Shown here one piece after another: positions 1 to 64,000 of a DNA stretch of 64,000 nt. Each line of letters starts with the position of its first letter. Position 1 is the first letter of the stretch. Origin of the DNA: Candidatus Microthrix parvicella Bio17-1 (GTDB lineage Bacteria; Actinomycetota; Acidimicrobiia; Acidimicrobiales; Microtrichaceae); assembly GCF_000299415.1 (NCBI RefSeq), contig NZ_AMPG01000001.1, forward strand, positions 992,001-1,056,000, written 5' to 3'. The position numbers and the translations under genes are program-made. The notes beneath the pieces were generated by a model, which searched no databases, was not told the DNA's origin, and saw nothing but the letters and a program-made list of their open reading frames with translations.

Positions 1-1
1 C

Positions 2-502
2 TACGGGTTGATGGCCTTCCCGCAGGGATCGAGTGTTCAGGCAGAACAGGATGTCGAGGTTCCCGACGACCTGGTGTCGCTGTTCTACCCGACGCCTGAC
101 ATCGCCTATCAGGGGTGTCGGTTCACGCTCGAAACCGACGACCAGCTTGAGATCACATTCAGGCCGCCGGCGTGCCGGTTCTGGTCGGTCGTGGTGTCCA
201 CCCCGTGGTTCGAGTCGTTGGAGCAGCGCTCCACCCCGGCGTCGATCAACAGCGCCACGGCCGAGGTCGACGAAGACGGCAAAGTGACCGTCGTCGTCTC
301 GGAGAGCAACCCGGGCCTCGCCAACTGGATCCCGTTACGCGGGTATCGCAAGGGCCAGGTCGCGTATCGGGTACTGCTTGGCGAGTCGGAGCTCTCCGAG
401 GCCACTTACGTCGTCGGCACAAACCGGAGGAGCGGGGACTCCGAACCTTTGGCAGTATTGGCAACGACCAAGCTCGACGGTAGGGACGACGGCGGGCGGT
501 GA
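2..502 (+). CDS. DUF1214-domain protein, C-terminal part (5' end outside window)
   Basis: An open frame runs in from the left edge, so the true start is not visible; the ATG at 11 is probably internal. The sequence matches the C-terminal half of DUF1214 proteins. It has a Phe-Trp-Ser-Val strand, an SxN segment, an acidic DG turn, then a VVVS..PG..NWI motif followed by a Gly-rich turn and an Arg, which is the family's typical end. The last 25 residues or so are low-complexity and polar. DUF1214 proteins are poorly characterised and often sit with DUF1254 domains. Nothing here gives a specific role. It converges on the ABC exporter operon with a 70-base gap that holds no clear hairpin. Confidence 0.6.
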   Translation, partial: YGLMAFPQGSSVQAEQDVEVPDDLVSLFYPTPDIAYQGCRFTLETDDQLEITFRPPACRFWSVVVSTPWFESLEQRSTPASINSATAEVDEDGKVTVVVSESNPGLANWIPLRGYRKGQVAYRVLLGESELSEATYVVGTNRRSGDSEPLAVLATTKLDGRDDGGR

Positions 503-572
503 GGGCGAAATATTTGATCGCTCATGACCGCTCAAGCTGGGTACCGGCCACAGCCACAGCGCATTCGTCGAC

Positions 573-2546
573 CTACACGACCTCGCGGGCGGCACCGGCG
601 AACTGGGCGTTGTACAGCGTGGCATAGGCACCGCCGGCGGCCAGCAGCTCGTCGTGGTTGCCCTGCTCGACGATGTGGCCGTCATCCATCACCAGGATGA
701 TGTCCGCATCGCGGATCGTCGACAGGCGGTGCGCAATCACAAAGGAGGTGCGGTTCGTCCGCAGCGCCGCCATCGCATGCTGAATCAGCACCTCGGTGCG
801 GGTATCGACCGACGACGTCGCCTCATCCAAAATCAGAATCGCCGGTTTCGCGAGGAACGCACGGGCAATGGTCAGCAACTGCTTCTCGCCCGCCGAAACG
901 TTGCCGCCCTCGTCGTCGATCACCGTGTCGTACCCGTCGGGCAGGGTGCGGACGAACCGGTCGACGTAGGTGGCCTTCGCGGCCGACATGATCTCCTCCT
1001 CGGACGCCTCGAGGTTGCCGTAGGCGATGTTCTCGCGGATGGTGCCGCCAAACAGCCACGTGTCCTGGAGCACCATGCCCATCGACGCCCGCAGGTGATG
1101 ACGGGTCATCTCCGAAACGTCGACCCCGTCGATCGTGATCGTGCCCGAATCAATGTCGTAGAACCGCATCAACAGGTTGACCAGCGTGGTCTTGCCGGCA
1201 CCCGTCGGCCCCACAATCGCCACCGTCTCGCCCGGCTCGGCAACCAGCGAGAGGTCCCGGATCAGAGGACGGTCCGGATCGTACGAGAACGACACGTCGG
1301 CGAACTCCACCCGGCCCTCTACCGTGCCCTCGATCTCGGCAGGCACGACCGCGTCGGGAGACTCCTCGTCCACGTCGAGCAACGCGAACACCCGCTCGAT
1401 CGATGCCACACCCGACTGGAACACGTTCGCCATCGCCGCAACCTGGGTGAGCGGCTGAGTGAACTGCCGCGAGTACTGGATGAATGCCTGCACGTCACCC
1501 AGCGACAACGCACCCGACGCCACCCGCAACCCGCCGATCACCGCGATGGCCACAAAGTTGAGGTTGCCGAGGAACATCATCGCCGGCTGGATGATCCCCG
1601 AGATGAACTGGGCACCGAAGCTGGCCTCATACAGCTCCTCGTTGACCTCGTTGAATTTCTCCTCGGCTTCAGCCTGGCGGCCGAACACCTTCACCAATGC
1701 GTGACCGGTGAAGGACTCCTCCACCTGAGCATTCAACGTGCCCGTGTGCTTCCACTGGGCGATGAACTTGGTCTTCGACCGTGACGCAATGAACTTGGTG
1801 AGAAAGAGTGCGCTGGGGATCGTGATCAACGCAACCAGCGCCAGAAGCGGGGAGATGATGAACATCATCACCATCACGCCGACGATGGTGAACAGCGAGG
1901 TCAGCATCTGGCCCAGGGTCTGCTGAAGGCTCTGGGCCACGTTGTCGATGTCGTTGGTGACCCGGCTGAGTAGGTCACCGCGGGGCTGCCGGTCGACATA
2001 GCTCAGGGGCAATCGGTTGATCTTCTCCTCAACATCGGTGCGGATACGCGACATCGTCCGTTGCACCACTCCGGCGAGCAGGTAGTTCTGCCCGTACGAG
2101 AGGATCCACGCCACCAGATACAACCCAACGGCCAACAACAGGGTGTTGTGCAGTCGCGTGTAGTCGATCCCGCCCTTGGAGCCGATGCCCGAGAAGATCA
2201 CGTCGGTGGCCCGCCCCAACACCTTCGGGCCGATCACCGTCAGCGTGACGCTGACGATCGCCAGTAGCACCACCATGATTGCGCCGATTCGTTCCGGGCC
2301 CATCAGCCCGGCCAGCCGCTTCACCGACCCGGCCAGATCCTGGGGCTTCTCCGCCGGCATGCCCGCTGCAGCCGCCCGATTGGGGCCCTGGGTCGCAGAC
2401 GCTCGGGCGTCGGCAGCCACCTTTTTCGCGTCGGCGGCCGAACCCGTTTCGGCGTCGCTCTCCAAATCCGCCAGATGCGCGTTGGGGTTCCTGCCGTTGG
2501 TTGGCCGGTCGTTGGTTGGCCGGTCGTTGCTGGTTGGGTCGCTCAT
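573..2546 (-). CDS. ABC exporter half-transporter, catalytically complete subunit
   Basis: This is a fused membrane and ATPase half-transporter of about 657 residues. The first ~100 residues are a hydrophilic Asn/Asp/Ala-rich extension, followed by a six-helix exporter domain. The nucleotide-binding domain has Walker A (GPTGAGKTT, near residue 446), signature VSAGEKQ (near 548), Walker B ILILDEATSS with the catalytic Glu, and H-loop IAHRLST. The start is placed at the ATG that overlaps the stop of the upstream gene as ATGA, which implies translational coupling; an in-frame start 51 bases further upstream would sit inside that gene. With its partner it should form a heterodimeric multidrug or lipid exporter of the BmrCD/TM287-288 kind. 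The substrate cannot be inferred. Confidence 0.9.
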   Translation of the reverse strand: MSDPTSNDRPTNDRPTNGRNPNAHLADLESDAETGSAADAKKVAADARASATQGPNRAAAAGMPAEKPQDLAGSVKRLAGLMGPERIGAIMVVLLAIVSVTLTVIGPKVLGRATDVIFSGIGSKGGIDYTRLHNTLLLAVGLYLVAWILSYGQNYLLAGVVQRTMSRIRTDVEEKINRLPLSYVDRQPRGDLLSRVTNDIDNVAQSLQQTLGQMLTSLFTIVGVMVMMFIISPLLALVALITIPSALFLTKFIASRSKTKFIAQWKHTGTLNAQVEESFTGHALVKVFGRQAEAEEKFNEVNEELYEASFGAQFISGIIQPAMMFLGNLNFVAIAVIGGLRVASGALSLGDVQAFIQYSRQFTQPLTQVAAMANVFQSGVASIERVFALLDVDEESPDAVVPAEIEGTVEGRVEFADVSFSYDPDRPLIRDLSLVAEPGETVAIVGPTGAGKTTLVNLLMRFYDIDSGTITIDGVDVSEMTRHHLRASMGMVLQDTWLFGGTIRENIAYGNLEASEEEIMSAAKATYVDRFVRTLPDGYDTVIDDEGGNVSAGEKQLLTIARAFLAKPAILILDEATSSVDTRTEVLIQHAMAALRTNRTSFVIAHRLSTIRDADIILVMDDGHIVEQGNHDELLAAGGAYATLYNAQFAGAAREVV

Positions 2547-4273
2547 GCCGGCTCCTCCACCCGCTGGGATTCGACGATCTCCAGGTAGGTGGGACACGTT
2601 TCGATCAGTTGCTCGTGGGTGCCCAGTCCCACTTGATGGCCGTCCTCCAGCACCAGGATCTGATCGGCCGATCGGATGGACGACACCCGCTGACCGACCA
2701 CGATCACCGTGGCATCCCGAGTCCAGGGCACCAGCGCCGCACGAAGGTGGGCGTCGGTGGCCAGGTCGAGCGCAGAGAACGAGTCGTCAAACAGGTAGAT
2801 GCCGGGCTTGCGCACCAGGGCACGGGCGATGGCCAGACGTTGACGCTGACCGCCCGACACGTTGGAGCCTCCCTGGGCGATGCGGGCGTCGAGTCCGCCG
2901 TCCATCTCGGACACGAAGTCCTTTGCCTGGGCCACCTCGAGGGCCTCCCACAACTGGTCGTCGGTGGCGTCGGCATCGCCGAAGCGAAGGTTGGAGGCGA
3001 CGGTTCCCGAGAACAGATAGGGCTTCTGGGGCACCATGCCGATGCGGCTCCACAACAGCTCGGGGACGATCTCGCGGACGTTCTCACCATCGACGAGCAC
3101 CTCGCCCTCGGTGGCATCGTAGAAGCGGGGGATCAGGTTGAGCAGCGTGGTCTTGCCCGACCCGGTGCTGCCGATGATGGCGGTGGTCTGGCCCGGTGAG
3201 GCGTTGAGGGTGATGCCCTCGAGAACCGGCGAGTCGGCGCCGGGGTAGCCGAATCCGACGTTGCGCAGTTCGAGAGAGCCCCGGCGACCGAGCGCTTCAA
3301 CCGGCTGGTCGGGTATGGCGATCGACGACGGGGTGTCGAGCACCTCCTGGATGCGATCCGCGCTCACCGCCGCCCGGGGCACCATGACCGCCATAAACGT
3401 GGCCATCATCACCGACATGAGGATCTGGATCAGATATGACAGGAACGCGATCAGCTGTCCCACCTGCAGGTCGCCGGCACCGATGCGGCTTCCGCCCAGC
3501 CACACCGCCCCCACGCTGGACAGGTTGAGCACCACCATGACGAACGGGAACATGAAGGCCATGTACTGGCCGGCCTTCAGCGAGGTCTCGGTGAGATCTG
3601 CGTTGGCGCCACCGAAGCGCAGGCCCTCGAACGGCTCCCTCACGAACGCCCGCACCACCCGTATGCCCATCAACTGTTCCCGCAGCACTCCGTTGACCAC
3701 GTCCAGGCGCTCCTGCATCGCCCGAAACTGGGGCACCAACCGGACGAGCACCAGTCCGACGCCGATCACCAGGGCGGGAACGCTCACCAACAACAAGGCG
3801 GAGAGGCCGGCGTCCTGTCGCAGCGCCAGGATGATGCCGCCGATGGCCATGATCGGCGCAGCCACCATCAGCGTGGCGGCCATCAGCAACACCATCTGCA
3901 CCTGCTGCACGTCGTTGGTGACCCGTGTGATCAGCGACGGCGCACCAATCTGCCCTACCTCCTGGGTGGAAAAGCCGGTGACCTTCTGGAAGAGGTCGGC
4001 TCGCACGTCACGGCCGAAGCCCATGGACATCTTGGCGCTGAAGTACACGGCAACCGCCGCAAAACACACCTGAAACAAGGTGATGACCAGCATCACGCCG
4101 CCCATCCGCCAGATGTAAGGAGTGTCCTGGTTGGCAATGCCCTTATCGATGATGTCGGCGTTCAACGTGGGCAGAAACAGCGTGCCCAACGTCTGGAGGA
4201 ACTGGAAGAAGACGATGCCCACCAGCAGCCACTTGAAGGGGCCCAGGTGGTTTCTCAGCAGTTTGATGAGCAA
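2543..4273 (-). CDS. ABC exporter half-transporter, degenerate-site subunit
   Basis: This is a 576-residue fused membrane/ATPase half-transporter and the first gene of a two-gene operon. Six membrane segments come first, then Walker A (GSTGSGKTT, near 365), a canonical signature VSGGQRQRL, and two telling substitutions. Walker B reads IYLFDDSFSALD, with Asp in place of the catalytic Glu, and the H-loop position reads VVGQRVSSI, with Gln in place of His. This paired loss is characteristic of the non-catalytic member of heterodimeric exporters. The downstream subunit keeps both residues, so one ATP site is active and the other probably structural. A candidate promoter with a flanking inverted repeat lies about 130 bases upstream. 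Confidence 0.9.
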   Translation of the reverse strand: MLIKLLRNHLGPFKWLLVGIVFFQFLQTLGTLFLPTLNADIIDKGIANQDTPYIWRMGGVMLVITLFQVCFAAVAVYFSAKMSMGFGRDVRADLFQKVTGFSTQEVGQIGAPSLITRVTNDVQQVQMVLLMAATLMVAAPIMAIGGIILALRQDAGLSALLLVSVPALVIGVGLVLVRLVPQFRAMQERLDVVNGVLREQLMGIRVVRAFVREPFEGLRFGGANADLTETSLKAGQYMAFMFPFVMVVLNLSSVGAVWLGGSRIGAGDLQVGQLIAFLSYLIQILMSVMMATFMAVMVPRAAVSADRIQEVLDTPSSIAIPDQPVEALGRRGSLELRNVGFGYPGADSPVLEGITLNASPGQTTAIIGSTGSGKTTLLNLIPRFYDATEGEVLVDGENVREIVPELLWSRIGMVPQKPYLFSGTVASNLRFGDADATDDQLWEALEVAQAKDFVSEMDGGLDARIAQGGSNVSGGQRQRLAIARALVRKPGIYLFDDSFSALDLATDAHLRAALVPWTRDATVIVVGQRVSSIRSADQILVLEDGHQVGLGTHEQLIETCPTYLEIVESQRVEEPA

Positions 4274-4382
4274 GGGAGCGTTACCTACATCTGGAGGGGG
4301 CGGGGGCGACTCGGACGAGCGGCTCGTGTCGGAGGCTTCAGGCTGGACGGGTCGGGGCGGTCGACGCCGCCGACCGCCCGAG

Positions 4383-4422
4383 GTGTCAACAACCGTCGGA
4401 CGATTGTATTCCCAACTGACAC
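4383..4422 (-). promoter_or_regulatory. Candidate promoter with flanking inverted repeat upstream of ABC exporter operon
   Basis: On the minus strand a TACAAT box (4403-4408) lies in the 198-base gap upstream of the exporter operon. It is bracketed by a 6-base inverted repeat, GTGTCA at 4383-4388 and TGACAC at 4417-4422. No good -35 hexamer stands at the usual distance. A repeat straddling the -10 region could be a repressor operator, but the arms are short and this is inference. Confidence 0.3.
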
Positions 4423-4471
4423 AACTGCCACCTTGGGTTGATTGGGCTCGACCCCGCCGGCCCCGGTCCGG

Positions 4472-5965
4472 TCAGGCCTCGTGCATCGTTCGGTGGGCGT
4501 GCGACTCGACATAGGACGGCCACCCGGCCTCAGATCGGGCGGGCCACACAGGCGCGATCGACCAAGGATGAGCAGCCTCCACCTGTGCCGACACGGAAAA
4601 CAACCGGTCCTCCCGCCCAAACGCCGCAGCAAGTTGCACACCGATGGGGATCCCGTTGGAACCGGTGGCCAGCGGCAGCGACACCGCCGGTTGGCCGGTG
4701 ATGTTGAACGGGCTCGTCAACGCCGACGAGGTGGCGGCCCGCTCAAACATCGCCACGATATTGGTGGTGTCGAGGTAGCCCAACGGTGGCATTGGCTGTG
4801 GGAGCGTGGGGGTCAGGAGCAGGTCGTAGGTGGTGAGGAACTCACCCATGGCGCGGCCAAGTGCCTCCAGGCCGACCATCGCCGACACGATGTCCCTGGC
4901 CGAGGCATGAAGGGCCGAGTCATAGAGGAACCGGGTGAACGGCTCGAGATCGTCGTCGACGAGATCACGGCCCAGTTCGGCCAGGCGCGCATCGATCTCA
5001 ACGGCCATCGGCGCGCCCATCAAGCCACTCAACACCTCCAAGATCAGGTCGCTGGTCCACGGCGGGTCCGCCTCCACCACCTCGTGGCCCAGATCGCCAA
5101 GCGCCGCCGCCGCCGACTCGACCGCCGCCACGCACTCAGGATGGGCTTCGGTGCCATCAGCAGGGCTGAGCGCCATGGCGATACGCAGCCGGCCAGGGTC
5201 GGCACCGACCGCGTCGATCCACGGTCGCTGCGGTGGCGCGATCTCATAGGCATCGCCGGGCATTGGTCCGGCGGTGAGGTCCAGCAGGGCGGCGGAGTCT
5301 CGAACCGAGCGGGAGAGCACGTGGTGGACACCCATCGGGTACGCCACCAGCGCGTAGTCCGGATGTCCGCTGACCCGGCCTCGGGACGGCTTCAAACCGA
5401 ACAGCCCGCAGGCGGAGGCCGGGATGCGGATGGACCCACCCCCATCATTGCCGTGGCCCACCGGCACGATCCCGGATGCCACCGCTGCGGCGGTACCCCC
5501 CGACGACCCGCCGGTGGAATGGTCGAGCCCATGCGGGTTGCGGGTGGGTCCGTTGAGCAAGGGCTCGGTGGAGGCGTTGCGTCCCAGTTCGGGCGTGTTG
5601 GTGGTGCCGAGGATGATCAGGCCGGCCGCCCGGTACCGTCGCACCAACTCCGAGTCGGCGTCGGCAACGTCGTCGGCGAACAGCCGCGAGCCTCTGGTGT
5701 GCGGCAGCCCGGCCACTTGGACCGCAAGGTCCTTCACCACGAACGGCACCCCGGCGAACGGCGCAGCTCGATTCACAGCTTCGGCCTCATCGAGTGCCTG
5801 GTCGAAGCGGGTGGAGACGAACGCGTTGAGCGCCGGGTTCCGCTCCTGGGCACGGGAGATCGCCGCCACCACCACCTCGGTCGCATCGACCTCGCCAGAG
5901 CGAACGGCATTTGCCACCCCGGTGGCGTCATGCTCGTCCAGCAGCCGGTCGACGTCCGAGCTCAT
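4472..5965 (-). CDS. Amidase-signature family hydrolase
   Basis: This 497-residue amidase-signature enzyme hydrolyses an amide bond. The catalytic Ser-cis-Ser-Lys set is visible: Lys78 in VVKDL, the TGGSSGG loop at 151-157, and the nucleophile Ser178 in GGGSIRIPA. The start is the ATG at 5965, preceded by AGAGGGGG at good spacing; an upstream in-frame start would add 48 residues unlike the family. The overall architecture is typical of secondary amidases and AtzF/GatA relatives. No GatC or GatB genes are adjacent, so a role in tRNA amidation is unlikely. The substrate is unknown. The gene stands alone, 198 bases downstream of the exporter operon start and divergent from the membrane-protein locus. 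Confidence 0.88.
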   Translation of the reverse strand: MSSDVDRLLDEHDATGVANAVRSGEVDATEVVVAAISRAQERNPALNAFVSTRFDQALDEAEAVNRAAPFAGVPFVVKDLAVQVAGLPHTRGSRLFADDVADADSELVRRYRAAGLIILGTTNTPELGRNASTEPLLNGPTRNPHGLDHSTGGSSGGTAAAVASGIVPVGHGNDGGGSIRIPASACGLFGLKPSRGRVSGHPDYALVAYPMGVHHVLSRSVRDSAALLDLTAGPMPGDAYEIAPPQRPWIDAVGADPGRLRIAMALSPADGTEAHPECVAAVESAAAALGDLGHEVVEADPPWTSDLILEVLSGLMGAPMAVEIDARLAELGRDLVDDDLEPFTRFLYDSALHASARDIVSAMVGLEALGRAMGEFLTTYDLLLTPTLPQPMPPLGYLDTTNIVAMFERAATSSALTSPFNITGQPAVSLPLATGSNGIPIGVQLAAAFGREDRLFSVSAQVEAAHPWSIAPVWPARSEAGWPSYVESHAHRTMHEA

Positions 5966-6189
5966 GGTGTTCCCCCTCTTGTGCCCACCGACGCGTGGGC
6001 GCCGGCACCACTGCTGACCATAGAACCACCGGGTGCAACCATGTCGCTCAGGTGACTCTTCGGGCGGCACCAACGAAATCCGAAGTGGCGCTGATCCATA
6101 CTCACCCATTCACCCAGGTGATTTCCATCACTCCATGAGTCACCCTCAGAATCAGCCAACGAGCCACGCACGACGCTCGCTCACCGGGT

Positions 6190-6195
6190 TACAAT
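6190..6195 (+). promoter_or_regulatory. Candidate -10 box for a near-leaderless transcript
   Basis: A TACAAT hexamer ends 11 bases before the ATG at 6207, and no Shine-Dalgarno sequence lies between them. If it is used, the transcript would start only a few bases before the ATG. Leaderless messages are common in Actinomycetota. No convincing -35 element was found. Confidence 0.3.
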
Positions 6196-6206
6196 CCGAT
6201 TCAATC

Positions 6207-7327
6207 ATGGAAGTTCAAAGCAGTTCACCTCCCCCCACATTGAACCCACTCGATCGTTTCCGGAGCTGGCTCTTCGTGCGCTCGGGCACGGCGCTTTTTC
6301 TTTTGACCGTGGCGTTCTTTTTCTTTCTTCGGGTCGGGTTTTCGGGCAACAATGCTGTCCCGGTAGGGGTGGTCAAAACCTTTCCCACCCCGACCACCGG
6401 TTCCTTCTCATGGTCAATCATCAGTCCGGCAATTGGTCGGGTGCTCGGGATAACAACAAAGGCTCAGTGGTTGGCCCTTCACGGCGTACTCCTCCTTCTG
6501 GTCTTTGCAGCGGTGGTCCTTCTTCTCCGGCAGAAGCTCACTCAACGGAGCTGGCGGGTGGCCCTGACATGGCTCTCGCTCTCGTCGGCGCCCGCCGCAA
6601 ACCTTCAATGGATTGGGCTCTACGACCTGTGGATGCTGCTGGGTGGCGCGCTGCTGGGGCTGGGTTCAGGCCTCCCAACCGCAGTGGTCGGCGGCTTGGT
6701 GCTTGGCGCCTCCAATGCCGAACAAGGGGTGGTGGCGCTGCTCTCGCTTGGGTTCGTGCTCCTCGCCAAGCTTCGGGGTGAAGGTCGACAGTCCGAGTGG
6801 AAGATGATGGTCCTTCGACTATCCGCTGCCCTTTTTGGACTGGTTGTTGCCCGTATTGCAATCTCACTGTGGTTTACGGCCAGCGGCGTGGAAGTGACAA
6901 CCAGGAGTGGGATCTTTCTTGGGTTCTCTCGGATTCGCTCAGAAATAACATCACAATGGGGACCACGGGCATTTTCGGCTGGTTCGGTTTGGCATGGATA
7001 GCCGTCATCCTGTGCCTATGGGGAATAAGCCAGGATCGGCTCGGTGTGGGCCTGGTCTCGATAGGACTCATTGGATTGCCCGCCCTGGTAACCATCACCA
7101 CGCTCGACGGCACCCGGGTATTCGCATCCATCAGCTGGCCGGCACTGCTCGCAATGATCGTATGGCGGGTCACAGCAGAAGAAGCGCTGCCGCGAAACGA
7201 GCAGTTGCTTGACCAGACCGCATCAACAGCACTTCTGGCAAGCCCGATTGCGCCAAGTATCGTGACGCACCCTCGCAACTACCTCCAAACCCCATGGTCA
7301 TATGTGACCGGTAGATTCTTTTCGTAG
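6207..7327 (+). pseudogene. Polytopic membrane protein interrupted by a frameshift
   Basis: Two overlapping open frames together encode one hydrophobic protein. The first reads from the ATG at 6207 (or 6135) with several membrane segments to a stop at 7001. The second, in the -1 frame, carries on to 7327 with at least three more membrane segments and ends with a polar tail. Membrane character passes smoothly from one frame to the other around 6950-6965, where a GGGG run sits at 6958-6961. One extra G there would join them into a protein of about 373 residues. The break could be a true inactivating mutation, an assembly error or, less likely, programmed slippage. The protein resembles uncharacterised polytopic membrane proteins; no family was recognised. 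Confidence 0.6.
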
Positions 7328-7336
7328 CCTGCTCGC

Positions 7337-8632
7337 CTACCTGGTGGTCAGATCAGCGAGCAGGTGGTCGAGCACCTGCTCCTCATGGATGGCGACGTTG
7401 TGGGCGGTCATCGCCTCAACAAGTCCTGGAGACCAAGGCGCGGCGACCCCAGTGGCGGGTGGACCCAGCGTCAAGGTGCCCGATGGCGCAGCGGCAAGGT
7501 AGTCGTCCACACCGAAGCGCCACGGATTGACGTCGTAACGATCGATGATGGCCTTGGCGATGCGCAGCCCGCCCCAGTCGAAGTCGCCGTGGTAGGCGAA
7601 CACCGCCCCGTCGGCGGTCAGCAGATCCAACAACCTCAGCACGGCGGTGTTTGGCTGACCCTCGACGCACACCAAGGGCGCCGAGTCACCCTCCAGCGTG
7701 GTGGCGGCGTGTGCGACGACCGACGGGTTCTCGCAGATGCGAACCAGCGTTCCCTTCTTGATCCCCAGTTCGGCCTCTGCCAGCTGACGGAGCGTGAGCC
7801 GGACGGGCTCACCACACGACGCGTGGTCGCTGAGCACTGCAGCAATCAGGTCGGTACCCGAGGTCGGCAGGTTGAGAACGAGCGTGCTCACCGACAGGTC
7901 ATCGCAGATCACACCTTGGCGGGCCCAACGCCGGCGCCAGTCGTTGGCCCCGCCGACGCTGGTCACCTCTCCCCGGGTCCCAGTATCAGACTCCTCGTCG
8001 GCCACCGCGGACATCGCCCGGAGCGCAGAATCGACCAGGCGGCCCAGAGCACGGTCCCGATCGAGCGCGTGGGCGTCACCGGTGAGCTGCGCCCCAAGTT
8101 GGGCCAGCGTGATGTGACTGGCTGGGAGGACCGCCACCACGTCGAGTACCCGGCTCGCCAGCTCGGCACCGGCGGAAACCGATCCGGCCATGCGGGTGGC
8201 CGCCCCACTCCGACGGACTTCGGCAATCCACGCCCGAAGCTCGCCCCGTTCGACCAGCATCGGGTGGGCCTCGGTCCTCGACCAGGACGTCTCCCGTTCG
8301 GCCTGTGCGCCGGCGCGTTCGGCCGGTCGATTGCGGATCGGGCCGTCGAGAGCCTCCAGCCATTCAACGAGGCCGACGGCGGCGGCGCCCCGACGCAGCC
8401 GACCATCGAGGTTCTCAAGCCGGACCGAGAGTGGCTTGTCGCCTGCCGCCGACGTGCCGAGTAGCCCGGCGATGGCCGGTCGCTGGGCGGGATTCAAACC
8501 ATCGAGGCGCAGCGGGGTGCCCTCCAGACTGAGGCCGTTGCGTTCCAGCCGACGCCGGGCCTTGACCCACAGCGGCCCGAACTCGGCTCCCCGCAGTGCA
8601 GCCCGGGCGGCGACGCGACGTTCGTCGCTCAC
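7337..8632 (-). CDS. jetD: Wadjet nuclease subunit JetD (DUF2399/TOPRIM, TIGR02679-like)
   Basis: This 431-residue protein is the last gene of the Wadjet operon. The C-terminal TOPRIM-type domain is recognisable from Glu301 in ICENPSVV and the DxD pair Asp350/Asp352 in HGDFDWGGLRIA, the usual metal-binding set of DUF2399 proteins. The N-terminal half, with its GL.P.QR and LL.T segments, matches the DUF3323-type arm. In known Wadjet systems JetD is the nuclease that cuts plasmid DNA once the JetABC motor has recognised a small circle. The GTG start overlaps the jetC stop as GTGA, so the two are probably translationally coupled. All key residues look intact. Confidence 0.88.
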   Translation of the reverse strand: MSDERRVAARAALRGAEFGPLWVKARRRLERNGLSLEGTPLRLDGLNPAQRPAIAGLLGTSAAGDKPLSVRLENLDGRLRRGAAAVGLVEWLEALDGPIRNRPAERAGAQAERETSWSRTEAHPMLVERGELRAWIAEVRRSGAATRMAGSVSAGAELASRVLDVVAVLPASHITLAQLGAQLTGDAHALDRDRALGRLVDSALRAMSAVADEESDTGTRGEVTSVGGANDWRRRWARQGVICDDLSVSTLVLNLPTSGTDLIAAVLSDHASCGEPVRLTLRQLAEAELGIKKGTLVRICENPSVVAHAATTLEGDSAPLVCVEGQPNTAVLRLLDLLTADGAVFAYHGDFDWGGLRIAKAIIDRYDVNPWRFGVDDYLAAAPSGTLTLGPPATGVAAPWSPGLVEAMTAHNVAIHEEQVLDHLLADLTTR

Positions 8633-11600
8633 GTTCCGTCGGGATCGAATGCGAACAGGCCCTCGTCAGGTGCCACCTGCAACAGCGACTCGGTGGCGGT
8701 GCCCGCCAGCTCGTCGTCCTCGATCAGCTCGTGACCGTCCCAACGCAATGAAACGACGCTGACCCCCTCGGCGGGTGGGCGGCGCAGCAGGTCGTGCACC
8801 GCCACCGACGGAACCTCACCGTAGGCACCCCACAGCTCGTGGCCGGTGAGGATGACGTCCAGGTCAAAGGCCACCGTCAGCCCCATCAGCTTGCCCCGCA
8901 TCTCCTCATCGATACCTGCGAAGGCCTCGTCGAGGGCGATCATGCGGGGAGCGGTGGGATCGGCACGGTCATAGTGGGCGGCCGCCGCCGCAAACAGCGG
9001 CTGGTGCAGCGCCATCGCCTGCTCGCCGCCGGAGAGCTGGCGGTACTGGTTGCGGGTCAGCTTCACCCGCTTGTTGTCGGCGGTTCGGAGATACGGCCGG
9101 AATTCGTGCCAGGCCCGGTAGTCGAGCGCCTTCTCCAGCGCCGCCCGGTACCCGGCGGTCGGGTCCTCCGCCCGTTGAGCGCGGATCACCCGCTCGAAGA
9201 ACGACCGCAGCGCCTGGCGCTCATCCTCCCCCATCTGCTCGGTATCGTGACGCAACAACTTGACCGCCTGGCGGATACCGGGATCGTCGGTGTTGAGCTC
9301 CCAACCCAGGTCCACGCCAAGGCGACTGGTGGTGCGAACGTCCGCCAGTGCCTGGTTGACACCGGCCACGAACTCGTCGGCGTCGGTCAGCAGGCGTCGC
9401 AACTGGTGGGACACCTGGTTGAGCAGGAACCGTTCGAACACCTCCCGGTCGCCCTCGGTGAGGTAGCTCTGGAGGGCTGCGTCCTGACGGGCCAGTTCGG
9501 CGGTGAGATCAGCGAGCGACACCATGCCGGCGTCCGAGTTGATTTCGACGGTCACCAGGTCGTCGTCGTGTGGGAACGCGGCGTCGTAGCCGTGATGCAG
9601 CTCGTCGATCACCTTCTTCTGAGCCCGATCCAGCGCCGCGATGTTCTGCTCCCGCTGCTGCGGTGTCGGGGCGACACCGTCGAGGCGTCCGTTGAGCCAC
9701 CGGGCGAACGCCACCGCGTCGACCGGCAGTTCTTCCGAGGGCACCACGTGGGCTTCCGGCCCCCGGGACGCGTCAACGCTGTGGTCGGGACGGGCGGAAG
9801 ACCCGGCATCGGCCTCGATGGACGGCGCCGCGTCGCCGTCGCCCTGCCGGGTCTCCGAAGGATCGGGCGCCGGGGCGTCGGCCGGGAAGTGGTCCGGCAG
9901 CAACAGCGCCAACAGGTCGCGACGGCGAAGCACCGGCAGCCGCTCCGAACGCGCGGTCAGCGTGGCCTCGTGACGGGCGACCGCTGCCCGCGCCTGGTCG
10001 GCGGCCTCGCCGGCGCGCCCCCGCGAGGTCTGCAGCTCGCCAAGCGCCTCCCATAACACGTCGAAGCGCACCTCGATCTCGTCCAGGTCGGCCTGAGCCC
10101 GCTTCAGCGCCTCCAATGGCGCCTCGGCGTCGTCACCCAGGCGCTCGCGCAGGGTCGCTGCCCGGGAGGCCAGCGTCGAGTGTTCCTCCGCTGCCGCGGC
10201 CAGGTCCCGCTCGGCGTTGGACAGCAACTGTGTCGCCTCGGCCGCCCGTTCGGCATCCTGATCGGCCCGCTCGGCATCGCTCTCGGCGGTCCGGCGGATA
10301 GTGAGAGCGCTCCGGACGGCGCCCGCATATCGATCGACCAACTCGGTCACACGATCGAGCGAGGCGTCGTCACCCACCAGTCGGTGCCGGGCGGCCGTCG
10401 ACTGAAGGTCGGACTCGGCCGCTGCGGCAGACCCGGCGGCAACCGACTCGGCCTCCTCTGCCCGCTCGGCCACCTCGCGGCGGGCCTCGGCGTGGGATCG
10501 GGCGCTGCGTTCGGCGTTCAACGACCTCAACAGTCCGTCCTCCGACGGCAGTGTTGAGGACGCCGCCCTCAGCGCGACCAGTGCGGCTTCCAGGGTCTGG
10601 AACACCGCAATCTCGACTTCGACCGCCTCGGCGGCGGCGACGATCAGGGCGTCGAGTTCGGCCAGGCGACGACGGCGACGCTCGGCTCGGGCGGTGGCCC
10701 CCACGTATTCGGGCTCGGGTTTGGTGGCCCGGCCCCGCAGCGGGCCCAGGGCGAACCGCCCGCCGGCGCTGACCCCTGATGCCCCGCGCCTTGGGCCGCT
10801 GTTGATGGCGCCGTGGTCGGTCAGTTCAATCGACGCCAACACCCGGGCGACGACCTGCTCGTCGAGGCCCGACCCCTCGGGCACCGACGGCACCAGAACC
10901 GAGGCCAGACCGGTGGGGTCTCCGGGTTCGGCGTCGCTGAGCGAGGCGAACCAGGAGTCGGCCGACCCTTCGGATGTCCTTGTGGCGGGCTCGTCCCCAT
11001 CAGGCTCAATCCATGCGTCCAACAGCCCGGAGGCGTCCAGCGCCGCCTCCAATTGAGCCCGGTCGTGGTCGTCGACACCCGGTGCCCAATCACAGCATCG
11101 CCACAGTGGTGCGCCAGGACGCCCCGGCTCGCGTTCGGTGCGCCAGGTTGGTGGTGCCGGACCCGGGTCGGTCTCCGATGCCACCTCGTCTCGTTGGGTC
11201 TCCAGCGAACCGACGGCGGCCGTGAGGGTATCGATGTGGCCCTTGCTGGCGCTGCGGCGCTCGATGAGTCCAACGCGAGCCGGGTCGGTGGCTTCCCTGA
11301 AGGCAGCCGAGAGCGACGGTGCACCTGACTCCCCAACCGTACCGACGGCCGCGGCCAGTCGTTCGCGAACCTCCGCCGTGTCGACAGGTTGTGCGTCGAC
11401 CGACGCCGGGTCACGTGCTTCCCGCTCCGCCGCCGCATCGACGACCTCGGCCAACCAGGGCGCACCTGCCACCCACCGCTCGACCGACTCGCTCAGCTCG
11501 GTGCGCCGCTGCCGGGTGGACGTCTCCGCCTCGGCTACGGCGACATCGGCCTCGTCGACGGCGCGCAACGCCTGGGAAGCGGCCTCCTCGGCTCGAGCGT

Positions 11601-13008
11601 GGTCCCGGGCCGCCTCGTTCCGCTGCACAAGCGCTGCGCGCACCACTTTGAGGTCGTCTCGGCGCGCCCGCTCGGCCACCCGCGCACCGGGCTCCAGGCG
11701 GTCGGGACGGCGGGCCTCGTCTCGGGTGAGCGTCCAGGCGATATCGGCGGCATCGGCAGCGTCCTCGACCTCGGTGAGCGCAGCCTCGGCTCCAGACAGC
11801 GACTCGGCGGCCCGCTCGGCGGCCGTCGACGCTGCGGATTGAGCCGCCTCCGCACGCCCGGCGCAGGCGTCGCGCTGCTCGGCGGCGTTGCGCTCGACCT
11901 TCGCAGCACGGCCCACCGATCCCTCCACCTCAACCAGGCTGCTGGCATCCCGGTAGGCGGGTGACTCCAGCACGGCGCTGCGGCGGCCGTCGGCAGCCGA
12001 TCGCTCCAGTGCCGCGCCCCGGCGTTTGGACTCGTTCTCGGCGATCGCACCGTCGAGGCGCGTCGCCTCGGCCTCGGCGTCGACCACCGTGCGGTTGGCC
12101 CGGCGCAGCACCTGGGCGGCGTCGATCACCGCCGCCGATCGGCCCAGCGCCTCACCCCCGAGGTAGGCGACGTAGACGGGCACGAATGCGTCAACGATGG
12201 ACCGGGTGACCTTCAGGTCGGCCAGGTCGCGCTGGGTGGCCTCGAGGTCGTCCAGGCTCTGGGCCACGTCATCGAGCACCCGATCGTCCAGCGACGGCAG
12301 GCCGCCGGAAAGCACCTCCGACAAGAGGCGAAGATCGAGCTTTCCGGCCAGCTGCGGACGGCGCAGCACTCGGATCAGGGTGGTGAGCTTCTGGTGGCGG
12401 TCCGCCCCCAGACCCAGCAGCGCACGATCGACCGCAGCCCGATAGGTCTCGGCGGTGTCGAATACGGCGGCGTTACCCAACTCGTCCCGCAGGCGGCCCC
12501 GGGTGAGGGGCGACCCGTCGGGCGCCAACTCGAAGTCGAGGCCGACCCGCTGGTCGGTTACGAAGAACCACGACGCGGTGTTGGTGGACGCCGCGGTGGC
12601 TCGGGCGCCGCAGCCGATGGTGAGGTGTTCGGGCGTCGCTCCATTGCCCGAGGCGGTCCGCTCGAACTCCATCCACACGTAGCCCAGCCGCTGCTCGTGA
12701 CGGAACTTGCGCGACCCTGCATCGTCATCCCGCAGCACCCCCAACAGCAACGACCGCATCGAGCGACCGCCGGCGAATGGGTCCATGGCGTCGGCACTCA
12801 TCACCCCCTCCACCAGGAAGGGAAAGAGCAGGGCGAGCGCATTGGACTTGCCCGAGCCGTTGGGGCCCCGGAGGATCAGGCGTCCGTCGGCAAAGCTGAA
12901 CACCTGGTCGTCGTACTCCCACACGTTGCGGACGCCCGCCCGGTGTGGCCGCCACCGATCGGCCACCTCATCGGAGTTTGCCTGGTGGTCGGTGCCCGTC
13001 TCGCTCAC
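8629..13008 (-). CDS. jetC: Wadjet SMC-like ATPase JetC (TIGR02680-like)
   Basis: This 1,459-residue SMC/RecN-like ATPase has Walker A LRGPNGSGKSNA at 48-55 and an ABC signature QLSGGEQAMAL near residue 1323. A Walker B, RMIALDEAFAGID, follows closely, then a TGHELWGAY switch region. Between them lie about 1,000 residues of Ala/Glu/Arg-rich coiled coil with a central hinge-like region. An acidic low-complexity insert (Asp/Pro/Ser-rich) lies around residues 1040-1095. Family knowledge: JetC dimerises, binds JetA and JetB, and extrudes DNA loops to sense plasmid size. The start is the GTG at 13008 overlapping the jetB stop. The open frame continues 123 residues upstream, but that stretch reads as an Arg/Gly-rich shadow of jetB. 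Confidence 0.92.
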   Translation of the reverse strand: MSETGTDHQANSDEVADRWRPHRAGVRNVWEYDDQVFSFADGRLILRGPNGSGKSNALALLFPFLVEGVMSADAMDPFAGGRSMRSLLLGVLRDDDAGSRKFRHEQRLGYVWMEFERTASGNGATPEHLTIGCGARATAASTNTASWFFVTDQRVGLDFELAPDGSPLTRGRLRDELGNAAVFDTAETYRAAVDRALLGLGADRHQKLTTLIRVLRRPQLAGKLDLRLLSEVLSGGLPSLDDRVLDDVAQSLDDLEATQRDLADLKVTRSIVDAFVPVYVAYLGGEALGRSAAVIDAAQVLRRANRTVVDAEAEATRLDGAIAENESKRRGAALERSAADGRRSAVLESPAYRDASSLVEVEGSVGRAAKVERNAAEQRDACAGRAEAAQSAASTAAERAAESLSGAEAALTEVEDAADAADIAWTLTRDEARRPDRLEPGARVAERARRDDLKVVRAALVQRNEAARDHARAEEAASQALRAVDEADVAVAEAETSTRQRRTELSESVERWVAGAPWLAEVVDAAAEREARDPASVDAQPVDTAEVRERLAAAVGTVGESGAPSLSAAFREATDPARVGLIERRSASKGHIDTLTAAVGSLETQRDEVASETDPGPAPPTWRTEREPGRPGAPLWRCCDWAPGVDDHDRAQLEAALDASGLLDAWIEPDGDEPATRTSEGSADSWFASLSDAEPGDPTGLASVLVPSVPEGSGLDEQVVARVLASIELTDHGAINSGPRRGASGVSAGGRFALGPLRGRATKPEPEYVGATARAERRRRRLAELDALIVAAAEAVEVEIAVFQTLEAALVALRAASSTLPSEDGLLRSLNAERSARSHAEARREVAERAEEAESVAAGSAAAAESDLQSTAARHRLVGDDASLDRVTELVDRYAGAVRSALTIRRTAESDAERADQDAERAAEATQLLSNAERDLAAAAEEHSTLASRAATLRERLGDDAEAPLEALKRAQADLDEIEVRFDVLWEALGELQTSRGRAGEAADQARAAVARHEATLTARSERLPVLRRRDLLALLLPDHFPADAPAPDPSETRQGDGDAAPSIEADAGSSARPDHSVDASRGPEAHVVPSEELPVDAVAFARWLNGRLDGVAPTPQQREQNIAALDRAQKKVIDELHHGYDAAFPHDDDLVTVEINSDAGMVSLADLTAELARQDAALQSYLTEGDREVFERFLLNQVSHQLRRLLTDADEFVAGVNQALADVRTTSRLGVDLGWELNTDDPGIRQAVKLLRHDTEQMGEDERQALRSFFERVIRAQRAEDPTAGYRAALEKALDYRAWHEFRPYLRTADNKRVKLTRNQYRQLSGGEQAMALHQPLFAAAAAHYDRADPTAPRMIALDEAFAGIDEEMRGKLMGLTVAFDLDVILTGHELWGAYGEVPSVAVHDLLRRPPAEGVSVVSLRWDGHELIEDDELAGTATESLLQVAPDEGLFAFDPDGT

Positions 13009-14336
13009 GAGTGATCGTCTCCAAACAACTGTGACGTCAACGTGTTCTGCCTGGCGGCCACGCCGATCTCCGCCTCGGTGTCGGGGCGATAGCGGGCCAG
13101 CGCCGCGTGCACCCTCAGCCTGTCGTCCTCGACACCCAGCAGGCCAAAGCGGCCCAGCAACTCCCTCACCTCTCGTCGCAGCTTGTCGGGCGACTCGCGG
13201 TAGTCCGACGAGAACCTCGATCGGTACTCCTCGACGATGTCCTCCCAGGCCTGCTCGCCGGCAGCATCGCCCACCCATCGTTCGGCCGCCACGGCGGGCC
13301 GAACCTCCGGGTCCCGGACCATCTCGGCGGCGACCTCCTCGCCGGTTGCCGCCAGGTCGACCAACGCGGCACCCCACAACAACGCAGCCTGGGTGAGCGT
13401 TCCCCCGCCGGGGAAGCGGTGCTTCGACTCGGTGATCGGCTCGATCTGGGCGTCCACCAGGCTCATGCCCTCAGCCCGGGACTCGACGTGACAGCCGGTG
13501 AGCTGCTCCAGGTCGCGGACCAGACGGGTCCGTCGCTCGCGCACGTAAGCCAGCTCCTCCGGTCCGAGGTCGATGTACGACATCACCGGGCCCTCGACCA
13601 GTCGACGGGCCAGCCGGTGGCGCAGCGCCTGGGGCCGATCCTCCGTGCCGGGCGCGGTGGGTTCCACCAGAAAGTCGGCGGCCTCCCCAACGCCCCGCAG
13701 CACGCTCGGCGAGCTGACCAGCAGCCGGGACACACAGTCCCGGTCCACGTCATAGAGCGCATCACCCTCGGCATCGTGATCCAGCCACTGGTCGGCGCCT
13801 CCGTCGCGCAGGCCGAGCACGCCGCGGTCCTCCAGCCACGTGACCGCGTCGACGAACGCTCTCCGTTGTGTGTAGACGGTGAGGTCAACCGGCAACGCGT
13901 CGTCGCCCGAGCGCAACCGCAGCACGGCGTCGGCCAGGCGGGACGCAGTGGTCTGGTCGCCCAGCTCCTCCAGCGCCGCCAGCACCAGACACAGGAACGA
14001 ACACGCGACGTGACCCAGCGGACGGAGGGTACGGGTGAAGGGCCCCCGGTGAACCGAGGTGGTGGCCGCCCGCCGATAGAGGCGGGCCGAGCTGCGACCG
14101 ACATCGAGACGGAAGCCGAGCACCCGCGAGAACTCGTTGCGCAGCGGCACCTCCCAGCGGCGCACCGTCGTCAACGCCCTGGGGTTTGGCCAGGTTGGAG
14201 TGACCAACGGATGGCCGAGCAGCAGGCGGGCGGTGCGCTGGAAGTCCTCCAGTTCGCCGGCGTCGATCTGCACCGCCGCCCGCGGTCCGGCCGTCGTCCC
14301 GCCGAAGGGAGCGATCAGGCCCGTCGCATCGCTCAC
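13005..14336 (-). CDS. jetB: Wadjet subunit JetB (DUF2398, TIGR02678-like)
   Basis: This 443-residue protein matches the DUF2398/TIGR02678 family. It has an N-terminal DFQRTARLLL...PLVT segment, a central FLCLVLAALEELGDQTT helix, YTQRRAFVDAVTWLEDRGVL, and a C-terminal part with RVHAALARY. In the Wadjet complex JetB is the KITE-like winged-helix partner that sits on the kleisin JetA and joins it to JetC. The GTG start overlaps the jetA stop by four bases, and the stop overlaps the jetC GTG the same way. This fits a tight operon in which subunit ratios are set by re-initiation. Confidence 0.87.
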   Translation of the reverse strand: MSDATGLIAPFGGTTAGPRAAVQIDAGELEDFQRTARLLLGHPLVTPTWPNPRALTTVRRWEVPLRNEFSRVLGFRLDVGRSSARLYRRAATTSVHRGPFTRTLRPLGHVACSFLCLVLAALEELGDQTTASRLADAVLRLRSGDDALPVDLTVYTQRRAFVDAVTWLEDRGVLGLRDGGADQWLDHDAEGDALYDVDRDCVSRLLVSSPSVLRGVGEAADFLVEPTAPGTEDRPQALRHRLARRLVEGPVMSYIDLGPEELAYVRERRTRLVRDLEQLTGCHVESRAEGMSLVDAQIEPITESKHRFPGGGTLTQAALLWGAALVDLAATGEEVAAEMVRDPEVRPAVAAERWVGDAAGEQAWEDIVEEYRSRFSSDYRESPDKLRREVRELLGRFGLLGVEDDRLRVHAALARYRPDTEAEIGVAARQNTLTSQLFGDDHS

Positions 14337-15940
14337 GGTGTCGCTCCGACCGACTCGATGTGCAGGCGATGCTCGCCGATGGTGAGGGATCCTCGGCGGG
14401 TCTGTATGACCATGCCGTCGGGGTCGCATCGAAATGTCGCCTGGGCGCCCTCGACACGCACCGGGTCGTCACTGCCCGGCTCGTCGCCGACCGAACGCAG
14501 GTGAGCGGCCCGGTCGAGCAGTTCGAACAAGATGGTCGCCTCGGCGTCAGACAACACCCGCCCTTCCACCGGTCGGGCGCACAGCCGCGCGGCCGCCTCG
14601 GCCCGGGCCGACTGGGCCGCCCGATGCTCGGCCATCAACTGCGCCTTGGTCAACGCGTAGTCGGTGGCCTGTGCCGGGCGACCGGGCGAGGGGCGGCGCC
14701 CGTGTTCGCGCAGCGTCACCGGCACGTTCACCGGCGGCGCATCCCACCACGAGTCCGATGCGGCGACGGACTCGTCGTCGGTCTCGCCATCGCTGAGATG
14801 CAGCGGCCGCCCCAGGCCGAAAGCGGCATCGAACAGTTCGGCGGCGGCCCGGTCGTCGATGCGCCGGAACCAGCGGGCCAGCACCAGCAGCTCGGATGCC
14901 CGAGTGATCGATCGCCGGGCGCTTTCGGTGACCTGCCGCAACAGGGCAAGCAGCTCGCGGATGGCGGTCGTGGTGGCCGCGGTCAGGTCATCAGCCCCGG
15001 AGGGTCGATCACCGACCGACACGAACCAGTCCGACAGGCCGGTCCAGCGATTACGCCACAGCGCGGCCCGGTCGCCGGTGTCAAACAATCCAGCAGAGTC
15101 GTCACCCGCCGCCGCCAACTCACCCAACCGTTCGATGCCCCGTTCGTTGACCGCCTCGACGCCCCGGGCCACCAAACCACGTTGGGTCATCAGGTGATCG
15201 AGGAACTGCTCGAGGTAGTCGATCAGCAGGTCCTTGTAGACCAGAAACCTGGCTGGGTCCACGTCGTGTTCCCGCCGCAGCTGGGCCACGGCAGCGTGGA
15301 AGTCGCGGGCGTTGGCGGCCAGTTCCCGAAGCGACCCGTCCAGGTCGCGCAGGCGCAGGTACACCTGCTCGGCATCGGCGCGGTCGATCGCGTCGGCCAG
15401 CAGGGCAAGGTTGTCGCGGATGTCCCGGAACAGTGTTCGCTGCAGCGAGCCGCCCTGGTCGGATGCCCCGAGCACGGCAAGCACCGCCTCGTGGGAGGCC
15501 TGACCGGCTGCGGTCAGCTGCCACAGTGACCGGCGCCGTCGGAAGTCCTCCAGGCGGGAGACCCGGACCGTGTCCTGGGTCAAGGTGAGGTTGCCCCAGT
15601 CGCGCAGCTGCTCCAGGGCCGGGTCCAGCCCTTCGACGTCGATACCCGCCCCGGTGAGTTCGGCCGCGATGCGCTCGGTGCGGATCTCGACCTCGTAGCG
15701 CTCCCGGGCGGCGACGAACACCGCCAGGATCGCCAGGTAGATCGGTGCGTTGGTCTCCGTGGCGGCTTTCAGCACCCTCAGCTTGTTACGTTCCTCACCA
15801 TCGAGCACCCGAAGGTGCAGCGCACCGGGGCCTTGGTCCGGCATCGGCGATGCCTCGGCCTGCCGGTGATCAGCGCCGGTCGTGGCCTTGGCGGAGGGCT
15901 GCGCCTCCCCCGCCGACGGGACGCTGTCCAGAGGATTCAT
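14333..15940 (-). CDS. jetA: Wadjet subunit JetA (DUF2397, TIGR02677-like)
   Basis: This is the first gene of the Wadjet operon, about 535 residues. The family-like region begins near residue 45 with LRVLDGEERNKL and YLAILAVFVAARERY. A winged-helix-like region and the segment RRRSLWQLTAAGQ follow, then a long helical middle and a C-terminal RVLSDAEATILFELLDRA. DUF2397 proteins serve as the kleisin-like subunit of the JetABC motor. The start is uncertain: the ATG at 15940 is chosen, but an ATG at 15844 with GAGG upstream and a GTG at 15979 are also possible. The first 30 residues or so are low-complexity. No promoter was convincing in the 150-base gap upstream. Confidence 0.85.
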   Translation of the reverse strand: MNPLDSVPSAGEAQPSAKATTGADHRQAEASPMPDQGPGALHLRVLDGEERNKLRVLKAATETNAPIYLAILAVFVAARERYEVEIRTERIAAELTGAGIDVEGLDPALEQLRDWGNLTLTQDTVRVSRLEDFRRRRSLWQLTAAGQASHEAVLAVLGASDQGGSLQRTLFRDIRDNLALLADAIDRADAEQVYLRLRDLDGSLRELAANARDFHAAVAQLRREHDVDPARFLVYKDLLIDYLEQFLDHLMTQRGLVARGVEAVNERGIERLGELAAAGDDSAGLFDTGDRAALWRNRWTGLSDWFVSVGDRPSGADDLTAATTTAIRELLALLRQVTESARRSITRASELLVLARWFRRIDDRAAAELFDAAFGLGRPLHLSDGETDDESVAASDSWWDAPPVNVPVTLREHGRRPSPGRPAQATDYALTKAQLMAEHRAAQSARAEAAARLCARPVEGRVLSDAEATILFELLDRAAHLRSVGDEPGSDDPVRVEGAQATFRCDPDGMVIQTRRGSLTIGEHRLHIESVGATP

Positions 15941-16090
15941 CGACGCGACGGTATCCCAGGCGCCGCACACCCTTCCCACCGGACCTGATGCAACCTTACC
16001 GGCGCCCCCAAGGCCGTCAACATGGTTGCAGGCGGCCTGACCGCCGACAGGATCGTCGACGAGCTTCCGTCGTTGGAGCTGGATGATGTT

Positions 16091-17605
16091 TCAGCTGCCT
16101 GACGATTCGCGGCTGAGGGCGTGCGGCGGCGCGGCGCCGCTCGGGCCAGGTGATCCGTCGCCCTCCACGTCGCCGAAGTTGAGCTTCGCCGAGTCGGCCG
16201 CCATGCGGCCATGTGCAGACGCCGCCGAGTCGTAGCCACCGCGAATCCTCGCCTTGGAGGAGTCGCCATAGTGCTCGGCCATGAACTCGTCGATGGTGTC
16301 CTCACGTGCCCGGAGCACCGGAAGAAACCCGCCGCCCTGAGTCTCGGCGACCTCGGACGCTACGGCTGCGTTGATCTCGGCGAGTCGTTCGCCGATGCGA
16401 CCGGCGTAGGCCACCAGGAACGACGCTCGGTACGAGGTGCTCCGGGTTCGGGTGCCGGGCGGCGCCGACCTTCCCGCTTGGGCCAGCGAGGTCTGCGCCT
16501 GAATCAGCAAGGAGGTAAACAGCATCTCGACCGCCTCAAGGTCGGATGGATATCCGACGACGCGGGACATGTTAAGCCCGGTCATCATCAGCGCCCGGCA
16601 ACGTGTCCGCTCGGCCACGATCTGCAGCATGAGGCCCTTCGCATCCCAATAGGGTGGATCGAGCGGAACCCTGATGATGCCCGGCTCCTCGCCGCCCGTG
16701 CCTCCAGCGTCGTCGAGCAGGGCGGAGTCGATGGCGTGGCGGGTGATCAGCTCTTGGGCCTTAGCGGTGAAGGCCATGGCCTCCTCCTCGAAGTCGGTCG
16801 ACTCCGCCTTGGCCAGGAGCGCCCTGATGCGCTCCAACATCGGGTCGCGGTCAGCCGAAGCCGGGTCACGTATCGACCTGCCTGATGGAGCCGCACCCTT
16901 GGAACCGGGTGGTGGAATCAGCGTCTCCACCTTGGGCAAGTACATCACGGCCAGGACGTCGATGAGCAGATCACGCACCTCGGCGGCATCCAGGCCCTCC
17001 ATCAGAGCAAACCTGCGGATCCACCCGGACTTCCCATCGGCGTCGGGCAGGCCCATCGCCTCGGTTTGGGCGATCCATCGCGAATCGAGCGTGGTCGCTC
17101 GCCGACGGACATCGTCGTTGGCGATGGCCTGGCCCACCAGCCGACCCGTGGTCGCACGTTTGCCGTTCAGCCGAGCCTGGCGAAGCAACTCTGCGGGTTG
17201 CCAACCACCGTCCCAGATCTGCCCAAGGCGACGGAGAATCGCACGCTCCCCCGCCTGGGCCAGCACCTCGACCGACACACTCCTCAGATCGTTGAGTATG
17301 GACGCCTGGTGCCCTTCGCTGTGGTCGATCCCGTTGGAGTTCTGATACCGAAGCCAGGCCGCCTCCTCCAACAGGTTGTGGGCCCAGCCCTCGGGGTCCT
17401 CCCGAAACGGCTCCCCGAACGGGTTAGGACCATCACCCGGCCTGGCGCCGCCTCGACCGCCGTGGCCCCCAGGTCGGCTACCGCCGCTGGGCCGGCTACC
17501 GCCGCTGGGCCGCTCGCGTCGTTTGGCCTTCTCTCGCGCCTTCGACTTCGCTTGGGTCTTTGACCTGGCTTTGGCCGCCCGCCTTGCCTTGCTGTTCTTT
17601 CCCAT
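16091..17605 (-). CDS. DUF2786-domain protein with basic N-terminal tail
   Basis: This 504-residue protein begins with about 35 residues that are almost all Lys, Arg and Ala (MGKNSKARRAAKARSK...), then a Gly/Pro/Ser/Arg-rich linker. The tail looks like a nucleic-acid-binding or disordered region. Residues ~230-270 match DUF2786 (MLERIRALLAKAES with EEEAMAFTAKAQEL and a following ITRHAID). The remainder is Ala-rich and helical. The start is the ATG at 17605, where the basic tail begins; the longer frame upstream lacks family character. DUF2786 has no agreed function. The gene lies 150 bases upstream of jetA on the same strand, so co-transcription with the defence operon is possible, but DUF2786 is not a recognised Wadjet component. 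Confidence 0.7.
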   Translation of the reverse strand: MGKNSKARRAAKARSKTQAKSKAREKAKRRERPSGGSRPSGGSRPGGHGGRGGARPGDGPNPFGEPFREDPEGWAHNLLEEAAWLRYQNSNGIDHSEGHQASILNDLRSVSVEVLAQAGERAILRRLGQIWDGGWQPAELLRQARLNGKRATTGRLVGQAIANDDVRRRATTLDSRWIAQTEAMGLPDADGKSGWIRRFALMEGLDAAEVRDLLIDVLAVMYLPKVETLIPPPGSKGAAPSGRSIRDPASADRDPMLERIRALLAKAESTDFEEEAMAFTAKAQELITRHAIDSALLDDAGGTGGEEPGIIRVPLDPPYWDAKGLMLQIVAERTRCRALMMTGLNMSRVVGYPSDLEAVEMLFTSLLIQAQTSLAQAGRSAPPGTRTRSTSYRASFLVAYAGRIGERLAEINAAVASEVAETQGGGFLPVLRAREDTIDEFMAEHYGDSSKARIRGGYDSAASAHGRMAADSAKLNFGDVEGDGSPGPSGAAPPHALSRESSGS

Positions 17606-17730
17606 ACGAGCACGGTAACGAACCCCTGTGACAGGCCTCGACGGTGGCCGCCGCGACGCGGGGATCCCGCCGCGCCACCAATCGAACAACTCCCCAACGA
17701 TTTCGCTGACGTTCGGGAAACAGCGCGACC

Positions 17731-20100
17731 TCAGCCGACGAGTTCCGGGGTCTCGCCGCACTTCGACGCCTGAGTAGAGCCGTCGGCACCTGTGTCGTCG
17801 CGTGATTCGTCGTCGTCCAAGGCGCCCTCAACGTCGATGTTGGGCAGCAGTCGGTCGAGCCACTTTGGCAGCCACCAGTTCTTATCGCCAAGCAACTCCA
17901 TGGTGGCGGGCACCAGCAACATGCGAACGACGGTGGCGTCCAGCAAAATGGCCGATGCCAGGCCGACCCCGAACAGTTTGATGATGCGGTCGTTCTCCAG
18001 CAGGAAGCTGCCAAACACGAACACCATGATGGCGGCGGCTGCGGTGATGACCTTGGCGGTGGCGGCCAGGCCGTCGGCCACCGAGGTGTGGCTGTCGCCG
18101 GTGCGGTGCCATTCCTCCCGCACCCGGGACAACAGGAACACTTCGTAGTCCATCGACAGGCCGAACACGATGGCGAAAAGCATCATCGGGATGAACGGCT
18201 CGATCGGTGCCGTCTCCACGCCGGTGATGCCGCTCAGCCAACCCCACTGGAACAACGCCACCACCAGGCCGTAGGCGGCGCCGATCGACAGCAGGTTCAT
18301 GATCACCGCCTTCAGCGGAACCAGCAGCGATCGGAACACGGCCATCAGCAACAGGAACGACAGCGCAAGCACGGCCGCAAAGAAGTACGGCAACCGAGAT
18401 GCCAGGTAGTCGGAGAAGTCGATCTGGATCGGCACCGAGCCGGTGAGTGCCACGTCCACGTTCGCGGCCTTCTCGACCTGAGGAAGCACCTCGGACCGCA
18501 GGCGCTTCACCGTGTTGGTGGTTGCCTCATCCTGCGGCGAACTGTTGGGAATGACGAACCATTGAACTGCCGTGGCCTTGGACGGGTCCTTGGTGTTGTT
18601 GGGCTGAGCCGGTGAGGCGAACACCACGCCCGGGTCGGCCTGAACCGCAGCCTGAATGGGCTCCAACATCTTTGGGTTATACCCATTGGGCAACTCGGCC
18701 ACCATCAACATTGGACCGTTGAACCCGGGGCCAAACCCATCCGCCAAGAGGTCATAGGCCTTCCGGGTGGTGCTGGTCGCGGGGAAGTTGCCCTCGTCGG
18801 AAAACCCCAGCCGAAGGCCGGTCACGGGCAGCGCCATGACGATCAGCACGCCGGCGCCGATGAGCACCGACCACCACGGGTGACGCTGAACGATGCGGCT
18901 CCACTTGTAGGCGAATGTCTCCCGGATGGGCTTCTGGCGCCGCATGGGCACCTCGGCTTTGAGGGGCCCAACGAAGAACCCGGCGATCAGCACCACGGCT
19001 GCCAGTGGCAGGGTGAGATAGATCGGCACGATCTTGAGGCCCGCCAGAACGAGACCGATGGCGGCGATGCCGGCGGCGATCAGACCACGCCACCTGGTGA
19101 GCTCAATCCGGTTGCCGGCGAAGCCCAGCAGGGCGGGCAGCAGCGTGATCGATGCCACGATGGTGACGGTCACGACCGACGCCGCCCCGACGGCCAGGCC
19201 GGTCACGAAGCTGACGCCCATGATCAACATGCCCATCAGCGAGATGACCACGGTGGTGCCGGCGAACACGACGGCACGCCCCGCGGTGTCGATGGCGATG
19301 GCAATGGAGTCCCGCACGTCATGGCCCGCATGCAGCTGTTCCCGGTAGCGGGTGACGATGAACAGCGCGTAGTCGATGCCGACGCCCAACCCGATCATCA
19401 CGCCGAGCACGGTGGCGAAGTCCGGAACGGAAAACAGGTTGCTCAGCAACGCCACCGCAATGCTGCCCACGCCAATGCCGAACAGCGAGACACCCACCGG
19501 CAGCCCCATGGCCAGCACCGAACCGAACGCAAGAATCAGAATCACGATGGCGAATGCCAAGCCCAGGATTTCCGACGAGGGGCTCTCAAACTCGGCAAAC
19601 ACCTGCCCGCCCAGCTCGACGTGCACGCCATCGATCTCCGGAATGGCCTTGTCGATCGCCTTGCTGACCTTCAGCCCGCTTGCCTGATCGATGTCGTCGG
19701 ACAACTTCACATCGGCATAGGCGATCTTGCCCGCCTGATCGCCGAGGGGAGAGATCTGCCGCGCACCCGCTTCGCTGTAGGGGCTGACGACGGCTTCGAC
19801 GTCGGGCAGTTTGGCCACCTGCTCAAACAGCTCCGTCATCGGCTCCTTCACTGCCGGGTCCGTCACCGGACGATCCGACTGGAACACGATCGTGCCGCCC
19901 TGTCCCCCAGCACCGTCGCCGAAGTCGTCCTGAAGGAGGTCGAGACCCCGGCGGCTCTCGACGTTGGGCAGGTTGAACTCGGAACGAAAGTCGGTGCCGA
20001 CGGCGCCCGACAGGGCACCGCCTCCAACGAGGACGAGGAACCACAAACCGAGCACGAGGCGGCGTCGGTCGTGGCACCAGTTGGCGAGGCGTCGAAACAT
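17731..20100 (-). CDS. MMPL-family RND exporter
   Basis: This 789-residue RND protein has two copies of the MMPL unit: one membrane helix, a periplasmic domain, then five helices. Family marks include VLGVMIGLGVGIDYALFIVTRYRE in the first half and FGLSMDYEVFLLSRVREEW in the second. The latter carries the conserved DYEV/DYAL Asp-Tyr pairs that relay protons in MmpL proteins. The ATG at 20100 has GGGAG at 8 bases; a GTG 39 bases upstream lacks a good site. MmpL proteins move lipids, siderophores or drugs across the inner membrane. The acidic C-terminal tail (DDDESRDD) is unusual but not informative. No lipid-synthesis genes are adjacent, so the substrate is open. Confidence 0.88.
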   Translation of the reverse strand: MFRRLANWCHDRRRLVLGLWFLVLVGGGALSGAVGTDFRSEFNLPNVESRRGLDLLQDDFGDGAGGQGGTIVFQSDRPVTDPAVKEPMTELFEQVAKLPDVEAVVSPYSEAGARQISPLGDQAGKIAYADVKLSDDIDQASGLKVSKAIDKAIPEIDGVHVELGGQVFAEFESPSSEILGLAFAIVILILAFGSVLAMGLPVGVSLFGIGVGSIAVALLSNLFSVPDFATVLGVMIGLGVGIDYALFIVTRYREQLHAGHDVRDSIAIAIDTAGRAVVFAGTTVVISLMGMLIMGVSFVTGLAVGAASVVTVTIVASITLLPALLGFAGNRIELTRWRGLIAAGIAAIGLVLAGLKIVPIYLTLPLAAVVLIAGFFVGPLKAEVPMRRQKPIRETFAYKWSRIVQRHPWWSVLIGAGVLIVMALPVTGLRLGFSDEGNFPATSTTRKAYDLLADGFGPGFNGPMLMVAELPNGYNPKMLEPIQAAVQADPGVVFASPAQPNNTKDPSKATAVQWFVIPNSSPQDEATTNTVKRLRSEVLPQVEKAANVDVALTGSVPIQIDFSDYLASRLPYFFAAVLALSFLLLMAVFRSLLVPLKAVIMNLLSIGAAYGLVVALFQWGWLSGITGVETAPIEPFIPMMLFAIVFGLSMDYEVFLLSRVREEWHRTGDSHTSVADGLAATAKVITAAAAIMVFVFGSFLLENDRIIKLFGVGLASAILLDATVVRMLLVPATMELLGDKNWWLPKWLDRLLPNIDVEGALDDDESRDDTGADGSTQASKCGETPELVG

Positions 20101-20282
20101 GCGTGGGGGCTCCCAGATCGGCTTCGTCCAAGCGGGCACGGCAAGAGGCGGCGCCGATCGGACAGTGTACGAAAACTAGCAATCAGCCCCGTAGATCACG
20201 AGCCGGCAACACCCAACGTGACCATTGACACCAAACCGGCGGCTCGCGCCTGCTTCATTGACGCCGGAGTTTGGTTGTCCCA

Positions 20283-20816
20283 TTACGCCGGGTGGCGCTG
20301 GTCGATCCCCGTCATCAGACCTTGATACTCCTCGTCGGTGAGCGATCCGTCGCCGTACCCCTGCTCGATGGATGCGACCAGATCGACACGCTCCGATCGA
20401 GCGACCACCAGGGTGCACCCTCCGATGCGAGCCAGTGGGGTGTCGAGGAATGCGAAACGCAGGTAGGCGGGCGGGAGCTCTCCAGCGGTCAGCAGCAGCA
20501 CACCGCGCAGGTCGTTGTCGCCGGTGTCCCGGTCCACCCGTAGCCGTTGTCGGAACGCATCGTGATCAAACAGTTCGCGGGTGATGAGGTCACCTGCCGG
20601 CGATCTGATCTCGGCCACGAGCGGGCATTCGAGCGTCCGAGCATCGAAGCCCGGGCGATCGTCGTCGAACATCACCTGCATGACCGTGTGGTCGGTACCC
20701 TCGATCCGCTTCGAGTCGACCGAGATACCCAACACCCCCCGCTCGTAGGGGTCCGACCCCGTTGCGGTTTCCGCCTGCGCAGCCACCCCTGACAACTCGA
20801 CCCTCAGCAACTCCAT
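20283..20816 (-). CDS. Hypothetical protein with SHOCT-like C-terminus
   Basis: This 177-residue soluble protein has no recognised enzyme family. The middle is beta-rich with alternating acidic and hydrophobic residues. The last 30 residues (ASIEQGYGDGSLTDEEYQGL) resemble the short SHOCT helix pair, in which a Gly-x-Leu-T-x-E-E-Y/F turn links two helices. The ATG at 20816 has GGGAG directly upstream; a longer frame to 20891 is possible. It is divergent from the amidohydrolase operon, with 158 bases between, and no neighbour gives a function. Confidence 0.5.
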   Translation of the reverse strand: MELLRVELSGVAAQAETATGSDPYERGVLGISVDSKRIEGTDHTVMQVMFDDDRPGFDARTLECPLVAEIRSPAGDLITRELFDHDAFRQRLRVDRDTGDNDLRGVLLLTAGELPPAYLRFAFLDTPLARIGGCTLVVARSERVDLVASIEQGYGDGSLTDEEYQGLMTGIDQRHPA

Positions 20817-20974
20817 CTCCCGGAGGCTATGAGTGCCGGCGCCGCCATGCCGAAGCCACATCTGGTGGGGCGGAACCAACCCGACTTCCACCTGACGGAG
20901 CGTCAGATGCTGGTAGGTTCCGACGGCGGTGCCACCAGCGGCGATTTCAGCAAGGCTTCGGGGGGAGCGAACCT

Positions 20975-22255
20975 ATGGCACAACCTGCGGCTGCATCGGC
21001 CGACCAAGCGCCTGCAACCATCGAGCCGAACTACGTCGTCATCTCGGCCGATTGTCACGGCGGGGCCAACATTGTCGACTACCGGCCGTACCTGGAGCCC
21101 AGGTACCACGACGATTTCGATGCGTGGCGCACGTCCTTCGAAAACCCCTACCCCGACATCGAGGGTGACGACGCCGAACGCAACTGGAACTCGAACCGCC
21201 GCCTGGCCGAACTGGAGGCCGACGGGGTGGTGGCCGAGGTCGTGTTCCCCAACACCATTCCTCCATTTTTTCCCAAGACGTCGCTGATGCATCAGCCGCC
21301 GGGAGCGTCCGACGGCGATCTCGAGCGTCGTTGGGCCGGCCTTCGCGCCCACAATCGCTGGCTGGCCGACTTCTGCGGCGATGCCCCCGGGCGCCGGGCG
21401 GGCATCTGCCAGATCATGTTGCACGACGTCGAGGGATCGGTCAGCGAGATCCGCTGGGCGGCCGAAGCGGGCCTCACAGGTGGGGTGCTACTTCCCGGAG
21501 CCCCTCCCGGATCGGATGTGCCACCGCTCTATGCCCCGGAGTACGAACCGATCTGGTCGGTGTGTGAGGAGCTCGGCCTCCCGATCAACCATCACAGCGG
21601 CAGCGCCGCCCCCGACTACGGCGACTATCCGGCCGCACAGGCCATGTTTCTGCTCGAGGTGGTGTGGTGGGCGCACCGCACGCTGTGGCACCTCATCTTC
21701 TCCGGCGTGATGGAGCGGCACCCCAACCTGCAGTTCGTGTTCACCGAGCAGGGCACCGCCTGGCTACCGGAGGAGATTGGGCGGTTGGACTACTACCACC
21801 ACCGTCTCAGCGGCGCCGGTGCCGCAGCGGGGTCGCAGGAGTCCAAGTTCGGCGGGGCGATGGGTGCGCTGTCGCTGAAGCCGTCGGAATACTGGGCCCG
21901 CCAGTGCCAGCTGGGTTCCAGCTTCATTCGGGCAGCAGAGGTGCCCCTACGCGACCAGGTAGGCGTCGGGCGCATCATGTGGGGCAGCGACTTTCCACAT
22001 CTCGAGGGGTGTTGGCCGTACTCCCACCAACACCTCCGCCTGGCCTTTGCGGGCGTACCCACCGACGAGGTTCGGGCCATGGTGGGCGGCAACGCAGCCC
22101 GGGTCTACGGCTTCGACCTTGATGCACTGGCGCCGCTGGCGGCCAGATTTGGACCGACCGTCGCTGAGGTGGCCCAGCCCCTTGGCGTCGAGGACATTCC
22201 CGACGATTCGCTGCGCTGCCCGGCCTTCGCATCGGCCAGGTTTCTGGGCGGGTAG
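20975..22255 (+). CDS. Amidohydrolase-2 family metal-dependent hydrolase, first copy
   Basis: This protein of about 426 residues belongs to the amidohydrolase-2 (TIM-barrel) family, which includes decarboxylases and hydrolases of aromatic and related acids. It carries SADCHGG near the N-terminus as the first metal-ligand motif, a His pair in INHHSGS, and the barrel-end Asp in IMWGSDFPHLEG. The ATG at 20975 has GGGGGAGCG at about 7 bases; earlier in-frame starts read as Arg/Pro-rich non-family sequence. It opens a five-gene operon and is a diverged paralogue of the fourth gene, sharing the YVVISADCH opening and the WG(S/N)DFPH(L/P)EG(C/T)WP motif. The reaction is unknown; two such enzymes in one operon suggest sequential steps. 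Confidence 0.85.
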   Translation: MAQPAAASADQAPATIEPNYVVISADCHGGANIVDYRPYLEPRYHDDFDAWRTSFENPYPDIEGDDAERNWNSNRRLAELEADGVVAEVVFPNTIPPFFPKTSLMHQPPGASDGDLERRWAGLRAHNRWLADFCGDAPGRRAGICQIMLHDVEGSVSEIRWAAEAGLTGGVLLPGAPPGSDVPPLYAPEYEPIWSVCEELGLPINHHSGSAAPDYGDYPAAQAMFLLEVVWWAHRTLWHLIFSGVMERHPNLQFVFTEQGTAWLPEEIGRLDYYHHRLSGAGAAAGSQESKFGGAMGALSLKPSEYWARQCQLGSSFIRAAEVPLRDQVGVGRIMWGSDFPHLEGCWPYSHQHLRLAFAGVPTDEVRAMVGGNAARVYGFDLDALAPLAARFGPTVAEVAQPLGVEDIPDDSLRCPAFASARFLGG

Positions 22256-22320
22256 CCCGCCGGCCACATCCACACTTCGACTTCGACACTTCGACACGCT
22301 CCAGCATCCGGGGGGATCAC

Positions 22321-23136
22321 ATGAGTCAATTGAGATACGGGCCACGGCCGGTTGCCGACACCACCGACGGCAAGGTACCCAACCGGGAGGTTGCCGCCAC
22401 CAAGATCGGGGCCTGGTCCACGTCGCTGACCGCCACCTTCCTCACCGATCCCGAGGTGATCGCCGCCGTCCTGCCCCCTCCGCTCGAGCCGCCCGCCGAA
22501 CCAATGGTGAAGGTAAGCATCTCGAGGGTGGACCTGGGTGGAGGACGAGCTCCGTTTGGGGCAGGCACCTTCGCAGTGGCGGCCCGCCACCGGGACACCG
22601 AGGGCTACTACCCCTTGCTGATGCCGATGACCACCGAGCAGGCCGTCATCGGCGGCCGCGAAACCTTCGGAGAACCCAAGAAGCTTGCGGACATCACGCT
22701 GGAGACCGTGCCGGAGCAATCATCAGGGAGCGCCGTCCGCGGGCTGGTCACCAGGATGGGGGTGGGCATCATCGAGCTTGACGGCACGTTGGGCGACGAG
22801 TTGGACCCACCCCCGTCCGGGGAACGTTTGGACTACTACCTGAAGTTCCTCCGCGACCCGGGCGGCGCAGGCTTCGATGACGACCCGTGGCTGGTGTACT
22901 GCACCCGCGAGACCGAGACCCGCAGCCATCGGGCCGCCAACGTTGCCCTCACCCTGCGCGAGTCGCGCTTCGATCCGGTGGCCGACATCCCGATCCTCGG
23001 ACCGGTGACCGCCACGCTGTCCGAGCGGCGGAGCCAACAGGCGGGCCGTCTGGTGGAGCGGGTGCCCGCGGCCGACGTCCTCCCCTACGCGCACCAACGT
23101 TATGACGACGTGTCCCCAGTGGACACCCGGAAGTAG
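22321..23136 (+). CDS. Acetoacetate decarboxylase-like protein
   Basis: This 271-residue member of the acetoacetate decarboxylase fold family carries the hallmark RETFGEPKKLADI. Its Lys-Lys pair (120-121) corresponds to the Schiff-base lysine and its neighbour in true decarboxylases. Upstream segments (YYPLLMPMTTEQAVIGG) also match. The ATG at 22321 has GGGGGGATC at good spacing. Family members may decarboxylate beta-keto acids or do other Schiff-base chemistry, so the substrate need not be acetoacetate. Being second in an operon with amidohydrolases, an SDR and a P450, it probably acts in the same pathway. Confidence 0.8.
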   Translation: MSQLRYGPRPVADTTDGKVPNREVAATKIGAWSTSLTATFLTDPEVIAAVLPPPLEPPAEPMVKVSISRVDLGGGRAPFGAGTFAVAARHRDTEGYYPLLMPMTTEQAVIGGRETFGEPKKLADITLETVPEQSSGSAVRGLVTRMGVGIIELDGTLGDELDPPPSGERLDYYLKFLRDPGGAGFDDDPWLVYCTRETETRSHRAANVALTLRESRFDPVADIPILGPVTATLSERRSQQAGRLVERVPAADVLPYAHQRYDDVSPVDTRK

Positions 23137-23142
23137 GTCGGA

Positions 23143-24015
23143 GTGAAGCAGTTCACCGACCGGGTTGCCGTCATCACCGGTGGCGCAGGCGGCGTCGGGG
23201 CGGCCATGGCCGAGCGCTTCGCCACCGCGGGCATGTCGGTGGTGATCGCAGACCTGGCCGAGGATCGCGTCGCCACCACGGTCGCCAAGCTCGCCGGGCA
23301 GGGTGCCAGGGCCATCGGCCTGCCCACCGACGTTGGCGATCTCGCGTCGGTCGAGGCCCTACGCGACGCTGCCTACAGCCACTTCGGCGCCGTGCACGTG
23401 CTGTGCAACAACGCCGGCGTGGGCGCCGGGGCGGAGGGAAAGATGTGGGAGCACACGCTGAACGACTGGGGCTGGGGCCTCAACGTCAACCTGTGGGGCA
23501 TGATCCATGGGGTCAAGGCGTTCGTGCCCGCCATGTTGGAGGGCGGCGAGCCGGGCCACATCGTCAACACCTCGTCGGGCAACGGCGGCATCGCCCCCCT
23601 CCCCAACACCGCCGTTTACGCCACGTCCAAGGCCGCGGTCACCGCCTTCACCGAGGTGCTCTACGGCCAGTTGCACTCAATCGACGCCAACATCGGCGTG
23701 TCGGTGCTGTACCCCGGTCCCAACGTGTTGAAGACCGGCCTGCTGGAGTCGTCGGGCCACCGACCCGACGCGTGGGCCAACGACACGCCCCGCACAACCC
23801 CCTACACCACCATTGCGTCGTTCGAGGCCGCCATGTTGGCGGCGGGCGTCGACCTCACGTACACGCCGGTGGAGTTCGTCGCCGAGGCCACCTTCGACGC
23901 CATCCGGGCAAACAGGTTCTGGATCCTCCCCGAGAGCGAGCGGATCGACCAACGCATCCGCACCCGGGCCGACTCGATGTTGGCCCGTTCCCAACCCACC
24001 TACATGGAGGCCTGA
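23143..24015 (+). CDS. SDR-family oxidoreductase
   Basis: This 290-residue classical short-chain dehydrogenase has an NAD(P) loop TGGAGGVG at 12-19, an Asp-Leu after the second strand that leans towards NAD, NNAG, and a catalytic Ser in NTSSG with Tyr159-x3-Lys163. The GTG start follows the preceding stop by only six bases. The C-terminal extension (VDLTYTPVEFVAEATFDAI) is longer than in minimal SDRs and typical of family members with bulky substrates. It probably oxidises or reduces a hydroxyl/keto group of the operon's intermediate. Confidence 0.87.
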   Translation: MKQFTDRVAVITGGAGGVGAAMAERFATAGMSVVIADLAEDRVATTVAKLAGQGARAIGLPTDVGDLASVEALRDAAYSHFGAVHVLCNNAGVGAGAEGKMWEHTLNDWGWGLNVNLWGMIHGVKAFVPAMLEGGEPGHIVNTSSGNGGIAPLPNTAVYATSKAAVTAFTEVLYGQLHSIDANIGVSVLYPGPNVLKTGLLESSGHRPDAWANDTPRTTPYTTIASFEAAMLAAGVDLTYTPVEFVAEATFDAIRANRFWILPESERIDQRIRTRADSMLARSQPTYMEA

Positions 24016-24016
24016 C

Positions 24017-25321
24017 GTGACCCAACCCACCGACGATCCGTACCTGGTCATCTCGGCCGACTGCCACGCCGGACTGCCCAACGAGCAGTACCGGGAGTGG
24101 CTCGACCCGGACGTTCGTGAAGCCTTCGACGAGTCGATCATCGCCCGCACCCGGCAGCAGGAGATGGCCGCACAGGGGTTCCTCAACACCGACTTCGCCG
24201 AGGAGTGGAACGCCGAGAACGAAGAGGGCCTGCGGGGCGGCTGGGACGGCGAGCGGCGGGACAAGGAGCTTTCGGCCGACGGGGTGGTGGGTGAGGTCAT
24301 CTTCCCCGACGCCGACTCGGTGACGTCGGGCGCCTCGGCACCGTTCGGTGCAGGCCTGGGATCCGGATCGGACACCCCACCCGAGTTGCTGCTGGCCGGG
24401 GCCACCGCACACAACCGTTGGCTGGCCGAACTGTGCGCCACCAGCCCCAAGCGTCGTGCCGGCATCGCGGTGGTGCCGATCATCGCCGGGGTGGACGAGT
24501 CGGTCGCCGAGATCCGTCGTGCCCACGCATCCGGCCTGTGGGGCGGCATCCTCATCCCGCCGATGTGGCAGCCTCACGATCCCTACCACCACGCAAAGTA
24601 CGACCCGATCTGGGCGGTCTGTTCCGAGCTGGGGCTGCCGGTGCACGTGCATTCCGGCCCGGCAGACAAGGCCTCGTACGGGCCCCACATCGGGATCTAC
24701 ACCACCGAGGTGCGGTTCTGGTCTGGTCGACCCCTCTGGTTCCTCATCTGGTCGGGCGCGTTCGAGCGGTTCCCCGACCTGCGCTTCGGGGTCACCGAGT
24801 GCGGCGCCTTCTGGGTCAACGACCTGCTGTGGCGCATGGACCTGGTGTACGAGCGCGACCACGGCAGCCAGAAGCTGGGGGAGCAGCTCACCAGCGATAT
24901 GTCGATGCGGCCGAGTGAGTACTTCGATCGCAACTGCTTCATCGGTGCCTCCAACACGCTGCGGGTGGAGATGGCCCGCCGCTACGAGATCGGCGTGGGC
25001 AACATCCTGTGGGGCAACGACTTCCCTCATCCCGAGGGCACCTGGCCCCACACCGCCGAGTTCCTCGCCGACGTGTTCCGGGACATCCCCGACGACGAGA
25101 CCGCCGCAATGCTCGGTGGCAACGCCGCCGACATGTACGACTTCGACGTCGAGGCCCTCCGCCCGTTGGCCAACGAGTTTGGGCCGACCCCAACCCAGCT
25201 GGGCCAGCGCGGCCCGCAGAGCCAGGCCGACATCGAAGCCAAGTGGGCGGACGCCAAGCGGGCGGGCCGGCCGTGGCGGACCGGCATCGAGACGTGGCCC
25301 AGGGCGGCTCCGGCCTCATGA
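24017..25321 (+). CDS. Amidohydrolase-2 family metal-dependent hydrolase, second copy
   Basis: This 434-residue paralogue of the operon's first gene has the SADCHAG metal motif at the N-terminus, His in VHVHSGP, and Asp in ILWGNDFPHPEGTWP. The GTG at 24017 lies two bases after the SDR stop, with GGAGG just upstream. The open frame extends further upstream only as a shadow of the SDR gene. Its stop overlaps the P450 start as ATGA. The tail is short and basic. It probably acts on a different intermediate from the first copy. Confidence 0.85.
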   Translation: MTQPTDDPYLVISADCHAGLPNEQYREWLDPDVREAFDESIIARTRQQEMAAQGFLNTDFAEEWNAENEEGLRGGWDGERRDKELSADGVVGEVIFPDADSVTSGASAPFGAGLGSGSDTPPELLLAGATAHNRWLAELCATSPKRRAGIAVVPIIAGVDESVAEIRRAHASGLWGGILIPPMWQPHDPYHHAKYDPIWAVCSELGLPVHVHSGPADKASYGPHIGIYTTEVRFWSGRPLWFLIWSGAFERFPDLRFGVTECGAFWVNDLLWRMDLVYERDHGSQKLGEQLTSDMSMRPSEYFDRNCFIGASNTLRVEMARRYEIGVGNILWGNDFPHPEGTWPHTAEFLADVFRDIPDDETAAMLGGNAADMYDFDVEALRPLANEFGPTPTQLGQRGPQSQADIEAKWADAKRAGRPWRTGIETWPRAAPAS

Positions 25322-26577
25322 CGGTCGCTGTGGCGCCACAGTTCAACCCGTTCGACCCGTCGTTCACCGAGTCGCCCTACGAGCTGTATGCCAACCTGCG
25401 CGACAACGACCCGGTGCAGTACTCCGATCTGCTGTGCGGCTGGGTCGTCACCCGCTACGACGACGTGGCCGCCCTGCTCCGCGATCCCACCATCTCGTCA
25501 TCGGTCCACAGCGCCACGCCAACCTCGGTCACCAAGATCGAGATCGAGCGTCTCGCCGAGCAACCCCGTGCCGCCCGCACCATCGTGATGATGGACGACC
25601 CCGATCACGCCCGAACCCGCAAGCTGATGGCCAAACCGTTTCGTGTGGCCGCCATCGAGCGGTTGCGGGGACGGGTTCACGAGCGCATGCACACCGCGCT
25701 CGACGAGCTTGCAGACCGTGGCCGCACGTCCGGGGGAACCGCTGGGCCGGTCGACTTCGACCTGGTCGAGGACTTTGCGTACCCATTACCGGTCGAGATC
25801 TTCTCCGAGATGCTGGGCGTGCCCGGTGAGGATCAACCCAAGTTCCGTCGCTGGACACAATGCGTGGCCCGCTCGGTCGACCCGGTCCTCCCGGCCGACG
25901 AGCGCTACGAGTCAATCGTCGCACTCGACGAGATGTATGAGTACCTCGCCCACCAGGCCGCCCTGAAGCGCGCCGAACCGGCCAATGACCTGATGTCGCA
26001 CCTGGTGCATGCCGAGATCGACGGGCAACGGCTGAACGATCTCGACCTGATGAGCCAGCTGGTCACCCTGTACATGGCAGGGCACGAGCCCACCTCGGTA
26101 CTGATCGGCAACGGCACGCTGGCACTCACCCGCCACCCCGACCAGATGGAGATGCTTCGCAACGACCGCTCGCTGCTGCTCAACGCCATCTCAGAGCTGT
26201 TGCGCTACGACGGACCCAACCAGTTCACCCGCCGCATCACCACCCGGCCCACCACGCTCGGAGGGGTGGAGTTGCCCGCCGGAGCCGTCGCTTACGCAGG
26301 CCTGGCATCAGCCAACCGCGACCCCCGGTTCTGGGGCGACGACTCCGAGCAGGTTCGGGTCGACCGGGCCAACGCCTCCAAGCACCTTCAGTTTGGCGCC
26401 GGGCCCCACGCCTGTTTGGGCTCGCATTTGGCCAGGCTTCAGGCCGAGGTGGCCTTCACCGCCATCCTCGATCGGCTCGACGGTTTGGAGGTCACCGGCC
26501 AACCGGTGGCGGCCACCCGCATGTTTCTGCGCGGCCTCACTTCGCTGCCGGTTCGGGCCACCATCGCTCCACGCTGA
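25318..26577 (+). CDS. Cytochrome P450
   Basis: This 419-residue soluble bacterial P450 has an I-helix motif YMAGHEPTS, an ExxR pair in ISELLRYD, and the heme loop FGAGPHACLG with Cys366 as the iron ligand. The ATG overlaps the preceding stop (ATGA), showing tight coupling to the amidohydrolase operon. It uses no fused reductase, and no ferredoxin gene is nearby, so partner proteins must be encoded elsewhere. The sequence recalls actinobacterial steroid, terpene or fatty-acid hydroxylases, but the subfamily cannot be assigned by eye. Confidence 0.92.
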   Translation: MTVAVAPQFNPFDPSFTESPYELYANLRDNDPVQYSDLLCGWVVTRYDDVAALLRDPTISSSVHSATPTSVTKIEIERLAEQPRAARTIVMMDDPDHARTRKLMAKPFRVAAIERLRGRVHERMHTALDELADRGRTSGGTAGPVDFDLVEDFAYPLPVEIFSEMLGVPGEDQPKFRRWTQCVARSVDPVLPADERYESIVALDEMYEYLAHQAALKRAEPANDLMSHLVHAEIDGQRLNDLDLMSQLVTLYMAGHEPTSVLIGNGTLALTRHPDQMEMLRNDRSLLLNAISELLRYDGPNQFTRRITTRPTTLGGVELPAGAVAYAGLASANRDPRFWGDDSEQVRVDRANASKHLQFGAGPHACLGSHLARLQAEVAFTAILDRLDGLEVTGQPVAATRMFLRGLTSLPVRATIAPR

Positions 26578-26639
26578 ACTCTGTACCGGGGAGGTCCCCG
26601 CCGTCACGTCGTCCCGCAGCGATGACACCCATGCCCCAT

Positions 26640-26683
26640 CTGGGTGCGATCGCTGTGGGACGGGCCTCAGTGATCGCACCCAG
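26640..26683. terminator. 12-base perfect inverted repeat between convergent genes
   Basis: CTGGGTGCGATC (26640-26651) pairs with GATCGCACCCAG (26672-26683) across a 20-base loop. It sits between the P450 stop and the stop of the convergent DsbA-like gene. A GC-rich stem here could end transcription from both sides, although no T-run follows. It overlaps an 18-base direct repeat described separately. Confidence 0.45.
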
Positions 26684-26710
26684 TTCGACCGCGGGTGCGA
26701 TCGCTGTGGG
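26642..26710. repeat. 18-base direct repeat containing GCGATCGC
   Basis: GGGTGCGATCGCTGTGGG occurs twice, at 26642-26659 and 26693-26710, 51 bases apart. A partial copy in opposite orientation lies between them (26672-26681). Each copy contains the octamer GCGATCGC. Two perfect copies in 70 bases of intergenic DNA are more than chance would give. A dispersed intergenic repeat or a binding-site pair is possible. Confidence 0.55.
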
Positions 26711-26711
26711 G

Positions 26712-27533
26712 TCAACCAGCGCTGAGGGCAGACCCGTCCGCGTTGCGTTCGGCGGTGAACCCATCCTCGGTGAAGCCGATCACCTTGCCCCGGTTGATGC
26801 TGACCCAATCGCGGGCCTCCAGGTAAGGCTTGAAGGTCTCGGCGATGCGCACCTCGTCGGCGGTGGTTTTGGGTTGTTGTAGCTCGAAGACGTCGGGAAA
26901 CTCGCACCAGGCGGTCACGGCGTGCCACAGCCGCACGGCGGCCTCACCCGTGGGTGGGTTGATCAGTACCGGGCCAAACAGGCAGCGCTCGCCCAACCCG
27001 GCGTCGTCGAAAAACAGGGTTGGCACGCCGTATCCACCGGAACCAACCACCCGATCGTGGTCGGCCCGTACCTCGTCGTTGGTGGACGGATCGGCGAGCG
27101 CCTCATCGACCATGCCCGGCTCAAGTCCGAGCTCCGCCAGCAGGTGGCGGGCCACCGCCGGGTCGTGGGGACGTTGGCCCTCCTCATGAAGCGCTCGACC
27201 GGTTCGCTCGTACCAACGGTCAAGGTCGTCGTTGCTTCGTCGGCGCAGCAGCGCCCCGATGCGCATGATCGACCAGCCGTAACTCCACTCGCGCTCCCAC
27301 GGGTGCTTCCTACCCTCCACCCGGTTGATCTCCTCCAGGCTGAAGAACCGCCAGTCGATCGTGATGCCCAGTTGGTCGCGCACCGAACGAATCCACTTGG
27401 ACGTCTGGTAGGCGTAGGGGCACAGCACATCGAAGTGGAAGTCGACCCTCGTCGGGCTCGGCCCGCTCGACGTCTGAGTGCCCGCTGGAGCAGCGTTGGT
27501 TGGTATCCGGTTGGATGGCAGAGCTTCGGTCAT
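26712..27533 (-). CDS. DsbA-like thioredoxin-fold protein with a single active-site Cys
   Basis: This 273-residue DsbA/2-hydroxychromene-carboxylate-isomerase fold protein begins with [19 protein letters not shown]. Only one Cys (38) occupies the active-site turn (CPYA instead of CxxC). This is usual for isomerase-type and mycothiol-dependent relatives that use a monothiol mechanism. The cis-Pro region GYGVPTLFF is intact. The ATG at 27533 has AGAGGGGG at good spacing. By resemblance to actinobacterial proteins of this class it may be a mycothiol-dependent reductase, but that assignment is inference. Confidence 0.75.
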
Positions 27534-27627
27534 GTGGTGGCCCCCTCTGCCGGTCAACCTACCGACGGCCAACTCGAAGGAACGCCACGCCTGCGGCGCG
27601 GTCCCGCATCGCTGCGAGAATGACGCC

Positions 27628-29097
27628 ATGTCTCGGAAGCGCAAAGCCAACAAGAAGCGGCAGGGTGGTCGTGTCACCCCGTCAACGTCGAAAAAGCCGG
27701 TGACGCGACCCGGTGCGGGGTTCGCCCCGTTCGGGCTCGGTGACGAGGAGTTGAGTTCCGGTTGGCCGGCCAACGCCGCGGCTCCGGGCCCGCAGCCCGA
27801 GGTGCGCGACGTGTTCTCCGCCATGGCGGGCGCGATCGGGTCGCTGCGTGACGGCCACCCGGCCGACGTTGAGCAGTTGGCGTCGGAGTTCGTCGCCATC
27901 CTGGCCATCGCCGCATCCGAACAGGGCGACGAGCCCGCCGACGGTTCTCCGAGCGCCGCCAATCGGGCGCGCGCCCTCGAGATGCTCGGCGTGGCCGCCA
28001 GGTTGCTGGCCGAGGCTGAGGCCCAGCGGGCACGGCCTCATGCGGACTACCTCGACTGTCTGCGGGCACTCGACCCGTTCTTGGACGATGCGGCACGGGT
28101 GGCGGCTCGATCAGCGGCTGAACGGGCAGGCGACCGGGCACCCGTGCCGCAGTGGGCGGATGCCATCTGGAGTGGACAGCCGATCGGAGCGTGGCGGGCA
28201 GGCGACCTGCTGGGCGACAGCGTCAACCTGGGTGTCGAGTTGGACTGGCCCGGCGGCTGGGAGCGGCGCGTGCTGTGGGGCAGCCTCATCATCACCGAGG
28301 GTCCCTTCGTCAACGACCTGGTGGTGTCCACCCTTGACGAGTTCACCGAGGTGTACACGCCCGGAACCGGGCACCCGGCGGGACCCGACGGTCGGCCCTA
28401 CCTGGCCGACGTCATCAGGTTCCTTGACGAGGCCGACCTGGCAGCAACACTGCGGGACTTGAAGCTGGGGCTCTTGGTTGCCTCTGAGCACGCGGACGTG
28501 CCGGTGCAGCCCGGCCACGACAGCCTGGCGCCACTCGCCGGCCTCCTACTCAACCGCCTCCCCGTGGCGGGACCCGAGGAACCATCGTCAACGTCGGAGG
28601 CCGAACGGGATGAGCTGGTGTCGTCGTTCCTGAACTCCCCTGAGCGGTCGGTGCTCAATGGCGTTGCGCCCGTCGAGGTGCGAGAGCGCTGCGAGCCGCT
28701 GTTCGACTACGTCGAGCAGCGGTCCGATGGCGACGTTCATCGCTGGAGTCCCGCCGTGGCCGCTGCGTTCCTCGACTGGTACCACCAACGCACGACGTCA
28801 TCAGACGACGCTCCCGATGACGGGGCGGAGCATGACCGGTTCAGACAGGTGGTGGAGGCTTGGATCCGTTATTGCCACCGGCTGAAGGGATGGCCCGAAT
28901 CGGTGACCGTGGAAGCCCTGGCCCGCCTCGATGCGCACGTTCAGCCGGGCATCGACCCGGCGAAGGTATGGGGGCAGGCGCTCAGCGATGGTCTGGAACA
29001 CCTCGCCGAAGAGTTCGGGGGAAACCTTGGGTTCGGGGACGAAGTGGGTGATGCCAACGAGTCGGGAACTCGTCCGGCCGATGGGTCGTCTGAGTAA
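27628..29097 (+). CDS. Hypothetical protein with basic N-terminal tail
   Basis: This 489-residue protein belongs to no recognised family. It starts with [14 protein letters not shown] and a Lys/Pro/Thr-rich linker, much like the tail of the DUF2786 protein at 16091-17605. The rest is helical and acidic, with Trp-rich patches ([25 protein letters not shown]) and an acidic C-terminus. The ATG at 27628 has GAGAA upstream; the frame extends further but reads as shadow sequence. The next gene, a lipoprotein, begins two bases after this stop, so the pair is probably co-transcribed. Confidence 0.6.
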
Positions 29098-29099
29098 TC

Positions 29100-29723
29100 A
29101 TGCAGCGACAACCGATCGGCCGGAGGACCTCCGCCTCCGCCTGGCTCCTCATCACGCTCCTTCTCCCTTCCCTCGTCGCCTGCGGTTCTGGAATCAGCAC
29201 CGCCGGGCTCTCCGGCCTCGATCCGGCGACCACCACGGTGACGCTTCGCTTTCGCGATTCGTCGGTGCCACCCGAGTACCACCGCAGTTACGTGCTGACG
29301 GTCAGCGAGGGGCAGGTGCACGTGGTGGTCGATTCGTATGGTGACGTGCTGCACGACGTGACCAAGCCGCTGCCAAGCGATGACTGGGCAAAGTTCGTCC
29401 ACGGTCTGGGGGGCCAGTTGGCCCAGCTCCCGCAGCCTGAACGATCCAGCGAGGGATGCGCCGGCGGAACCGGGGTTGAGTTCACCATCAACGACGGCTC
29501 CAGCGACCGGGTTGACCTCGACGTGGACAATTGTCTGACCGGCAATGAGGCGGTAAGCGCTCAACTGCGCGACATCATGGAGCCCTTCGCCAGCCGGGTC
29601 GATCTGCAGGTGTTGGCGTCACGAGGGGCACGGGTGCCACAGACAACGTTGCCGAGCCCACCCACGACCCGTCTGCCGACCCCGGCCCCTACGCCTCCGC
29701 CAGAACCTGAAGGTTCCGACTAG
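29100..29723 (+). CDS. Secreted lipoprotein of unknown function
   Basis: This 207-residue protein has a signal peptide (QRQPIGRRTSASAW then a hydrophobic run) ending in a lipobox LVAC|G, so Cys28 should be lipidated and anchored to the outer face of the membrane. The mature domain is beta-rich with a conserved-looking Cys pair (EGCAGG and DNCLTG), which could form a disulphide. The C-terminal 35 residues are a Pro/Thr-rich tail (TTRLPTPAPTPPPEPEG). It is probably co-transcribed with the gene before it. Confidence 0.65.
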   Translation: MQRQPIGRRTSASAWLLITLLLPSLVACGSGISTAGLSGLDPATTTVTLRFRDSSVPPEYHRSYVLTVSEGQVHVVVDSYGDVLHDVTKPLPSDDWAKFVHGLGGQLAQLPQPERSSEGCAGGTGVEFTINDGSSDRVDLDVDNCLTGNEAVSAQLRDIMEPFASRVDLQVLASRGARVPQTTLPSPPTTRLPTPAPTPPPEPEGSD

Positions 29724-29748
29724 ACAACGATCTCCGTCAGGGCCGCTG

Positions 29749-30246
29749 TCAGCGACCGGGTCGGCTCGCGTGCCGAAGCCGTTCGGGTAGGCCCAGCACC
29801 ACAGCGCCGTTCGCATTGCGGGCCAGCGATCGATAGTGCCGCTCGGCGAACCACCAACGCCCGTCGACCCGCAGGTAGTCGTCCTCGTACATTCCGTGAG
29901 TCTCCTCCCATGCGCCAGTCGAGCGATCGTGGCGGATCTCGCTGATGAACATGCGGCCCGTGGCCCGCTCGACCACCCCACTTTCGTCAACGTCCGCCTC
30001 AACCACACTGTTTCGGATCACCAACATGAAGTGATCGAAGCGCTCCAGCGCCGACCTCAGCATCCCGGCAAGCGCCTCTGGGCCAACCAGGTCTCGGGCC
30101 GGAGCGGACACCAGGTCCAGATGCACCACGCAGTCAGGCAGCAGCAGTTCGCCCAACTCGTTGAAGGCACGACGGGTGATCACATCGGCGTAGGCTGCGT
30201 TGAGTTGGCCGAGAGCCACCACGTCGTCGGTCGTCGAACGCCTCAT
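29749..30246 (-). CDS. SnoaL-like (NTF2-fold) protein
   Basis: This 165-residue protein has the NTF2/SnoaL-like layout. An N-terminal helix (VVALGQLNAAYADVITRR) is followed by LLPDCVVHLDL, a central sheet, then MYEDDYLRVDGRWWFAERHY, which is the usual DGxWxxxxR strand. Such proteins are small cyclases, dehydratases or isomerases, or non-catalytic binding folds. The ATG at 30246 is the only good start. It converges on the lipoprotein gene and is divergent from the NAD(P)-binding gene. The substrate is unknown. Confidence 0.75.
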   Translation of the reverse strand: MRRSTTDDVVALGQLNAAYADVITRRAFNELGELLLPDCVVHLDLVSAPARDLVGPEALAGMLRSALERFDHFMLVIRNSVVEADVDESGVVERATGRMFISEIRHDRSTGAWEETHGMYEDDYLRVDGRWWFAERHYRSLARNANGAVVLGLPERLRHASRPGR

Positions 30247-30388
30247 CCCAGCACCCTACGGTGGCTCGGTCCCGACTCGACGCGACGCTGCGATCGAACC
30301 GTGGGAGCGTCGTTGAGGTTTCATCTGCTCGACAATGGGAATCTGCAGGGGCGGCCGCACGGTCGCACCAACCACCTTGGAGTCATCG

Positions 30389-31066
30389 ATGAGGATCTCG
30401 ATCGCCGGCGGACACGGAACCATTGCCCGGCAACTCACCCGACTCCTCACCGAGGATGGCCACCATGTGACGTCCCTGGTGCGCAAAGCCGATCAGTTCG
30501 GCGACATTGAGGCGGTCGGAGGCACACCGGTCCTGATCGACCTTGAGGGCACGACCGTCGAACAGCTGTCGGAGGCGATGGGTGATGCCGATGGTGTGGT
30601 GTTCGCCGCAGGTGCCGGACCGGGCAGCGGGGCTGACCGCAAGGAGGCCGTTGACCATCGGGCTGCCGTGTCACTGATCGATGCGGCCGAGCGCCGAAAC
30701 GTCAATCACTACGTGATGGTGAGCTCGATGGGTGCCAACGCCGACCACGAGGGTGACGAGGTGTTCGATGCCTACCTTCGCGCCAAAGGCAGGGCGGATG
30801 CTGCACTGCGGTCCAGCGCTCTCGGATACAGCATCGTGCGACCCACGACGCTGACCGACGACGACCCCGTCGGCACGGTCACGCTCTCGCCCGATGCAGC
30901 CGGCGACGCCATCGCCCGGGCGGATGTGGCCGCCGTGATCAAGTCGCTCCTGGTCGATGCTCCCCCGCTGATGGCCACCGTTCAGTTGACCGCCGGGTCC
31001 ATGCCCATCGTCGATGCGGTCCGCAGCGTCGGTGCATCGGTCCCCGAGATCCGGCGGCAGGTTTGA
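30389..31066 (+). CDS. NAD(P)-binding atypical SDR
   Basis: This 225-residue Rossmann-fold protein of the atypical SDR (NAD(P)H-binding) group carries a dinucleotide loop IAGGHGTIARQLTRLL at the N-terminus, LVRK after the second strand, VFAAGAG, and YVMVSSMGA. A Tyr-x-x-x-Lys-like AYLRAKGRAD follows. Such proteins act as quinone or flavin reductases or as regulators. The ATG at 30389 has GGAG about 7 bases upstream. It is monocistronic by spacing. Confidence 0.78.
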   Translation: MRISIAGGHGTIARQLTRLLTEDGHHVTSLVRKADQFGDIEAVGGTPVLIDLEGTTVEQLSEAMGDADGVVFAAGAGPGSGADRKEAVDHRAAVSLIDAAERRNVNHYVMVSSMGANADHEGDEVFDAYLRAKGRADAALRSSALGYSIVRPTTLTDDDPVGTVTLSPDAAGDAIARADVAAVIKSLLVDAPPLMATVQLTAGSMPIVDAVRSVGASVPEIRRQV

Positions 31067-31156
31067 CCCGGTAAAACCCTCCCCTACGCGCGTTTTGAAT
31101 TGGTAGGGTCGAAATTGGTCGGCACCACCGACGGCCGCGACAGGGGGAGATGCGAC

Positions 31157-31672
31157 ATGGATTCAAGCAACATCGAGGCACTCAGCGATGCTGGCGCCCA
31201 ACGGGCTCTGCTGGAATTTTGGGACCGGGCACCGGCGTCGCTGTGGGTGGGCGGACGCCCGTCCAATGCCGAGGCGGAGATGGTCGTGGGCGAGGTTGGG
31301 TTTGAGGCCGATGGCGACGTCGAACAGTTCAGGGCCGAGGTCGTCGACAACGCCAACGACCCGTTGCGAGGAGCCGCAGCCCGTGCAATTCTGATCGAGC
31401 TGGAAGCGATTCCCGAGTTGCAGGGCGTGGTTCACGACTCGGTGTCGGCGGCCGAAGAGGCGCACCTGGCCCCCATCCCCCTCATCATCGGGGCCATCGT
31501 GTTTCTGATGGCCAGCTATAAGAAGCTGGAGCTGAAGCGATCCACGGCCAAGGCGGCCGACGGCGCAACCTCAACGTCCACCGAGTTCAGCCTGGAAACC
31601 CGTGATCCCAAGGAGCTGATCGAAGGGGTCGAAGCCTTCGTCAAATCCAAGTTGACGGGCCTGCTGGGCTGA
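31157..31672 (+). CDS. Small single-pass membrane protein, partner of CHAT gene
   Basis: This 171-residue protein belongs to no recognised family. Residues 1-104 form a soluble, acidic helical domain. A short hydrophobic segment (PIPLIIGAIVFLMASY, 106-121) is followed by a basic flank (KKLELKRST), a Thr/Ser-rich linker and an amphipathic C-terminal helix ending FVKSKLTGLLG. The ATG at 31157 has AGGGGGAG at good spacing. The next gene, a TPR-CHAT protein, starts 29 bases downstream, so the two are probably one transcript. A small protein with a membrane segment beside a CHAT protease could be its substrate or effector; that is inference. Confidence 0.65.
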   Translation: MDSSNIEALSDAGAQRALLEFWDRAPASLWVGGRPSNAEAEMVVGEVGFEADGDVEQFRAEVVDNANDPLRGAAARAILIELEAIPELQGVVHDSVSAAEEAHLAPIPLIIGAIVFLMASYKKLELKRSTAKAADGATSTSTEFSLETRDPKELIEGVEAFVKSKLTGLLG

Positions 31673-31701
31673 GTCTCGGCTCCCAGCAGGCCGGCTTCGA
31701 T

Positions 31702-34119
31702 ATGGACGCTGCGAACAAAGACTTCGGCGGGGCGAGCGCCCGCAGCGATGCATCCGATCAGGAGGCGTGGGACGTGGCCATCGAGGCCAATGAGCTCGTC
31801 GGCACCGACCTGCCCGGCGCCCTGGCCCTGTTCGACCGGGCCATCAAGTTGTCCGCCCGGTCGGGTGCTGCCGACCCCGGCCTGCAGCAACTCTGGGCCG
31901 AGGTGGCGATCGAGGTTGGGGTTCCCGACGCCCAAACCCGCCAGGTCATCGACTCCGTCATCGCCACCACCCCAGACGATGATCCCGGAGCCATGGCGTA
32001 CGCGCTCGGAACGTTGGCCCGCCTCGAGCACCGGGCCCACAACTCCTGTCAGGCACAGACGCTGATGACCCGCGCCGTCGCCCTCCACGCCACAGCCGGT
32101 CAGCTTGAAAGCATGGTCAGCACGCTGGCGTTTCAGGCCTCTATGGCGATGACCGACGGCGACCGAAACACACAGGTCGAGCTGCTCACGCGGGCGCTGG
32201 CAACCACCGATCATCACAGCGATGAGCCTTGGGCAGATGGGTGGCGACAACAGCTGAACGCAACGCTGCACGAACAGCGCACCCCTTGGGACGAACTGAC
32301 CGCCGCCACCGCCCCCACGATTCGCAGCGACGCTGCGCTGGCACGGGCCCGTCACCTGAGCAGTCTCGGCGACGTCGGCGGTGCCCAGGCGGCCTACCGG
32401 TTTGCGTTGTTGGCCATGGAACGCGACGGTGCCGTCACGGCCTCACGATGGAGGGTTCTGCTGGAGGTCGGACGGTTTCTCTCCGAGAACGCCGATGTGA
32501 TCGAGGGCGGACACGAGCTGGCTGCGGCCAAGATGCTCGAAGCACTGGAGCTGGCCAGGCGGTCCGGCAGCAATGACTGGCAGACCGACGCCGCAGTCGA
32601 CCTCGCGGCCTTGGCACCCAGCGTGTCGGGCGCACTCCGTGGACGCATCGATGCCGAAGTTGAGGAGACCACCCGGCATCTCAGCCAACAGGACCGGCCG
32701 GACACCCACGCTGCGCTCCTGGGGGCTCGGATCCTGGGGCTACTCACTGAAGGCCGGGCCGACGAGGCCCGTTTGTTGGTGGTCGACCTGACGAAGCTGG
32801 CGGCTACACCGATCGATCGCATGACGGCCGCCAACTACCGGGCGGCAGTGGAATCGGTGGACGAGGACCCGCGTGGTGCCCTTTTGGCACTTGAGGACTG
32901 CCGGGCTGCGCTGAGAGACATGGTCGCAGACGCCGATGCCGACGGATGGACCCTGCGATTCGACCAGGTCCAAACCCTCACGGAAGGAGCAGCCAACCAG
33001 GCGACACTGTTGAACGATGGGGATGTCACCCGGCGCTGGATTGAGATCGGCAAGGCGTATGCGACTGGCATCGGGAAGGCCGATGCGCTGGATGCCCTCG
33101 ACGGCATCGACCTGAGCCGACAGCTCGCTGAACGGCTGCGGACCGATCAAGCCTCGATGATGACCTGCACCGACCTTGGCCATCGGCTGATCGTCACGCT
33201 GACCGACCCAAGTGGACGCTGTCGCTCCCACCGCGTCGAAACTCCAACGCCGATCAACAGCCTGATTCCGCAGTTGGCGGGAACCGCCGCCGCCATCGCA
33301 GCCAGGGCTCAGCTGTTCGCCTCGCTCGAAACCGTTGGGGCACTCCTCGGCGAGATCCTCACCGAGGCGGTGAGCGGGGCATCGCACCTGTACGTGATCG
33401 CCGACGGCTCGATGTGGTCGTTGCCTTGGGCAGCGCTGCCGTTGGCCGACGGCCGGATGCTGAGCGATGCCCTCAGCGTCAGCCTCGTGCCCAGTATCGG
33501 GTGGTTGGTGTCATCGCCCAGAGGCAGCGACCTGGCGGTGGACACTGCGCTGGCCATCGGGGTCGGTGAGGAGCAGGGGTTCGGGCCGTTGGCCGCATCT
33601 GCAGTGGAGGTCGCTGATCTGGGGTGGCTGCGGTCCACGCTGCTGATCGATGACGCAGCCAAACCGCACGTGGTACTCGACGCGCTCGGTGACCACGATG
33701 TGGCCTACCTCATCGCCCACGGCGAGGTGAGCGACAACGCCGACGTGCTGGCGGCGGCCTCGATCGAGTTGGCCGGGAAGGCTCGCCTGGACGGCCGCAT
33801 GTTGGCGTCAACAGCGCATCCTGTGGCTCGGACGATGATGCTCAACGCCTGCTACTCGGGCGTGATGCCCCGAGGACGGACCGATCTCCCGGGAGGGTTC
33901 TGGACCGGGCTCCTACGCGGTGGAGCGATGTCGGCCTGCATCACCACCGCCGCGGTCGATCCGACCCCTGCACATGCGATCGCGCTCGGGTACCTGGCCC
34001 AACTTCGGGATCCGACGATTGGCCCGGGTGCGGCGTTGCGCAGCGCTCAGCTGGAGCTGCGCGAATCTGGAGCACCGCCCGAGGACTGGGCGTGTCACAC
34101 ACTGGTCGGCGTCGCGTAA
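31702..34119 (+). CDS. TPR-CHAT protease-like protein
   Basis: This 805-residue protein has an N-terminal ~530 residues of helical TPR-like repeats (EANELVGTDLPGALALFDRA and similar Ala/Leu-rich helix pairs) and a C-terminal CHAT (caspase-like) domain. The predicted catalytic dyad is present: His673 in YLIAHGEVS and Cys717 in LNACYSGVM. CHAT proteins are caspase relatives often used in bacterial conflict systems, where a sensor activates cleavage of a partner. Here the partner may be the membrane protein immediately upstream. The ATG at 31702 has no strong Shine-Dalgarno and may be reached by coupling. Its stop faces the EthA-like stop across four bases. Confidence 0.82.
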   Translation: MDAANKDFGGASARSDASDQEAWDVAIEANELVGTDLPGALALFDRAIKLSARSGAADPGLQQLWAEVAIEVGVPDAQTRQVIDSVIATTPDDDPGAMAYALGTLARLEHRAHNSCQAQTLMTRAVALHATAGQLESMVSTLAFQASMAMTDGDRNTQVELLTRALATTDHHSDEPWADGWRQQLNATLHEQRTPWDELTAATAPTIRSDAALARARHLSSLGDVGGAQAAYRFALLAMERDGAVTASRWRVLLEVGRFLSENADVIEGGHELAAAKMLEALELARRSGSNDWQTDAAVDLAALAPSVSGALRGRIDAEVEETTRHLSQQDRPDTHAALLGARILGLLTEGRADEARLLVVDLTKLAATPIDRMTAANYRAAVESVDEDPRGALLALEDCRAALRDMVADADADGWTLRFDQVQTLTEGAANQATLLNDGDVTRRWIEIGKAYATGIGKADALDALDGIDLSRQLAERLRTDQASMMTCTDLGHRLIVTLTDPSGRCRSHRVETPTPINSLIPQLAGTAAAIAARAQLFASLETVGALLGEILTEAVSGASHLYVIADGSMWSLPWAALPLADGRMLSDALSVSLVPSIGWLVSSPRGSDLAVDTALAIGVGEEQGFGPLAASAVEVADLGWLRSTLLIDDAAKPHVVLDALGDHDVAYLIAHGEVSDNADVLAAASIELAGKARLDGRMLASTAHPVARTMMLNACYSGVMPRGRTDLPGGFWTGLLRGGAMSACITTAAVDPTPAHAIALGYLAQLRDPTIGPGAALRSAQLELRESGAPPEDWACHTLVGVA

Positions 34120-34123
34120 CCGC

Positions 34124-35659
34124 CTACGAGGCTGCGGCTCCCGCGGACACGCAAGCCGCGGAGAACGTCATCACCCCGTCGTCGATGGGCGCCGTCGCAA
34201 TCAGCGCCTTGTCCTCGGAGTAACGCTGGGTGTTCAGCCACGGTTCCCGGTCGCCCTGCTTGGGTAGAAACGGGAGCATGCGCTGGATGTAGCCGGCCGA
34301 AAAGCCGTCGATCCAAGGACGGGCAGGCATGTCGGCGTCCGATGCCCGCAGGCGAGGCGTGGCGACCTCAGCGCCGGTATTGCGCAGGTGATTCAGCAAG
34401 CGGCATACATAGGCACACGTGAGGTCGGCCCGAAGGGTCCACGACGCGTTGACGTAGCCAAACGACGACACCAGGTTGGGCACGTCCGAGTAGGCCAGGC
34501 CCTTGTAGGTCCAGGTGTCGGCGAAATCGACCGGCTCGCCGTCGACCACGAAGTCGACCTCGCCCAGGGTCACCAGTTCCAGCCCGGTGGCGGTCACGAT
34601 GACATCGGCGTCCAGGTGGCGGCCTGACTTCAGAAGAATGCCGAACTCGGTGAACGTGTCGATATGGTCGGTCACCACCTCCGCGGCACCAGAGCGGATC
34701 GCCCGAAACATGTCACTGTCGGGGATCAGGCACAGGCGCTGATCCCACGGGTCGTAGCTGGGCGTGAAATGGGTGTCGACGTCGTAGTCCGGCCCCAGTT
34801 CCTTGCGCACCAACTTGAGGAGCGTGGCTTTCACCTGCCCCGGATTGGTGCGGGTCCTGCGATACAGCAACTCCTGAAGGCGCGTGTTCTTCCAACGGGT
34901 GATGTCGTAGGCCATCCGTTCGGGTAGCCACTTGCGCAGGTTGTTGGCCAGCGCATCCTTGGCCGGTCGGCTGATGACGTAGGTGGGTGAGCGTTGCAAC
35001 ATCGTGACCTGCTCGGCAGTGCCGGCCATCGACGGCACCAGCGTGACTGCGGTGGCCCCCGAACCGATGATCACCACCCGCTTGCCCGAATAGTCAAGGT
35101 CCTCAGGCCAGAACTGCGGATGCACCACGTCGCCCTCGAAGCGGTCCCGCCCGGGGAACTCGGGTGTGTGGCCGATTTTGTAGCTGTAATAGCCCGAACA
35201 CATGAAGAGGAAGCTGCAGGTGTAGGTGACCGCCTCGGTCGGACCGGGCCCATCGTCGCCGGGCACCTCGTTGCCCGGGTTCAGCCGGCGTCGTGTGGTG
35301 ACTGTCCACCGGGCATCCTCGCTTGACCATTCGGCGCGCTCGACCAGCGTTCGGAACCTGATCTGACCACGAATCTGGTACTCGTCGACCGTCTCGTTGA
35401 GGTATTCGAGGATCGATGGGCCGTCCGCGATCGACCTCTCTGCCCTCCACGGCTTGAAGCTGTATCCGAGGGTGTGCATGTCGGAGTCGGAGCGCACCCC
35501 CGGGTAGCGAAACAGGTCCCACGTGCCGCCCAGGTCGTCGCGGCCCTCAAGGATCACGTAGCTACGGTCGGGGCTCATCGCTCCCAGGTGATGGGCGGCG
35601 CCGATGCCGGAGATGCCGGCGCCCACCACCACCACGTCGAAGTGCTCGGGTGTGGTCAT
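34124..35659 (-). CDS. EthA-like FAD-containing Baeyer-Villiger monooxygenase
   Basis: This 511-residue flavoprotein monooxygenase has an FAD loop GAGISG at 13-18, GGTWDLFRYPG, the Baeyer-Villiger fingerprint FEGDVVHPQFWP at 174-185, and an NADPH loop GSGATAV at 199-205. Many stretches (LFRYPG.RSDSDM, DQRLCL, NASWTL.ADL, PWDQRLC) match the mycobacterial EthA, which converts ketones to esters and activates thioamide drugs. The ATG at 35659 is the family start. The enzyme probably oxidises ketones or sulfur compounds. It converges on the CHAT gene and is divergent from an enoyl-CoA hydratase. Confidence 0.9.
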   Translation of the reverse strand: MTTPEHFDVVVVGAGISGIGAAHHLGAMSPDRSYVILEGRDDLGGTWDLFRYPGVRSDSDMHTLGYSFKPWRAERSIADGPSILEYLNETVDEYQIRGQIRFRTLVERAEWSSEDARWTVTTRRRLNPGNEVPGDDGPGPTEAVTYTCSFLFMCSGYYSYKIGHTPEFPGRDRFEGDVVHPQFWPEDLDYSGKRVVIIGSGATAVTLVPSMAGTAEQVTMLQRSPTYVISRPAKDALANNLRKWLPERMAYDITRWKNTRLQELLYRRTRTNPGQVKATLLKLVRKELGPDYDVDTHFTPSYDPWDQRLCLIPDSDMFRAIRSGAAEVVTDHIDTFTEFGILLKSGRHLDADVIVTATGLELVTLGEVDFVVDGEPVDFADTWTYKGLAYSDVPNLVSSFGYVNASWTLRADLTCAYVCRLLNHLRNTGAEVATPRLRASDADMPARPWIDGFSAGYIQRMLPFLPKQGDREPWLNTQRYSEDKALIATAPIDDGVMTFSAACVSAGAAAS

Positions 35660-35793
35660 CTGGTTGTCCCCCTCGTGCTCAAGCTGGCGGCCAGGCTACG
35701 CGCGGCCGGGCGCCTTCTCATTCTCGTCCGGGCCCGCCAGGCGAACCGCCACTTTGGCGCACGCTGACGACACGGTTCTGGGAGGATCGCCCC

Positions 35794-36573
35794 ATGACAT
35801 CTTCAGGTGCAACCTTCTCCACGCTCACCGTCGAGTTGTCCGGCGGCATCGGCCGGCTGACGCTCAACCAGCCTGACCAGCTGAACCCGCTGGGGTCCGA
35901 CGCGCTGACCGAAATCGCCAAGGCCGCGCGCTGGTTCGACGATGAGGGCGCCCGGGTGGTCGTCATCACCTCTGCCGGTGATCGGGCGTTCTCGGCCGGT
36001 TTCGATCTGCGGGAACTCACCCGGGGTTCCGACGAGGCACCGGACGTCGACCTTGGTTACCTGATGGTCGACGCGGTCGAGGCCATGGATGCCATCACCA
36101 TCGCAGCCATCCACGGGCACTGCGTCGGCGGAGGAATCCTGCTGGCGGTTGGTTGCGACCTGCGCATCGCCGCCGACAACACCCGGTTTGCCATCCCCGA
36201 GATCGATCTGGGCATTCCTCTGGCCTGGGGCGGCATCCCGCGTTTGGTCCGCGAGGTGGGCGCAGCGTCCACCAGGGAGTTGGTCATGACGTGCCGTCCG
36301 TTCGACGCAATCGAGGCGCAGCGCCTGGGGATGATCAACCGAGTGGTGCCACTCGATCGGCTGCGCGCTGAGACCGACGAGCTGGCGGCGTCATTGGCGG
36401 CCAAGCCGGTCTCGCTGCTGCGCATGACCAAACGTCAGGTTCACGAGGCGGCCGAGGACCTGCTGACCACCAGATCGGGGTGGGCGGCCTCTGCGCACCT
36501 GGCGGTGGCTCTCGCCGACCCGGAGGCACGCGGCGCGGCGGCCGGCTACCTGGCCTCGCGATCCAAGGACTGA
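35794..36573 (+). CDS. Enoyl-CoA hydratase/isomerase family protein
   Basis: This 259-residue crotonase-fold protein has the oxyanion-hole segments AFSAGFDL and the HGHCVGGGILLAVGCDLRIA region. The second catalytic Glu of hydratases is present in FAIPEIDLGIP. The first (normally GGGxEL) is replaced by Ile/Leu, so classic two-Glu hydration is doubtful and isomerase or other crotonase chemistry is possible. The ATG at 35794 has GGGAGGATCG at good spacing. The gene is single; a hairpin 28 bases after the stop may end the transcript. Confidence 0.82.
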   Translation: MTSSGATFSTLTVELSGGIGRLTLNQPDQLNPLGSDALTEIAKAARWFDDEGARVVVITSAGDRAFSAGFDLRELTRGSDEAPDVDLGYLMVDAVEAMDAITIAAIHGHCVGGGILLAVGCDLRIAADNTRFAIPEIDLGIPLAWGGIPRLVREVGAASTRELVMTCRPFDAIEAQRLGMINRVVPLDRLRAETDELAASLAAKPVSLLRMTKRQVHEAAEDLLTTRSGWAASAHLAVALADPEARGAAAGYLASRSKD

Positions 36574-36600
36574 CAGCAAGCGGCTGACAAACGGTCTGCT

Positions 36601-36616
36601 GCCCAACTTTTTGGGC
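36601..36616 (+). terminator. GC-rich hairpin after the enoyl-CoA hydratase gene
   Basis: GCCCAA and TTGGGC pair perfectly around a CTTT loop, 28 bases after the enoyl-CoA hydratase stop. No T-run follows the stem, so it may be a weak or factor-assisted terminator. Confidence 0.4.
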
Positions 36617-36643
36617 GCGATTCCATCCGATCGGTGGTACCTT

Positions 36644-36681
36644 GAGTTCCTGAGTACCCGCTCGGGGGAATTGGGGAACTC
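36644..36681 (+). promoter_or_regulatory. Folded leader candidate upstream of the DUF3494 gene
   Basis: An outer stem (GAGTTCC at 36644-36650 with GGAACTC at 36675-36681) encloses an inner hairpin CCC-gctc-GGG (36657-36666). It lies 35 bases before the start of the surface protein. No known riboswitch consensus was recognised. The remaining leader (36682-36716) has no strong Shine-Dalgarno. Confidence 0.35.
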
Positions 36682-36716
36682 CAGCGATTTGGGACGCGCC
36701 TTTCGAAAGTTATGCC

Positions 36717-37859
36717 ATGAACTTGCGATCTCGTCAGCTGCCCACTGTTTTGATTGGTCTGCTTGCCACCGTGTGCGTCGCTGCCTTCTTGGTGGTGGTG
36801 CGCCCAGCCGGTGCAGCCGAGGCTCCGGTTGGCCTTGGTACGGCCGAGAGCTACGCCGTTCTCGCCGGATCGGCGGTGACCAACACCGGCTCATCGGTCA
36901 TCAACGGGGACGTCGGCGTCAGTCCTGGCTTCTCGATCACCGGGTTTCCGCCGGGAACCGTCAACGGCGTCCAGCACGCCGCTGGCGCTGAAGCCCTCCA
37001 GGCCCAGATCGATCTCGTCACCGCCTACAACGACGCCGCCGGACGAACGCCTGCCACCTCAGTGGCCGCAGAGCTCGGGGGCACCATCCTGCTACCGGGC
37101 GTGTACACCGGAGCGACGCTTGAAATCACCGGAACCGTCACCCTCGACGCCGAAGGCGACCCCGACGCCGTCTTCGTCATCCAGTCGGACAGCACAATGA
37201 TTACCGCCACCAACAGCGCTGTCGCCTTCATCGGCGGCGCCAACCCCTGCAACGTGTTCTGGCAGGTCGGTTCCTCCGCCACGCTTGGTACCGGGACCTC
37301 GCTTCAGGGAACGATCCTGGCTCTCACCTCCATCACCGCCAACACGGGCGCCACCGTCGTGGGAAGTCTGCTCGCTCGCAACGGTGCCGTGACTCTTGAC
37401 AACAACGTGATCACACGGCCCGATTGTGCCGATGTGACGCTGCCCACGACAACCACCAGTGCCACCACCACCACCGGCGCCACCACCACCACCACCGGCG
37501 CAACGACAACCACTGAGGTTGATGACACCACGACGTCCACGACGTCCACGACACCCACCGGAGGCACACCCACCGGAGGCACACCCACCGGAGGCACACC
37601 CACCGGAGGCACACCCACCGGAGGCACACCCACCGGAGGCACACCCACCGGAGCCTTCAGCGGCGGAGTGACGTCGGGGACATCGTCGTCGAGCCCTGGT
37701 TCCCCCTACGGCAGCCTGGGCACGGGACAGTCGGCCTCGACGCCACTCGCTCAGACCGGGACTTCAGCGCTGCCGGCCACAGTGGCGGGCACCATCTCGC
37801 TCCTCATGGGAGCCGCAATCATCGCCCTCTCCCGCCGTCGGGCCAGCAAGACCCACTAA
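36717..37859 (+). CDS. Sortase-anchored DUF3494 (ice-binding-like) surface protein
   Basis: This 380-residue secreted protein has a signal peptide (residues 1 to about 33, ending GAAEA). A DUF3494 beta-solenoid domain covers about 34-240, with TAESYAVLAGSAVTNTG, LPGVYTGATLEITGT, FVIQSDSTM and NVFWQVGSSATLGTG, all typical of ice-binding-like domains. A Thr-rich stalk and a TPTGG tandem repeat follow. The C-terminus is a sorting signal: LAQTG (344-348), a hydrophobic helix and RRR. LAxTG is the sortase E type used by Actinomycetota. Some DUF3494 proteins bind ice; others are adhesins, so the activity is unproven here. Confidence 0.85.
   Translation: MNLRSRQLPTVLIGLLATVCVAAFLVVVRPAGAAEAPVGLGTAESYAVLAGSAVTNTGSSVINGDVGVSPGFSITGFPPGTVNGVQHAAGAEALQAQIDLVTAYNDAAGRTPATSVAAELGGTILLPGVYTGATLEITGTVTLDAEGDPDAVFVIQSDSTMITATNSAVAFIGGANPCNVFWQVGSSATLGTGTSLQGTILALTSITANTGATVVGSLLARNGAVTLDNNVITRPDCADVTLPTTTTSATTTTGATTTTTGATTTTEVDDTTTSTTSTTPTGGTPTGGTPTGGTPTGGTPTGGTPTGGTPTGAFSGGVTSGTSSSSPGSPYGSLGTGQSASTPLAQTGTSALPATVAGTISLLMGAAIIALSRRRASKTH
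37551..37653 (+). repeat. 15-base minisatellite encoding TPTGG repeats
   Basis: The unit ACACCCACCGGAGGC repeats six times without error, with a seventh partial copy. Each unit encodes Thr-Pro-Thr-Gly-Gly in frame, so copy number can change without breaking the gene. It forms the stalk between the DUF3494 domain and the sortase signal. Confidence 0.9.
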
Positions 37860-37993
37860 CAGAAGCCCTTCCGGTGCAGGAACCGACACAGCGGGGTCTC
37901 GTGTGACGGACCCAGCTACCAACAGTGCGCACGAGATTCGCAAGCCCGACGTTGAGCACCCGTGTGACGACGCCGAGGTGACACAATCCAAAG

Positions 37994-39028
37994 GTGAGTG
38001 AACGACCACAAAGGATCGACCGCACCGGCCTGGACCTGCCCCGTCCCATCGCCTTCGTGATGGGTGGCGGTGGCAGCCTGGGCGCATCCCAGGTAGGCAT
38101 GCTGCAAGCGCTGAACGAGCACGGCGTGACACCGGACATGATCATCGGCACTTCGGCCGGCGCACTCAACGGCGCCTTCCTGGCCGCCGATCCGTTCGGT
38201 GGCGCCAACCAGCTGTCCCACCTGTGGCCGGGTTTCAGCCGCGAGACGTTCTTTCCCGGCTCAGCCTGGAAGTCGGTTCGCACGCTGCGCACCTCGAAGA
38301 CCTACCTGTTTCCCAACGATGAGCTGAGCGAGTTCATCAACAAACACATTCCGGCCAACACGTTCGAGGAACTTGAAGTGCCGTTTGTGGCCATGGCGAC
38401 CGATGTGGACACCCGCCTCAGCGTCGCCCTCGATACCGGTGATCTTCGTTCGGCCCTGCTGGCGAGCACGGCGATCCCGGTGATCTTTCCGCCAGTCGAA
38501 CGCGACGGTCGGCTGTTGTACGACGGCGGGTTGGTCGCCAACCTGCCAATCCGCCAGGCCTTGAAGATGAACGCCGCTTCGCTGGTGTTGTTGGACTGCA
38601 ACGCCCCCGGCCAACGCGACCCTTACCCCGACAGCATGTCGGGGGTGTTGGAATGGACCGTCCGGCTGATGCTGCGAAGCCAGACGACCGCCGACCTGCC
38701 CTACATCTCGGAGACGCTGCCGGTGCTGTCCCTCCCCGCCGCTCCCAAAGGCACCGTTTCACCACTCGACTTCGACTCGTCCGTCGAGCTGATGGCGGCC
38801 GCGTACCAGGCCTCCCGGACGTTCCTCACCAACGTTCACGTGGACGCACCCCGGCTCTACCGGGCCGACCCGATACCTCCGGATGTGGACGATCCCACGC
38901 TCTCCACCGATTCCGACCCATCCGAGGGTTCCACCAAGTTCGACAGAAGCTCACGCAGGTCCGGCAAGGGTCCCCGCAAAGCCGACAAGGGCACCGGAGC
39001 GCCCAACCGGGCGGGCGACGACCTGTGA
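37994..39028 (+). CDS. Patatin-like phospholipase, first copy
   Basis: This 344-residue patatin-fold lipase has the oxyanion loop GGGGSLG at 24-30, nucleophile Ser54 in GTSAG, and catalytic Asp177 in YDGGL. These make up the Ser-Asp dyad of bacterial patatins, which hydrolyse phospholipid or acyl esters. The C-terminal 40 residues are a polar, basic tail (SRRSGKGPRKADKGTG). The GTG start has only a weak AAAGG upstream. Its stop overlaps the next patatin gene (GTGA). The two share most of their length, indicating tandem duplication. Confidence 0.88.
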   Translation: MSERPQRIDRTGLDLPRPIAFVMGGGGSLGASQVGMLQALNEHGVTPDMIIGTSAGALNGAFLAADPFGGANQLSHLWPGFSRETFFPGSAWKSVRTLRTSKTYLFPNDELSEFINKHIPANTFEELEVPFVAMATDVDTRLSVALDTGDLRSALLASTAIPVIFPPVERDGRLLYDGGLVANLPIRQALKMNAASLVLLDCNAPGQRDPYPDSMSGVLEWTVRLMLRSQTTADLPYISETLPVLSLPAAPKGTVSPLDFDSSVELMAAAYQASRTFLTNVHVDAPRLYRADPIPPDVDDPTLSTDSDPSEGSTKFDRSSRRSGKGPRKADKGTGAPNRAGDDL

Positions 39029-40026
39029 CCACCGACCCTCCGGGTGCAACGCTGCACCTCCCCGGCCCGGTCGCGTTTGTGATGGGCGGCGGCGCCAGCC
39101 TGGGTGCCACCCAGGTGGGCATGTTGCAGGCGCTCTCGGAGCACAGCATCTCGCCCGATCTCATCGTCGGCACCTCGGTCGGCGCGCTCAACGGAGCATT
39201 TCTCGCCAGCGATCCGACGGGTGGCGCCACCCGGCTGTCCCACATCTGGCCAACGATCACCAAGCAGCAGATCTTCCCCGGGTCGCCCTGGCAGTCACTT
39301 CGTACACTGCGCATCGACAAAACGCACCTGTACTCCAACGACGGGTTGGCCCAGTTCATCGACGAGCACCTTCCCGTCGACAACCTGGAGGACCTGGTGG
39401 TGCCGTTCACCGCCATGGCCACCGACGTCGACAGCGGCGCCGCAGTGGAGCTGACCACCGGGCCCGCAAAGTCTGCGTTGTTGGCGAGCGCCGCCCTCCC
39501 CGGGTTTCTTCCCGCCATCGAGCGGGACGGGCGACTGCTCTACGACGGCGGGCTGGTTGCCAAGCTGCCGATTGGGCAAGCTCTGAGGATGGGGGCCAAG
39601 AGCCTGGTGCTGCTCGATTGCACCTTCCCCGGACAACCGGCGCCCCGGCCAACCAATCTGCTTCAGATCATGGAGTGGTCCGTCTCCCTCACTCAGAACA
39701 GCCAGGCCCGCGCAGCGTTGCCCTTCATCCCCGCAGACGTCGCGGTGCTCTACCTACCCGGACCACCCCGGGCAAGGTTCTCCAGCCTGGAACTGGATCA
39801 CACAACCGAGCTGATCAGCGGCGCCTACTCGGCATCCCGCGGCTACCTCCGCACCGTCCAAGACAAACCAAACCTGCTGCATCAACATCGTGTGCCGACG
39901 AGGCCCGACGGCTCCGACAGCGGAGTCGGTTCCGACAGCGAAGTCGGTTCCAGCGCAGTGCCGGAGGAGGGCGTAGTGCCCGATGGAGGCGCGGTAGCGG
40001 CGGAGCGCATCCGCAGCGATGACTGA
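39025..40026 (+). CDS. Patatin-like phospholipase, second copy
   Basis: This 333-residue paralogue of the preceding gene has oxyanion loop GGGASLG, Ser51 in GTSVG (Val in place of Ala in the elbow, tolerated in family members), and Asp174 in YDGGL, so it looks active. The GTG at 39025 overlaps the preceding stop; upstream in-frame codons are a shadow of the first copy. The tail is acidic (DSGVGSDSEVGSS), opposite in charge to the first copy's basic tail. It overlaps the nitroreductase start by eight bases. Confidence 0.87.
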   Translation: MTTDPPGATLHLPGPVAFVMGGGASLGATQVGMLQALSEHSISPDLIVGTSVGALNGAFLASDPTGGATRLSHIWPTITKQQIFPGSPWQSLRTLRIDKTHLYSNDGLAQFIDEHLPVDNLEDLVVPFTAMATDVDSGAAVELTTGPAKSALLASAALPGFLPAIERDGRLLYDGGLVAKLPIGQALRMGAKSLVLLDCTFPGQPAPRPTNLLQIMEWSVSLTQNSQARAALPFIPADVAVLYLPGPPRARFSSLELDHTTELISGAYSASRGYLRTVQDKPNLLHQHRVPTRPDGSDSGVGSDSEVGSSAVPEEGVVPDGGAVAAERIRSDD

Positions 40027-40810
40027 CGATCGCCCGGCCTCGGATTCTGCCCCCGATCAGGCTTCGCTTGGTCTCCTCCAGGGTCTGGCCACGACCCGGG
40101 CGATCCGCCGCTACACCGACGAGCCAGTGGCCGAGGAGGACCTGGCCACCATCGTGTGGCACGCCACCCGGGCACCGTCGGGAAGCAACCGCCAACCGTT
40201 CCGATTCCTGATCCTCCGCGATGGGCCGCTGGCCACCCAGGCCAAAGCGCTGCTGGGCAAGAGCTTTCGCGCCCTGTGGGCCGAGAAGCGGCGCCGGGAC
40301 GGCTACGACGCCGGCAGCGGCGCCACAACCGACACCCCGAAGGCACGAATGGCCGACACGATGCAGCACTTCGTCGACCACTTCGAGTCCATCCCGGTGG
40401 TCATCCTGGCCTGCCTGGTGCGTCACCGCGATCCCACCCCCACGGAGGGAGCCTCGGTGTACCCGGCCTGCCAGAACCTGCTGCTGGCCGCCCGGGCCAT
40501 GGGCTATGGCGGGGTGATGACGATGTGGCATGCCTACGTCGAGGACGAACTTCGTGAACTGCTCGGTATTCCGGCGGAGGTGGGGATCTCGGCCACGCTC
40601 ACGCTGGGCCGCCCAGCCGGACGACACGGCCCGGTGCGGCGCCGTCCCATCGAGGAACTGGTCTTCGACGACGCCTGGGACCGGCCAGCACCCTGGGCCC
40701 ACGACCCACCCAACACGCGGTTCACAGGTTCTGGTCCGCTTCGACCTTCAGCCGCGTCGATCAGCGAGGAAAAGGCTGACCCTCTGCGCTGTACCACACC
40801 ACCTCTATAA
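40019..40810 (+). CDS. Nitroreductase-family FMN oxidoreductase
   Basis: This 263-residue nitroreductase-fold protein has the FMN-phosphate segment TTRAIRRYTDEPV at the N-terminus, HATRAPSGSNRQPFRF, and the C-terminal region ISATLTLGRPAGRHGPVRRRP. The ATG lies inside the end of the second patatin gene, so the three form one operon. The last ~16 codons overlap the convergent DUF4177-like gene, so part of the C-terminus may be non-essential. It may reduce quinones, nitro groups or enones with NAD(P)H; the link to two lipases is unclear. Confidence 0.85.
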   Translation: MTDDRPASDSAPDQASLGLLQGLATTRAIRRYTDEPVAEEDLATIVWHATRAPSGSNRQPFRFLILRDGPLATQAKALLGKSFRALWAEKRRRDGYDAGSGATTDTPKARMADTMQHFVDHFESIPVVILACLVRHRDPTPTEGASVYPACQNLLLAARAMGYGGVMTMWHAYVEDELRELLGIPAEVGISATLTLGRPAGRHGPVRRRPIEELVFDDAWDRPAPWAHDPPNTRFTGSGPLRPSAASISEEKADPLRCTTPPL

Positions 40811-41429
40811 CCTGATCGTCCTTCGAATGCTTGCCGTTCGCCATCAGCGCGCAGCTCTGGTCCAGCACACCGAGCGGATTGTTCGCTTGCTTACCCGACG
40901 AGATGAGCGCACGAGCACCCCGCATCATCAGTTCGTTACCGTGCTTGTTTGCGAGCTGGTCGAAGACGGCCGGGCCGTAGTGGTTTCGAAGCGTCTGGAG
41001 GTATTCGGTGGCCACCGCGGCGGCTTCCTCGTGTCGCAGGCTGCGACGCTTGAGCACAACAAAGATCTTGTTGCCCGTCACGGTGACCGTGCCGCCCATT
41101 CCAGCGATCGAAACGACCTCCCAACCGATGGCGCCCCAGGTGTTCAGTTCAGTTTCAAGCTTGCCACCGAAGGTGGCGCTGATCACCTTGTATTCCCACA
41201 GCATCTGGTTTATCGAACTAGGCTCGACAGTCCCGGGGCTCTCAGGTAGCCAGGAGGATGCACCAGCAGGGGCGACGCCGTGTGAGGGCTGCCCTCCGAC
41301 AGGTCCCTCCTGGGGGTCCTGCTGTTGAGGAGCGCGCTGAGGGGGCTGCCCGGCCCACACCGCCGGAGCCGGCTCCTGTTCCCATGGTGGTGCGGCCTCC
41401 TGATGTGTCCACGCGTTCGGATCCGTCAT
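40761..41429 (-). CDS. DUF4177-like protein with Pro/Gln-rich N-terminus
   Basis: This 222-residue protein starts with ~70 residues that are Pro/Gln/Ala-rich and probably disordered. A DUF4177-like unit follows: WEYKVISA, a Leu-Asn-x-x-Gly helix (ETELNTWGAIGWEVVSI), then a strand ending FVVLKRR. The C-terminal helical part contains VFDQLANKHGNELM. The ATG at 41429 has GAGGGG at good spacing. DUF4177 has no known function. Its 3' end runs 50 bases into the convergent nitroreductase gene. Confidence 0.65.
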   Translation of the reverse strand: MTDPNAWTHQEAAPPWEQEPAPAVWAGQPPQRAPQQQDPQEGPVGGQPSHGVAPAGASSWLPESPGTVEPSSINQMLWEYKVISATFGGKLETELNTWGAIGWEVVSIAGMGGTVTVTGNKIFVVLKRRSLRHEEAAAVATEYLQTLRNHYGPAVFDQLANKHGNELMMRGARALISSGKQANNPLGVLDQSCALMANGKHSKDDQVIEVVWYSAEGQPFPR

Positions 41430-41523
41430 CTGGACAACCCCTCACATCCATTGGCGGTTGGTCCGCCGGGCAATACTGGGTCGACCGAACCATCTCCGTC
41501 GAATCTGCCATCGACATTCAAGA

Positions 41524-42201
41524 TCAGGTCTGGGAGCGGAGGAAGTCCAGGGCGGCGTCGATGAACTCGAACGACTTGGGGGTGCGGGCGTGATCGGTGC
41601 GGGGCAGCGTCACCAGGCGTGAGTCGACCAGGGCGTCGATCAGCTGATCGGCCGATTGGACGAAGTCGTATTCGCCCAGCACCACCAGCACCGGGCAGGT
41701 CACCGCCGCCAGTTCGTCCGCACTCACGCGGCCCCCGCCATTGGCCATGCAGGCGGCCAGTGCCTCCCGGTCGTTGCCCGGTAGCTGCGCCAAACCTGAG
41801 AAGTACCCGAGGGCGGGGATGTCGCCGTCTTCACTCGTGCGGACCGCCCGCACGACGGCGGACATGTCGTCGAATCGAAACAGGTTGGCTCCCACGCCGG
41901 CCACGATCAGCGACCGAAAGCGGTCGGGATGGGCGGCCACCACTTTGAGCAGCGTCTTGGCGCCCAACGAAAAACCAATGGCGTCCACCTGCCCATCGGC
42001 GGGCAGTGCCTCGACCACTCGGGCGCCAAGGTCGTCGTACGCCGATTCGTCGTGGGGCCTCGGTGCGGTGCCGTGGCCCAACAGGTCCACTCCGATGACC
42101 TCCCGGCCTTCATCACCCAGCAGGTCGACCCAGCCGTTGGCCACCCAGGTGAGCTGGAACGATGTGCCGAAACCGTGGACGAGAACAACCGGAACAGACA
42201 T
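41524..42201 (-). CDS. Alpha/beta-fold hydrolase
   Basis: This 225-residue alpha/beta hydrolase has an oxyanion segment VLVHGFG at 6-12, nucleophile Ser78 in IGFSLGA, and an acid in VLGEYDF. The catalytic His is in RTDHARTP near the C-terminus. The ATG at 42201 begins directly at the first strand; upstream codons in frame are Arg/Pro-rich and unlike the family. It is divergent from the acyl-CoA carboxylase operon with a 127-base shared promoter region. The substrate is unknown. Confidence 0.83.
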   Translation of the reverse strand: MSVPVVLVHGFGTSFQLTWVANGWVDLLGDEGREVIGVDLLGHGTAPRPHDESAYDDLGARVVEALPADGQVDAIGFSLGAKTLLKVVAAHPDRFRSLIVAGVGANLFRFDDMSAVVRAVRTSEDGDIPALGYFSGLAQLPGNDREALAACMANGGGRVSADELAAVTCPVLVVLGEYDFVQSADQLIDALVDSRLVTLPRTDHARTPKSFEFIDAALDFLRSQT

Positions 42202-42263
42202 GGCTGCATTCTGGCTGAGAGCCGCCCAAATGGTCGGGCCCAGTGGGTACGGTTGCGCAGAAC

Positions 42264-42289
42264 AACGTCGGCAACGACTCGTCGACGTT
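42264..42289. promoter_or_regulatory. 7-base inverted repeat in the divergent hydrolase/carboxylase promoter region
   Basis: AACGTCG (42264-42270) and CGACGTT (42283-42289) are perfect inverted copies spaced by 12 bases. They lie midway between the divergent starts of the hydrolase and the carboxylase beta gene. The position fits an operator for a dimeric regulator; no factor is identified. Confidence 0.35.
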
Positions 42290-42328
42290 ACGCAATTGCG
42301 CCGCAACGGGCGACGCGGAGGGGACCCC

Positions 42329-43933
42329 ATGACCATCGGATCGCAGTTGAAGAGCCGCCTCGATCAACGCTCCGACGAGGCACTCGCCAACCGGGCCGCA
42401 ATGGAGGCATTGTGGCAGGAGGTGGCCGAGCAGTTGGCGTCGGTGCCCACGATCAGCGGCCGGCGCTACGTCGACCGACACCGCAAGCGCGGCAAGCTGC
42501 TGGTACGCGAACGCATCGAGGCGCTGTTGGACCCAACCACCCCGTTCCTTGAACTGAGCCCGCTGGCCGGGTGGGGCACCGACGATGCGGTCGGGGTGGG
42601 CGTGGCCACGGGCATCGGCGTGATTGAGGGCGTCCAGTGCGCCATCTTTGGCTCCGATATGACCTACAAGGGTGGCTCGGTCAATCCGACCACCCTGATC
42701 AAGTTGGAACGGCTCTTCGAGATCGCCCGGGCCAACCGCCTGCCGATGGTTTCGCTCAGCGAGTCCGCCGGCGCCGATCTTCCCCGTCAGGCCGACATCT
42801 TCATTCGGGGCGGCGGGCAGTTCCGTTCGCTCACCCGCCTCTCCGCCGAAGGCATCCCCACGATCACCGCCGCCTTCGGCCCCAACACCGCCGGTGGCGC
42901 CTATACGCCTGGCATGAGTGACTACACCGTGTTCGTCAAGGAGCGGGGCACCGCCTACCTGGGTGGCCCGCCCCTGGTGAAGATGGCAATCGACGAGGAC
43001 GTCGACGAGGAAACGCTGGGCGGCGCCGAGATGCACAGCCGCACCAGCGGCCTCTCGGATTACCTGGCCGTCGACGAATTGGATGCGCTGCGCATCATCC
43101 GGTCGATCGTCGCTCACCTCAACTGGAGCCCCTTGGGCCCAGGCCCAACCGAACCGGCCGACGAGCCGCTCTATGACCCGGCCGGACTCATCGACTGCGC
43201 CCGCGCCGACGTGCGGATCCCGTTCGAGATGCGCGAGGTGTTTGCCCGCATACTCGACGGCAGCCGTTTCGAGGAGCACAAGGCAAGCTACGGGGACAAG
43301 CTGCTGTGTGGATGGGGTTCGATCCACGGGTTCCCAGTCGGGCTGTTGGGTAACAACGGCATCCTGTTCTCCGAAGAGGCGAAGAAGGGCGCTCAGTTCA
43401 TCCAACTGTGTAACCGCACCAACACGCCGATCATCTTCTGTCACAACATCACCGGCTTCATGGTGGGCTCGGCCGCCGAGCAGGGCGGCATCATCGTCAA
43501 CGGCGCCAAGCTGATCAATGCGGTGTCCAACTCGATGGTGCCCCACATCGACCTGATGGTGGGCGCCTCCTACGGCGCCGGCAACTACGGCATGGCCGGT
43601 CGGGCCTACGAGCCCCGGTTCATCTTCTCGTGGCCCAACCACCGCATTGCAGTGATGGGTCCCCAGCAACTGGCAGGAGTGATGGAAATCGTCGCCCGCA
43701 ATTCGGCGGCGGGCAGGGGTATCGAGATCAAGGAGGAGGACATCGCTGCCGGGAAGGCATTCCTCGAAGCCCAGATCGAGAACGAGTCGACCGCGCTCTA
43801 CGCCACCGGGCGGGTTTGGGACGACGGCATCATCCATCCGGCCGACAGCCGCACCGTGCTGGGGCTGGCCTTGGCAGCGGTGCACTCCACCGAAGTCACC
43901 GGCGCCACCGAATACGGAGTGTGGAGGCACTGA
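42329..43933 (+). CDS. Acyl-CoA carboxylase beta (carboxyltransferase) subunit
   Basis: This 534-residue biotin-dependent carboxyltransferase has the ESAGADLPRQ acyl-CoA oxyanion region, TAAFGPNTAGGAYTPGMSDY, and a second oxyanion loop region GFMVGSAAEQGGI. It transfers CO2 from biotin to an acyl-CoA. The overall likeness is to the methylcrotonyl-CoA carboxylase beta type, which would place it in leucine breakdown, but acetyl- or propionyl-CoA relatives are close. The ATG has GGAGGGG at good spacing. The next gene, the alpha subunit, starts within its stop codon (TGATG). Confidence 0.9.
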   Translation: MTIGSQLKSRLDQRSDEALANRAAMEALWQEVAEQLASVPTISGRRYVDRHRKRGKLLVRERIEALLDPTTPFLELSPLAGWGTDDAVGVGVATGIGVIEGVQCAIFGSDMTYKGGSVNPTTLIKLERLFEIARANRLPMVSLSESAGADLPRQADIFIRGGGQFRSLTRLSAEGIPTITAAFGPNTAGGAYTPGMSDYTVFVKERGTAYLGGPPLVKMAIDEDVDEETLGGAEMHSRTSGLSDYLAVDELDALRIIRSIVAHLNWSPLGPGPTEPADEPLYDPAGLIDCARADVRIPFEMREVFARILDGSRFEEHKASYGDKLLCGWGSIHGFPVGLLGNNGILFSEEAKKGAQFIQLCNRTNTPIIFCHNITGFMVGSAAEQGGIIVNGAKLINAVSNSMVPHIDLMVGASYGAGNYGMAGRAYEPRFIFSWPNHRIAVMGPQQLAGVMEIVARNSAAGRGIEIKEEDIAAGKAFLEAQIENESTALYATGRVWDDGIIHPADSRTVLGLALAAVHSTEVTGATEYGVWRH

Positions 43934-46038
43934 TGAGTACCACGTCGAGTACACCCGTTACGGATCCTTCCAGGACAGCTCCACCATCCTCAGTCGCACA
44001 GATCGGCCGCCTCCTCATTGCCAACCGCGGCGAGATCGCCGTGCGCATCGCCCACACCGCCACCGCCATGGGCATCGACACTGTTGGTGTGTATTCCGAT
44101 CCCGACGCAGACGCGATGCATTGCGACGCCGTTGATGTGGCCGTCGCCCTGGGTGGAGCCAGCCCCGCCGAGTCGTACCTGCGCGGCGACGCCATCATTC
44201 AGGGGGCGCTCGACACCGGCTGCGATGCCGTCCACCCCGGCTATGGATTTCTGGCCGAGAACGCCGACTTTGCCCGCCAGGTCGAGGCCGCCGGGCTGAC
44301 CTGGGTGGGCCCCACGCCCGAACAGATCACTCTGCTGGGCGACAAGGTGGCCGCCAAGCGGGCCGCCGTCGAAGCCGGCGTTCCCACTACCGCCATCATC
44401 GAAGCGTCACCTGGCAAGGTACCGGGCGATGTCGCCATGCCGGTGCTGGTGAAGGCCGCTGCCGGCGGCGGCGGGCGCGGCATGCGCGTCGTGCGCAACG
44501 AATCCGAATTGGCCGATGCAATCGAGGCCGCCTCCCGGGAGGCCAAGTCGGCCTTTGGCGACGGCACGGTGTTCATCGAACCGTACATCGAGCACGGCCG
44601 CCACATCGAGGTGCAGATCCTGGGTGACGCCCACGGCAACGTGGTGCACCTGGGCGAGCGGGAGTGCTCCATCCAGCGTCGCAACCAGAAGGTGATCGAG
44701 GAGTCACCGTCCGCCGGCATCGACGGTGCCACCCGCGCTGCCGTGTGTGAGGGGGCGCTCGCCCTGGCCCGGCACGTGGGCTACCGGGGTGCGGGCACGG
44801 TTGAGTTCCTCGTCGGTGACGCTGCACACGAGACCGATGATCCAACGATCACGTTTCTGGAGGTCAATACCCGGCTCCAGGTGGAGCACCCGGTGACCGA
44901 GGCGGTCACCGGGCTGGACCTGGTGGAGTGGCAGTTGCGTGTGGCCACCGGCGAGCCGCTCAGCATCACCCAGGATGACGTCAGGTGTGACGGCCACGCC
45001 ATCGAGGTGCGCGTGGTCGCCGAGGATCCCGCCGCCGGATGGTTGCCATCCACCGGCCTGGTCGACGGCTTTTCCATCGACGGCCCCTCAATCGAGGTCC
45101 GCTCGTCGACGCCCATGGTGCGCACCGACACCGGCATTCGAGCAGGCACCGAGGTGTCCGCCGACTACGACTCGCTGTTGGCCAAGGTGATCGCCCATGC
45201 ACCCACCCGCAGCGAAGCGGCCCGGCAACTCGCCCGAGCCCTCCGCCGTTCGAACATAACCGGGGTACGCACGAACGTCGACACGCTGGTGGCCGTCCTG
45301 GGCGAACCCGACTTTCTGGCTGCCAGAACCCCCACCTCCTACCTCGACGGTCACCCCGAGGTCACCGAGGCACCCGGACCGTCGGGCGACGATCGCCTCG
45401 CCCTCCTCATCGCAGCCACGTTCGCCCTGGAGCAGCGCGACCGGGCGGCCAACCTCGCTACCGGATTTGCCCCGTCCGGGTTTCGCAACCTGCTCACTCA
45501 GGGCCAACGGGTGGCGCTGTTCGACGGGGACGCTCCCTGTGACCTGGAGTATGTGCTGACCGGCGACCGGGCCGACCTGCTGGTCGGACCTCTGCCCGAA
45601 CCCGACGAGGACGGCGCGCTGCCGGCCGACGAACGGCGCCGGGTGAGCGTGCGACTGATCCGACGAGAGCCAAGCCGAACGGTGCTGGAGGTGGACGGCC
45701 GGCGACAGGTGATCCACGTGAGGCTTGACGGCGACATCATTAATGCCTCCGGGCCATTTGGTTCAGCCACGTTCACCGTGCCGGCCCGTTTCGTCGATCA
45801 CGACATCGAGGCGATCGGCGCCGGGCCTGTCTCGCCCCTGCCGGGCACGGTGCTGGCCGTGCACGTCGAGGCCGGACAGCAGGTGAGCGACGGCGAACTG
45901 CTGATGGTGGTCGAAGCGATGAAGATGGAGCACCGCATCACCGCCTTTGGCGACGCCACCGTGGCAGAGGTGCACTTCGTCGCCGGCGACCGGGTGGACA
46001 CCGGCGACCTGCTGGTGACCCTCGACGGCACCGACTGA
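43933..46038 (+). CDS. Acyl-CoA carboxylase alpha subunit (biotin carboxylase-BCCP fusion)
   Basis: This 701-residue fusion has a biotin carboxylase domain in the first ~470 residues: LIANRGEIAVRI, the ATP-grasp Gly loop KAAAGGGGRGM and EVNTRLQVEHPVTE. A middle linker domain follows, then a C-terminal biotinyl domain with EAMKMEH, where Lys664 is the biotin attachment site 37 residues from the end. It makes carboxybiotin for the beta subunit encoded just upstream. The 1-base overlap with that gene suggests a fixed ratio. The first ~25 residues are Ser/Thr/Pro-rich and could be removed. Confidence 0.92.
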   Translation: MSTTSSTPVTDPSRTAPPSSVAQIGRLLIANRGEIAVRIAHTATAMGIDTVGVYSDPDADAMHCDAVDVAVALGGASPAESYLRGDAIIQGALDTGCDAVHPGYGFLAENADFARQVEAAGLTWVGPTPEQITLLGDKVAAKRAAVEAGVPTTAIIEASPGKVPGDVAMPVLVKAAAGGGGRGMRVVRNESELADAIEAASREAKSAFGDGTVFIEPYIEHGRHIEVQILGDAHGNVVHLGERECSIQRRNQKVIEESPSAGIDGATRAAVCEGALALARHVGYRGAGTVEFLVGDAAHETDDPTITFLEVNTRLQVEHPVTEAVTGLDLVEWQLRVATGEPLSITQDDVRCDGHAIEVRVVAEDPAAGWLPSTGLVDGFSIDGPSIEVRSSTPMVRTDTGIRAGTEVSADYDSLLAKVIAHAPTRSEAARQLARALRRSNITGVRTNVDTLVAVLGEPDFLAARTPTSYLDGHPEVTEAPGPSGDDRLALLIAATFALEQRDRAANLATGFAPSGFRNLLTQGQRVALFDGDAPCDLEYVLTGDRADLLVGPLPEPDEDGALPADERRRVSVRLIRREPSRTVLEVDGRRQVIHVRLDGDIINASGPFGSATFTVPARFVDHDIEAIGAGPVSPLPGTVLAVHVEAGQQVSDGELLMVVEAMKMEHRITAFGDATVAEVHFVAGDRVDTGDLLVTLDGTD

Positions 46039-46071
46039 CACAAGTTCTGATCGTTCACTGGTTCGCCTAGA

Positions 46072-47703
46072 TTGTGGGTGGCCGACGTCCACAACTCCAT
46101 CGCAGATTGCCCACACTTGCACCACGCGACCCGAAACAAGGCCCGGCCCTCCCGAGCGCTGCTCGCGGTGGCAATCGGCGCCGCCGTGACGATCATTTCT
46201 GCGGCCTGTGGTGGTGGAGCGGAGGACCGCACCACACCGGCCACGACGACAGTGCCGGACATCCCAACCGATGCCCGCCTTCAATCACTCCAGGTGGACG
46301 GCGGAAGCCTTCAACCTGCGTTCAACGCTCAGGCGACCGACTACGCCATGGCGTGCAAGGATGGCCCCAACAAGTTCCACCTCAACGCCACGGCCACCCC
46401 GGGTGCGACGGTCAGCGTGGTTGGTGCCAAGTCGGGCGACGTGCAGGTGACACCCGACGAGCTGATTGAGATCATCGTTCAGAAGGGCGAAGGGCGGCAT
46501 CGGTATTGGATCCGGTGCCTGCCGCCGGACTTTCCCAAACTTGTGGTCGATCGTCCTGGCAACCCGTCTCCGGGCTACTACCTGTTCAGCCCGTCGATTC
46601 ATTTCGATTCGGAGCCCCCTGTTGGCTACGCCGTCATCCTCGACACCTTCGGTGCCCCAATCTGGTACCGCCGCACGGAAACACCCACGATCGATGTCGA
46701 CATCGAGCCCAATGGGAACCTGTCGTGGGCGCCGGCCCTCGGATTTTCCTACGGCACCGATCCTGATGGTGCGTTCTCCGAATACTCACTCACCGGCACC
46801 AAGGTGAGGGATTGGGCAACGGTTGGAACACCGACCGATCACCATGAGTTGCTGATCCTCGACAACGGGAACGCGCTCATCGGCAGCTACCGGGAACGGG
46901 CGGGGGTCGACGTGTCGAAGTTGGGTGACGGGTTCGCACAGGATGCGACCGTGGCCGACGCTGTCATCCAAGAGGTGACCGCGGCCGGCAAGGTGGTGTG
47001 GGAGTGGGATTCCAAGGACCACATCGGTCTCGCCGAAACCACGGCTCAAACCCACGGCACCGACATTGTCGACGAGTTCGATGACGGACGGTCGGTCGTC
47101 GATCTGGTGCATCTGAACTCTCTCGAAATCGTGCCTGACACCGGAGATGTCATCGTCAGCACCAGGCACCTCGACGCAGTCTTCGCGATCCGGCGCGATC
47201 CGGGTGCCGACGACGACGGCGACGTCTTGTGGAAGCTTGGAGGGGCGCCACCAACCAACCCAGCCACCGCCGACATCAAGTTGAGCGACGATCCGCTGAA
47301 CGGATTTATCCTGCAACACGATGCCCGGCTCACCCCCGAGGGCCAACTCACCGTGTTCGACAATCGTTCCGACGTCGTCGGTGGCCCTGCCCGAGCACTG
47401 AAATTCGATCTCGATCTCAACTCGTCGTCAGCCAAGCTGGTGTCGTCAATCAACAGTCCGGACGCCACGGCATCTCCGGCAATGGGCAGCTACCGGGTGC
47501 AGCCCGACGGCGCCGGTGTTGTCGGCTGGGGCGCATCGAAGACCGCCGTCTCCGAATTCGATAAATCTGGAGAACTACTCCTCCGGGTCACCACGCCAAA
47601 CAGCGACTTCAGTTACCGGGCCATCAAAGTGGACAGCGCTGCCCTGAACCCCGCCGACTTGCGAGCCGCTGTCGGCGAATCCCAAAAGCCTCGTGGGCAG
47701 TAA
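46072..47703 (+). CDS. Arylsulfotransferase-like lipoprotein
   Basis: This protein of about 540 residues has a signal peptide ending in a lipobox SAAC|G (Cys46). A cadherin-like beta-sandwich domain follows (LQSLQVDGGSLQPAFNAQ...DYAM). The main domain is ASST-like: GYAVILDTFGAPIWYRR, a DHHELLIL segment, HLNSLEIVPDTGDVIVSTR with the conserved His, and VLWKLGG. It resembles arylsulfotransferases, but the sulfate donor and acceptor are unknown and many relatives are uncharacterised. The start is unclear: TTG 46072 or GTG 46078 are both possible. A TAGATT box at 46068 may be part of the promoter. Confidence 0.78.
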   Translation: MWVADVHNSIADCPHLHHATRNKARPSRALLAVAIGAAVTIISAACGGGAEDRTTPATTTVPDIPTDARLQSLQVDGGSLQPAFNAQATDYAMACKDGPNKFHLNATATPGATVSVVGAKSGDVQVTPDELIEIIVQKGEGRHRYWIRCLPPDFPKLVVDRPGNPSPGYYLFSPSIHFDSEPPVGYAVILDTFGAPIWYRRTETPTIDVDIEPNGNLSWAPALGFSYGTDPDGAFSEYSLTGTKVRDWATVGTPTDHHELLILDNGNALIGSYRERAGVDVSKLGDGFAQDATVADAVIQEVTAAGKVVWEWDSKDHIGLAETTAQTHGTDIVDEFDDGRSVVDLVHLNSLEIVPDTGDVIVSTRHLDAVFAIRRDPGADDDGDVLWKLGGAPPTNPATADIKLSDDPLNGFILQHDARLTPEGQLTVFDNRSDVVGGPARALKFDLDLNSSSAKLVSSINSPDATASPAMGSYRVQPDGAGVVGWGASKTAVSEFDKSGELLLRVTTPNSDFSYRAIKVDSAALNPADLRAAVGESQKPRGQ

Positions 47704-47718
47704 CGGCGTGACGGCCAG

Positions 47719-48414
47719 ATGAACGGGTATCTCGACCTCAAGCCTGTCGAGCAGCACCTGGCGCCGTTCACCGCGCAATGGAGGGCACTGCGCGAGGAGG
47801 TCACGACCCTGAACAGCGGTTGGGTCGACCACCCGGATCGACACCTGACCGTCGGGGGCTGGAGCATCGTTCCCGTGCGATACTTCGGCGCGGACGACCG
47901 GCCGGCGTCGCTGTCGGCGCCGGTCTTGGCAGAACTCGTGCAGGCCTGCCCTGCGGTGATCACCGCTGCCTACATGCGTCTCGCCCCCGGGGTGACCCTG
48001 GCCGAGCACCAAGGCAACCCCATCGGTGTGGGACGGTTTCATCTTGGGTTGGTCACGCCTGCTGAAGCGTGGATCGAGGTGGGTGGCGACCGTCGCACGT
48101 GGCAGCCCGGCGAGTGGCTGGGGTTCGACGACACCACCACCCACGCCGCCGGAAACGACGCATTGACCGACCGGCTGGTTCTCTCGCTCGACCTGGAACA
48201 TCCAGACGTCGAGGTGAGCCGTTGGGCCCGCCCCGTGCGCTTTGCGTCGCGCACCTACTACACGTCGGTGCGAAGATTCCCGCAACTCGAATTTCTGCTG
48301 GGCAGGCTTTCGCCACTCAGCACGTTCCTAAAGTTTGTGCATCGGAAGAGTCAGGTGGCAGGTCGGTTCTGCGCCGATACCCTCAAGTCGCCACGCGGCC
48401 GCAGTACCCGGTAG
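47719..48414 (+). CDS. Aspartyl/asparaginyl beta-hydroxylase-like dioxygenase
   Basis: This 231-residue protein of the AspH/LpxO-like 2-oxoglutarate/Fe(II) dioxygenase family has LAEHQGNPIGVGRFHLGLV. A PGEWLGFDDTTTHAAGN motif with the second metal His follows, then a DRLVLSLDL strand with the Arg that binds 2-oxoglutarate. Bacterial members hydroxylate fatty acyl chains of lipids or amino-acid side chains. Its C-terminus overlaps the convergent fatty acid hydroxylase gene by 64 bases. Being next to two lipid hydroxylases makes a lipid target plausible. Confidence 0.78.
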   Translation: MNGYLDLKPVEQHLAPFTAQWRALREEVTTLNSGWVDHPDRHLTVGGWSIVPVRYFGADDRPASLSAPVLAELVQACPAVITAAYMRLAPGVTLAEHQGNPIGVGRFHLGLVTPAEAWIEVGGDRRTWQPGEWLGFDDTTTHAAGNDALTDRLVLSLDLEHPDVEVSRWARPVRFASRTYYTSVRRFPQLEFLLGRLSPLSTFLKFVHRKSQVAGRFCADTLKSPRGRSTR

Positions 48415-49208
48415 AAGTTCTCGACCGGTCCGAGAAACCCGGGCCAGCGCCGATCCGGCAGGTTCGCAACGCCGTAGTGATGGATGCCGGACGCCTCTGG
48501 TCGAAACGTGCCGAAGAGACGGTCCCACACGATCAGGATGCTCCCCAGGTTATGACCCCGGCGGTCATCGGCCAGATGATGAACCCGATGATGCGATGGG
48601 GTGTTGAACACCAACTCGAACCATCGAGGCAGGCGGTCAATGACCTCGGTGTGAAGAACGCCCATGTACAAACCATGGATCAAGAAGGCAATCGCAATCA
48701 TCTCGGGCCCGACCCCGAACAGTGCCGCCAGCGGAAAGACCGCCAGTCCGACGACCGGAAAGACCTCCACCCGAAGGGCAACCCCATAATCAAAGTAGGG
48801 GGTTTCGTGATGGGTGATATGCGATGCCCACCCAAGTGTCGTCCGATGGGAGAGCCTGTGGAAGATGTACAGCAGCGCGTCGGCTACCAGCACGGCGTAG
48901 GCCACCCCGGCCGCGCCTGACGGCGCCGTGACCAGTGAGAGCGGGGCGAGCATCGCGCCAATCGCCAGGGTTGGAACGGCCAGCGCCAACCCAACCACCT
49001 TGGCGGCCACGCCGATACCTGCCGACCCGATCACATTCTGCGCCGAGTAGCCGGTGGCGGACACGCGCCGCCCGACCACCGACCCCAGCGGCCTGCGACG
49101 GATGGTTCGAAGCGCGTATGCCTCACCCACCACCAGCACCACTGCCATTGGAACAATGGCCAGTTTCGCAAGAGCGACCGGGTCGATATCAGCCAACACG
49201 AACCGCAC
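48351..49208 (-). CDS. Fatty acid hydroxylase/sterol desaturase family protein, copy A
   Basis: This 285-residue di-iron membrane hydroxylase has the His motifs HRLSH (117-121) and HITHH (130-134), and HHRVHH near residue 207. These are the eight-His set of the family. About four membrane segments are visible. It hydroxylates or desaturates lipid chains. The start is a GTG at 49208 that overlaps the upstream copy by 20 bases; another GTG 9 bases downstream is possible. Copy A and copy B are about as long as each other and share the YFDYGVALR/YFNYGVALR region, so they are a tandem duplication. Confidence 0.88.
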   Translation of the reverse strand: MRFVLADIDPVALAKLAIVPMAVVLVVGEAYALRTIRRRPLGSVVGRRVSATGYSAQNVIGSAGIGVAAKVVGLALAVPTLAIGAMLAPLSLVTAPSGAAGVAYAVLVADALLYIFHRLSHRTTLGWASHITHHETPYFDYGVALRVEVFPVVGLAVFPLAALFGVGPEMIAIAFLIHGLYMGVLHTEVIDRLPRWFELVFNTPSHHRVHHLADDRRGHNLGSILIVWDRLFGTFRPEASGIHHYGVANLPDRRWPGFLGPVENFYRVLRPRGDLRVSAQNRPAT

Positions 49209-50031
49209 GCTTCGCTCGTCTCAACGCATCGGCGACCCCGTTGATCACTCCGGTGAGCCGTGGTGCCGGCCGTACCAATGGCGTCAGAAACCCAAGCGGC
49301 TGATGAAGGGGGACCGCACCGGTCACGCCGTAGGTGATCGGTGCTGACCGAAGCGTCGCAAAGGTACCGAAGAGTCGATCCCAAACGATGAAGATGCTGC
49401 CGAAGTTGGCGCCCCGCGTCAGCTCTGCGTCGTGATGGGAACGGTGATGGGTGGGCGTGTTGAACACCGCTTCGACGTATCTGGGCAGCGGGCCAACCAA
49501 CTCCGTGTGCAGCAGTCCCTGGTAGAGGCCGTTGGCGATGCTGGCTGCCGCCATGACCCCGAAGCTGAACCCGAAAAGTGCCTGCGTTGCAAAGATCGGA
49601 ACCGTCAGCACCGGAAACCATTCGAGGCGCAAGGCCACCCCATAGTTGAAGTAGGGCGATTCGTGATGGGCCCGGTGTGACACCCAGCCGATCGAGGTGC
49701 GGTGAGCCGCTCGGTGAAAGCAGTAAAAGAGCATGTCCCACACCAGGATGGCCGCCGCCAGTTGGGCCACGCCCGCCCACACTCCATGATCGGGCCAGTG
49801 CACCAGCGCAAAGGGCTGGAGAAGAGCGGCAACACCGAACATCGCCCACCGGAAGAGGCCACCGCTGATCTGGCCCACCGCCCCGATCCCGGTCGAGGTC
49901 AAAGCATCGGAAGAACTCCAGCCCGCCACATCACCGTGGGTGTTGCGGCGTCGGGCCGCCAACCAGCCCTCGCCTCCAACCAACCCAACGACGATGGGGA
50001 TGAGCAACAACTTGAGCCAGACGAGTTCCAT
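49189..50031 (-). CDS. Fatty acid hydroxylase/sterol desaturase family protein, copy B
   Basis: This 280-residue paralogue of copy A has HRAAH (106-110), HRAHH (119-123) and HHRSHH in THHRSHHD. The ATG at 50031 begins right before the first membrane segment; an upstream in-frame start would add 17 polar residues. Copies A and B overlap by 20 bases and are probably co-translated. Both keep all expected His residues, so both should be active, perhaps on different chain positions. Confidence 0.88.
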   Translation of the reverse strand: MELVWLKLLLIPIVVGLVGGEGWLAARRRNTHGDVAGWSSSDALTSTGIGAVGQISGGLFRWAMFGVAALLQPFALVHWPDHGVWAGVAQLAAAILVWDMLFYCFHRAAHRTSIGWVSHRAHHESPYFNYGVALRLEWFPVLTVPIFATQALFGFSFGVMAAASIANGLYQGLLHTELVGPLPRYVEAVFNTPTHHRSHHDAELTRGANFGSIFIVWDRLFGTFATLRSAPITYGVTGAVPLHQPLGFLTPLVRPAPRLTGVINGVADALRRAKRAVRVG

Positions 50032-50050
50032 ACGAGCGCTCCGACTGCTC

Positions 50051-51052
50051 CTACGGCTGCCCGATGGAGAGGTGAAGGGCATGACTCACCCTCAAGATGC
50101 GGGACGCCGGGTGGCGACCCAGCACCCGGTTCACAGGAAAGTTGCTCACGTGCACGTCGAATTCGGCGTGGGCAAACGTGGGACTGATCGCAGCAAACTC
50201 CACCATGGCGGCGTACGCTCCACGTCCGAGCGATGCTCCCAGCCCACTGCCAAAGATGGACAGCCCGTGCTGCTTCTCTGCGGCATGATCCTTGCTCCAT
50301 GAGATGAACCCCATGGGTTGTTCGTCGTGAACGGCCACCATCATGCCGTCGGCAGCGGATCCGCTGAACGCCCGCTCGCACCATTGCGCGTACCATTCGC
50401 CCGCCCGGTCGTCGTCAAACAACGGATCGGCATGAAACCGGCTGAGCACGTAGTGACGCCGCAGCACCTCGGTCATGGTCGCTCCTAGACGCGCGGGGAG
50501 CCGTTCGATCTCGGCACCATATGCCACCAGCACCTCAACCTTGCCCATATCCCGTCGGGGCAGGGCCGTCTGGGGATTTGTCGGGCTCAACAGGTGCGTC
50601 ACCATGGTGTCGGCCACCAAGAATCCGTGTGATTGGAACGCGGTCAACATCTCGAAATCGTCGGCGGCGGCGCGAACGCTGAGATGTCGTTCACCCGATG
50701 CGCCAACGAGGTCGCGCATGGCCGCTGCGAGTACGCCGAGCACCCCTGCGGAAGGCTCGCTGCGGTCGACAGCAAAGGCGCGCACCGAGGCGCAACCAAA
50801 ACCGAAGTGCTGCGACAACCGTTCGTCATGGGCCACCACCGCCACTCCGCGCAGGACTCCCCCATCAACAGCGCACAACACCGAGGCACCTTCGGTGTCC
50901 AGCGCCGACCGAAACCGGTCGCCTGCGTCGGCCGACCGATCCAGCCCCAAGTGGAGATAGTTGCGGAGCGGATCAAACGGATTGGACGATGCAAGGCCAA
51001 CAGCGGCTTCTCGATCCGATGAGCCCAGACCGCGCTGCACGCTCACGGCCAT
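50051..51052 (-). CDS. GNAT-like acetyltransferase
   Basis: This 333-residue protein has the layout of a double GNAT-type acyltransferase. The C-terminal half carries HYVLSRFHADPLFDDDRAGEWYAQW, DGMMVAVHDEQPMGFISW and the SGLGASLGRGAYAAMV helix, all recalling WecD-type N-acetyltransferases for amino sugars. The N-terminal half (FDPLRNYLHLGLD, VAVVAHDERL) is the degenerate unit. The ATG at 51052 has AAGGGGATTG at good spacing. Upstream of the two hydroxylases on the same strand and only 19 bases away, it may share their operon. Confidence 0.68.
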   Translation of the reverse strand: MAVSVQRGLGSSDREAAVGLASSNPFDPLRNYLHLGLDRSADAGDRFRSALDTEGASVLCAVDGGVLRGVAVVAHDERLSQHFGFGCASVRAFAVDRSEPSAGVLGVLAAAMRDLVGASGERHLSVRAAADDFEMLTAFQSHGFLVADTMVTHLLSPTNPQTALPRRDMGKVEVLVAYGAEIERLPARLGATMTEVLRRHYVLSRFHADPLFDDDRAGEWYAQWCERAFSGSAADGMMVAVHDEQPMGFISWSKDHAAEKQHGLSIFGSGLGASLGRGAYAAMVEFAAISPTFAHAEFDVHVSNFPVNRVLGRHPASRILRVSHALHLSIGQP

Positions 51053-51194
51053 ACAATCCCCTTCGGCTCGGAGCGGCGTAAGGCCAGGCCCGGCCAGACC
51101 ACTTCAGGCGTTCCACCGTCCCACTGCGTTGCGCTCCGACTCTACTCCGCAGACTTCAAGATCACCCAGCGATCCGTTCGGCTAGCCTCACTCA

Positions 51195-51872
51195 GTGCGC
51201 TTTGGGGTAGTGGTACCGGCTTTCAACAGCGAAGCCTGGATCGAGGACACGTTGACCGCACTGTCCGACTCGATTCAACAGGCGGCCGAGTGCGGGTCGC
51301 CGCTTCATGACGCCCTCGATGGTCGGATCTTTGTCGTCGATGACGGCAGCGTTGATCGCACACCGATCTGTGCGCGCCGTGCAGCCACGGCCTGCGCCAT
51401 CCCCATCGACGTTGAAGTTCTCCCCTCCAATGCCGGCCAACTGGCGGCGACCCGTCACGGGGTTGCAACCGCAAGACGTTGGGGAGCCGACTGGATCGCA
51501 ACGCTCGACGACGACGCATTGGTCAGTAAGGAGTTCTTCACGGCCATCCTGAAGGCCCGGCGCCCCCAGTGGGCCGGCTACATCGTTTGGACCTCCTCGT
51601 CTCGCTGGAAGCGGTGGACGTCATCAGCCATTCGAGGCCTGACGCGCCCGCTCGCACCGGTTGCCGACGCTTCGGCCGCCAGGCTCTTTCCCGTGGGTCT
51701 CTTCGACGAGAGCGACCCGTCGATCGACGTGGCGCTGCTTCGAGCAGCAACGACCTCCGGGCGCCTCCCCATGACAATATCCAGGCACCCGGCAGCTTCC
51801 AGCAGGTACAGCCTGCGAACATCGGCAGCGCATCTCGGGGTCGTCGTTCGCTCTGCGTTGGCAGCGACCTAA
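51195..51872 (+). CDS. Family 2 glycosyltransferase
   Basis: This 225-residue GT-A fold enzyme has VVVPAFNSEAWI at the N-terminus, FVVDDGSVDRT, and a DxD-like TLDDDALVS metal site. It is shorter than typical GT2 proteins and lacks an obvious membrane tail. The GTG at 51195 lies 7 bases after a TAGCCT box and has no Shine-Dalgarno, so it may be leaderless. It is the first of a three-gene plus-strand run with a membrane protein and a lipoprotein and may add sugar to a lipid or polymer at the inner face. Confidence 0.8.
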   Translation: MRFGVVVPAFNSEAWIEDTLTALSDSIQQAAECGSPLHDALDGRIFVVDDGSVDRTPICARRAATACAIPIDVEVLPSNAGQLAATRHGVATARRWGADWIATLDDDALVSKEFFTAILKARRPQWAGYIVWTSSSRWKRWTSSAIRGLTRPLAPVADASAARLFPVGLFDESDPSIDVALLRAATTSGRLPMTISRHPAASSRYSLRTSAAHLGVVVRSALAAT

Positions 51873-51892
51873 CACGTGATGTTCTCGGCATC

Positions 51893-53935
51893 GTGAGGTT
51901 GCTCGAACCTCAAACCAAACACGTGTTGCTCGGGTTGGGAGCTTCCGTCGCCGTTTGGAGTGTCGTCGCCTCTCTCACCGAACCACAATCGCTGTGGCGA
52001 TTGGCGGTGTTGGTGGGCGGGCTCTTCGCACCGGCGGCTCTTGCATCCCACGAGGCCGGCCCGGCTCCTCGCGGCCGGAAGCGAGCGGTCTCCGGTTACA
52101 CGTCGTTTCGACAGTGGCTGACCGACTGGACGCAATGCCCGCTCGCGATCGTCTCATTCACCGCGTACCTGCTGTGGTGCCCCCTTGCTTGGGGTGAGGC
52201 CGTCTACCTCACCGGTGACGCAGTGGTCTGGACCTCGCTGTTCGACACGATCGGGTCTGAGCTCGCCCGAACCCATCGCGTGTCCACCATCACGTCCTTC
52301 TTCCCGACGGGACCAATCCTTCAAAACGTGATCCCGGTGTCTGGCGGCACCGTGTTTGTGGCGCTCGGGGCCCTGACGTTGATCCCGGGTGTCACCGGTT
52401 CGCTCGTCTACATGCTTGTTGCGCTCGCTGCCATGGTCGGCATCGGCTTGACCGCCACCATCATCACCCGCGCGGTTGGGGTCGCTCCCCGGTTCCAATC
52501 CGTGGCGGGCTTCCTGGCGGTGGGCTCGGCCGGAACGCTCAACCTGGTATTCGGCCGCGGAGCCCTTCACGAACTCATCGGTGTCACCGGCATCATGGCG
52601 GTCACCGCCATCATCGCGCTCGCAGCCACTGGACATCCGGCCTCACGACAGACCTGGGTGGGGGGCCTGGTCGCGGGCCTCCTCTTCACCGCTCACCCGA
52701 TCAGCTTCGTCATGGGTCTGATCTGGCTCACCGGCTTTCTGGCCGCCATGGCGCTGTCCAGATCGATACGGACGACCTGGCGGATCGCCATGACGCACGG
52801 CGCAGCAATCGGCCTTGGCATCGCACTCAATGCTTGGGGGCTCGTACCGTTCACGCTTCTTGGGCCTCAGACGGACGGAGCCGGCGACCTCGGCCGACTT
52901 GGCAGCAACGACTACTACTTCTACGACAACGCTGCGCAGCCGCCTCCAATCTCCTGGCTGGTCAACCCACTCAGATCCGCGTTGATTCGCCCTGAACTCC
53001 AGCCGTCGTTTGCGGCGGTTCCCGCGGCCTTGCTGCTGCTGACCCTGGGATGCTCCGTGGTGCTCGTCCGGCGACGAGCTGCATCGCCCCTGCTCATTGC
53101 GCTGCCGGTGCTCGGTCTTGCCTTACCGCTGCTGCTTCGGTCCAACCTGGCCTACGCCATCCCCATCATGCGCATCAATCAATACGTCAACCGCCCCTAC
53201 ATCTGGGCGTCCATGTTGGGGGCGCTCGCCATCCCCATCGTGCTCGACAGGTGGTGGAAGGCTGGACGAAACCTGACGCTCCTGACCCGCCTGCTGGCGA
53301 CACTGCTGATACTCGAGTGCTGCGGCATGGCCTACCACTCGCTGCGAACGATCGCGATCGTACCGGTGGGCTTCAAGCTGGGGCCACGGCTGGTCGACGA
53401 CCAGATCAACGACCGCTCACACGCCTCCGAGACATTCAACAAGGGTCTCTTCCAGGCACCCCTGCTCGATGCGGACGATTGCTCGCCGCTTCGAGATCCT
53501 GCGCTCATCGCGGCTGCGAAAGACCGGATCTCAATTCCCAAGGTGCAGACGTGCGCAACGGAGGTGCCCAGCACCGCCTTTACGGTTGCCGGTGACTACG
53601 AGTTCACCCTCGACGCGTCCAAGTTCCGATCGTCCGACGTGCTGGCGCTGCCAATCGCAACCTCAAGCGACGTAGTGTCGATCACCGGGGCCGACGTCCT
53701 CGGCACTATTTACGTTCAACGCGATGACACGCTGGAGGCTGCAATCTTTCGTGAGGCACTCTTCATCGTCAGGCCCACCGGAGGCAACATCGTGATTGCC
53801 CCAAGTGGACTGTCGGCAACCAGGATCGGAGCGTTTTTGACGTTCGTCGCGCTCATCGGGGCACTTGCCACCACGCTTGCCCCGGCCAAATCGTCGCTGG
53901 GTCGCGCACTCTTCGGATCGAGGAAACCAACGTGA
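51893..53935 (+). CDS. Large polytopic membrane protein, possibly a GT-C glycosyltransferase
   Basis: This 680-residue protein has about 12 hydrophobic segments over the first ~480 residues, then a soluble C-terminal domain (DDQINDRSHASETFNKGLFQ...) and a last membrane helix near the C-terminus. An early loop with LFDTIGSELARTHRVS and an external Asp/Glu-rich segment are reminiscent of GT-C lipid-linked glycosyltransferases, but no diagnostic motif was seen, so this is tentative. The GTG at 51893 is 20 bases after the GT2 stop; TTG 51899 is an alternative. The frame runs further upstream as a shadow of the GT2 gene. Confidence 0.65.
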   Translation: MRLLEPQTKHVLLGLGASVAVWSVVASLTEPQSLWRLAVLVGGLFAPAALASHEAGPAPRGRKRAVSGYTSFRQWLTDWTQCPLAIVSFTAYLLWCPLAWGEAVYLTGDAVVWTSLFDTIGSELARTHRVSTITSFFPTGPILQNVIPVSGGTVFVALGALTLIPGVTGSLVYMLVALAAMVGIGLTATIITRAVGVAPRFQSVAGFLAVGSAGTLNLVFGRGALHELIGVTGIMAVTAIIALAATGHPASRQTWVGGLVAGLLFTAHPISFVMGLIWLTGFLAAMALSRSIRTTWRIAMTHGAAIGLGIALNAWGLVPFTLLGPQTDGAGDLGRLGSNDYYFYDNAAQPPPISWLVNPLRSALIRPELQPSFAAVPAALLLLTLGCSVVLVRRRAASPLLIALPVLGLALPLLLRSNLAYAIPIMRINQYVNRPYIWASMLGALAIPIVLDRWWKAGRNLTLLTRLLATLLILECCGMAYHSLRTIAIVPVGFKLGPRLVDDQINDRSHASETFNKGLFQAPLLDADDCSPLRDPALIAAAKDRISIPKVQTCATEVPSTAFTVAGDYEFTLDASKFRSSDVLALPIATSSDVVSITGADVLGTIYVQRDDTLEAAIFREALFIVRPTGGNIVIAPSGLSATRIGAFLTFVALIGALATTLAPAKSSLGRALFGSRKPT

Positions 53936-54687
53936 ACGGGAGACCAGGTCGCCGACACAGGTTCGGTCTTGTTGCGGTCGCAGCCTCAGTCACCGTCGCT
54001 GCCTCAGTCACCATCGGAGGATGCGCCGCCGAGCGCGTGACCGACACAGCGGTTGCAAACCCCGTCGAGCGCTCCGCTTCGGGACTCTACGAGCGATTCG
54101 TTGGTGGGGAGGGCATGACCGAGGTAAGCGATACAGCGTTCGAGGTCATGCCAACAGAAGAACAAACACGCGAAGCAGAAGAGCTGCGAGCCAGCGCCAA
54201 AAGGAGCGTGGAAGCCGGCGGGTTTACCGACTTTGCCAGCTTGAAGGCTGCTGGGTTCTCGCCGATCAGCGAAGGAAACAGCCACTGGGTGAACGAGAAG
54301 AACATTCTCGATGGGTACACCCTGAACGTTGAGAAGCCGGAGTTTCTCGTGGTACAGCCCCCCATGATCGATCCAACGGACGCCGGGCAGAAGGTGGACG
54401 TGCAGGGGGTCATGTTCCTTGCAGGGCGCATCGGCGCTCACGGACTCCAGCCGTTCGGCAACGCATTCATCTGGCATCGACACACCTACTCAGGCCCAAG
54501 GTGCTTCCAGTACGGCCAGATCATGCGGGTCGACTGGGATGCTCAAAAGTGTGATGACCCGGCCAACGAGTCGATGCTCTCTCGGGAAACACCGGAGATG
54601 CTGCACATGTGGCTCACCGACAATCCGAACGGACCATTTGCCAGCCAGATGGTGGTGCCGGACATCGGCGACGAACACAGCCATTAG
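53932..54687 (+). CDS. Secreted lipoprotein of unknown function
   Basis: This 251-residue protein has an Arg-rich N-terminus, a hydrophobic run and a lipobox TIGGC (Cys31). The mature domain has conserved-looking His residues (NAFIWHRHTYS, EMLHMW, EHSH) and Cys pairs around 188 and 203. These could bind metal, but no known family was recognised. The GTG overlaps the preceding stop (GTGA), tying it to the membrane protein and GT2. It would sit on the outer face of the membrane. Confidence 0.62.
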   Translation: MNGRPGRRHRFGLVAVAASVTVAASVTIGGCAAERVTDTAVANPVERSASGLYERFVGGEGMTEVSDTAFEVMPTEEQTREAEELRASAKRSVEAGGFTDFASLKAAGFSPISEGNSHWVNEKNILDGYTLNVEKPEFLVVQPPMIDPTDAGQKVDVQGVMFLAGRIGAHGLQPFGNAFIWHRHTYSGPRCFQYGQIMRVDWDAQKCDDPANESMLSRETPEMLHMWLTDNPNGPFASQMVVPDIGDEHSH

Positions 54688-54748
54688 CGAGTGCCTGGAC
54701 CACAAGCAACCTGGGCAGAGCGGCTCGCCGAGCGCAGCGCCGAAAAAC

Positions 54749-55471
54749 TCAGGTATACTGCAGGTCCAATCGGACGCCACCGCGGGTGACATCGCTTTTT
54801 GGATCCTCCAACCGATCTTCACTGACCGTCAACACCAAGAACGCCGCGTCGCCTGCCGGTAGACCGTCAAGTTCCTTGGCAGGAATTTTGAACTCGGCGA
54901 TGCCGTTGGACTTCCCGTCCGGTTTCAGTAACTCAGCCCGCACGGAGAGGTTCTTGAGATCATCCTTGGTGGGATTGTCGATAATCACCAAGAGCGCCAC
55001 ATCGCCGTCCGCGTTGCGTTGCACCCAGAACGGATCGGCGCGAGGGGTCTCTCCGCGCTCATCGGTGGCGGCCGCCACCACCGTGCGAACCTGATTGCGG
55101 GCACGGTCTGAGAGCTTGGCGTCCACGCCGGCCGGGAAGAGCACCTCCATGGGTGTCTCCACATTGCCCTTCGAGCTCACGTCAACGAAAGCCTTCGCAG
55201 GCACGGCTCCACCGCGGAAGTTGACGGGACGAACACCATTGCCGAAGTCGATCAGGGAGTCCTCCGGCGAGGGCACGCTGGTGTTCTTTGGTGGCGGGGT
55301 TTTGCCGCCATCGGTCACTGAGGTGGATTTCCCGCTGGTCGTGGTCGGCGCCGCCTTCTCGTCGTTACCCGTGCACGACGTTGCAGCGAGGCAGCCCACA
55401 GCCACAAGTGCCGCAATTCGCAAGCGGGCACGACCAGTCCGACCCGGCACATGCAGCGACCGTTGGTTCAC
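54749..55471 (-). CDS. Secreted lipoprotein with Thr/Ser-rich linker
   Basis: This 240-residue protein has a signal peptide RARLRIAALVAVGCLAATSC, in which the lipobox Cys is followed by Thr. A Thr/Ser/Pro-rich linker and a beta-rich C-terminal domain ending RGGVRLDLQYT follow. The GTG at 55471 has GGAGAG at perfect spacing; a longer frame to 55546 crosses a terminator-like hairpin and is unlikely. It lies just downstream of the large surface protein gene on the same strand. No enzyme motif is visible. Confidence 0.62.
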   Translation of the reverse strand: MNQRSLHVPGRTGRARLRIAALVAVGCLAATSCTGNDEKAAPTTTSGKSTSVTDGGKTPPPKNTSVPSPEDSLIDFGNGVRPVNFRGGAVPAKAFVDVSSKGNVETPMEVLFPAGVDAKLSDRARNQVRTVVAAATDERGETPRADPFWVQRNADGDVALLVIIDNPTKDDLKNLSVRAELLKPDGKSNGIAEFKIPAKELDGLPAGDAAFLVLTVSEDRLEDPKSDVTRGGVRLDLQYT

Positions 55472-55519
55472 TGATCTCTCCTTCGCCCCGGGGCAGCATG
55501 GCGTGCGACAAGACGCCAA

Positions 55520-55550
55520 GGGCTTGGACGATACGACATCATCCAAGCCC
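55520..55550 (-). terminator. Hairpin downstream of the large surface protein gene
   Basis: GGGCTTGGA (55520-55528) pairs with TCCAAGCCC (55542-55550), with three more pairs after one mismatch and a 5-base loop. It lies 21 bases after the stop of the surface protein gene on the minus strand and before the lipoprotein start. The stem is strong, but no T-run follows. Confidence 0.55.
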
Positions 55551-55571
55551 CGAGTTTCGCGGCGTCAAGTG

Positions 55572-58500
55572 CTAGTTGCGATTGCGTCGACGGTTGCGGC
55601 CGATGACACCAAATGCCAGGCCGAACATGACCAGCCCGATGGCCAACCGCCAAAGCACCGATACCGATGCACCGGTGGTGGCCAACGACCCAGAGCCGGG
55701 GTTGGCCGAGCCACTGGCGAGCGAAGCACCCCTCGGGGTCTGAGTGGCCCCGGCGACCGCAGTGGCCGGTTTGCTGCTGGAGCTGTTACTGCCGGTGCCG
55801 GTGGGCGCCGTGGTTCCTGCCCCACCCGAAACACCGGTCGTGGTGCTCTGGGCGACCGTCGTGCTTGGCCCCGCAGCAGTCGTGCTCGGCCCCGCAGCAG
55901 TCGTGCTCGGCCCCGCAGCGGTCGTGCCCGGCCCCGTGGCGGTCGTGCTCGGCCCCGCAGCGGTCGTGCTCGGCCCCGCAGCGGTCGTGCTCGGCCCCGC
56001 AGCGGTCGTGCTCGGCCCCGCAGTAGTCGTGCTTGGCCCCGCAGTCGTGCTGGTGGGCTCTTCCCTCACTGCGAAGTCAAGGCTCTGAAGGCGTGGTTTC
56101 GAGTCTGGGCCGAGGCCCAGCGCAAACAGCACGTGGTCGCCCGGTGCAAGGTCTGCGGGAATCTCTCCGCCACCTTCGATGGCCCCGCTGGCCTGAGCTG
56201 CGCTATCACCAATTCTTACGGGCGATGAGCACACGTAGTAGGTGACCGTGCTCCCGGCGAGGAATCCGCCTCCGGAGACGGTCACTGTCTCGCCTGGCTG
56301 CAACGAGCCCGAGAGCAGGCTGAGGCCTCCTGCTGATGGCGGACACTCGGTGGGCACCGGGGGCATCGAGCCCTTGATCGTGACCTTCACCGTCGCCGTG
56401 GCTGTTCCACCGTGGCCGTCGTCCGCGGTGTACTTGAAGGACACCTCGGCCGTGTCACCGGCCCGCAGCGGATTGACGCCGCCGGGCTGATTCCACACGC
56501 CGCTCGGGTCGTAGGTCACCGTGTTTCCTGTCACCGACACGGCGCCGAGCAAGCCGGCGGTGTCAGTGCCCGAGACCGAGAGCACATCGGTGCTGTCCGG
56601 GTCGGTGTCATTGCTCAGCACCTCGACCTCGACCGGACTGCGGTCGTCGGTCTCGGCGGCGTCGTCGACAGCCTTCGGAGCATCGTTGACGCCCGTGATG
56701 GTGACGGTCACCGTGGCAGTATCCGAGCCGCCGTTGCCATCATCGATGGTGTAGGTGAACGTATCGGTCGCTGATTCGCCCACAGCCAGGTTCTGGAACA
56801 CCTCACCGGGGTCGTAGGTGAGCGTGTTCCCGTCCTGGGTGACCGCGCCCTGCGTGCCGGTCGTGTCGAAGGCCGAGACGGTGAGCACGTCGTCGGTGTC
56901 CGGGTCGGAGTCATCGGTGCCCGTGGTGAGCACGTTGATGCCAACGGGCGAGTCCTCGTCGGTTGTGACCGCGTCGTCCACGGCGGTAGGAGCGGCGTTC
57001 AGGCCGGTGATGGTGACCGTCACCGTGGCAACCGCAGAACCGCCGTTGCCGTCGACCACCGTATAGGTGAACGTGTCGGTGGCCGTCTGGCCTGCACTGA
57101 GGTAACCGAACGACGTGCCGGGGTTGTAGGTCAGGGTGTTACCCGCAAGCGATACCCCCCCGAGGGTGCCGGTGGTGTCCACGGCCGACAACGTCAACAC
57201 GTCGGAGGTGTCCGGGTCGGTGTCGTTGTCCAACGGGGTGATGTTTACCGGTGACACCTCGTCGGTGACCGCCGTGTCATCCACCGGGGTTGGATCGTCG
57301 TTCGCGCCGGTGACCGTGACGGTCACCATGGCCGAGTGGGTCAGGCCGGAGGAATCGGTGACGACGTAGCTGAAGGTGTCGGTGTCGGTTTCACCGACCG
57401 CCAGCGAGTTGAAGCTTGGACCCGGCAGGTAATCGAAGGTGGCGCCGCCGGCCCAAGCGACTTCGCCGCGTGCGGGTTGGGTCACCGATTGAACCGCCAA
57501 CGTGTCTCCGGCGTCCGGATCGGAGTCGTTGTCCAGCGGGCTGACGGTGACCGCAGGGCCATCCTCGCTCACCGTTGCGGTGTCGTCCTGCGCTGAGGGC
57601 GCGTCGTTCACACCAAACACGGTGACGGTCACGGTGGCCTGTGCCGTACCGCCGTTGCCATCAGAGATCGTGTACGTAAACGTGGCCACTCCAGACCCAC
57701 CGGCCGGGACGCCGACGAAGGCAAGGCCCGGGTCGTAGGTGACCGTGTTGCCAACCTGGGTGGCCGTGCCGGCAGATGCCGGACCGACTGCGGTCACGTT
57801 GAGAACGTCGTTCTGATCGGGGTCGCTGTCGTCGATGCCGGCCGTCAGTACGTCGATTGCCACTGGCGGACCGTCCGCCGAGACACTGGCCGTGTCGTCC
57901 ACTGCGGTCGGATCGTCGTTCTCGCCAAAGACCGTGATCGTGATCGTTCCGATCACCTCGGCGTTCGAACCATCCTCGACCGTGTAGTCGATGCGGACGG
58001 TGGCCGTATCTCCCACGCTGAGGCGGTTGTAGGAGCCGGCCGGGTCGTAGGTGACGGTTGAGCCGGAGAAGGAGACGTTTCCGGTGCCGGAAACGAGGTC
58101 AACGCCGGTCAGCGTCAACGAATCGCCGACGTCGGGATCACTGTCGTTGGCCAATGGGGACACCGAGACCGCCGGGCCGTCCTCCTGAACTGAGCCGATG
58201 TCGTCAACCACCACGGGTGCGTCGTTCTCGCCAACGATGGTGACTGTCACGGTTGCCGTGTCGGTGCCGCCAAATCCATCGGTGATCGTGTAGGTGAACG
58301 TATCGGTGGCTGTATCACCCGCAGCGAGGCCGTTGTATCCGGCCGGGGTGTAGGTCAGTGAGGTGCCGGTGAAGGCCACCGTGCCCTGCGTGCCGGTGTC
58401 GTCGATGGAGGTCACGGTGAACGCATCACCCAGGTCGGCGTCGGAGTCGTTGCCACGCGGGTCGATGCTGACCGCCGGTCCATCCTCCCCGGTGGTCATC

Positions 58501-59771
58501 GTGTCGTTCGCGGCAACCGGAGCGTCGTTCACACCGTTGATCGTGACGGTCACCTGGGCCGTGTCGGTCAGGTTTGCGTTGTCCTTGATCGTGTACTTGA
58601 ACGTGGTCGTGGCCGTCTGACCCTGCTTGAGGTAGTCAAAGGTTGTGCCCGGGTCGTACGTGATGCTCGTGCCGGTGAAGGTCACGCTGCCCTGGGTGCC
58701 CGCATCGTCCACGGCAGTGACGGTCAGCGGCCCCATCTCGGGATCGGAGTCATTGAGTCGGGGGTCGAACGTGACCGGCGGACCGTCCTCGGACACCGAG
58801 GTGACGTCATCGAGCGCCACTGGCGGGCCGGAGATGGAGAAGCTGACGGTGGCAGAGACAGCACCGTTACTCGGCACCTCATCGTCGGTTTCGGCTTGAT
58901 TCCAAGAATACGTGCACGTATCGGTGCCGGTGACACCGTTGTTCACATAGAACACGTTGGGACCAGAGACCAGGCAGGTTCCCTTCGTCGCCGGAGAGCC
59001 GATGGTGATGCCCGTGCTGGTACCCGGGCGGCTTGCCGTGCCGATTGAGTCGTTGGTCAGGACAGGGACCGACACCGAGCCGTTCTGCGCCACACCGATG
59101 GGCCCGTCGTTCACGGCCACAGGGGGCGAATACACGTTCAGGTTGATGGGCTGACCGGGGGAGGTGCCGGTGGCATTGGACCAACCGGACGCCTCGCTGG
59201 ATCCTCCCGCGTAGCCTGCCCCAACCCGGAAGTCGTAGCTCTTACCAGGGATCAGGAACGGCACCGAGGCCCCGACGCCGGCCGGCGCCGTGATGGTGTA
59301 GGTCTTGCACGGGTCCGGGTTGTAGTTGTTGCTGGTGGTCCCCTGCGTCATGCTCGTTCCGCCGTACGTGGTGCCGTCGAAGGTGAAGTCCTCGATCTTG
59401 GACTCGTAGCCCCCGTGTGAGCGCTGAATCTGCACGCCATCGATGCACCACTGGTAGGTGAAGGGCTGACCCGCACGCACAGCAGTCGGGTACTTCACGT
59501 TCATGAACGCCCACAGGTTGGACCCTGCGCCGCCCGCCACGCTGACCTCGATGACCTCGCCGAAGTCGTAGCTGCCACCCGGATAGCCATTGAAGTCAGT
59601 TCGGGTATCATTGACCGTGATGTCGGCCGCATCGAGCGTCGGGGCAACCGACCCCTGGGCTCCTGCCTTCACCTCACCGATGTTGCCGGGCCCCACCCCC
59701 ACGACGACCCCCAGCGATAACGCCAAAACGGCCAACGCTGAGCGCCGTACCTTCGTCGAGAACATTCTCAT
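55572..59771 (-). CDS. Large sortase-anchored surface protein with nine Ig-like repeats
   Basis: This 1,399-residue secreted protein has a signal peptide (MRMFSTKVRRSALAVLALSL) cleaved near residue 38 and a unique N-terminal domain. Nine repeats of about 95-105 residues follow, each opening with an xAxDD/ND pair and closing with a VTVTI strand, typical of cadherin-like/Big bacterial repeats. Acidic NDSDPD motifs in each repeat probably bind calcium. After a small domain and a Thr/Ser/Ala/Pro/Gly stalk, it ends with LATTG (1363-1367), a membrane helix and a basic tail: a sortase-E type signal. The ATG has GAGGGG at good spacing. It is likely an adhesin or long surface fibre. Confidence 0.88.
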   Translation of the reverse strand: MRMFSTKVRRSALAVLALSLGVVVGVGPGNIGEVKAGAQGSVAPTLDAADITVNDTRTDFNGYPGGSYDFGEVIEVSVAGGAGSNLWAFMNVKYPTAVRAGQPFTYQWCIDGVQIQRSHGGYESKIEDFTFDGTTYGGTSMTQGTTSNNYNPDPCKTYTITAPAGVGASVPFLIPGKSYDFRVGAGYAGGSSEASGWSNATGTSPGQPINLNVYSPPVAVNDGPIGVAQNGSVSVPVLTNDSIGTASRPGTSTGITIGSPATKGTCLVSGPNVFYVNNGVTGTDTCTYSWNQAETDDEVPSNGAVSATVSFSISGPPVALDDVTSVSEDGPPVTFDPRLNDSDPEMGPLTVTAVDDAGTQGSVTFTGTSITYDPGTTFDYLKQGQTATTTFKYTIKDNANLTDTAQVTVTINGVNDAPVAANDTMTTGEDGPAVSIDPRGNDSDADLGDAFTVTSIDDTGTQGTVAFTGTSLTYTPAGYNGLAAGDTATDTFTYTITDGFGGTDTATVTVTIVGENDAPVVVDDIGSVQEDGPAVSVSPLANDSDPDVGDSLTLTGVDLVSGTGNVSFSGSTVTYDPAGSYNRLSVGDTATVRIDYTVEDGSNAEVIGTITITVFGENDDPTAVDDTASVSADGPPVAIDVLTAGIDDSDPDQNDVLNVTAVGPASAGTATQVGNTVTYDPGLAFVGVPAGGSGVATFTYTISDGNGGTAQATVTVTVFGVNDAPSAQDDTATVSEDGPAVTVSPLDNDSDPDAGDTLAVQSVTQPARGEVAWAGGATFDYLPGPSFNSLAVGETDTDTFSYVVTDSSGLTHSAMVTVTVTGANDDPTPVDDTAVTDEVSPVNITPLDNDTDPDTSDVLTLSAVDTTGTLGGVSLAGNTLTYNPGTSFGYLSAGQTATDTFTYTVVDGNGGSAVATVTVTITGLNAAPTAVDDAVTTDEDSPVGINVLTTGTDDSDPDTDDVLTVSAFDTTGTQGAVTQDGNTLTYDPGEVFQNLAVGESATDTFTYTIDDGNGGSDTATVTVTITGVNDAPKAVDDAAETDDRSPVEVEVLSNDTDPDSTDVLSVSGTDTAGLLGAVSVTGNTVTYDPSGVWNQPGGVNPLRAGDTAEVSFKYTADDGHGGTATATVKVTIKGSMPPVPTECPPSAGGLSLLSGSLQPGETVTVSGGGFLAGSTVTYYVCSSPVRIGDSAAQASGAIEGGGEIPADLAPGDHVLFALGLGPDSKPRLQSLDFAVREEPTSTTAGPSTTTAGPSTTAAGPSTTAAGPSTTAAGPSTTATGPGTTAAGPSTTAAGPSTTAAGPSTTVAQSTTTGVSGGAGTTAPTGTGSNSSSSKPATAVAGATQTPRGASLASGSANPGSGSLATTGASVSVLWRLAIGLVMFGLAFGVIGRNRRRNRN
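55858..56043 (-). repeat. 21-base tandem repeat encoding the Gly-Pro-Ser-Thr-Thr-Ala stalk
   Basis: Eight near-identical 21-base units and a partial ninth encode GPSTTAA-type heptads in the stalk of the surface protein. The divergent fourth unit from the left carries GPG. Unit length is a multiple of three, so copy-number change stays in frame. Confidence 0.85.
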
Positions 59772-59876
59772 AACCACCCCTCGGTGCCCGTGTAGACCTA
59801 CCAACCTGAACAATATGTCATAACAGCCGCTCATCACGCAACGGGACGCACTCGATATCAGAAGTTCTAGGTGCGA

Positions 59877-61601
59877 TCACTCAGACAGGACGAACTCAGC
59901 GCTCCCGCCTCGTTCGACAACCCCCACCTTCTTCGGGGCACGATCGCCAGGGCGTTGAGCCAGGACGGTGAGCTTGTCCGGCGCACCTGTGGGGAGCCCG
60001 AAATGGGCCACGGCGGACCGTTGCGCCGCGTACGAGTCGCCGGCGCGCAGGTCCCGGCGCCGACTCACTCCGGCGTCACGCAACCTGCCGTCGTCCAGCC
60101 ACACCGTGGCCTCAACCACCGGCGCGCCCTGTGCATCCACAAGCTGCACCTCCGCCCAGTCATCACCGATTGGGAGTTCGTTGCGATACAGCTGCGGTCC
60201 ATCGAGGTTGTCGACCTCCAGGACGTCCAGGTCGCCGTCGCGGTCAACGTCCACCGTCACCATCGCCCGCCCATCTCCGGCGCCGCCCAGCCCGACCGCT
60301 GCGGCGTCCTCCACCCAGGGGCCCTTTCCGTCGTTGAAGAACACCCGGTTGGTGTCGGTGACATACCGCTCCTGACCGGGCGGCGGTTTCGCCGGGCGGA
60401 AGCCGTTGGTGTGGAGCAGGTCCAGGTCGCCATCGTTGTCCAAATCCTCCATCGCCGCGCCCCAACCCCACTCCCCGTCCCGAACGCCGTACGCATCGGT
60501 TCCATCCGTAAATCGGCCGGCTCCGTCGTTGATGAACAACCGGTTGCCGGTGCAGCCCTTGACCTCGCCGCCGGCTGTGGGGTCGAGCGGCCCCTTGCAC
60601 CCTGGAGCGCTGACCGACGTGACGAACCAATCGAGGTCGTCGTCACCATCGATGTCGGCGAGCACTGACCCCATACCGTTCTCATCGGTTCCCACTCCGG
60701 AGGTCTTCGTGGCGTCGACGAACGTTCCATCACCCTGGCCGGTCAGGAGCCGTGAGAGATTCCAATCCGCTGCGACGGCCAAGTCGAGGATACCGTCGCC
60801 ATCAACATCGCCCGCTGCGGTCGTGAACGCCGCCAACCTGCCCACCTCTGGAATGGCGGTCGGCATCTCGGTGAATTTCGCGGCGCCGTCGTTGACGAAC
60901 ACGGCGGTCTGCCCATCCGCCGCCACCCGGTTGTATCGCCATCCCGACGCAACCAGGTCCAGGTCGCCGTCGGCATCGAGATCGGTCAGTGTGAGCCCAA
61001 AGACCAACTGGTCGCCAACGTCGGCGTTTGGCGGCAACACCAGACCAGAGTCGACAACTTCCGCCATGGTGCCGTCGTCGCGTTGAAGGTACAACACCGT
61101 CGAACCATCACCGATGCCGCCCACCACACCATCGATGTCCCCGTCACCATCGAGGTCACCCCAAGCGCTCGTTCCATGAGACTCCGAGGCCGAGCCCGGA
61201 AGCATGCCCGCAGGCGCCGCTTTGAAGCCGGCACCCGCCTGGTTCAGCATCCACACGTCGGACTGTCGAACCCGGGGGAAGAAAAGGTCCTCCCAACCAT
61301 CGCCGTTCACGTCGACCACAGCCACGCCACCCGTCATGAGATCCGGCGGGCCCAACCGCCCAGCATCAACGGCGGACCGGTCCTGCTGGGTTAACCCTGC
61401 GAGTCCGAACTGCTTGGTGACGTCAACGAACTTCGGGCGAGGAGACGCAATGCCCGCAGCCAACTGAACGGGTGCGCTCGCTGTGTCAGCCGCTTCGGGG
61501 TCCCCGTCAGTCGCCGGACGGGTCAGCCACCACGCCGCTGACATGAGCACCACGCTCACCACAGCTGCGCTCAACCGCTTGACGCTCGTACTGCGAGTCA
61601 C
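59877..61601 (-). CDS. Secreted FG-GAP/ASPIC repeat protein
   Basis: This 574-residue protein has a hydrophobic N-terminal segment (LSAAVVSVVLMSAAWW) that may be a signal or membrane anchor. FG-GAP/VCBS-type repeats follow, each with a DxDGDGDxD calcium loop: DVNGDGWEDL, DLDGDGDIDG, DLDADGDLDL, DVDGDGILDL, DIDGDDDLDW, DLDNDGDLDL, DVDRDGDLDV. This predicts a seven-bladed propeller. The C-terminal ~100 residues resemble ASPIC/UnbV (GDSYAAQRSAVAHFGLP). The GTG at 61601 has GGAAAG upstream. It is divergent from the GST-like gene and upstream of the surface protein on the same strand; binding of extracellular partners is likely. Confidence 0.82.
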   Translation of the reverse strand: MTRSTSVKRLSAAVVSVVLMSAAWWLTRPATDGDPEAADTASAPVQLAAGIASPRPKFVDVTKQFGLAGLTQQDRSAVDAGRLGPPDLMTGGVAVVDVNGDGWEDLFFPRVRQSDVWMLNQAGAGFKAAPAGMLPGSASESHGTSAWGDLDGDGDIDGVVGGIGDGSTVLYLQRDDGTMAEVVDSGLVLPPNADVGDQLVFGLTLTDLDADGDLDLVASGWRYNRVAADGQTAVFVNDGAAKFTEMPTAIPEVGRLAAFTTAAGDVDGDGILDLAVAADWNLSRLLTGQGDGTFVDATKTSGVGTDENGMGSVLADIDGDDDLDWFVTSVSAPGCKGPLDPTAGGEVKGCTGNRLFINDGAGRFTDGTDAYGVRDGEWGWGAAMEDLDNDGDLDLLHTNGFRPAKPPPGQERYVTDTNRVFFNDGKGPWVEDAAAVGLGGAGDGRAMVTVDVDRDGDLDVLEVDNLDGPQLYRNELPIGDDWAEVQLVDAQGAPVVEATVWLDDGRLRDAGVSRRRDLRAGDSYAAQRSAVAHFGLPTGAPDKLTVLAQRPGDRAPKKVGVVERGGSAEFVLSE

Positions 61602-61673
61602 GGCACCATCTTTCCGGCAGTGCACCCAGGTCTCCCAACTCGGGCACCCAACGCACCAGCCCGATCGTGTCTC

Positions 61674-61699
61674 AGGAGGTCAAGATGCCGGCGCTGTGA
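61674..61699 (+). promoter_or_regulatory. Minimal open frame with a perfect Shine-Dalgarno
   Basis: AGGAGG at 61674-61679 stands six bases before ATG 61685, which opens a four-codon frame (MPAL, stop at 61697-61699). It lies in the 159-base leader of the hydroquinone-reductase-like gene, in a different frame from it. A start-stop element of this kind could regulate the downstream gene or be chance. Confidence 0.35.
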
Positions 61700-61760
61700 C
61701 CAGGGGCCGGCCCGGCACGCCCGGCTACCGCTGTGGCGAGCAGAGCTGTAGACCCGGCGG

Positions 61761-62786
61761 ATGGGCGCAGAGACCGACTACGCAGACGAGACCGGCGCCT
61801 ATCGGCGTAATTCCGACTACATCACCACCCGCGTCACCCGTGACGGCGCCGATGGGTGGCCGGTCGAGGCCGGCCGTTACCGCCTGGCCGCCGCCCGTGC
61901 ATGTCCCTGGGCCAATCGGGCGCTGATTGCCCGCCGGCTCTACGGACTGGAGGACAGCATCTCGCTGGCGCTGGCCGGCCCCACCCACGGCGAGGAGTCG
62001 TGGACGTTCAACCTCGACGAGGGCGAGACCGACCCGGTGCTCGGCATCCATCTGCTGCGAGAGGCTTACGAGGCCCGAGGGGTCGAGAGCGGCAGCGGTG
62101 TGACCGTGCCGGCGTTGGTCGACGTCCCCAGCGGGAAGGTGGTGACCAACGACTTCCACCAGATGACGCTGGACCTCGGCCACGAATGGCGCGATCTGCA
62201 CCGCCCGGGGGCCCACGATCTGTTTCCGCCCGAGCATCGCGACGAGATCATGGCGATGGTGGACGCCAACTTTCGTGACGTCAACAATGCCGTGTACGAG
62301 GCCGGGTTCGCCACCGACGCCGACGCCTACTCCGAGGCGTACCATCGGCTGTTCGCCCGGCTTGACGAACTCGAGGATCACCTCGACACTCACCGGTACC
62401 TCGTCGGCAACACGATCACCGAGGCCGACGTGAGGCTGTGGCCCACCCTGGTTCGTTTCGACGCGGTCTATCACAACCACTTTCGCTGCAACCGCAACAA
62501 ACTGGTGGAGATGCCCGCACTGTGGGGATACGCCCGCGAATTGTTCCAAACGCCGGGTTTCGGCGACACGATCGACTTCCCGCAAACCAAGGCGCACTAC
62601 TACCTGGTGCACCGGCAGCTGAACCCATCGGGGATCGTGCCGCTCGGCCCCGACCTGACCCCGTGGGCCACGCCGCACGACCGCGAGCGCCTCGGCGGCC
62701 GCCCGTTCGGCGACGGTACCGCCCCTGGGCCGCCGCCGATCGACGAACTGCCGGGAGCCGGCACCAACCCCTACTGGCCGCGCTGA
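61761..62786 (+). CDS. Glutathionyl-hydroquinone reductase-like GST (Xi class)
   Basis: This 341-residue protein has the thioredoxin-like N-terminus with catalytic Cys48 in RACPWANRALI and the ESWTFNLDEGETDPVLGIHLLREAY region. The C-terminal helical part includes LDTHRYLVGNTITEADVRLW and TIDFPQTKAHYYLVHRQLNPSGIVP. These match the Xi-class glutathionyl-hydroquinone reductases that remove thiol adducts from hydroquinones. Actinomycetota usually make mycothiol instead of glutathione, so the thiol may be different here. The ATG has only GGCGG near it. A small start-stop frame lies upstream. Confidence 0.88.
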   Translation: MGAETDYADETGAYRRNSDYITTRVTRDGADGWPVEAGRYRLAAARACPWANRALIARRLYGLEDSISLALAGPTHGEESWTFNLDEGETDPVLGIHLLREAYEARGVESGSGVTVPALVDVPSGKVVTNDFHQMTLDLGHEWRDLHRPGAHDLFPPEHRDEIMAMVDANFRDVNNAVYEAGFATDADAYSEAYHRLFARLDELEDHLDTHRYLVGNTITEADVRLWPTLVRFDAVYHNHFRCNRNKLVEMPALWGYARELFQTPGFGDTIDFPQTKAHYYLVHRQLNPSGIVPLGPDLTPWATPHDRERLGGRPFGDGTAPGPPPIDELPGAGTNPYWPR

Positions 62787-62835
62787 GCCACCGGATGCCG
62801 ACCGGTCGGTGAGGGGCGTCGAGACTCCGGCCTGG

Positions 62836-64000
62836 TCAGGTTGCAGGTGACCAGGTGGAGTGGGTGCCGCTCGAGATCCGCTCGGGCAGGCTGATGCGGG
62901 CCAGCGGACCGTCGCTCGGGCACGACGCGTCGAGCACCCAGCACTCCGATCGATCGTTGGGAACGTCCGAGACGAACGTCAGCAGGTAGCCGCCGTCCTC
63001 GGCGGTGCTGTGATCCCTGGGGGCCATCGGCGCCTCGGACAGGAACACGCCCTCTGGCGCCTCAAGCACCTCCTCGTCGCCGGTATCCAGGTCGTGCTTC
63101 ACCAGGCCATTGAACGCAAACATGCCCGGCACGCCCAGCGCGTTGTAGCTGTAACGATGACGTCGCCCGGCGTGGAGGTGGTTCACCATCGGGAACTCGG
63201 CGCACCGCTCGCTCATCGGCGCCTCGCTGGTCTGGCCGGTCACCAGGTTGAACCGCCAGCGGTGCGCCCTGGCGTCCATCGCATCGAGGGCAAGGGCATC
63301 GAAGCCCGGGTACTTCGGGTTGGATGGCCCGCTCCCCCAGATGCCCGGGTTGTGCTCGAAGAACCCGTCGAGCACCACCTCGTCGCCGTCCTCGTAGGCG
63401 TTGGTCAGGTGCAGGATGAATGTTGGGTCGGCTTCGAACCAGCGAACCTCTTCGACGCTGCCGTGCCGGGGGATCAGTGCGAACCGCAGCGGCTCGTCCT
63501 CGTGAAACGTGTTGACGAAGTAGCCGGCGGCCCGGGCCTCGATATTCCAGTACAGCGACGGTGCGTTCAGGATGGTCCAGTTCTCGGTGAAGGCCATGTC
63601 GTGGGGTTGGCGGGGGCCGGGAAACGGCACCTCGACGTAGTTGGTGAGTTCGCCGGCGGCGTCGATCACGCCGTAGCCCAGGTTGGGGTCGTCGCGCATG
63701 TAGTTGAAGAACATCAGCTCGCCGGTGTGCGCATCCACCTTGGGGTGAGCGGCCACGCCACGGCCGGAGTACTGGCAGCCCCACTTGCTGACACCCCGGT
63801 CCTCGAGCGTGACCGGGTCGAGGCGGTACAGCTCACCGCACTGGTAGTAGCTGGCCAGCGCCTCGCCCCGGTGCACGATCACGTCGGTGGAGGCCGCATC
63901 CTTCAACATGCCCCGTGCGCCCCACCCGTGCTCGGCGATCGCGTTGGACGGATGTTCGGTGATGCCCGCCCACAACGACCGGCCGGCCTGCTGCTCGGCC
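62836..64000 (-). CDS. Carotenoid cleavage oxygenase-like protein (5' end outside window)
   Basis: At least 388 residues of a seven-bladed RPE65/carotenoid-oxygenase family protein are present, running off the right edge. Family marks include VAAHPKVDAHTGELMFFNY, PHDMAFTENWTIL, FPMVNHLHAGRRHRYSYNA near the third His region, and the C-terminal ISSGTHSTWSP with the last iron-ligand His. Such enzymes cut double bonds in carotenoids or stilbenes using Fe(II) and oxygen. The start is beyond the window. The frame converges on the GST-like gene with 49 bases between. Confidence 0.85.
   Translation of the reverse strand, partial: AEQQAGRSLWAGITEHPSNAIAEHGWGARGMLKDAASTDVIVHRGEALASYYQCGELYRLDPVTLEDRGVSKWGCQYSGRGVAAHPKVDAHTGELMFFNYMRDDPNLGYGVIDAAGELTNYVEVPFPGPRQPHDMAFTENWTILNAPSLYWNIEARAAGYFVNTFHEDEPLRFALIPRHGSVEEVRWFEADPTFILHLTNAYEDGDEVVLDGFFEHNPGIWGSGPSNPKYPGFDALALDAMDARAHRWRFNLVTGQTSEAPMSERCAEFPMVNHLHAGRRHRYSYNALGVPGMFAFNGLVKHDLDTGDEEVLEAPEGVFLSEAPMAPRDHSTAEDGGYLLTFVSDVPNDRSECWVLDASCPSDGPLARISLPERISSGTHSTWSPAT

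Follow-up and report, generated by a model that had tools for sequence, protein, structure and literature searches.

A conserved actinobacterial gene module encoding paired PF04909 proteins predicted to be dinuclear monooxygenases

A cluster of five genes in Candidatus Microthrix parvicella Bio17-1 contains a four-gene module, AH1-ADC-SDR-AH2, which is conserved in actinobacteria; the fifth gene, encoding a P450, is accessory. We put at roughly 0.6 the probability that this module, here with the P450, serves an oxidative breakdown in which paired monooxygenases of the PtmU3/AibH2 type would act together with an SDR and a Schiff-base enzyme resembling acetoacetate decarboxylase (ADC). The cluster lies in a stretch of 64,000 nucleotides, which is called the window below.

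The gene cluster and its conserved core

The computed gene layout is given in Table 1. The spacings between the genes are, in order, 65, 6, 1, and -4 bp, the last being an ATGA overlap at the AH2-P450 junction. An earlier note on this DNA had described five tightly packed genes, with one GGAGG-led start and one ATGA overlap; the open reading frames were found on the plus strand at 20975-26577, and both signals are present. The families it had named (two PF04909 proteins, an ADC fold, an SDR, and a P450) were each matched in Pfam, with bit scores of 121 and 98 for PF04909, 146 for PF06314, 146 for PF00106, and 96 for PF00067, all well above the curated cut-offs. Over an alignment of 405 residues, AH1 and AH2 share 40% identity.

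Table 1. Genes of the cluster, in window coordinates.
Gene product	Position	Strand	Start	Assignment	Basis
AH1 (PF04909 protein)	20975..22255	+	ATG	predicted dinuclear (Fe/Fe or Mn/Fe) monooxygenase	Pfam, ligand columns, PtmU3 profile
ADC-like protein	22321..23136	+	ATG	K120/K121 pair, without E61/E76	Pfam PF06314, alignment, fold
Classical SDR	23143..24015	+	GTG		Pfam PF00106, motifs
AH2 (second PF04909 protein)	24017..25321	+	GTG, GGAGG ahead	predicted dinuclear monooxygenase	Pfam, ligands, profile, fold
Cytochrome P450	25318..26577	+	ATG	accessory fifth gene	Pfam PF00067

Relatives of the ADC-like protein are encoded in 493 stretches in one scan. The module was counted in 73 non-duplicate ADC loci flanked on both sides by 4 kb or more of sequence, from 93 loci overall. 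In 71 of the 73, AH1 and AH2 are both found no more than 5 kb from the ADC gene, and all four module genes are present in 64; one of the four is absent in the other nine whole loci, which is a point against our best explanation. Around the ADC gene of the 93 loci, 180 AH genes were found within 5 kb versus none at 5-10 kb. This distribution, together with the 71 of 73 loci, means that the clustering is beyond chance. A plasmid collection searched with the ADC protein gave 10 records, all below 60% identity and each covering less than 80% of the protein. The module was not found described in the open-licence literature, nor was a named pathway for this gene set, in agreement with the earlier note.

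TetR or IclR regulators are divergent from the module, and β-oxidation genes adjoin some of its copies. CoA-related neighbour genes at two loci (L103 and L092) speak for the proposed breakdown. Recurrent neighbours in Streptomyces are SURF1, exonuclease/BRCT, YhhN, fatty-acid-hydroxylase-like, and zinc ADH genes. These were set aside as pathway members, because they resemble stable chromosome context.

The P450 has its heme-ligating residue, Cys366, in an HACLG motif, and its ExxR motif is formed by E293 and R296. When the five-gene order was searched for in other genomes, as the earlier note had advised, it recurred exactly in two and perhaps in a third, where a contig edge cuts the cluster; the four-gene module, however, is the far commoner unit. 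Orthologues of the window P450 were found at L093, L114, and L221. Eight of 101 loci have a member of the P450 cluster, mostly with an identity to the window P450 of only about 30%. We therefore rejected the view that the five genes form one inseparable unit; the P450 is a lineage-specific addition at the 3' end of the module. The idea of an operon-like catabolic cluster thus stands as far as the clustering goes, and stepwise oxidative breakdown is probable, but the conserved unit comprises four genes, not five.

Metal sites and pairing of AH1 and AH2

PtmU3 is a diiron monooxygenase of platensimycin/platencin biosynthesis. Among solved structures, it (PDB 6OMP) was the top match of both family profiles (E 6.1e-42 for AH1 and 3.5e-36 for AH2), followed by DitZ of Rhodococcus rhodochrous (PDB 8UYR), of which no description was found in the open-licence literature. 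The ligands of PtmU3 agree with those of AH1 and AH2 from the fifth strand on. The PF04909 TIM barrel is indicated by Pfam for both proteins and by fold for AH2. In the fold search with AH2, the first nine matches were all amidohydrolase-related dinuclear oxygenases (AROs), the class to which PtmU3, AibH2, and SfbO belong, the best being PtmU3 (Z 35.2, rmsd 3.1, 340 aligned residues), although its identity with AH2 is about 26%; SfbO/TruffO (PDB 8SM6-8SM9) gave Z 33.6-31.5 and DitZ gave Z 30.3.

The ligand residues are D26, H28, H207, E258, D339, and H342 in AH1, and D15, H17, H212, E261, D335, and H338 in AH2. These six (D-x-H, H, E, D-x2-H) are kept in 92 of 92 AH1-type and 92 of 92 AH2-type proteins, in an alignment that included the window proteins, left out members shorter than 360 aa, and retained duplicate loci. 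The reference residues are those published for AibH2 (PMC7782822), with which both proteins agree, and the ARO ligand set described for SfbO/TruffO (PMC10811679) is common to them as well. In the decarboxylases 4icm and 2dvt, by contrast, the alignment, read by eye, has His in the Glu column and Tyr/Phe in the last-His column, where AH1 and AH2 carry Glu and His. The conservation of all six dinuclear ligands, with PtmU3 as the closest solved relative, suggests that AH1 and AH2 most likely act as two-metal monooxygenases rather than as hydrolases. Hydrolysis by two amidohydrolases, proposed earlier, was abandoned: on its metal ligands, each protein has a dinuclear oxygenase site, and each is closest to the monooxygenase PtmU3.

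It should be mentioned that several points stand against the predicted oxygenase activity. The margin of the AH2 fold over the decarboxylases is small (Z 35.2 versus 31.0), and the ligand signature is frequent in this genome, being present in six of the seven PF04909 proteins (one read by eye). In addition, Pfam detected no small Rieske ferredoxin among the operon proteins. A small Rieske ferredoxin adjoins 90% of AibH2-like proteins (PMC10401708), small Rieske proteins adjoin SfbO/TruffO (PMC10811679), and the aib cluster of Rhodococcus wratislaviensis contains AibG (Rieske ferredoxin) and AibF (reductase), whereas the window operon has neither. The module thus lacks the Rieske linkage of AibH2-like proteins: a Rieske motif scan of the 93 loci found one real Rieske protein, a KshA-type oxygenase in L092.

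In the tree, AH1 and AH2 each form a group of their own, and the branching order inside the two groups is similar. The AH1 cluster holds at least two outlying members, L130 and L110, on long branches. Where AH2 and AH1 adjoin, the junction is an exact 4 bp overlap in 49 of 57 cases. A heteromer fits these two features, and from the sequences AH1 and AH2 probably work as a pair. They resemble AibH1H2 in being adjacent PF04909 paralogues of a catabolic cluster with the six ligands of AibH2. PtmU3 needs no auxiliary mononuclear partner; the module, by contrast, combines two paralogues with an SDR and an ADC-like protein.

Two other readings of the metal sites were weighed. AH1 and AH2 might be mononuclear hydrolases or decarboxylases of the ACMSD, γ-resorcylate, or 5-carboxyvanillate type, acting in ring degradation; such enzymes belong to the same Pfam family, and decarboxylases match both by sequence (4icm, E 2.8e-19 and 2.5e-16 across the two family profiles) and, for AH2, by fold. 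However, the matches to PtmU3 and DitZ are far better, and two of the six conserved dinuclear ligands are replaced in 4icm and 2dvt, on which ground a mononuclear decarboxylase was rejected; we regard this reading as very unlikely. It is also conceivable, but improbable, that only one PF04909 protein is a working oxygenase while the other supports it structurally, in the way that AibH1 supports AibH2. AibH1H2 is a heterotetramer of one dinuclear and one mononuclear subunit (PMC7782822), and AH1 and AH2 are in every case distinct paralogues that occur together. The sixth ligand, however, is missing in the one-metal AibH1 (PMC7782822) and yet is retained throughout both the AH1 and AH2 alignments.

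The ADC-like protein and the proposed pathway

The nearest folds to the ADC-like protein are acetoacetate decarboxylases (Z 25.5-25.2), and with 3BH2, Swit_4259 (5UPB), and MppR (4JMC), at Z 25.5 to 22.9, it shares the Schiff-base lysine pair. This pair, K120/K121, is present in 14 of 14 relatives, aligns with that of 3bh2, and is the counterpart of K115/K116 of true ADC. E61 and E76 are the active-site glutamates of acetoacetate decarboxylase. Unlike in the Clostridium acetobutylicum enzyme, neither is kept: no Glu occurs in these columns in any of the 14 relatives, and an invariant Glu118 lies two residues ahead of K120. The fold list also contains a Streptomyces aldolase-dehydratase. The SDR is of the classical type, with GGAGGVG at 13, NNAG at 89, and YATSK at 159, and lignin C-alpha dehydrogenases are among its nearest solved relatives.

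We propose that AH1 and AH2, as paralogous dinuclear (Fe/Fe or Mn/Fe) monooxygenases, would hydroxylate an acid, aliphatic or alicyclic and perhaps bound to CoA. The SDR would oxidize the new hydroxyl group to a ketone, with which K120/K121 of the ADC-like enzyme might form a Schiff base, so that the neighbouring C-C bond could be cut, either with loss of CO2 or in a retro-aldol-type reaction. In this lineage, the P450 may add one further oxidation. The substrate class is a guess; no sign was found of the aromatic substrate considered earlier. The C-C cleavage is the weakest step, because the protein lacks the E61 and E76 of true ADC. Decarboxylation, as suggested in the earlier note, agrees with the fold and the lysine pair, but the loss of both glutamates makes it uncertain.

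If the ADC-like protein were nevertheless a true β-keto acid decarboxylase, the pathway would be a simple oxidative decarboxylation. The nearest folds and the retained lysine pair favour this, and it has a real, if less than even, chance; since both catalytic glutamates are missing, a true acetoacetate decarboxylase was rejected. The module might also be biosynthetic, supplying a small set of tailoring enzymes for an unusual lipid or a natural product, in which the ADC-like protein would be an aldolase-dehydratase. This would suit the role of PtmU3 in platensimycin biosynthesis and the presence in the fold list of MppR, an ADC-fold protein of enduracididine biosynthesis by its PDB title, and of the Streptomyces enzyme. 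The annotated subset of recurrent neighbours, however, includes no polyketide, peptide, or terpene synthase, and the divergent regulators and adjoining β-oxidation genes point elsewhere; we consider biosynthesis unlikely. A more specific form of the oxidative breakdown may also be considered, though with a low probability. A heteromer with a two-metal catalytic site in both subunits, unlike AibH1H2, would cleave a terpenoid or lipid acid oxidatively together with the SDR and the ADC-like enzyme, through two C-H hydroxylations, ketone formation, and Schiff-base cleavage; the catabolic pathway would then be widespread in Streptomyces, Frankia, and Acidimicrobiia. If so, this pathway would have been hidden by the annotation "amidohydrolase" and missed by Rieske-guided ARO searches.

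Meaning for the ARO family

AROs are a young class of oxygenases, few of which have been characterised, and until now they have been found via neighbouring Rieske ferredoxins (PMC10811679, PMC10401708). The module would be a new ARO context, in which an operon carries two AROs but lacks a Rieske gene, and in which the two partner enzymes give clues to the chemistry. Cultivable hosts are available in Streptomyces, Frankia, and Actinomadura, in which the substrate could be found by knockout. The products of the two genes that databases would label amidohydrolases look like O2-using two-metal enzymes, and the module permits a test of how often this misannotation occurs across actinobacteria.

The gene cluster in the window

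The five genes encode two PF04909 paralogues (AH1 and AH2), a protein of the acetoacetate-decarboxylase fold (ADC), an SDR and a P450. They are arranged head to tail, with intergenic distances of 65, 6, 1 and -4 bp in order. The cluster proposed in the earlier note is borne out by the coordinates, the gaps, the GGAGG sequence, the ATGA overlap and the Pfam families, and the case is stronger than first proposed. The likely neighbours on both sides are on the minus strand; this means that the five genes seem to form a stand-alone, putative transcription-sized unit. The window corresponds to positions 992001-1056000 of contig C1 in a genome of 4,202,850 bases and 13 contigs.

Genes of the cluster and likely neighbours (window coordinates)
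Gene	Position	Strand	Family or remark
Likely neighbour before AH1	20283-20891	-	202-aa ORF without Pfam match
AH1	20975-22255	+	PF04909 (Pfam)
ADC	22321-23136	+	PF06314 (Pfam)
SDR	23143-24015	+	PF00106 (Pfam)
AH2	24017-25321	+	PF04909 (Pfam); GGAGG upstream
P450	25318-26577	+	PF00067 (Pfam); ATGA overlap with AH2
Likely neighbour after P450	within 26712-27908	-	Rv2466c/DSBA-type protein

Elsewhere in the window, a complete-looking Wadjet anti-plasmid system occupies 7337-15970 on the minus strand. Its genes run JetA (DUF2397), JetB (DUF2398), JetC, JetD, and all four strongly match the PADLOC models JetA2/B2/C2/D2. The product of 31702-34119 (plus strand), 805 aa long and containing a CHAT protease domain, had no PADLOC match.

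Metal ligands and relatives of AH1 and AH2

PF04909 members are described as hydrolases, carboxylases, hydratases and monooxygenases (PMC10811679). In the monooxygenase subunit AibH2, two metals are bound via Asp25, His27, His211, Glu265, Asp337 and His340; AibH1, the partner subunit, uses five residues to bind one metal (PMC7782822). The six ligand columns were Asp, His, His, Glu, Asp and His in all AH1-type (92/92) and AH2-type (92/92) proteins of an alignment that included the window, in which members shorter than 360 aa were dropped and duplicate loci kept. The residues in the window are D26, H28, H207, E258, D339 and H342 of AH1, and D15, H17, H212, E261, D335 and H338 of AH2. In contrast, the decarboxylases 4icm and 2dvt, aligned and compared by eye, have His in the Glu column and Tyr or Phe in the last His column.

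Against the AH1 and AH2 family profiles, PtmU3, an amidohydrolase-related dinuclear oxygenase (ARO), gave 6.1e-42 and 3.5e-36, DitZ 9.5e-33 and 2.1e-28, and the decarboxylase 4icm 2.8e-19 and 2.5e-16. The AH2 model (pLDDT 80, pTM 0.85) had PtmU3 as its best fold match (Z 35.2, rmsd 3.1, 340 aligned). AROs fill the first nine ranks: PtmU3, three entries for TruffO, one for SfbO and four for AibH1H2. Rank 10 was a decarboxylase with a Z of 31.0, so the fold alone separates the two groups weakly and the argument rests on the ligands and the sequence. PtmU3 is reportedly a diiron enzyme that acts before the ring of a diterpenoid is cleaved, its substrate being probably CoA-linked. It has been termed a diiron or dinuclear hydroxylase of the superfamily of PF04909 proteins (PMC7782822). 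Since the six dinuclear ligands are kept and PtmU3 is the nearest solved relative, the hydrolytic role first assigned to both enzymes is probably wrong.

The six-ligand signature was present in 6/7 PF04909 proteins of the window's own genome and absent from one; at this frequency it separates subfamilies but is common in the organism. Four further proteins there contain all six ligands (G000:C1:818926, 1191496, 1148573 and G000:C2:249968; loci L001, L002, L004 and L005), and judging from sequence the organism may have six dinuclear oxygenase-type enzymes in total. It should be added that 4dzi (Mycobacterium avium MAP2389c), a structural-genomics "putative metal-dependent hydrolase", has, when read by eye, the Glu and the D-x2-H of the ARO columns, plus a D-x-H near the start; it may be an unrecognised ARO.

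In a tree built by a quick method from 100 rows, one of them spurious and long, AH1 and AH2 formed two separate groups of similar internal order, with the window, L114, L091 and L093, for example, together in both. This order fits joint inheritance. Where AH2 precedes AH1, the genes overlap by exactly 4 bp in 49 of 57 loci (duplicates included), which suggests coupled translation as partners, as in a heteromer.

The ADC-like protein, the P450 and a possible pathway

The best folds for the ADC model (pLDDT 84) were acetoacetate decarboxylases (Z 25.5-25.2), followed by Swit_4259, the S. bingchenggensis aldolase-dehydratase, an archaeal ADC entry and MppR (Z 24.3-22.9); the following row fell to 8.2. 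In the alignment the Schiff-base lysine pair is present, and Glu at the E61 and E76 columns was found in 0/14 ADC-like relatives. The fold and lysine pair, with E61 and E76 absent, indicate an ADC-like superfamily enzyme with Schiff-base lysines, whose decarboxylase activity is putative. Retro-aldol cleavage and dehydration are candidates on an equal footing with decarboxylation.

The solved structures nearest the P450 include an ancestral CYP125, which hints weakly at sterol- or terpenoid-like substrates. In most P450s, a conserved Thr belongs to the oxygen-activating acid-alcohol pair. The three operon P450s (residues 254-259 of the window's protein, and those of loci L093 and L114) share the aligned I-helix motif AGHEPT, in which a Pro occupies the position of that Thr.

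In the proposed order, one ARO would hydroxylate the substrate with O2, the SDR would oxidise the resulting alcohol, the ADC-like enzyme would cleave the product via a Schiff base, and the other ARO would perform a second hydroxylation. The P450 might add a further oxidation in the window's lineage. Locus L103 has the order SDR-ADC-AH1-AH2 with a divergent IclR gene, then an enoyl-CoA hydratase and a CoA-transferase III; around L092 are a thiolase, an enoyl-CoA hydratase and a KshA-type Rieske oxygenase. These neighbours hint at CoA-linked breakdown. By Pfam, no redox-partner gene is among the operon's five. A Rieske motif scan of the 93 loci compared below gave that L092 oxygenase as the sole real Rieske protein, the frequent CEHCR...H matches in Streptomyces being judged by eye another zinc-type protein. 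The window's own genome has four Rieske-domain genes, all outside the operon.

The module in other genomes

One scan with the ADC alignment against named species genomes gave 493 stretches that encode relatives. The loci from the best 80 of these, with 20 stretches from further genomes, were compared; seven same-contig loci were dropped (L112, L113, L118, L125, L127, L132 and L148), leaving 93. The best 80 include many Streptomyces, and also Frankia, Pseudofrankia, Streptacidiphilus, Actinomadura, Embleya, Bailinhaonella and uncultured Acidimicrobiia. All 93 contain the ADC gene; 20 have less than 4 kb on one side, and the other 73 are whole. Of the whole loci, 71/73 have both AH1 and AH2 no more than 5 kb from ADC, and the four-gene set (AH1, ADC, SDR, AH2) is complete in 64/73. 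Over all 93, the four genes occur in 77 and are on one strand in 73; 180 AH genes lie within 5 kb of ADC and none at 5-10 kb. These counts are a biased census, the loci being chosen by ADC similarity with Streptomyces over-represented. Many Acidimicrobiia have the order AH1-ADC-SDR-AH2, as do some Frankiaceae MAGs; in Streptomyces the order is ADC-SDR-AH2-AH1, accompanied by a TetR gene that is usually divergent.

P450 orthologues directly follow AH2 in L093 (genome G412) and in L114 (from a groundwater actinobacterium), with 47% and 52% identity, respectively. Besides the window's own, three P450s of about 50% identity were found in 198 genomes of the order: the already-known G412, G853 and G646. 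The G853 contig starts inside ADC and continues with SDR, AH2 and P450, so that any AH1 gene would lie beyond its edge; in G646 the P450 is apart from module-like genes on another contig. The window thus shares the exact five-gene order with two other genomes, or perhaps with three. The search for the gene order suggested in the earlier note therefore succeeded widely for four genes and only narrowly for five.

Some ADC match was found in 22/33 genomes of the window's family, none above 71 bits apart from its own, and in 81/395 of the class, with at least 134 bits in 37 (a count made by eye). The window's copy is therefore patchy in its surroundings, via transfer or loss. Seven of nine re-examined family loci (L191-L197) contain a distant version, with 27-31% identity for ADC, 44-49% for the AH2-type gene and an SDR close by. 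Next to these genes an AH1-type match appears just once, as a 31% fragment in L194. ADC is alone in the other two (L198, L202).

A description of the module was absent from the open-licence literature searched; most subscription journals lay outside this scope, so that one is possibly in print elsewhere. The module seems to be a widespread and apparently undescribed combination of known enzyme classes.
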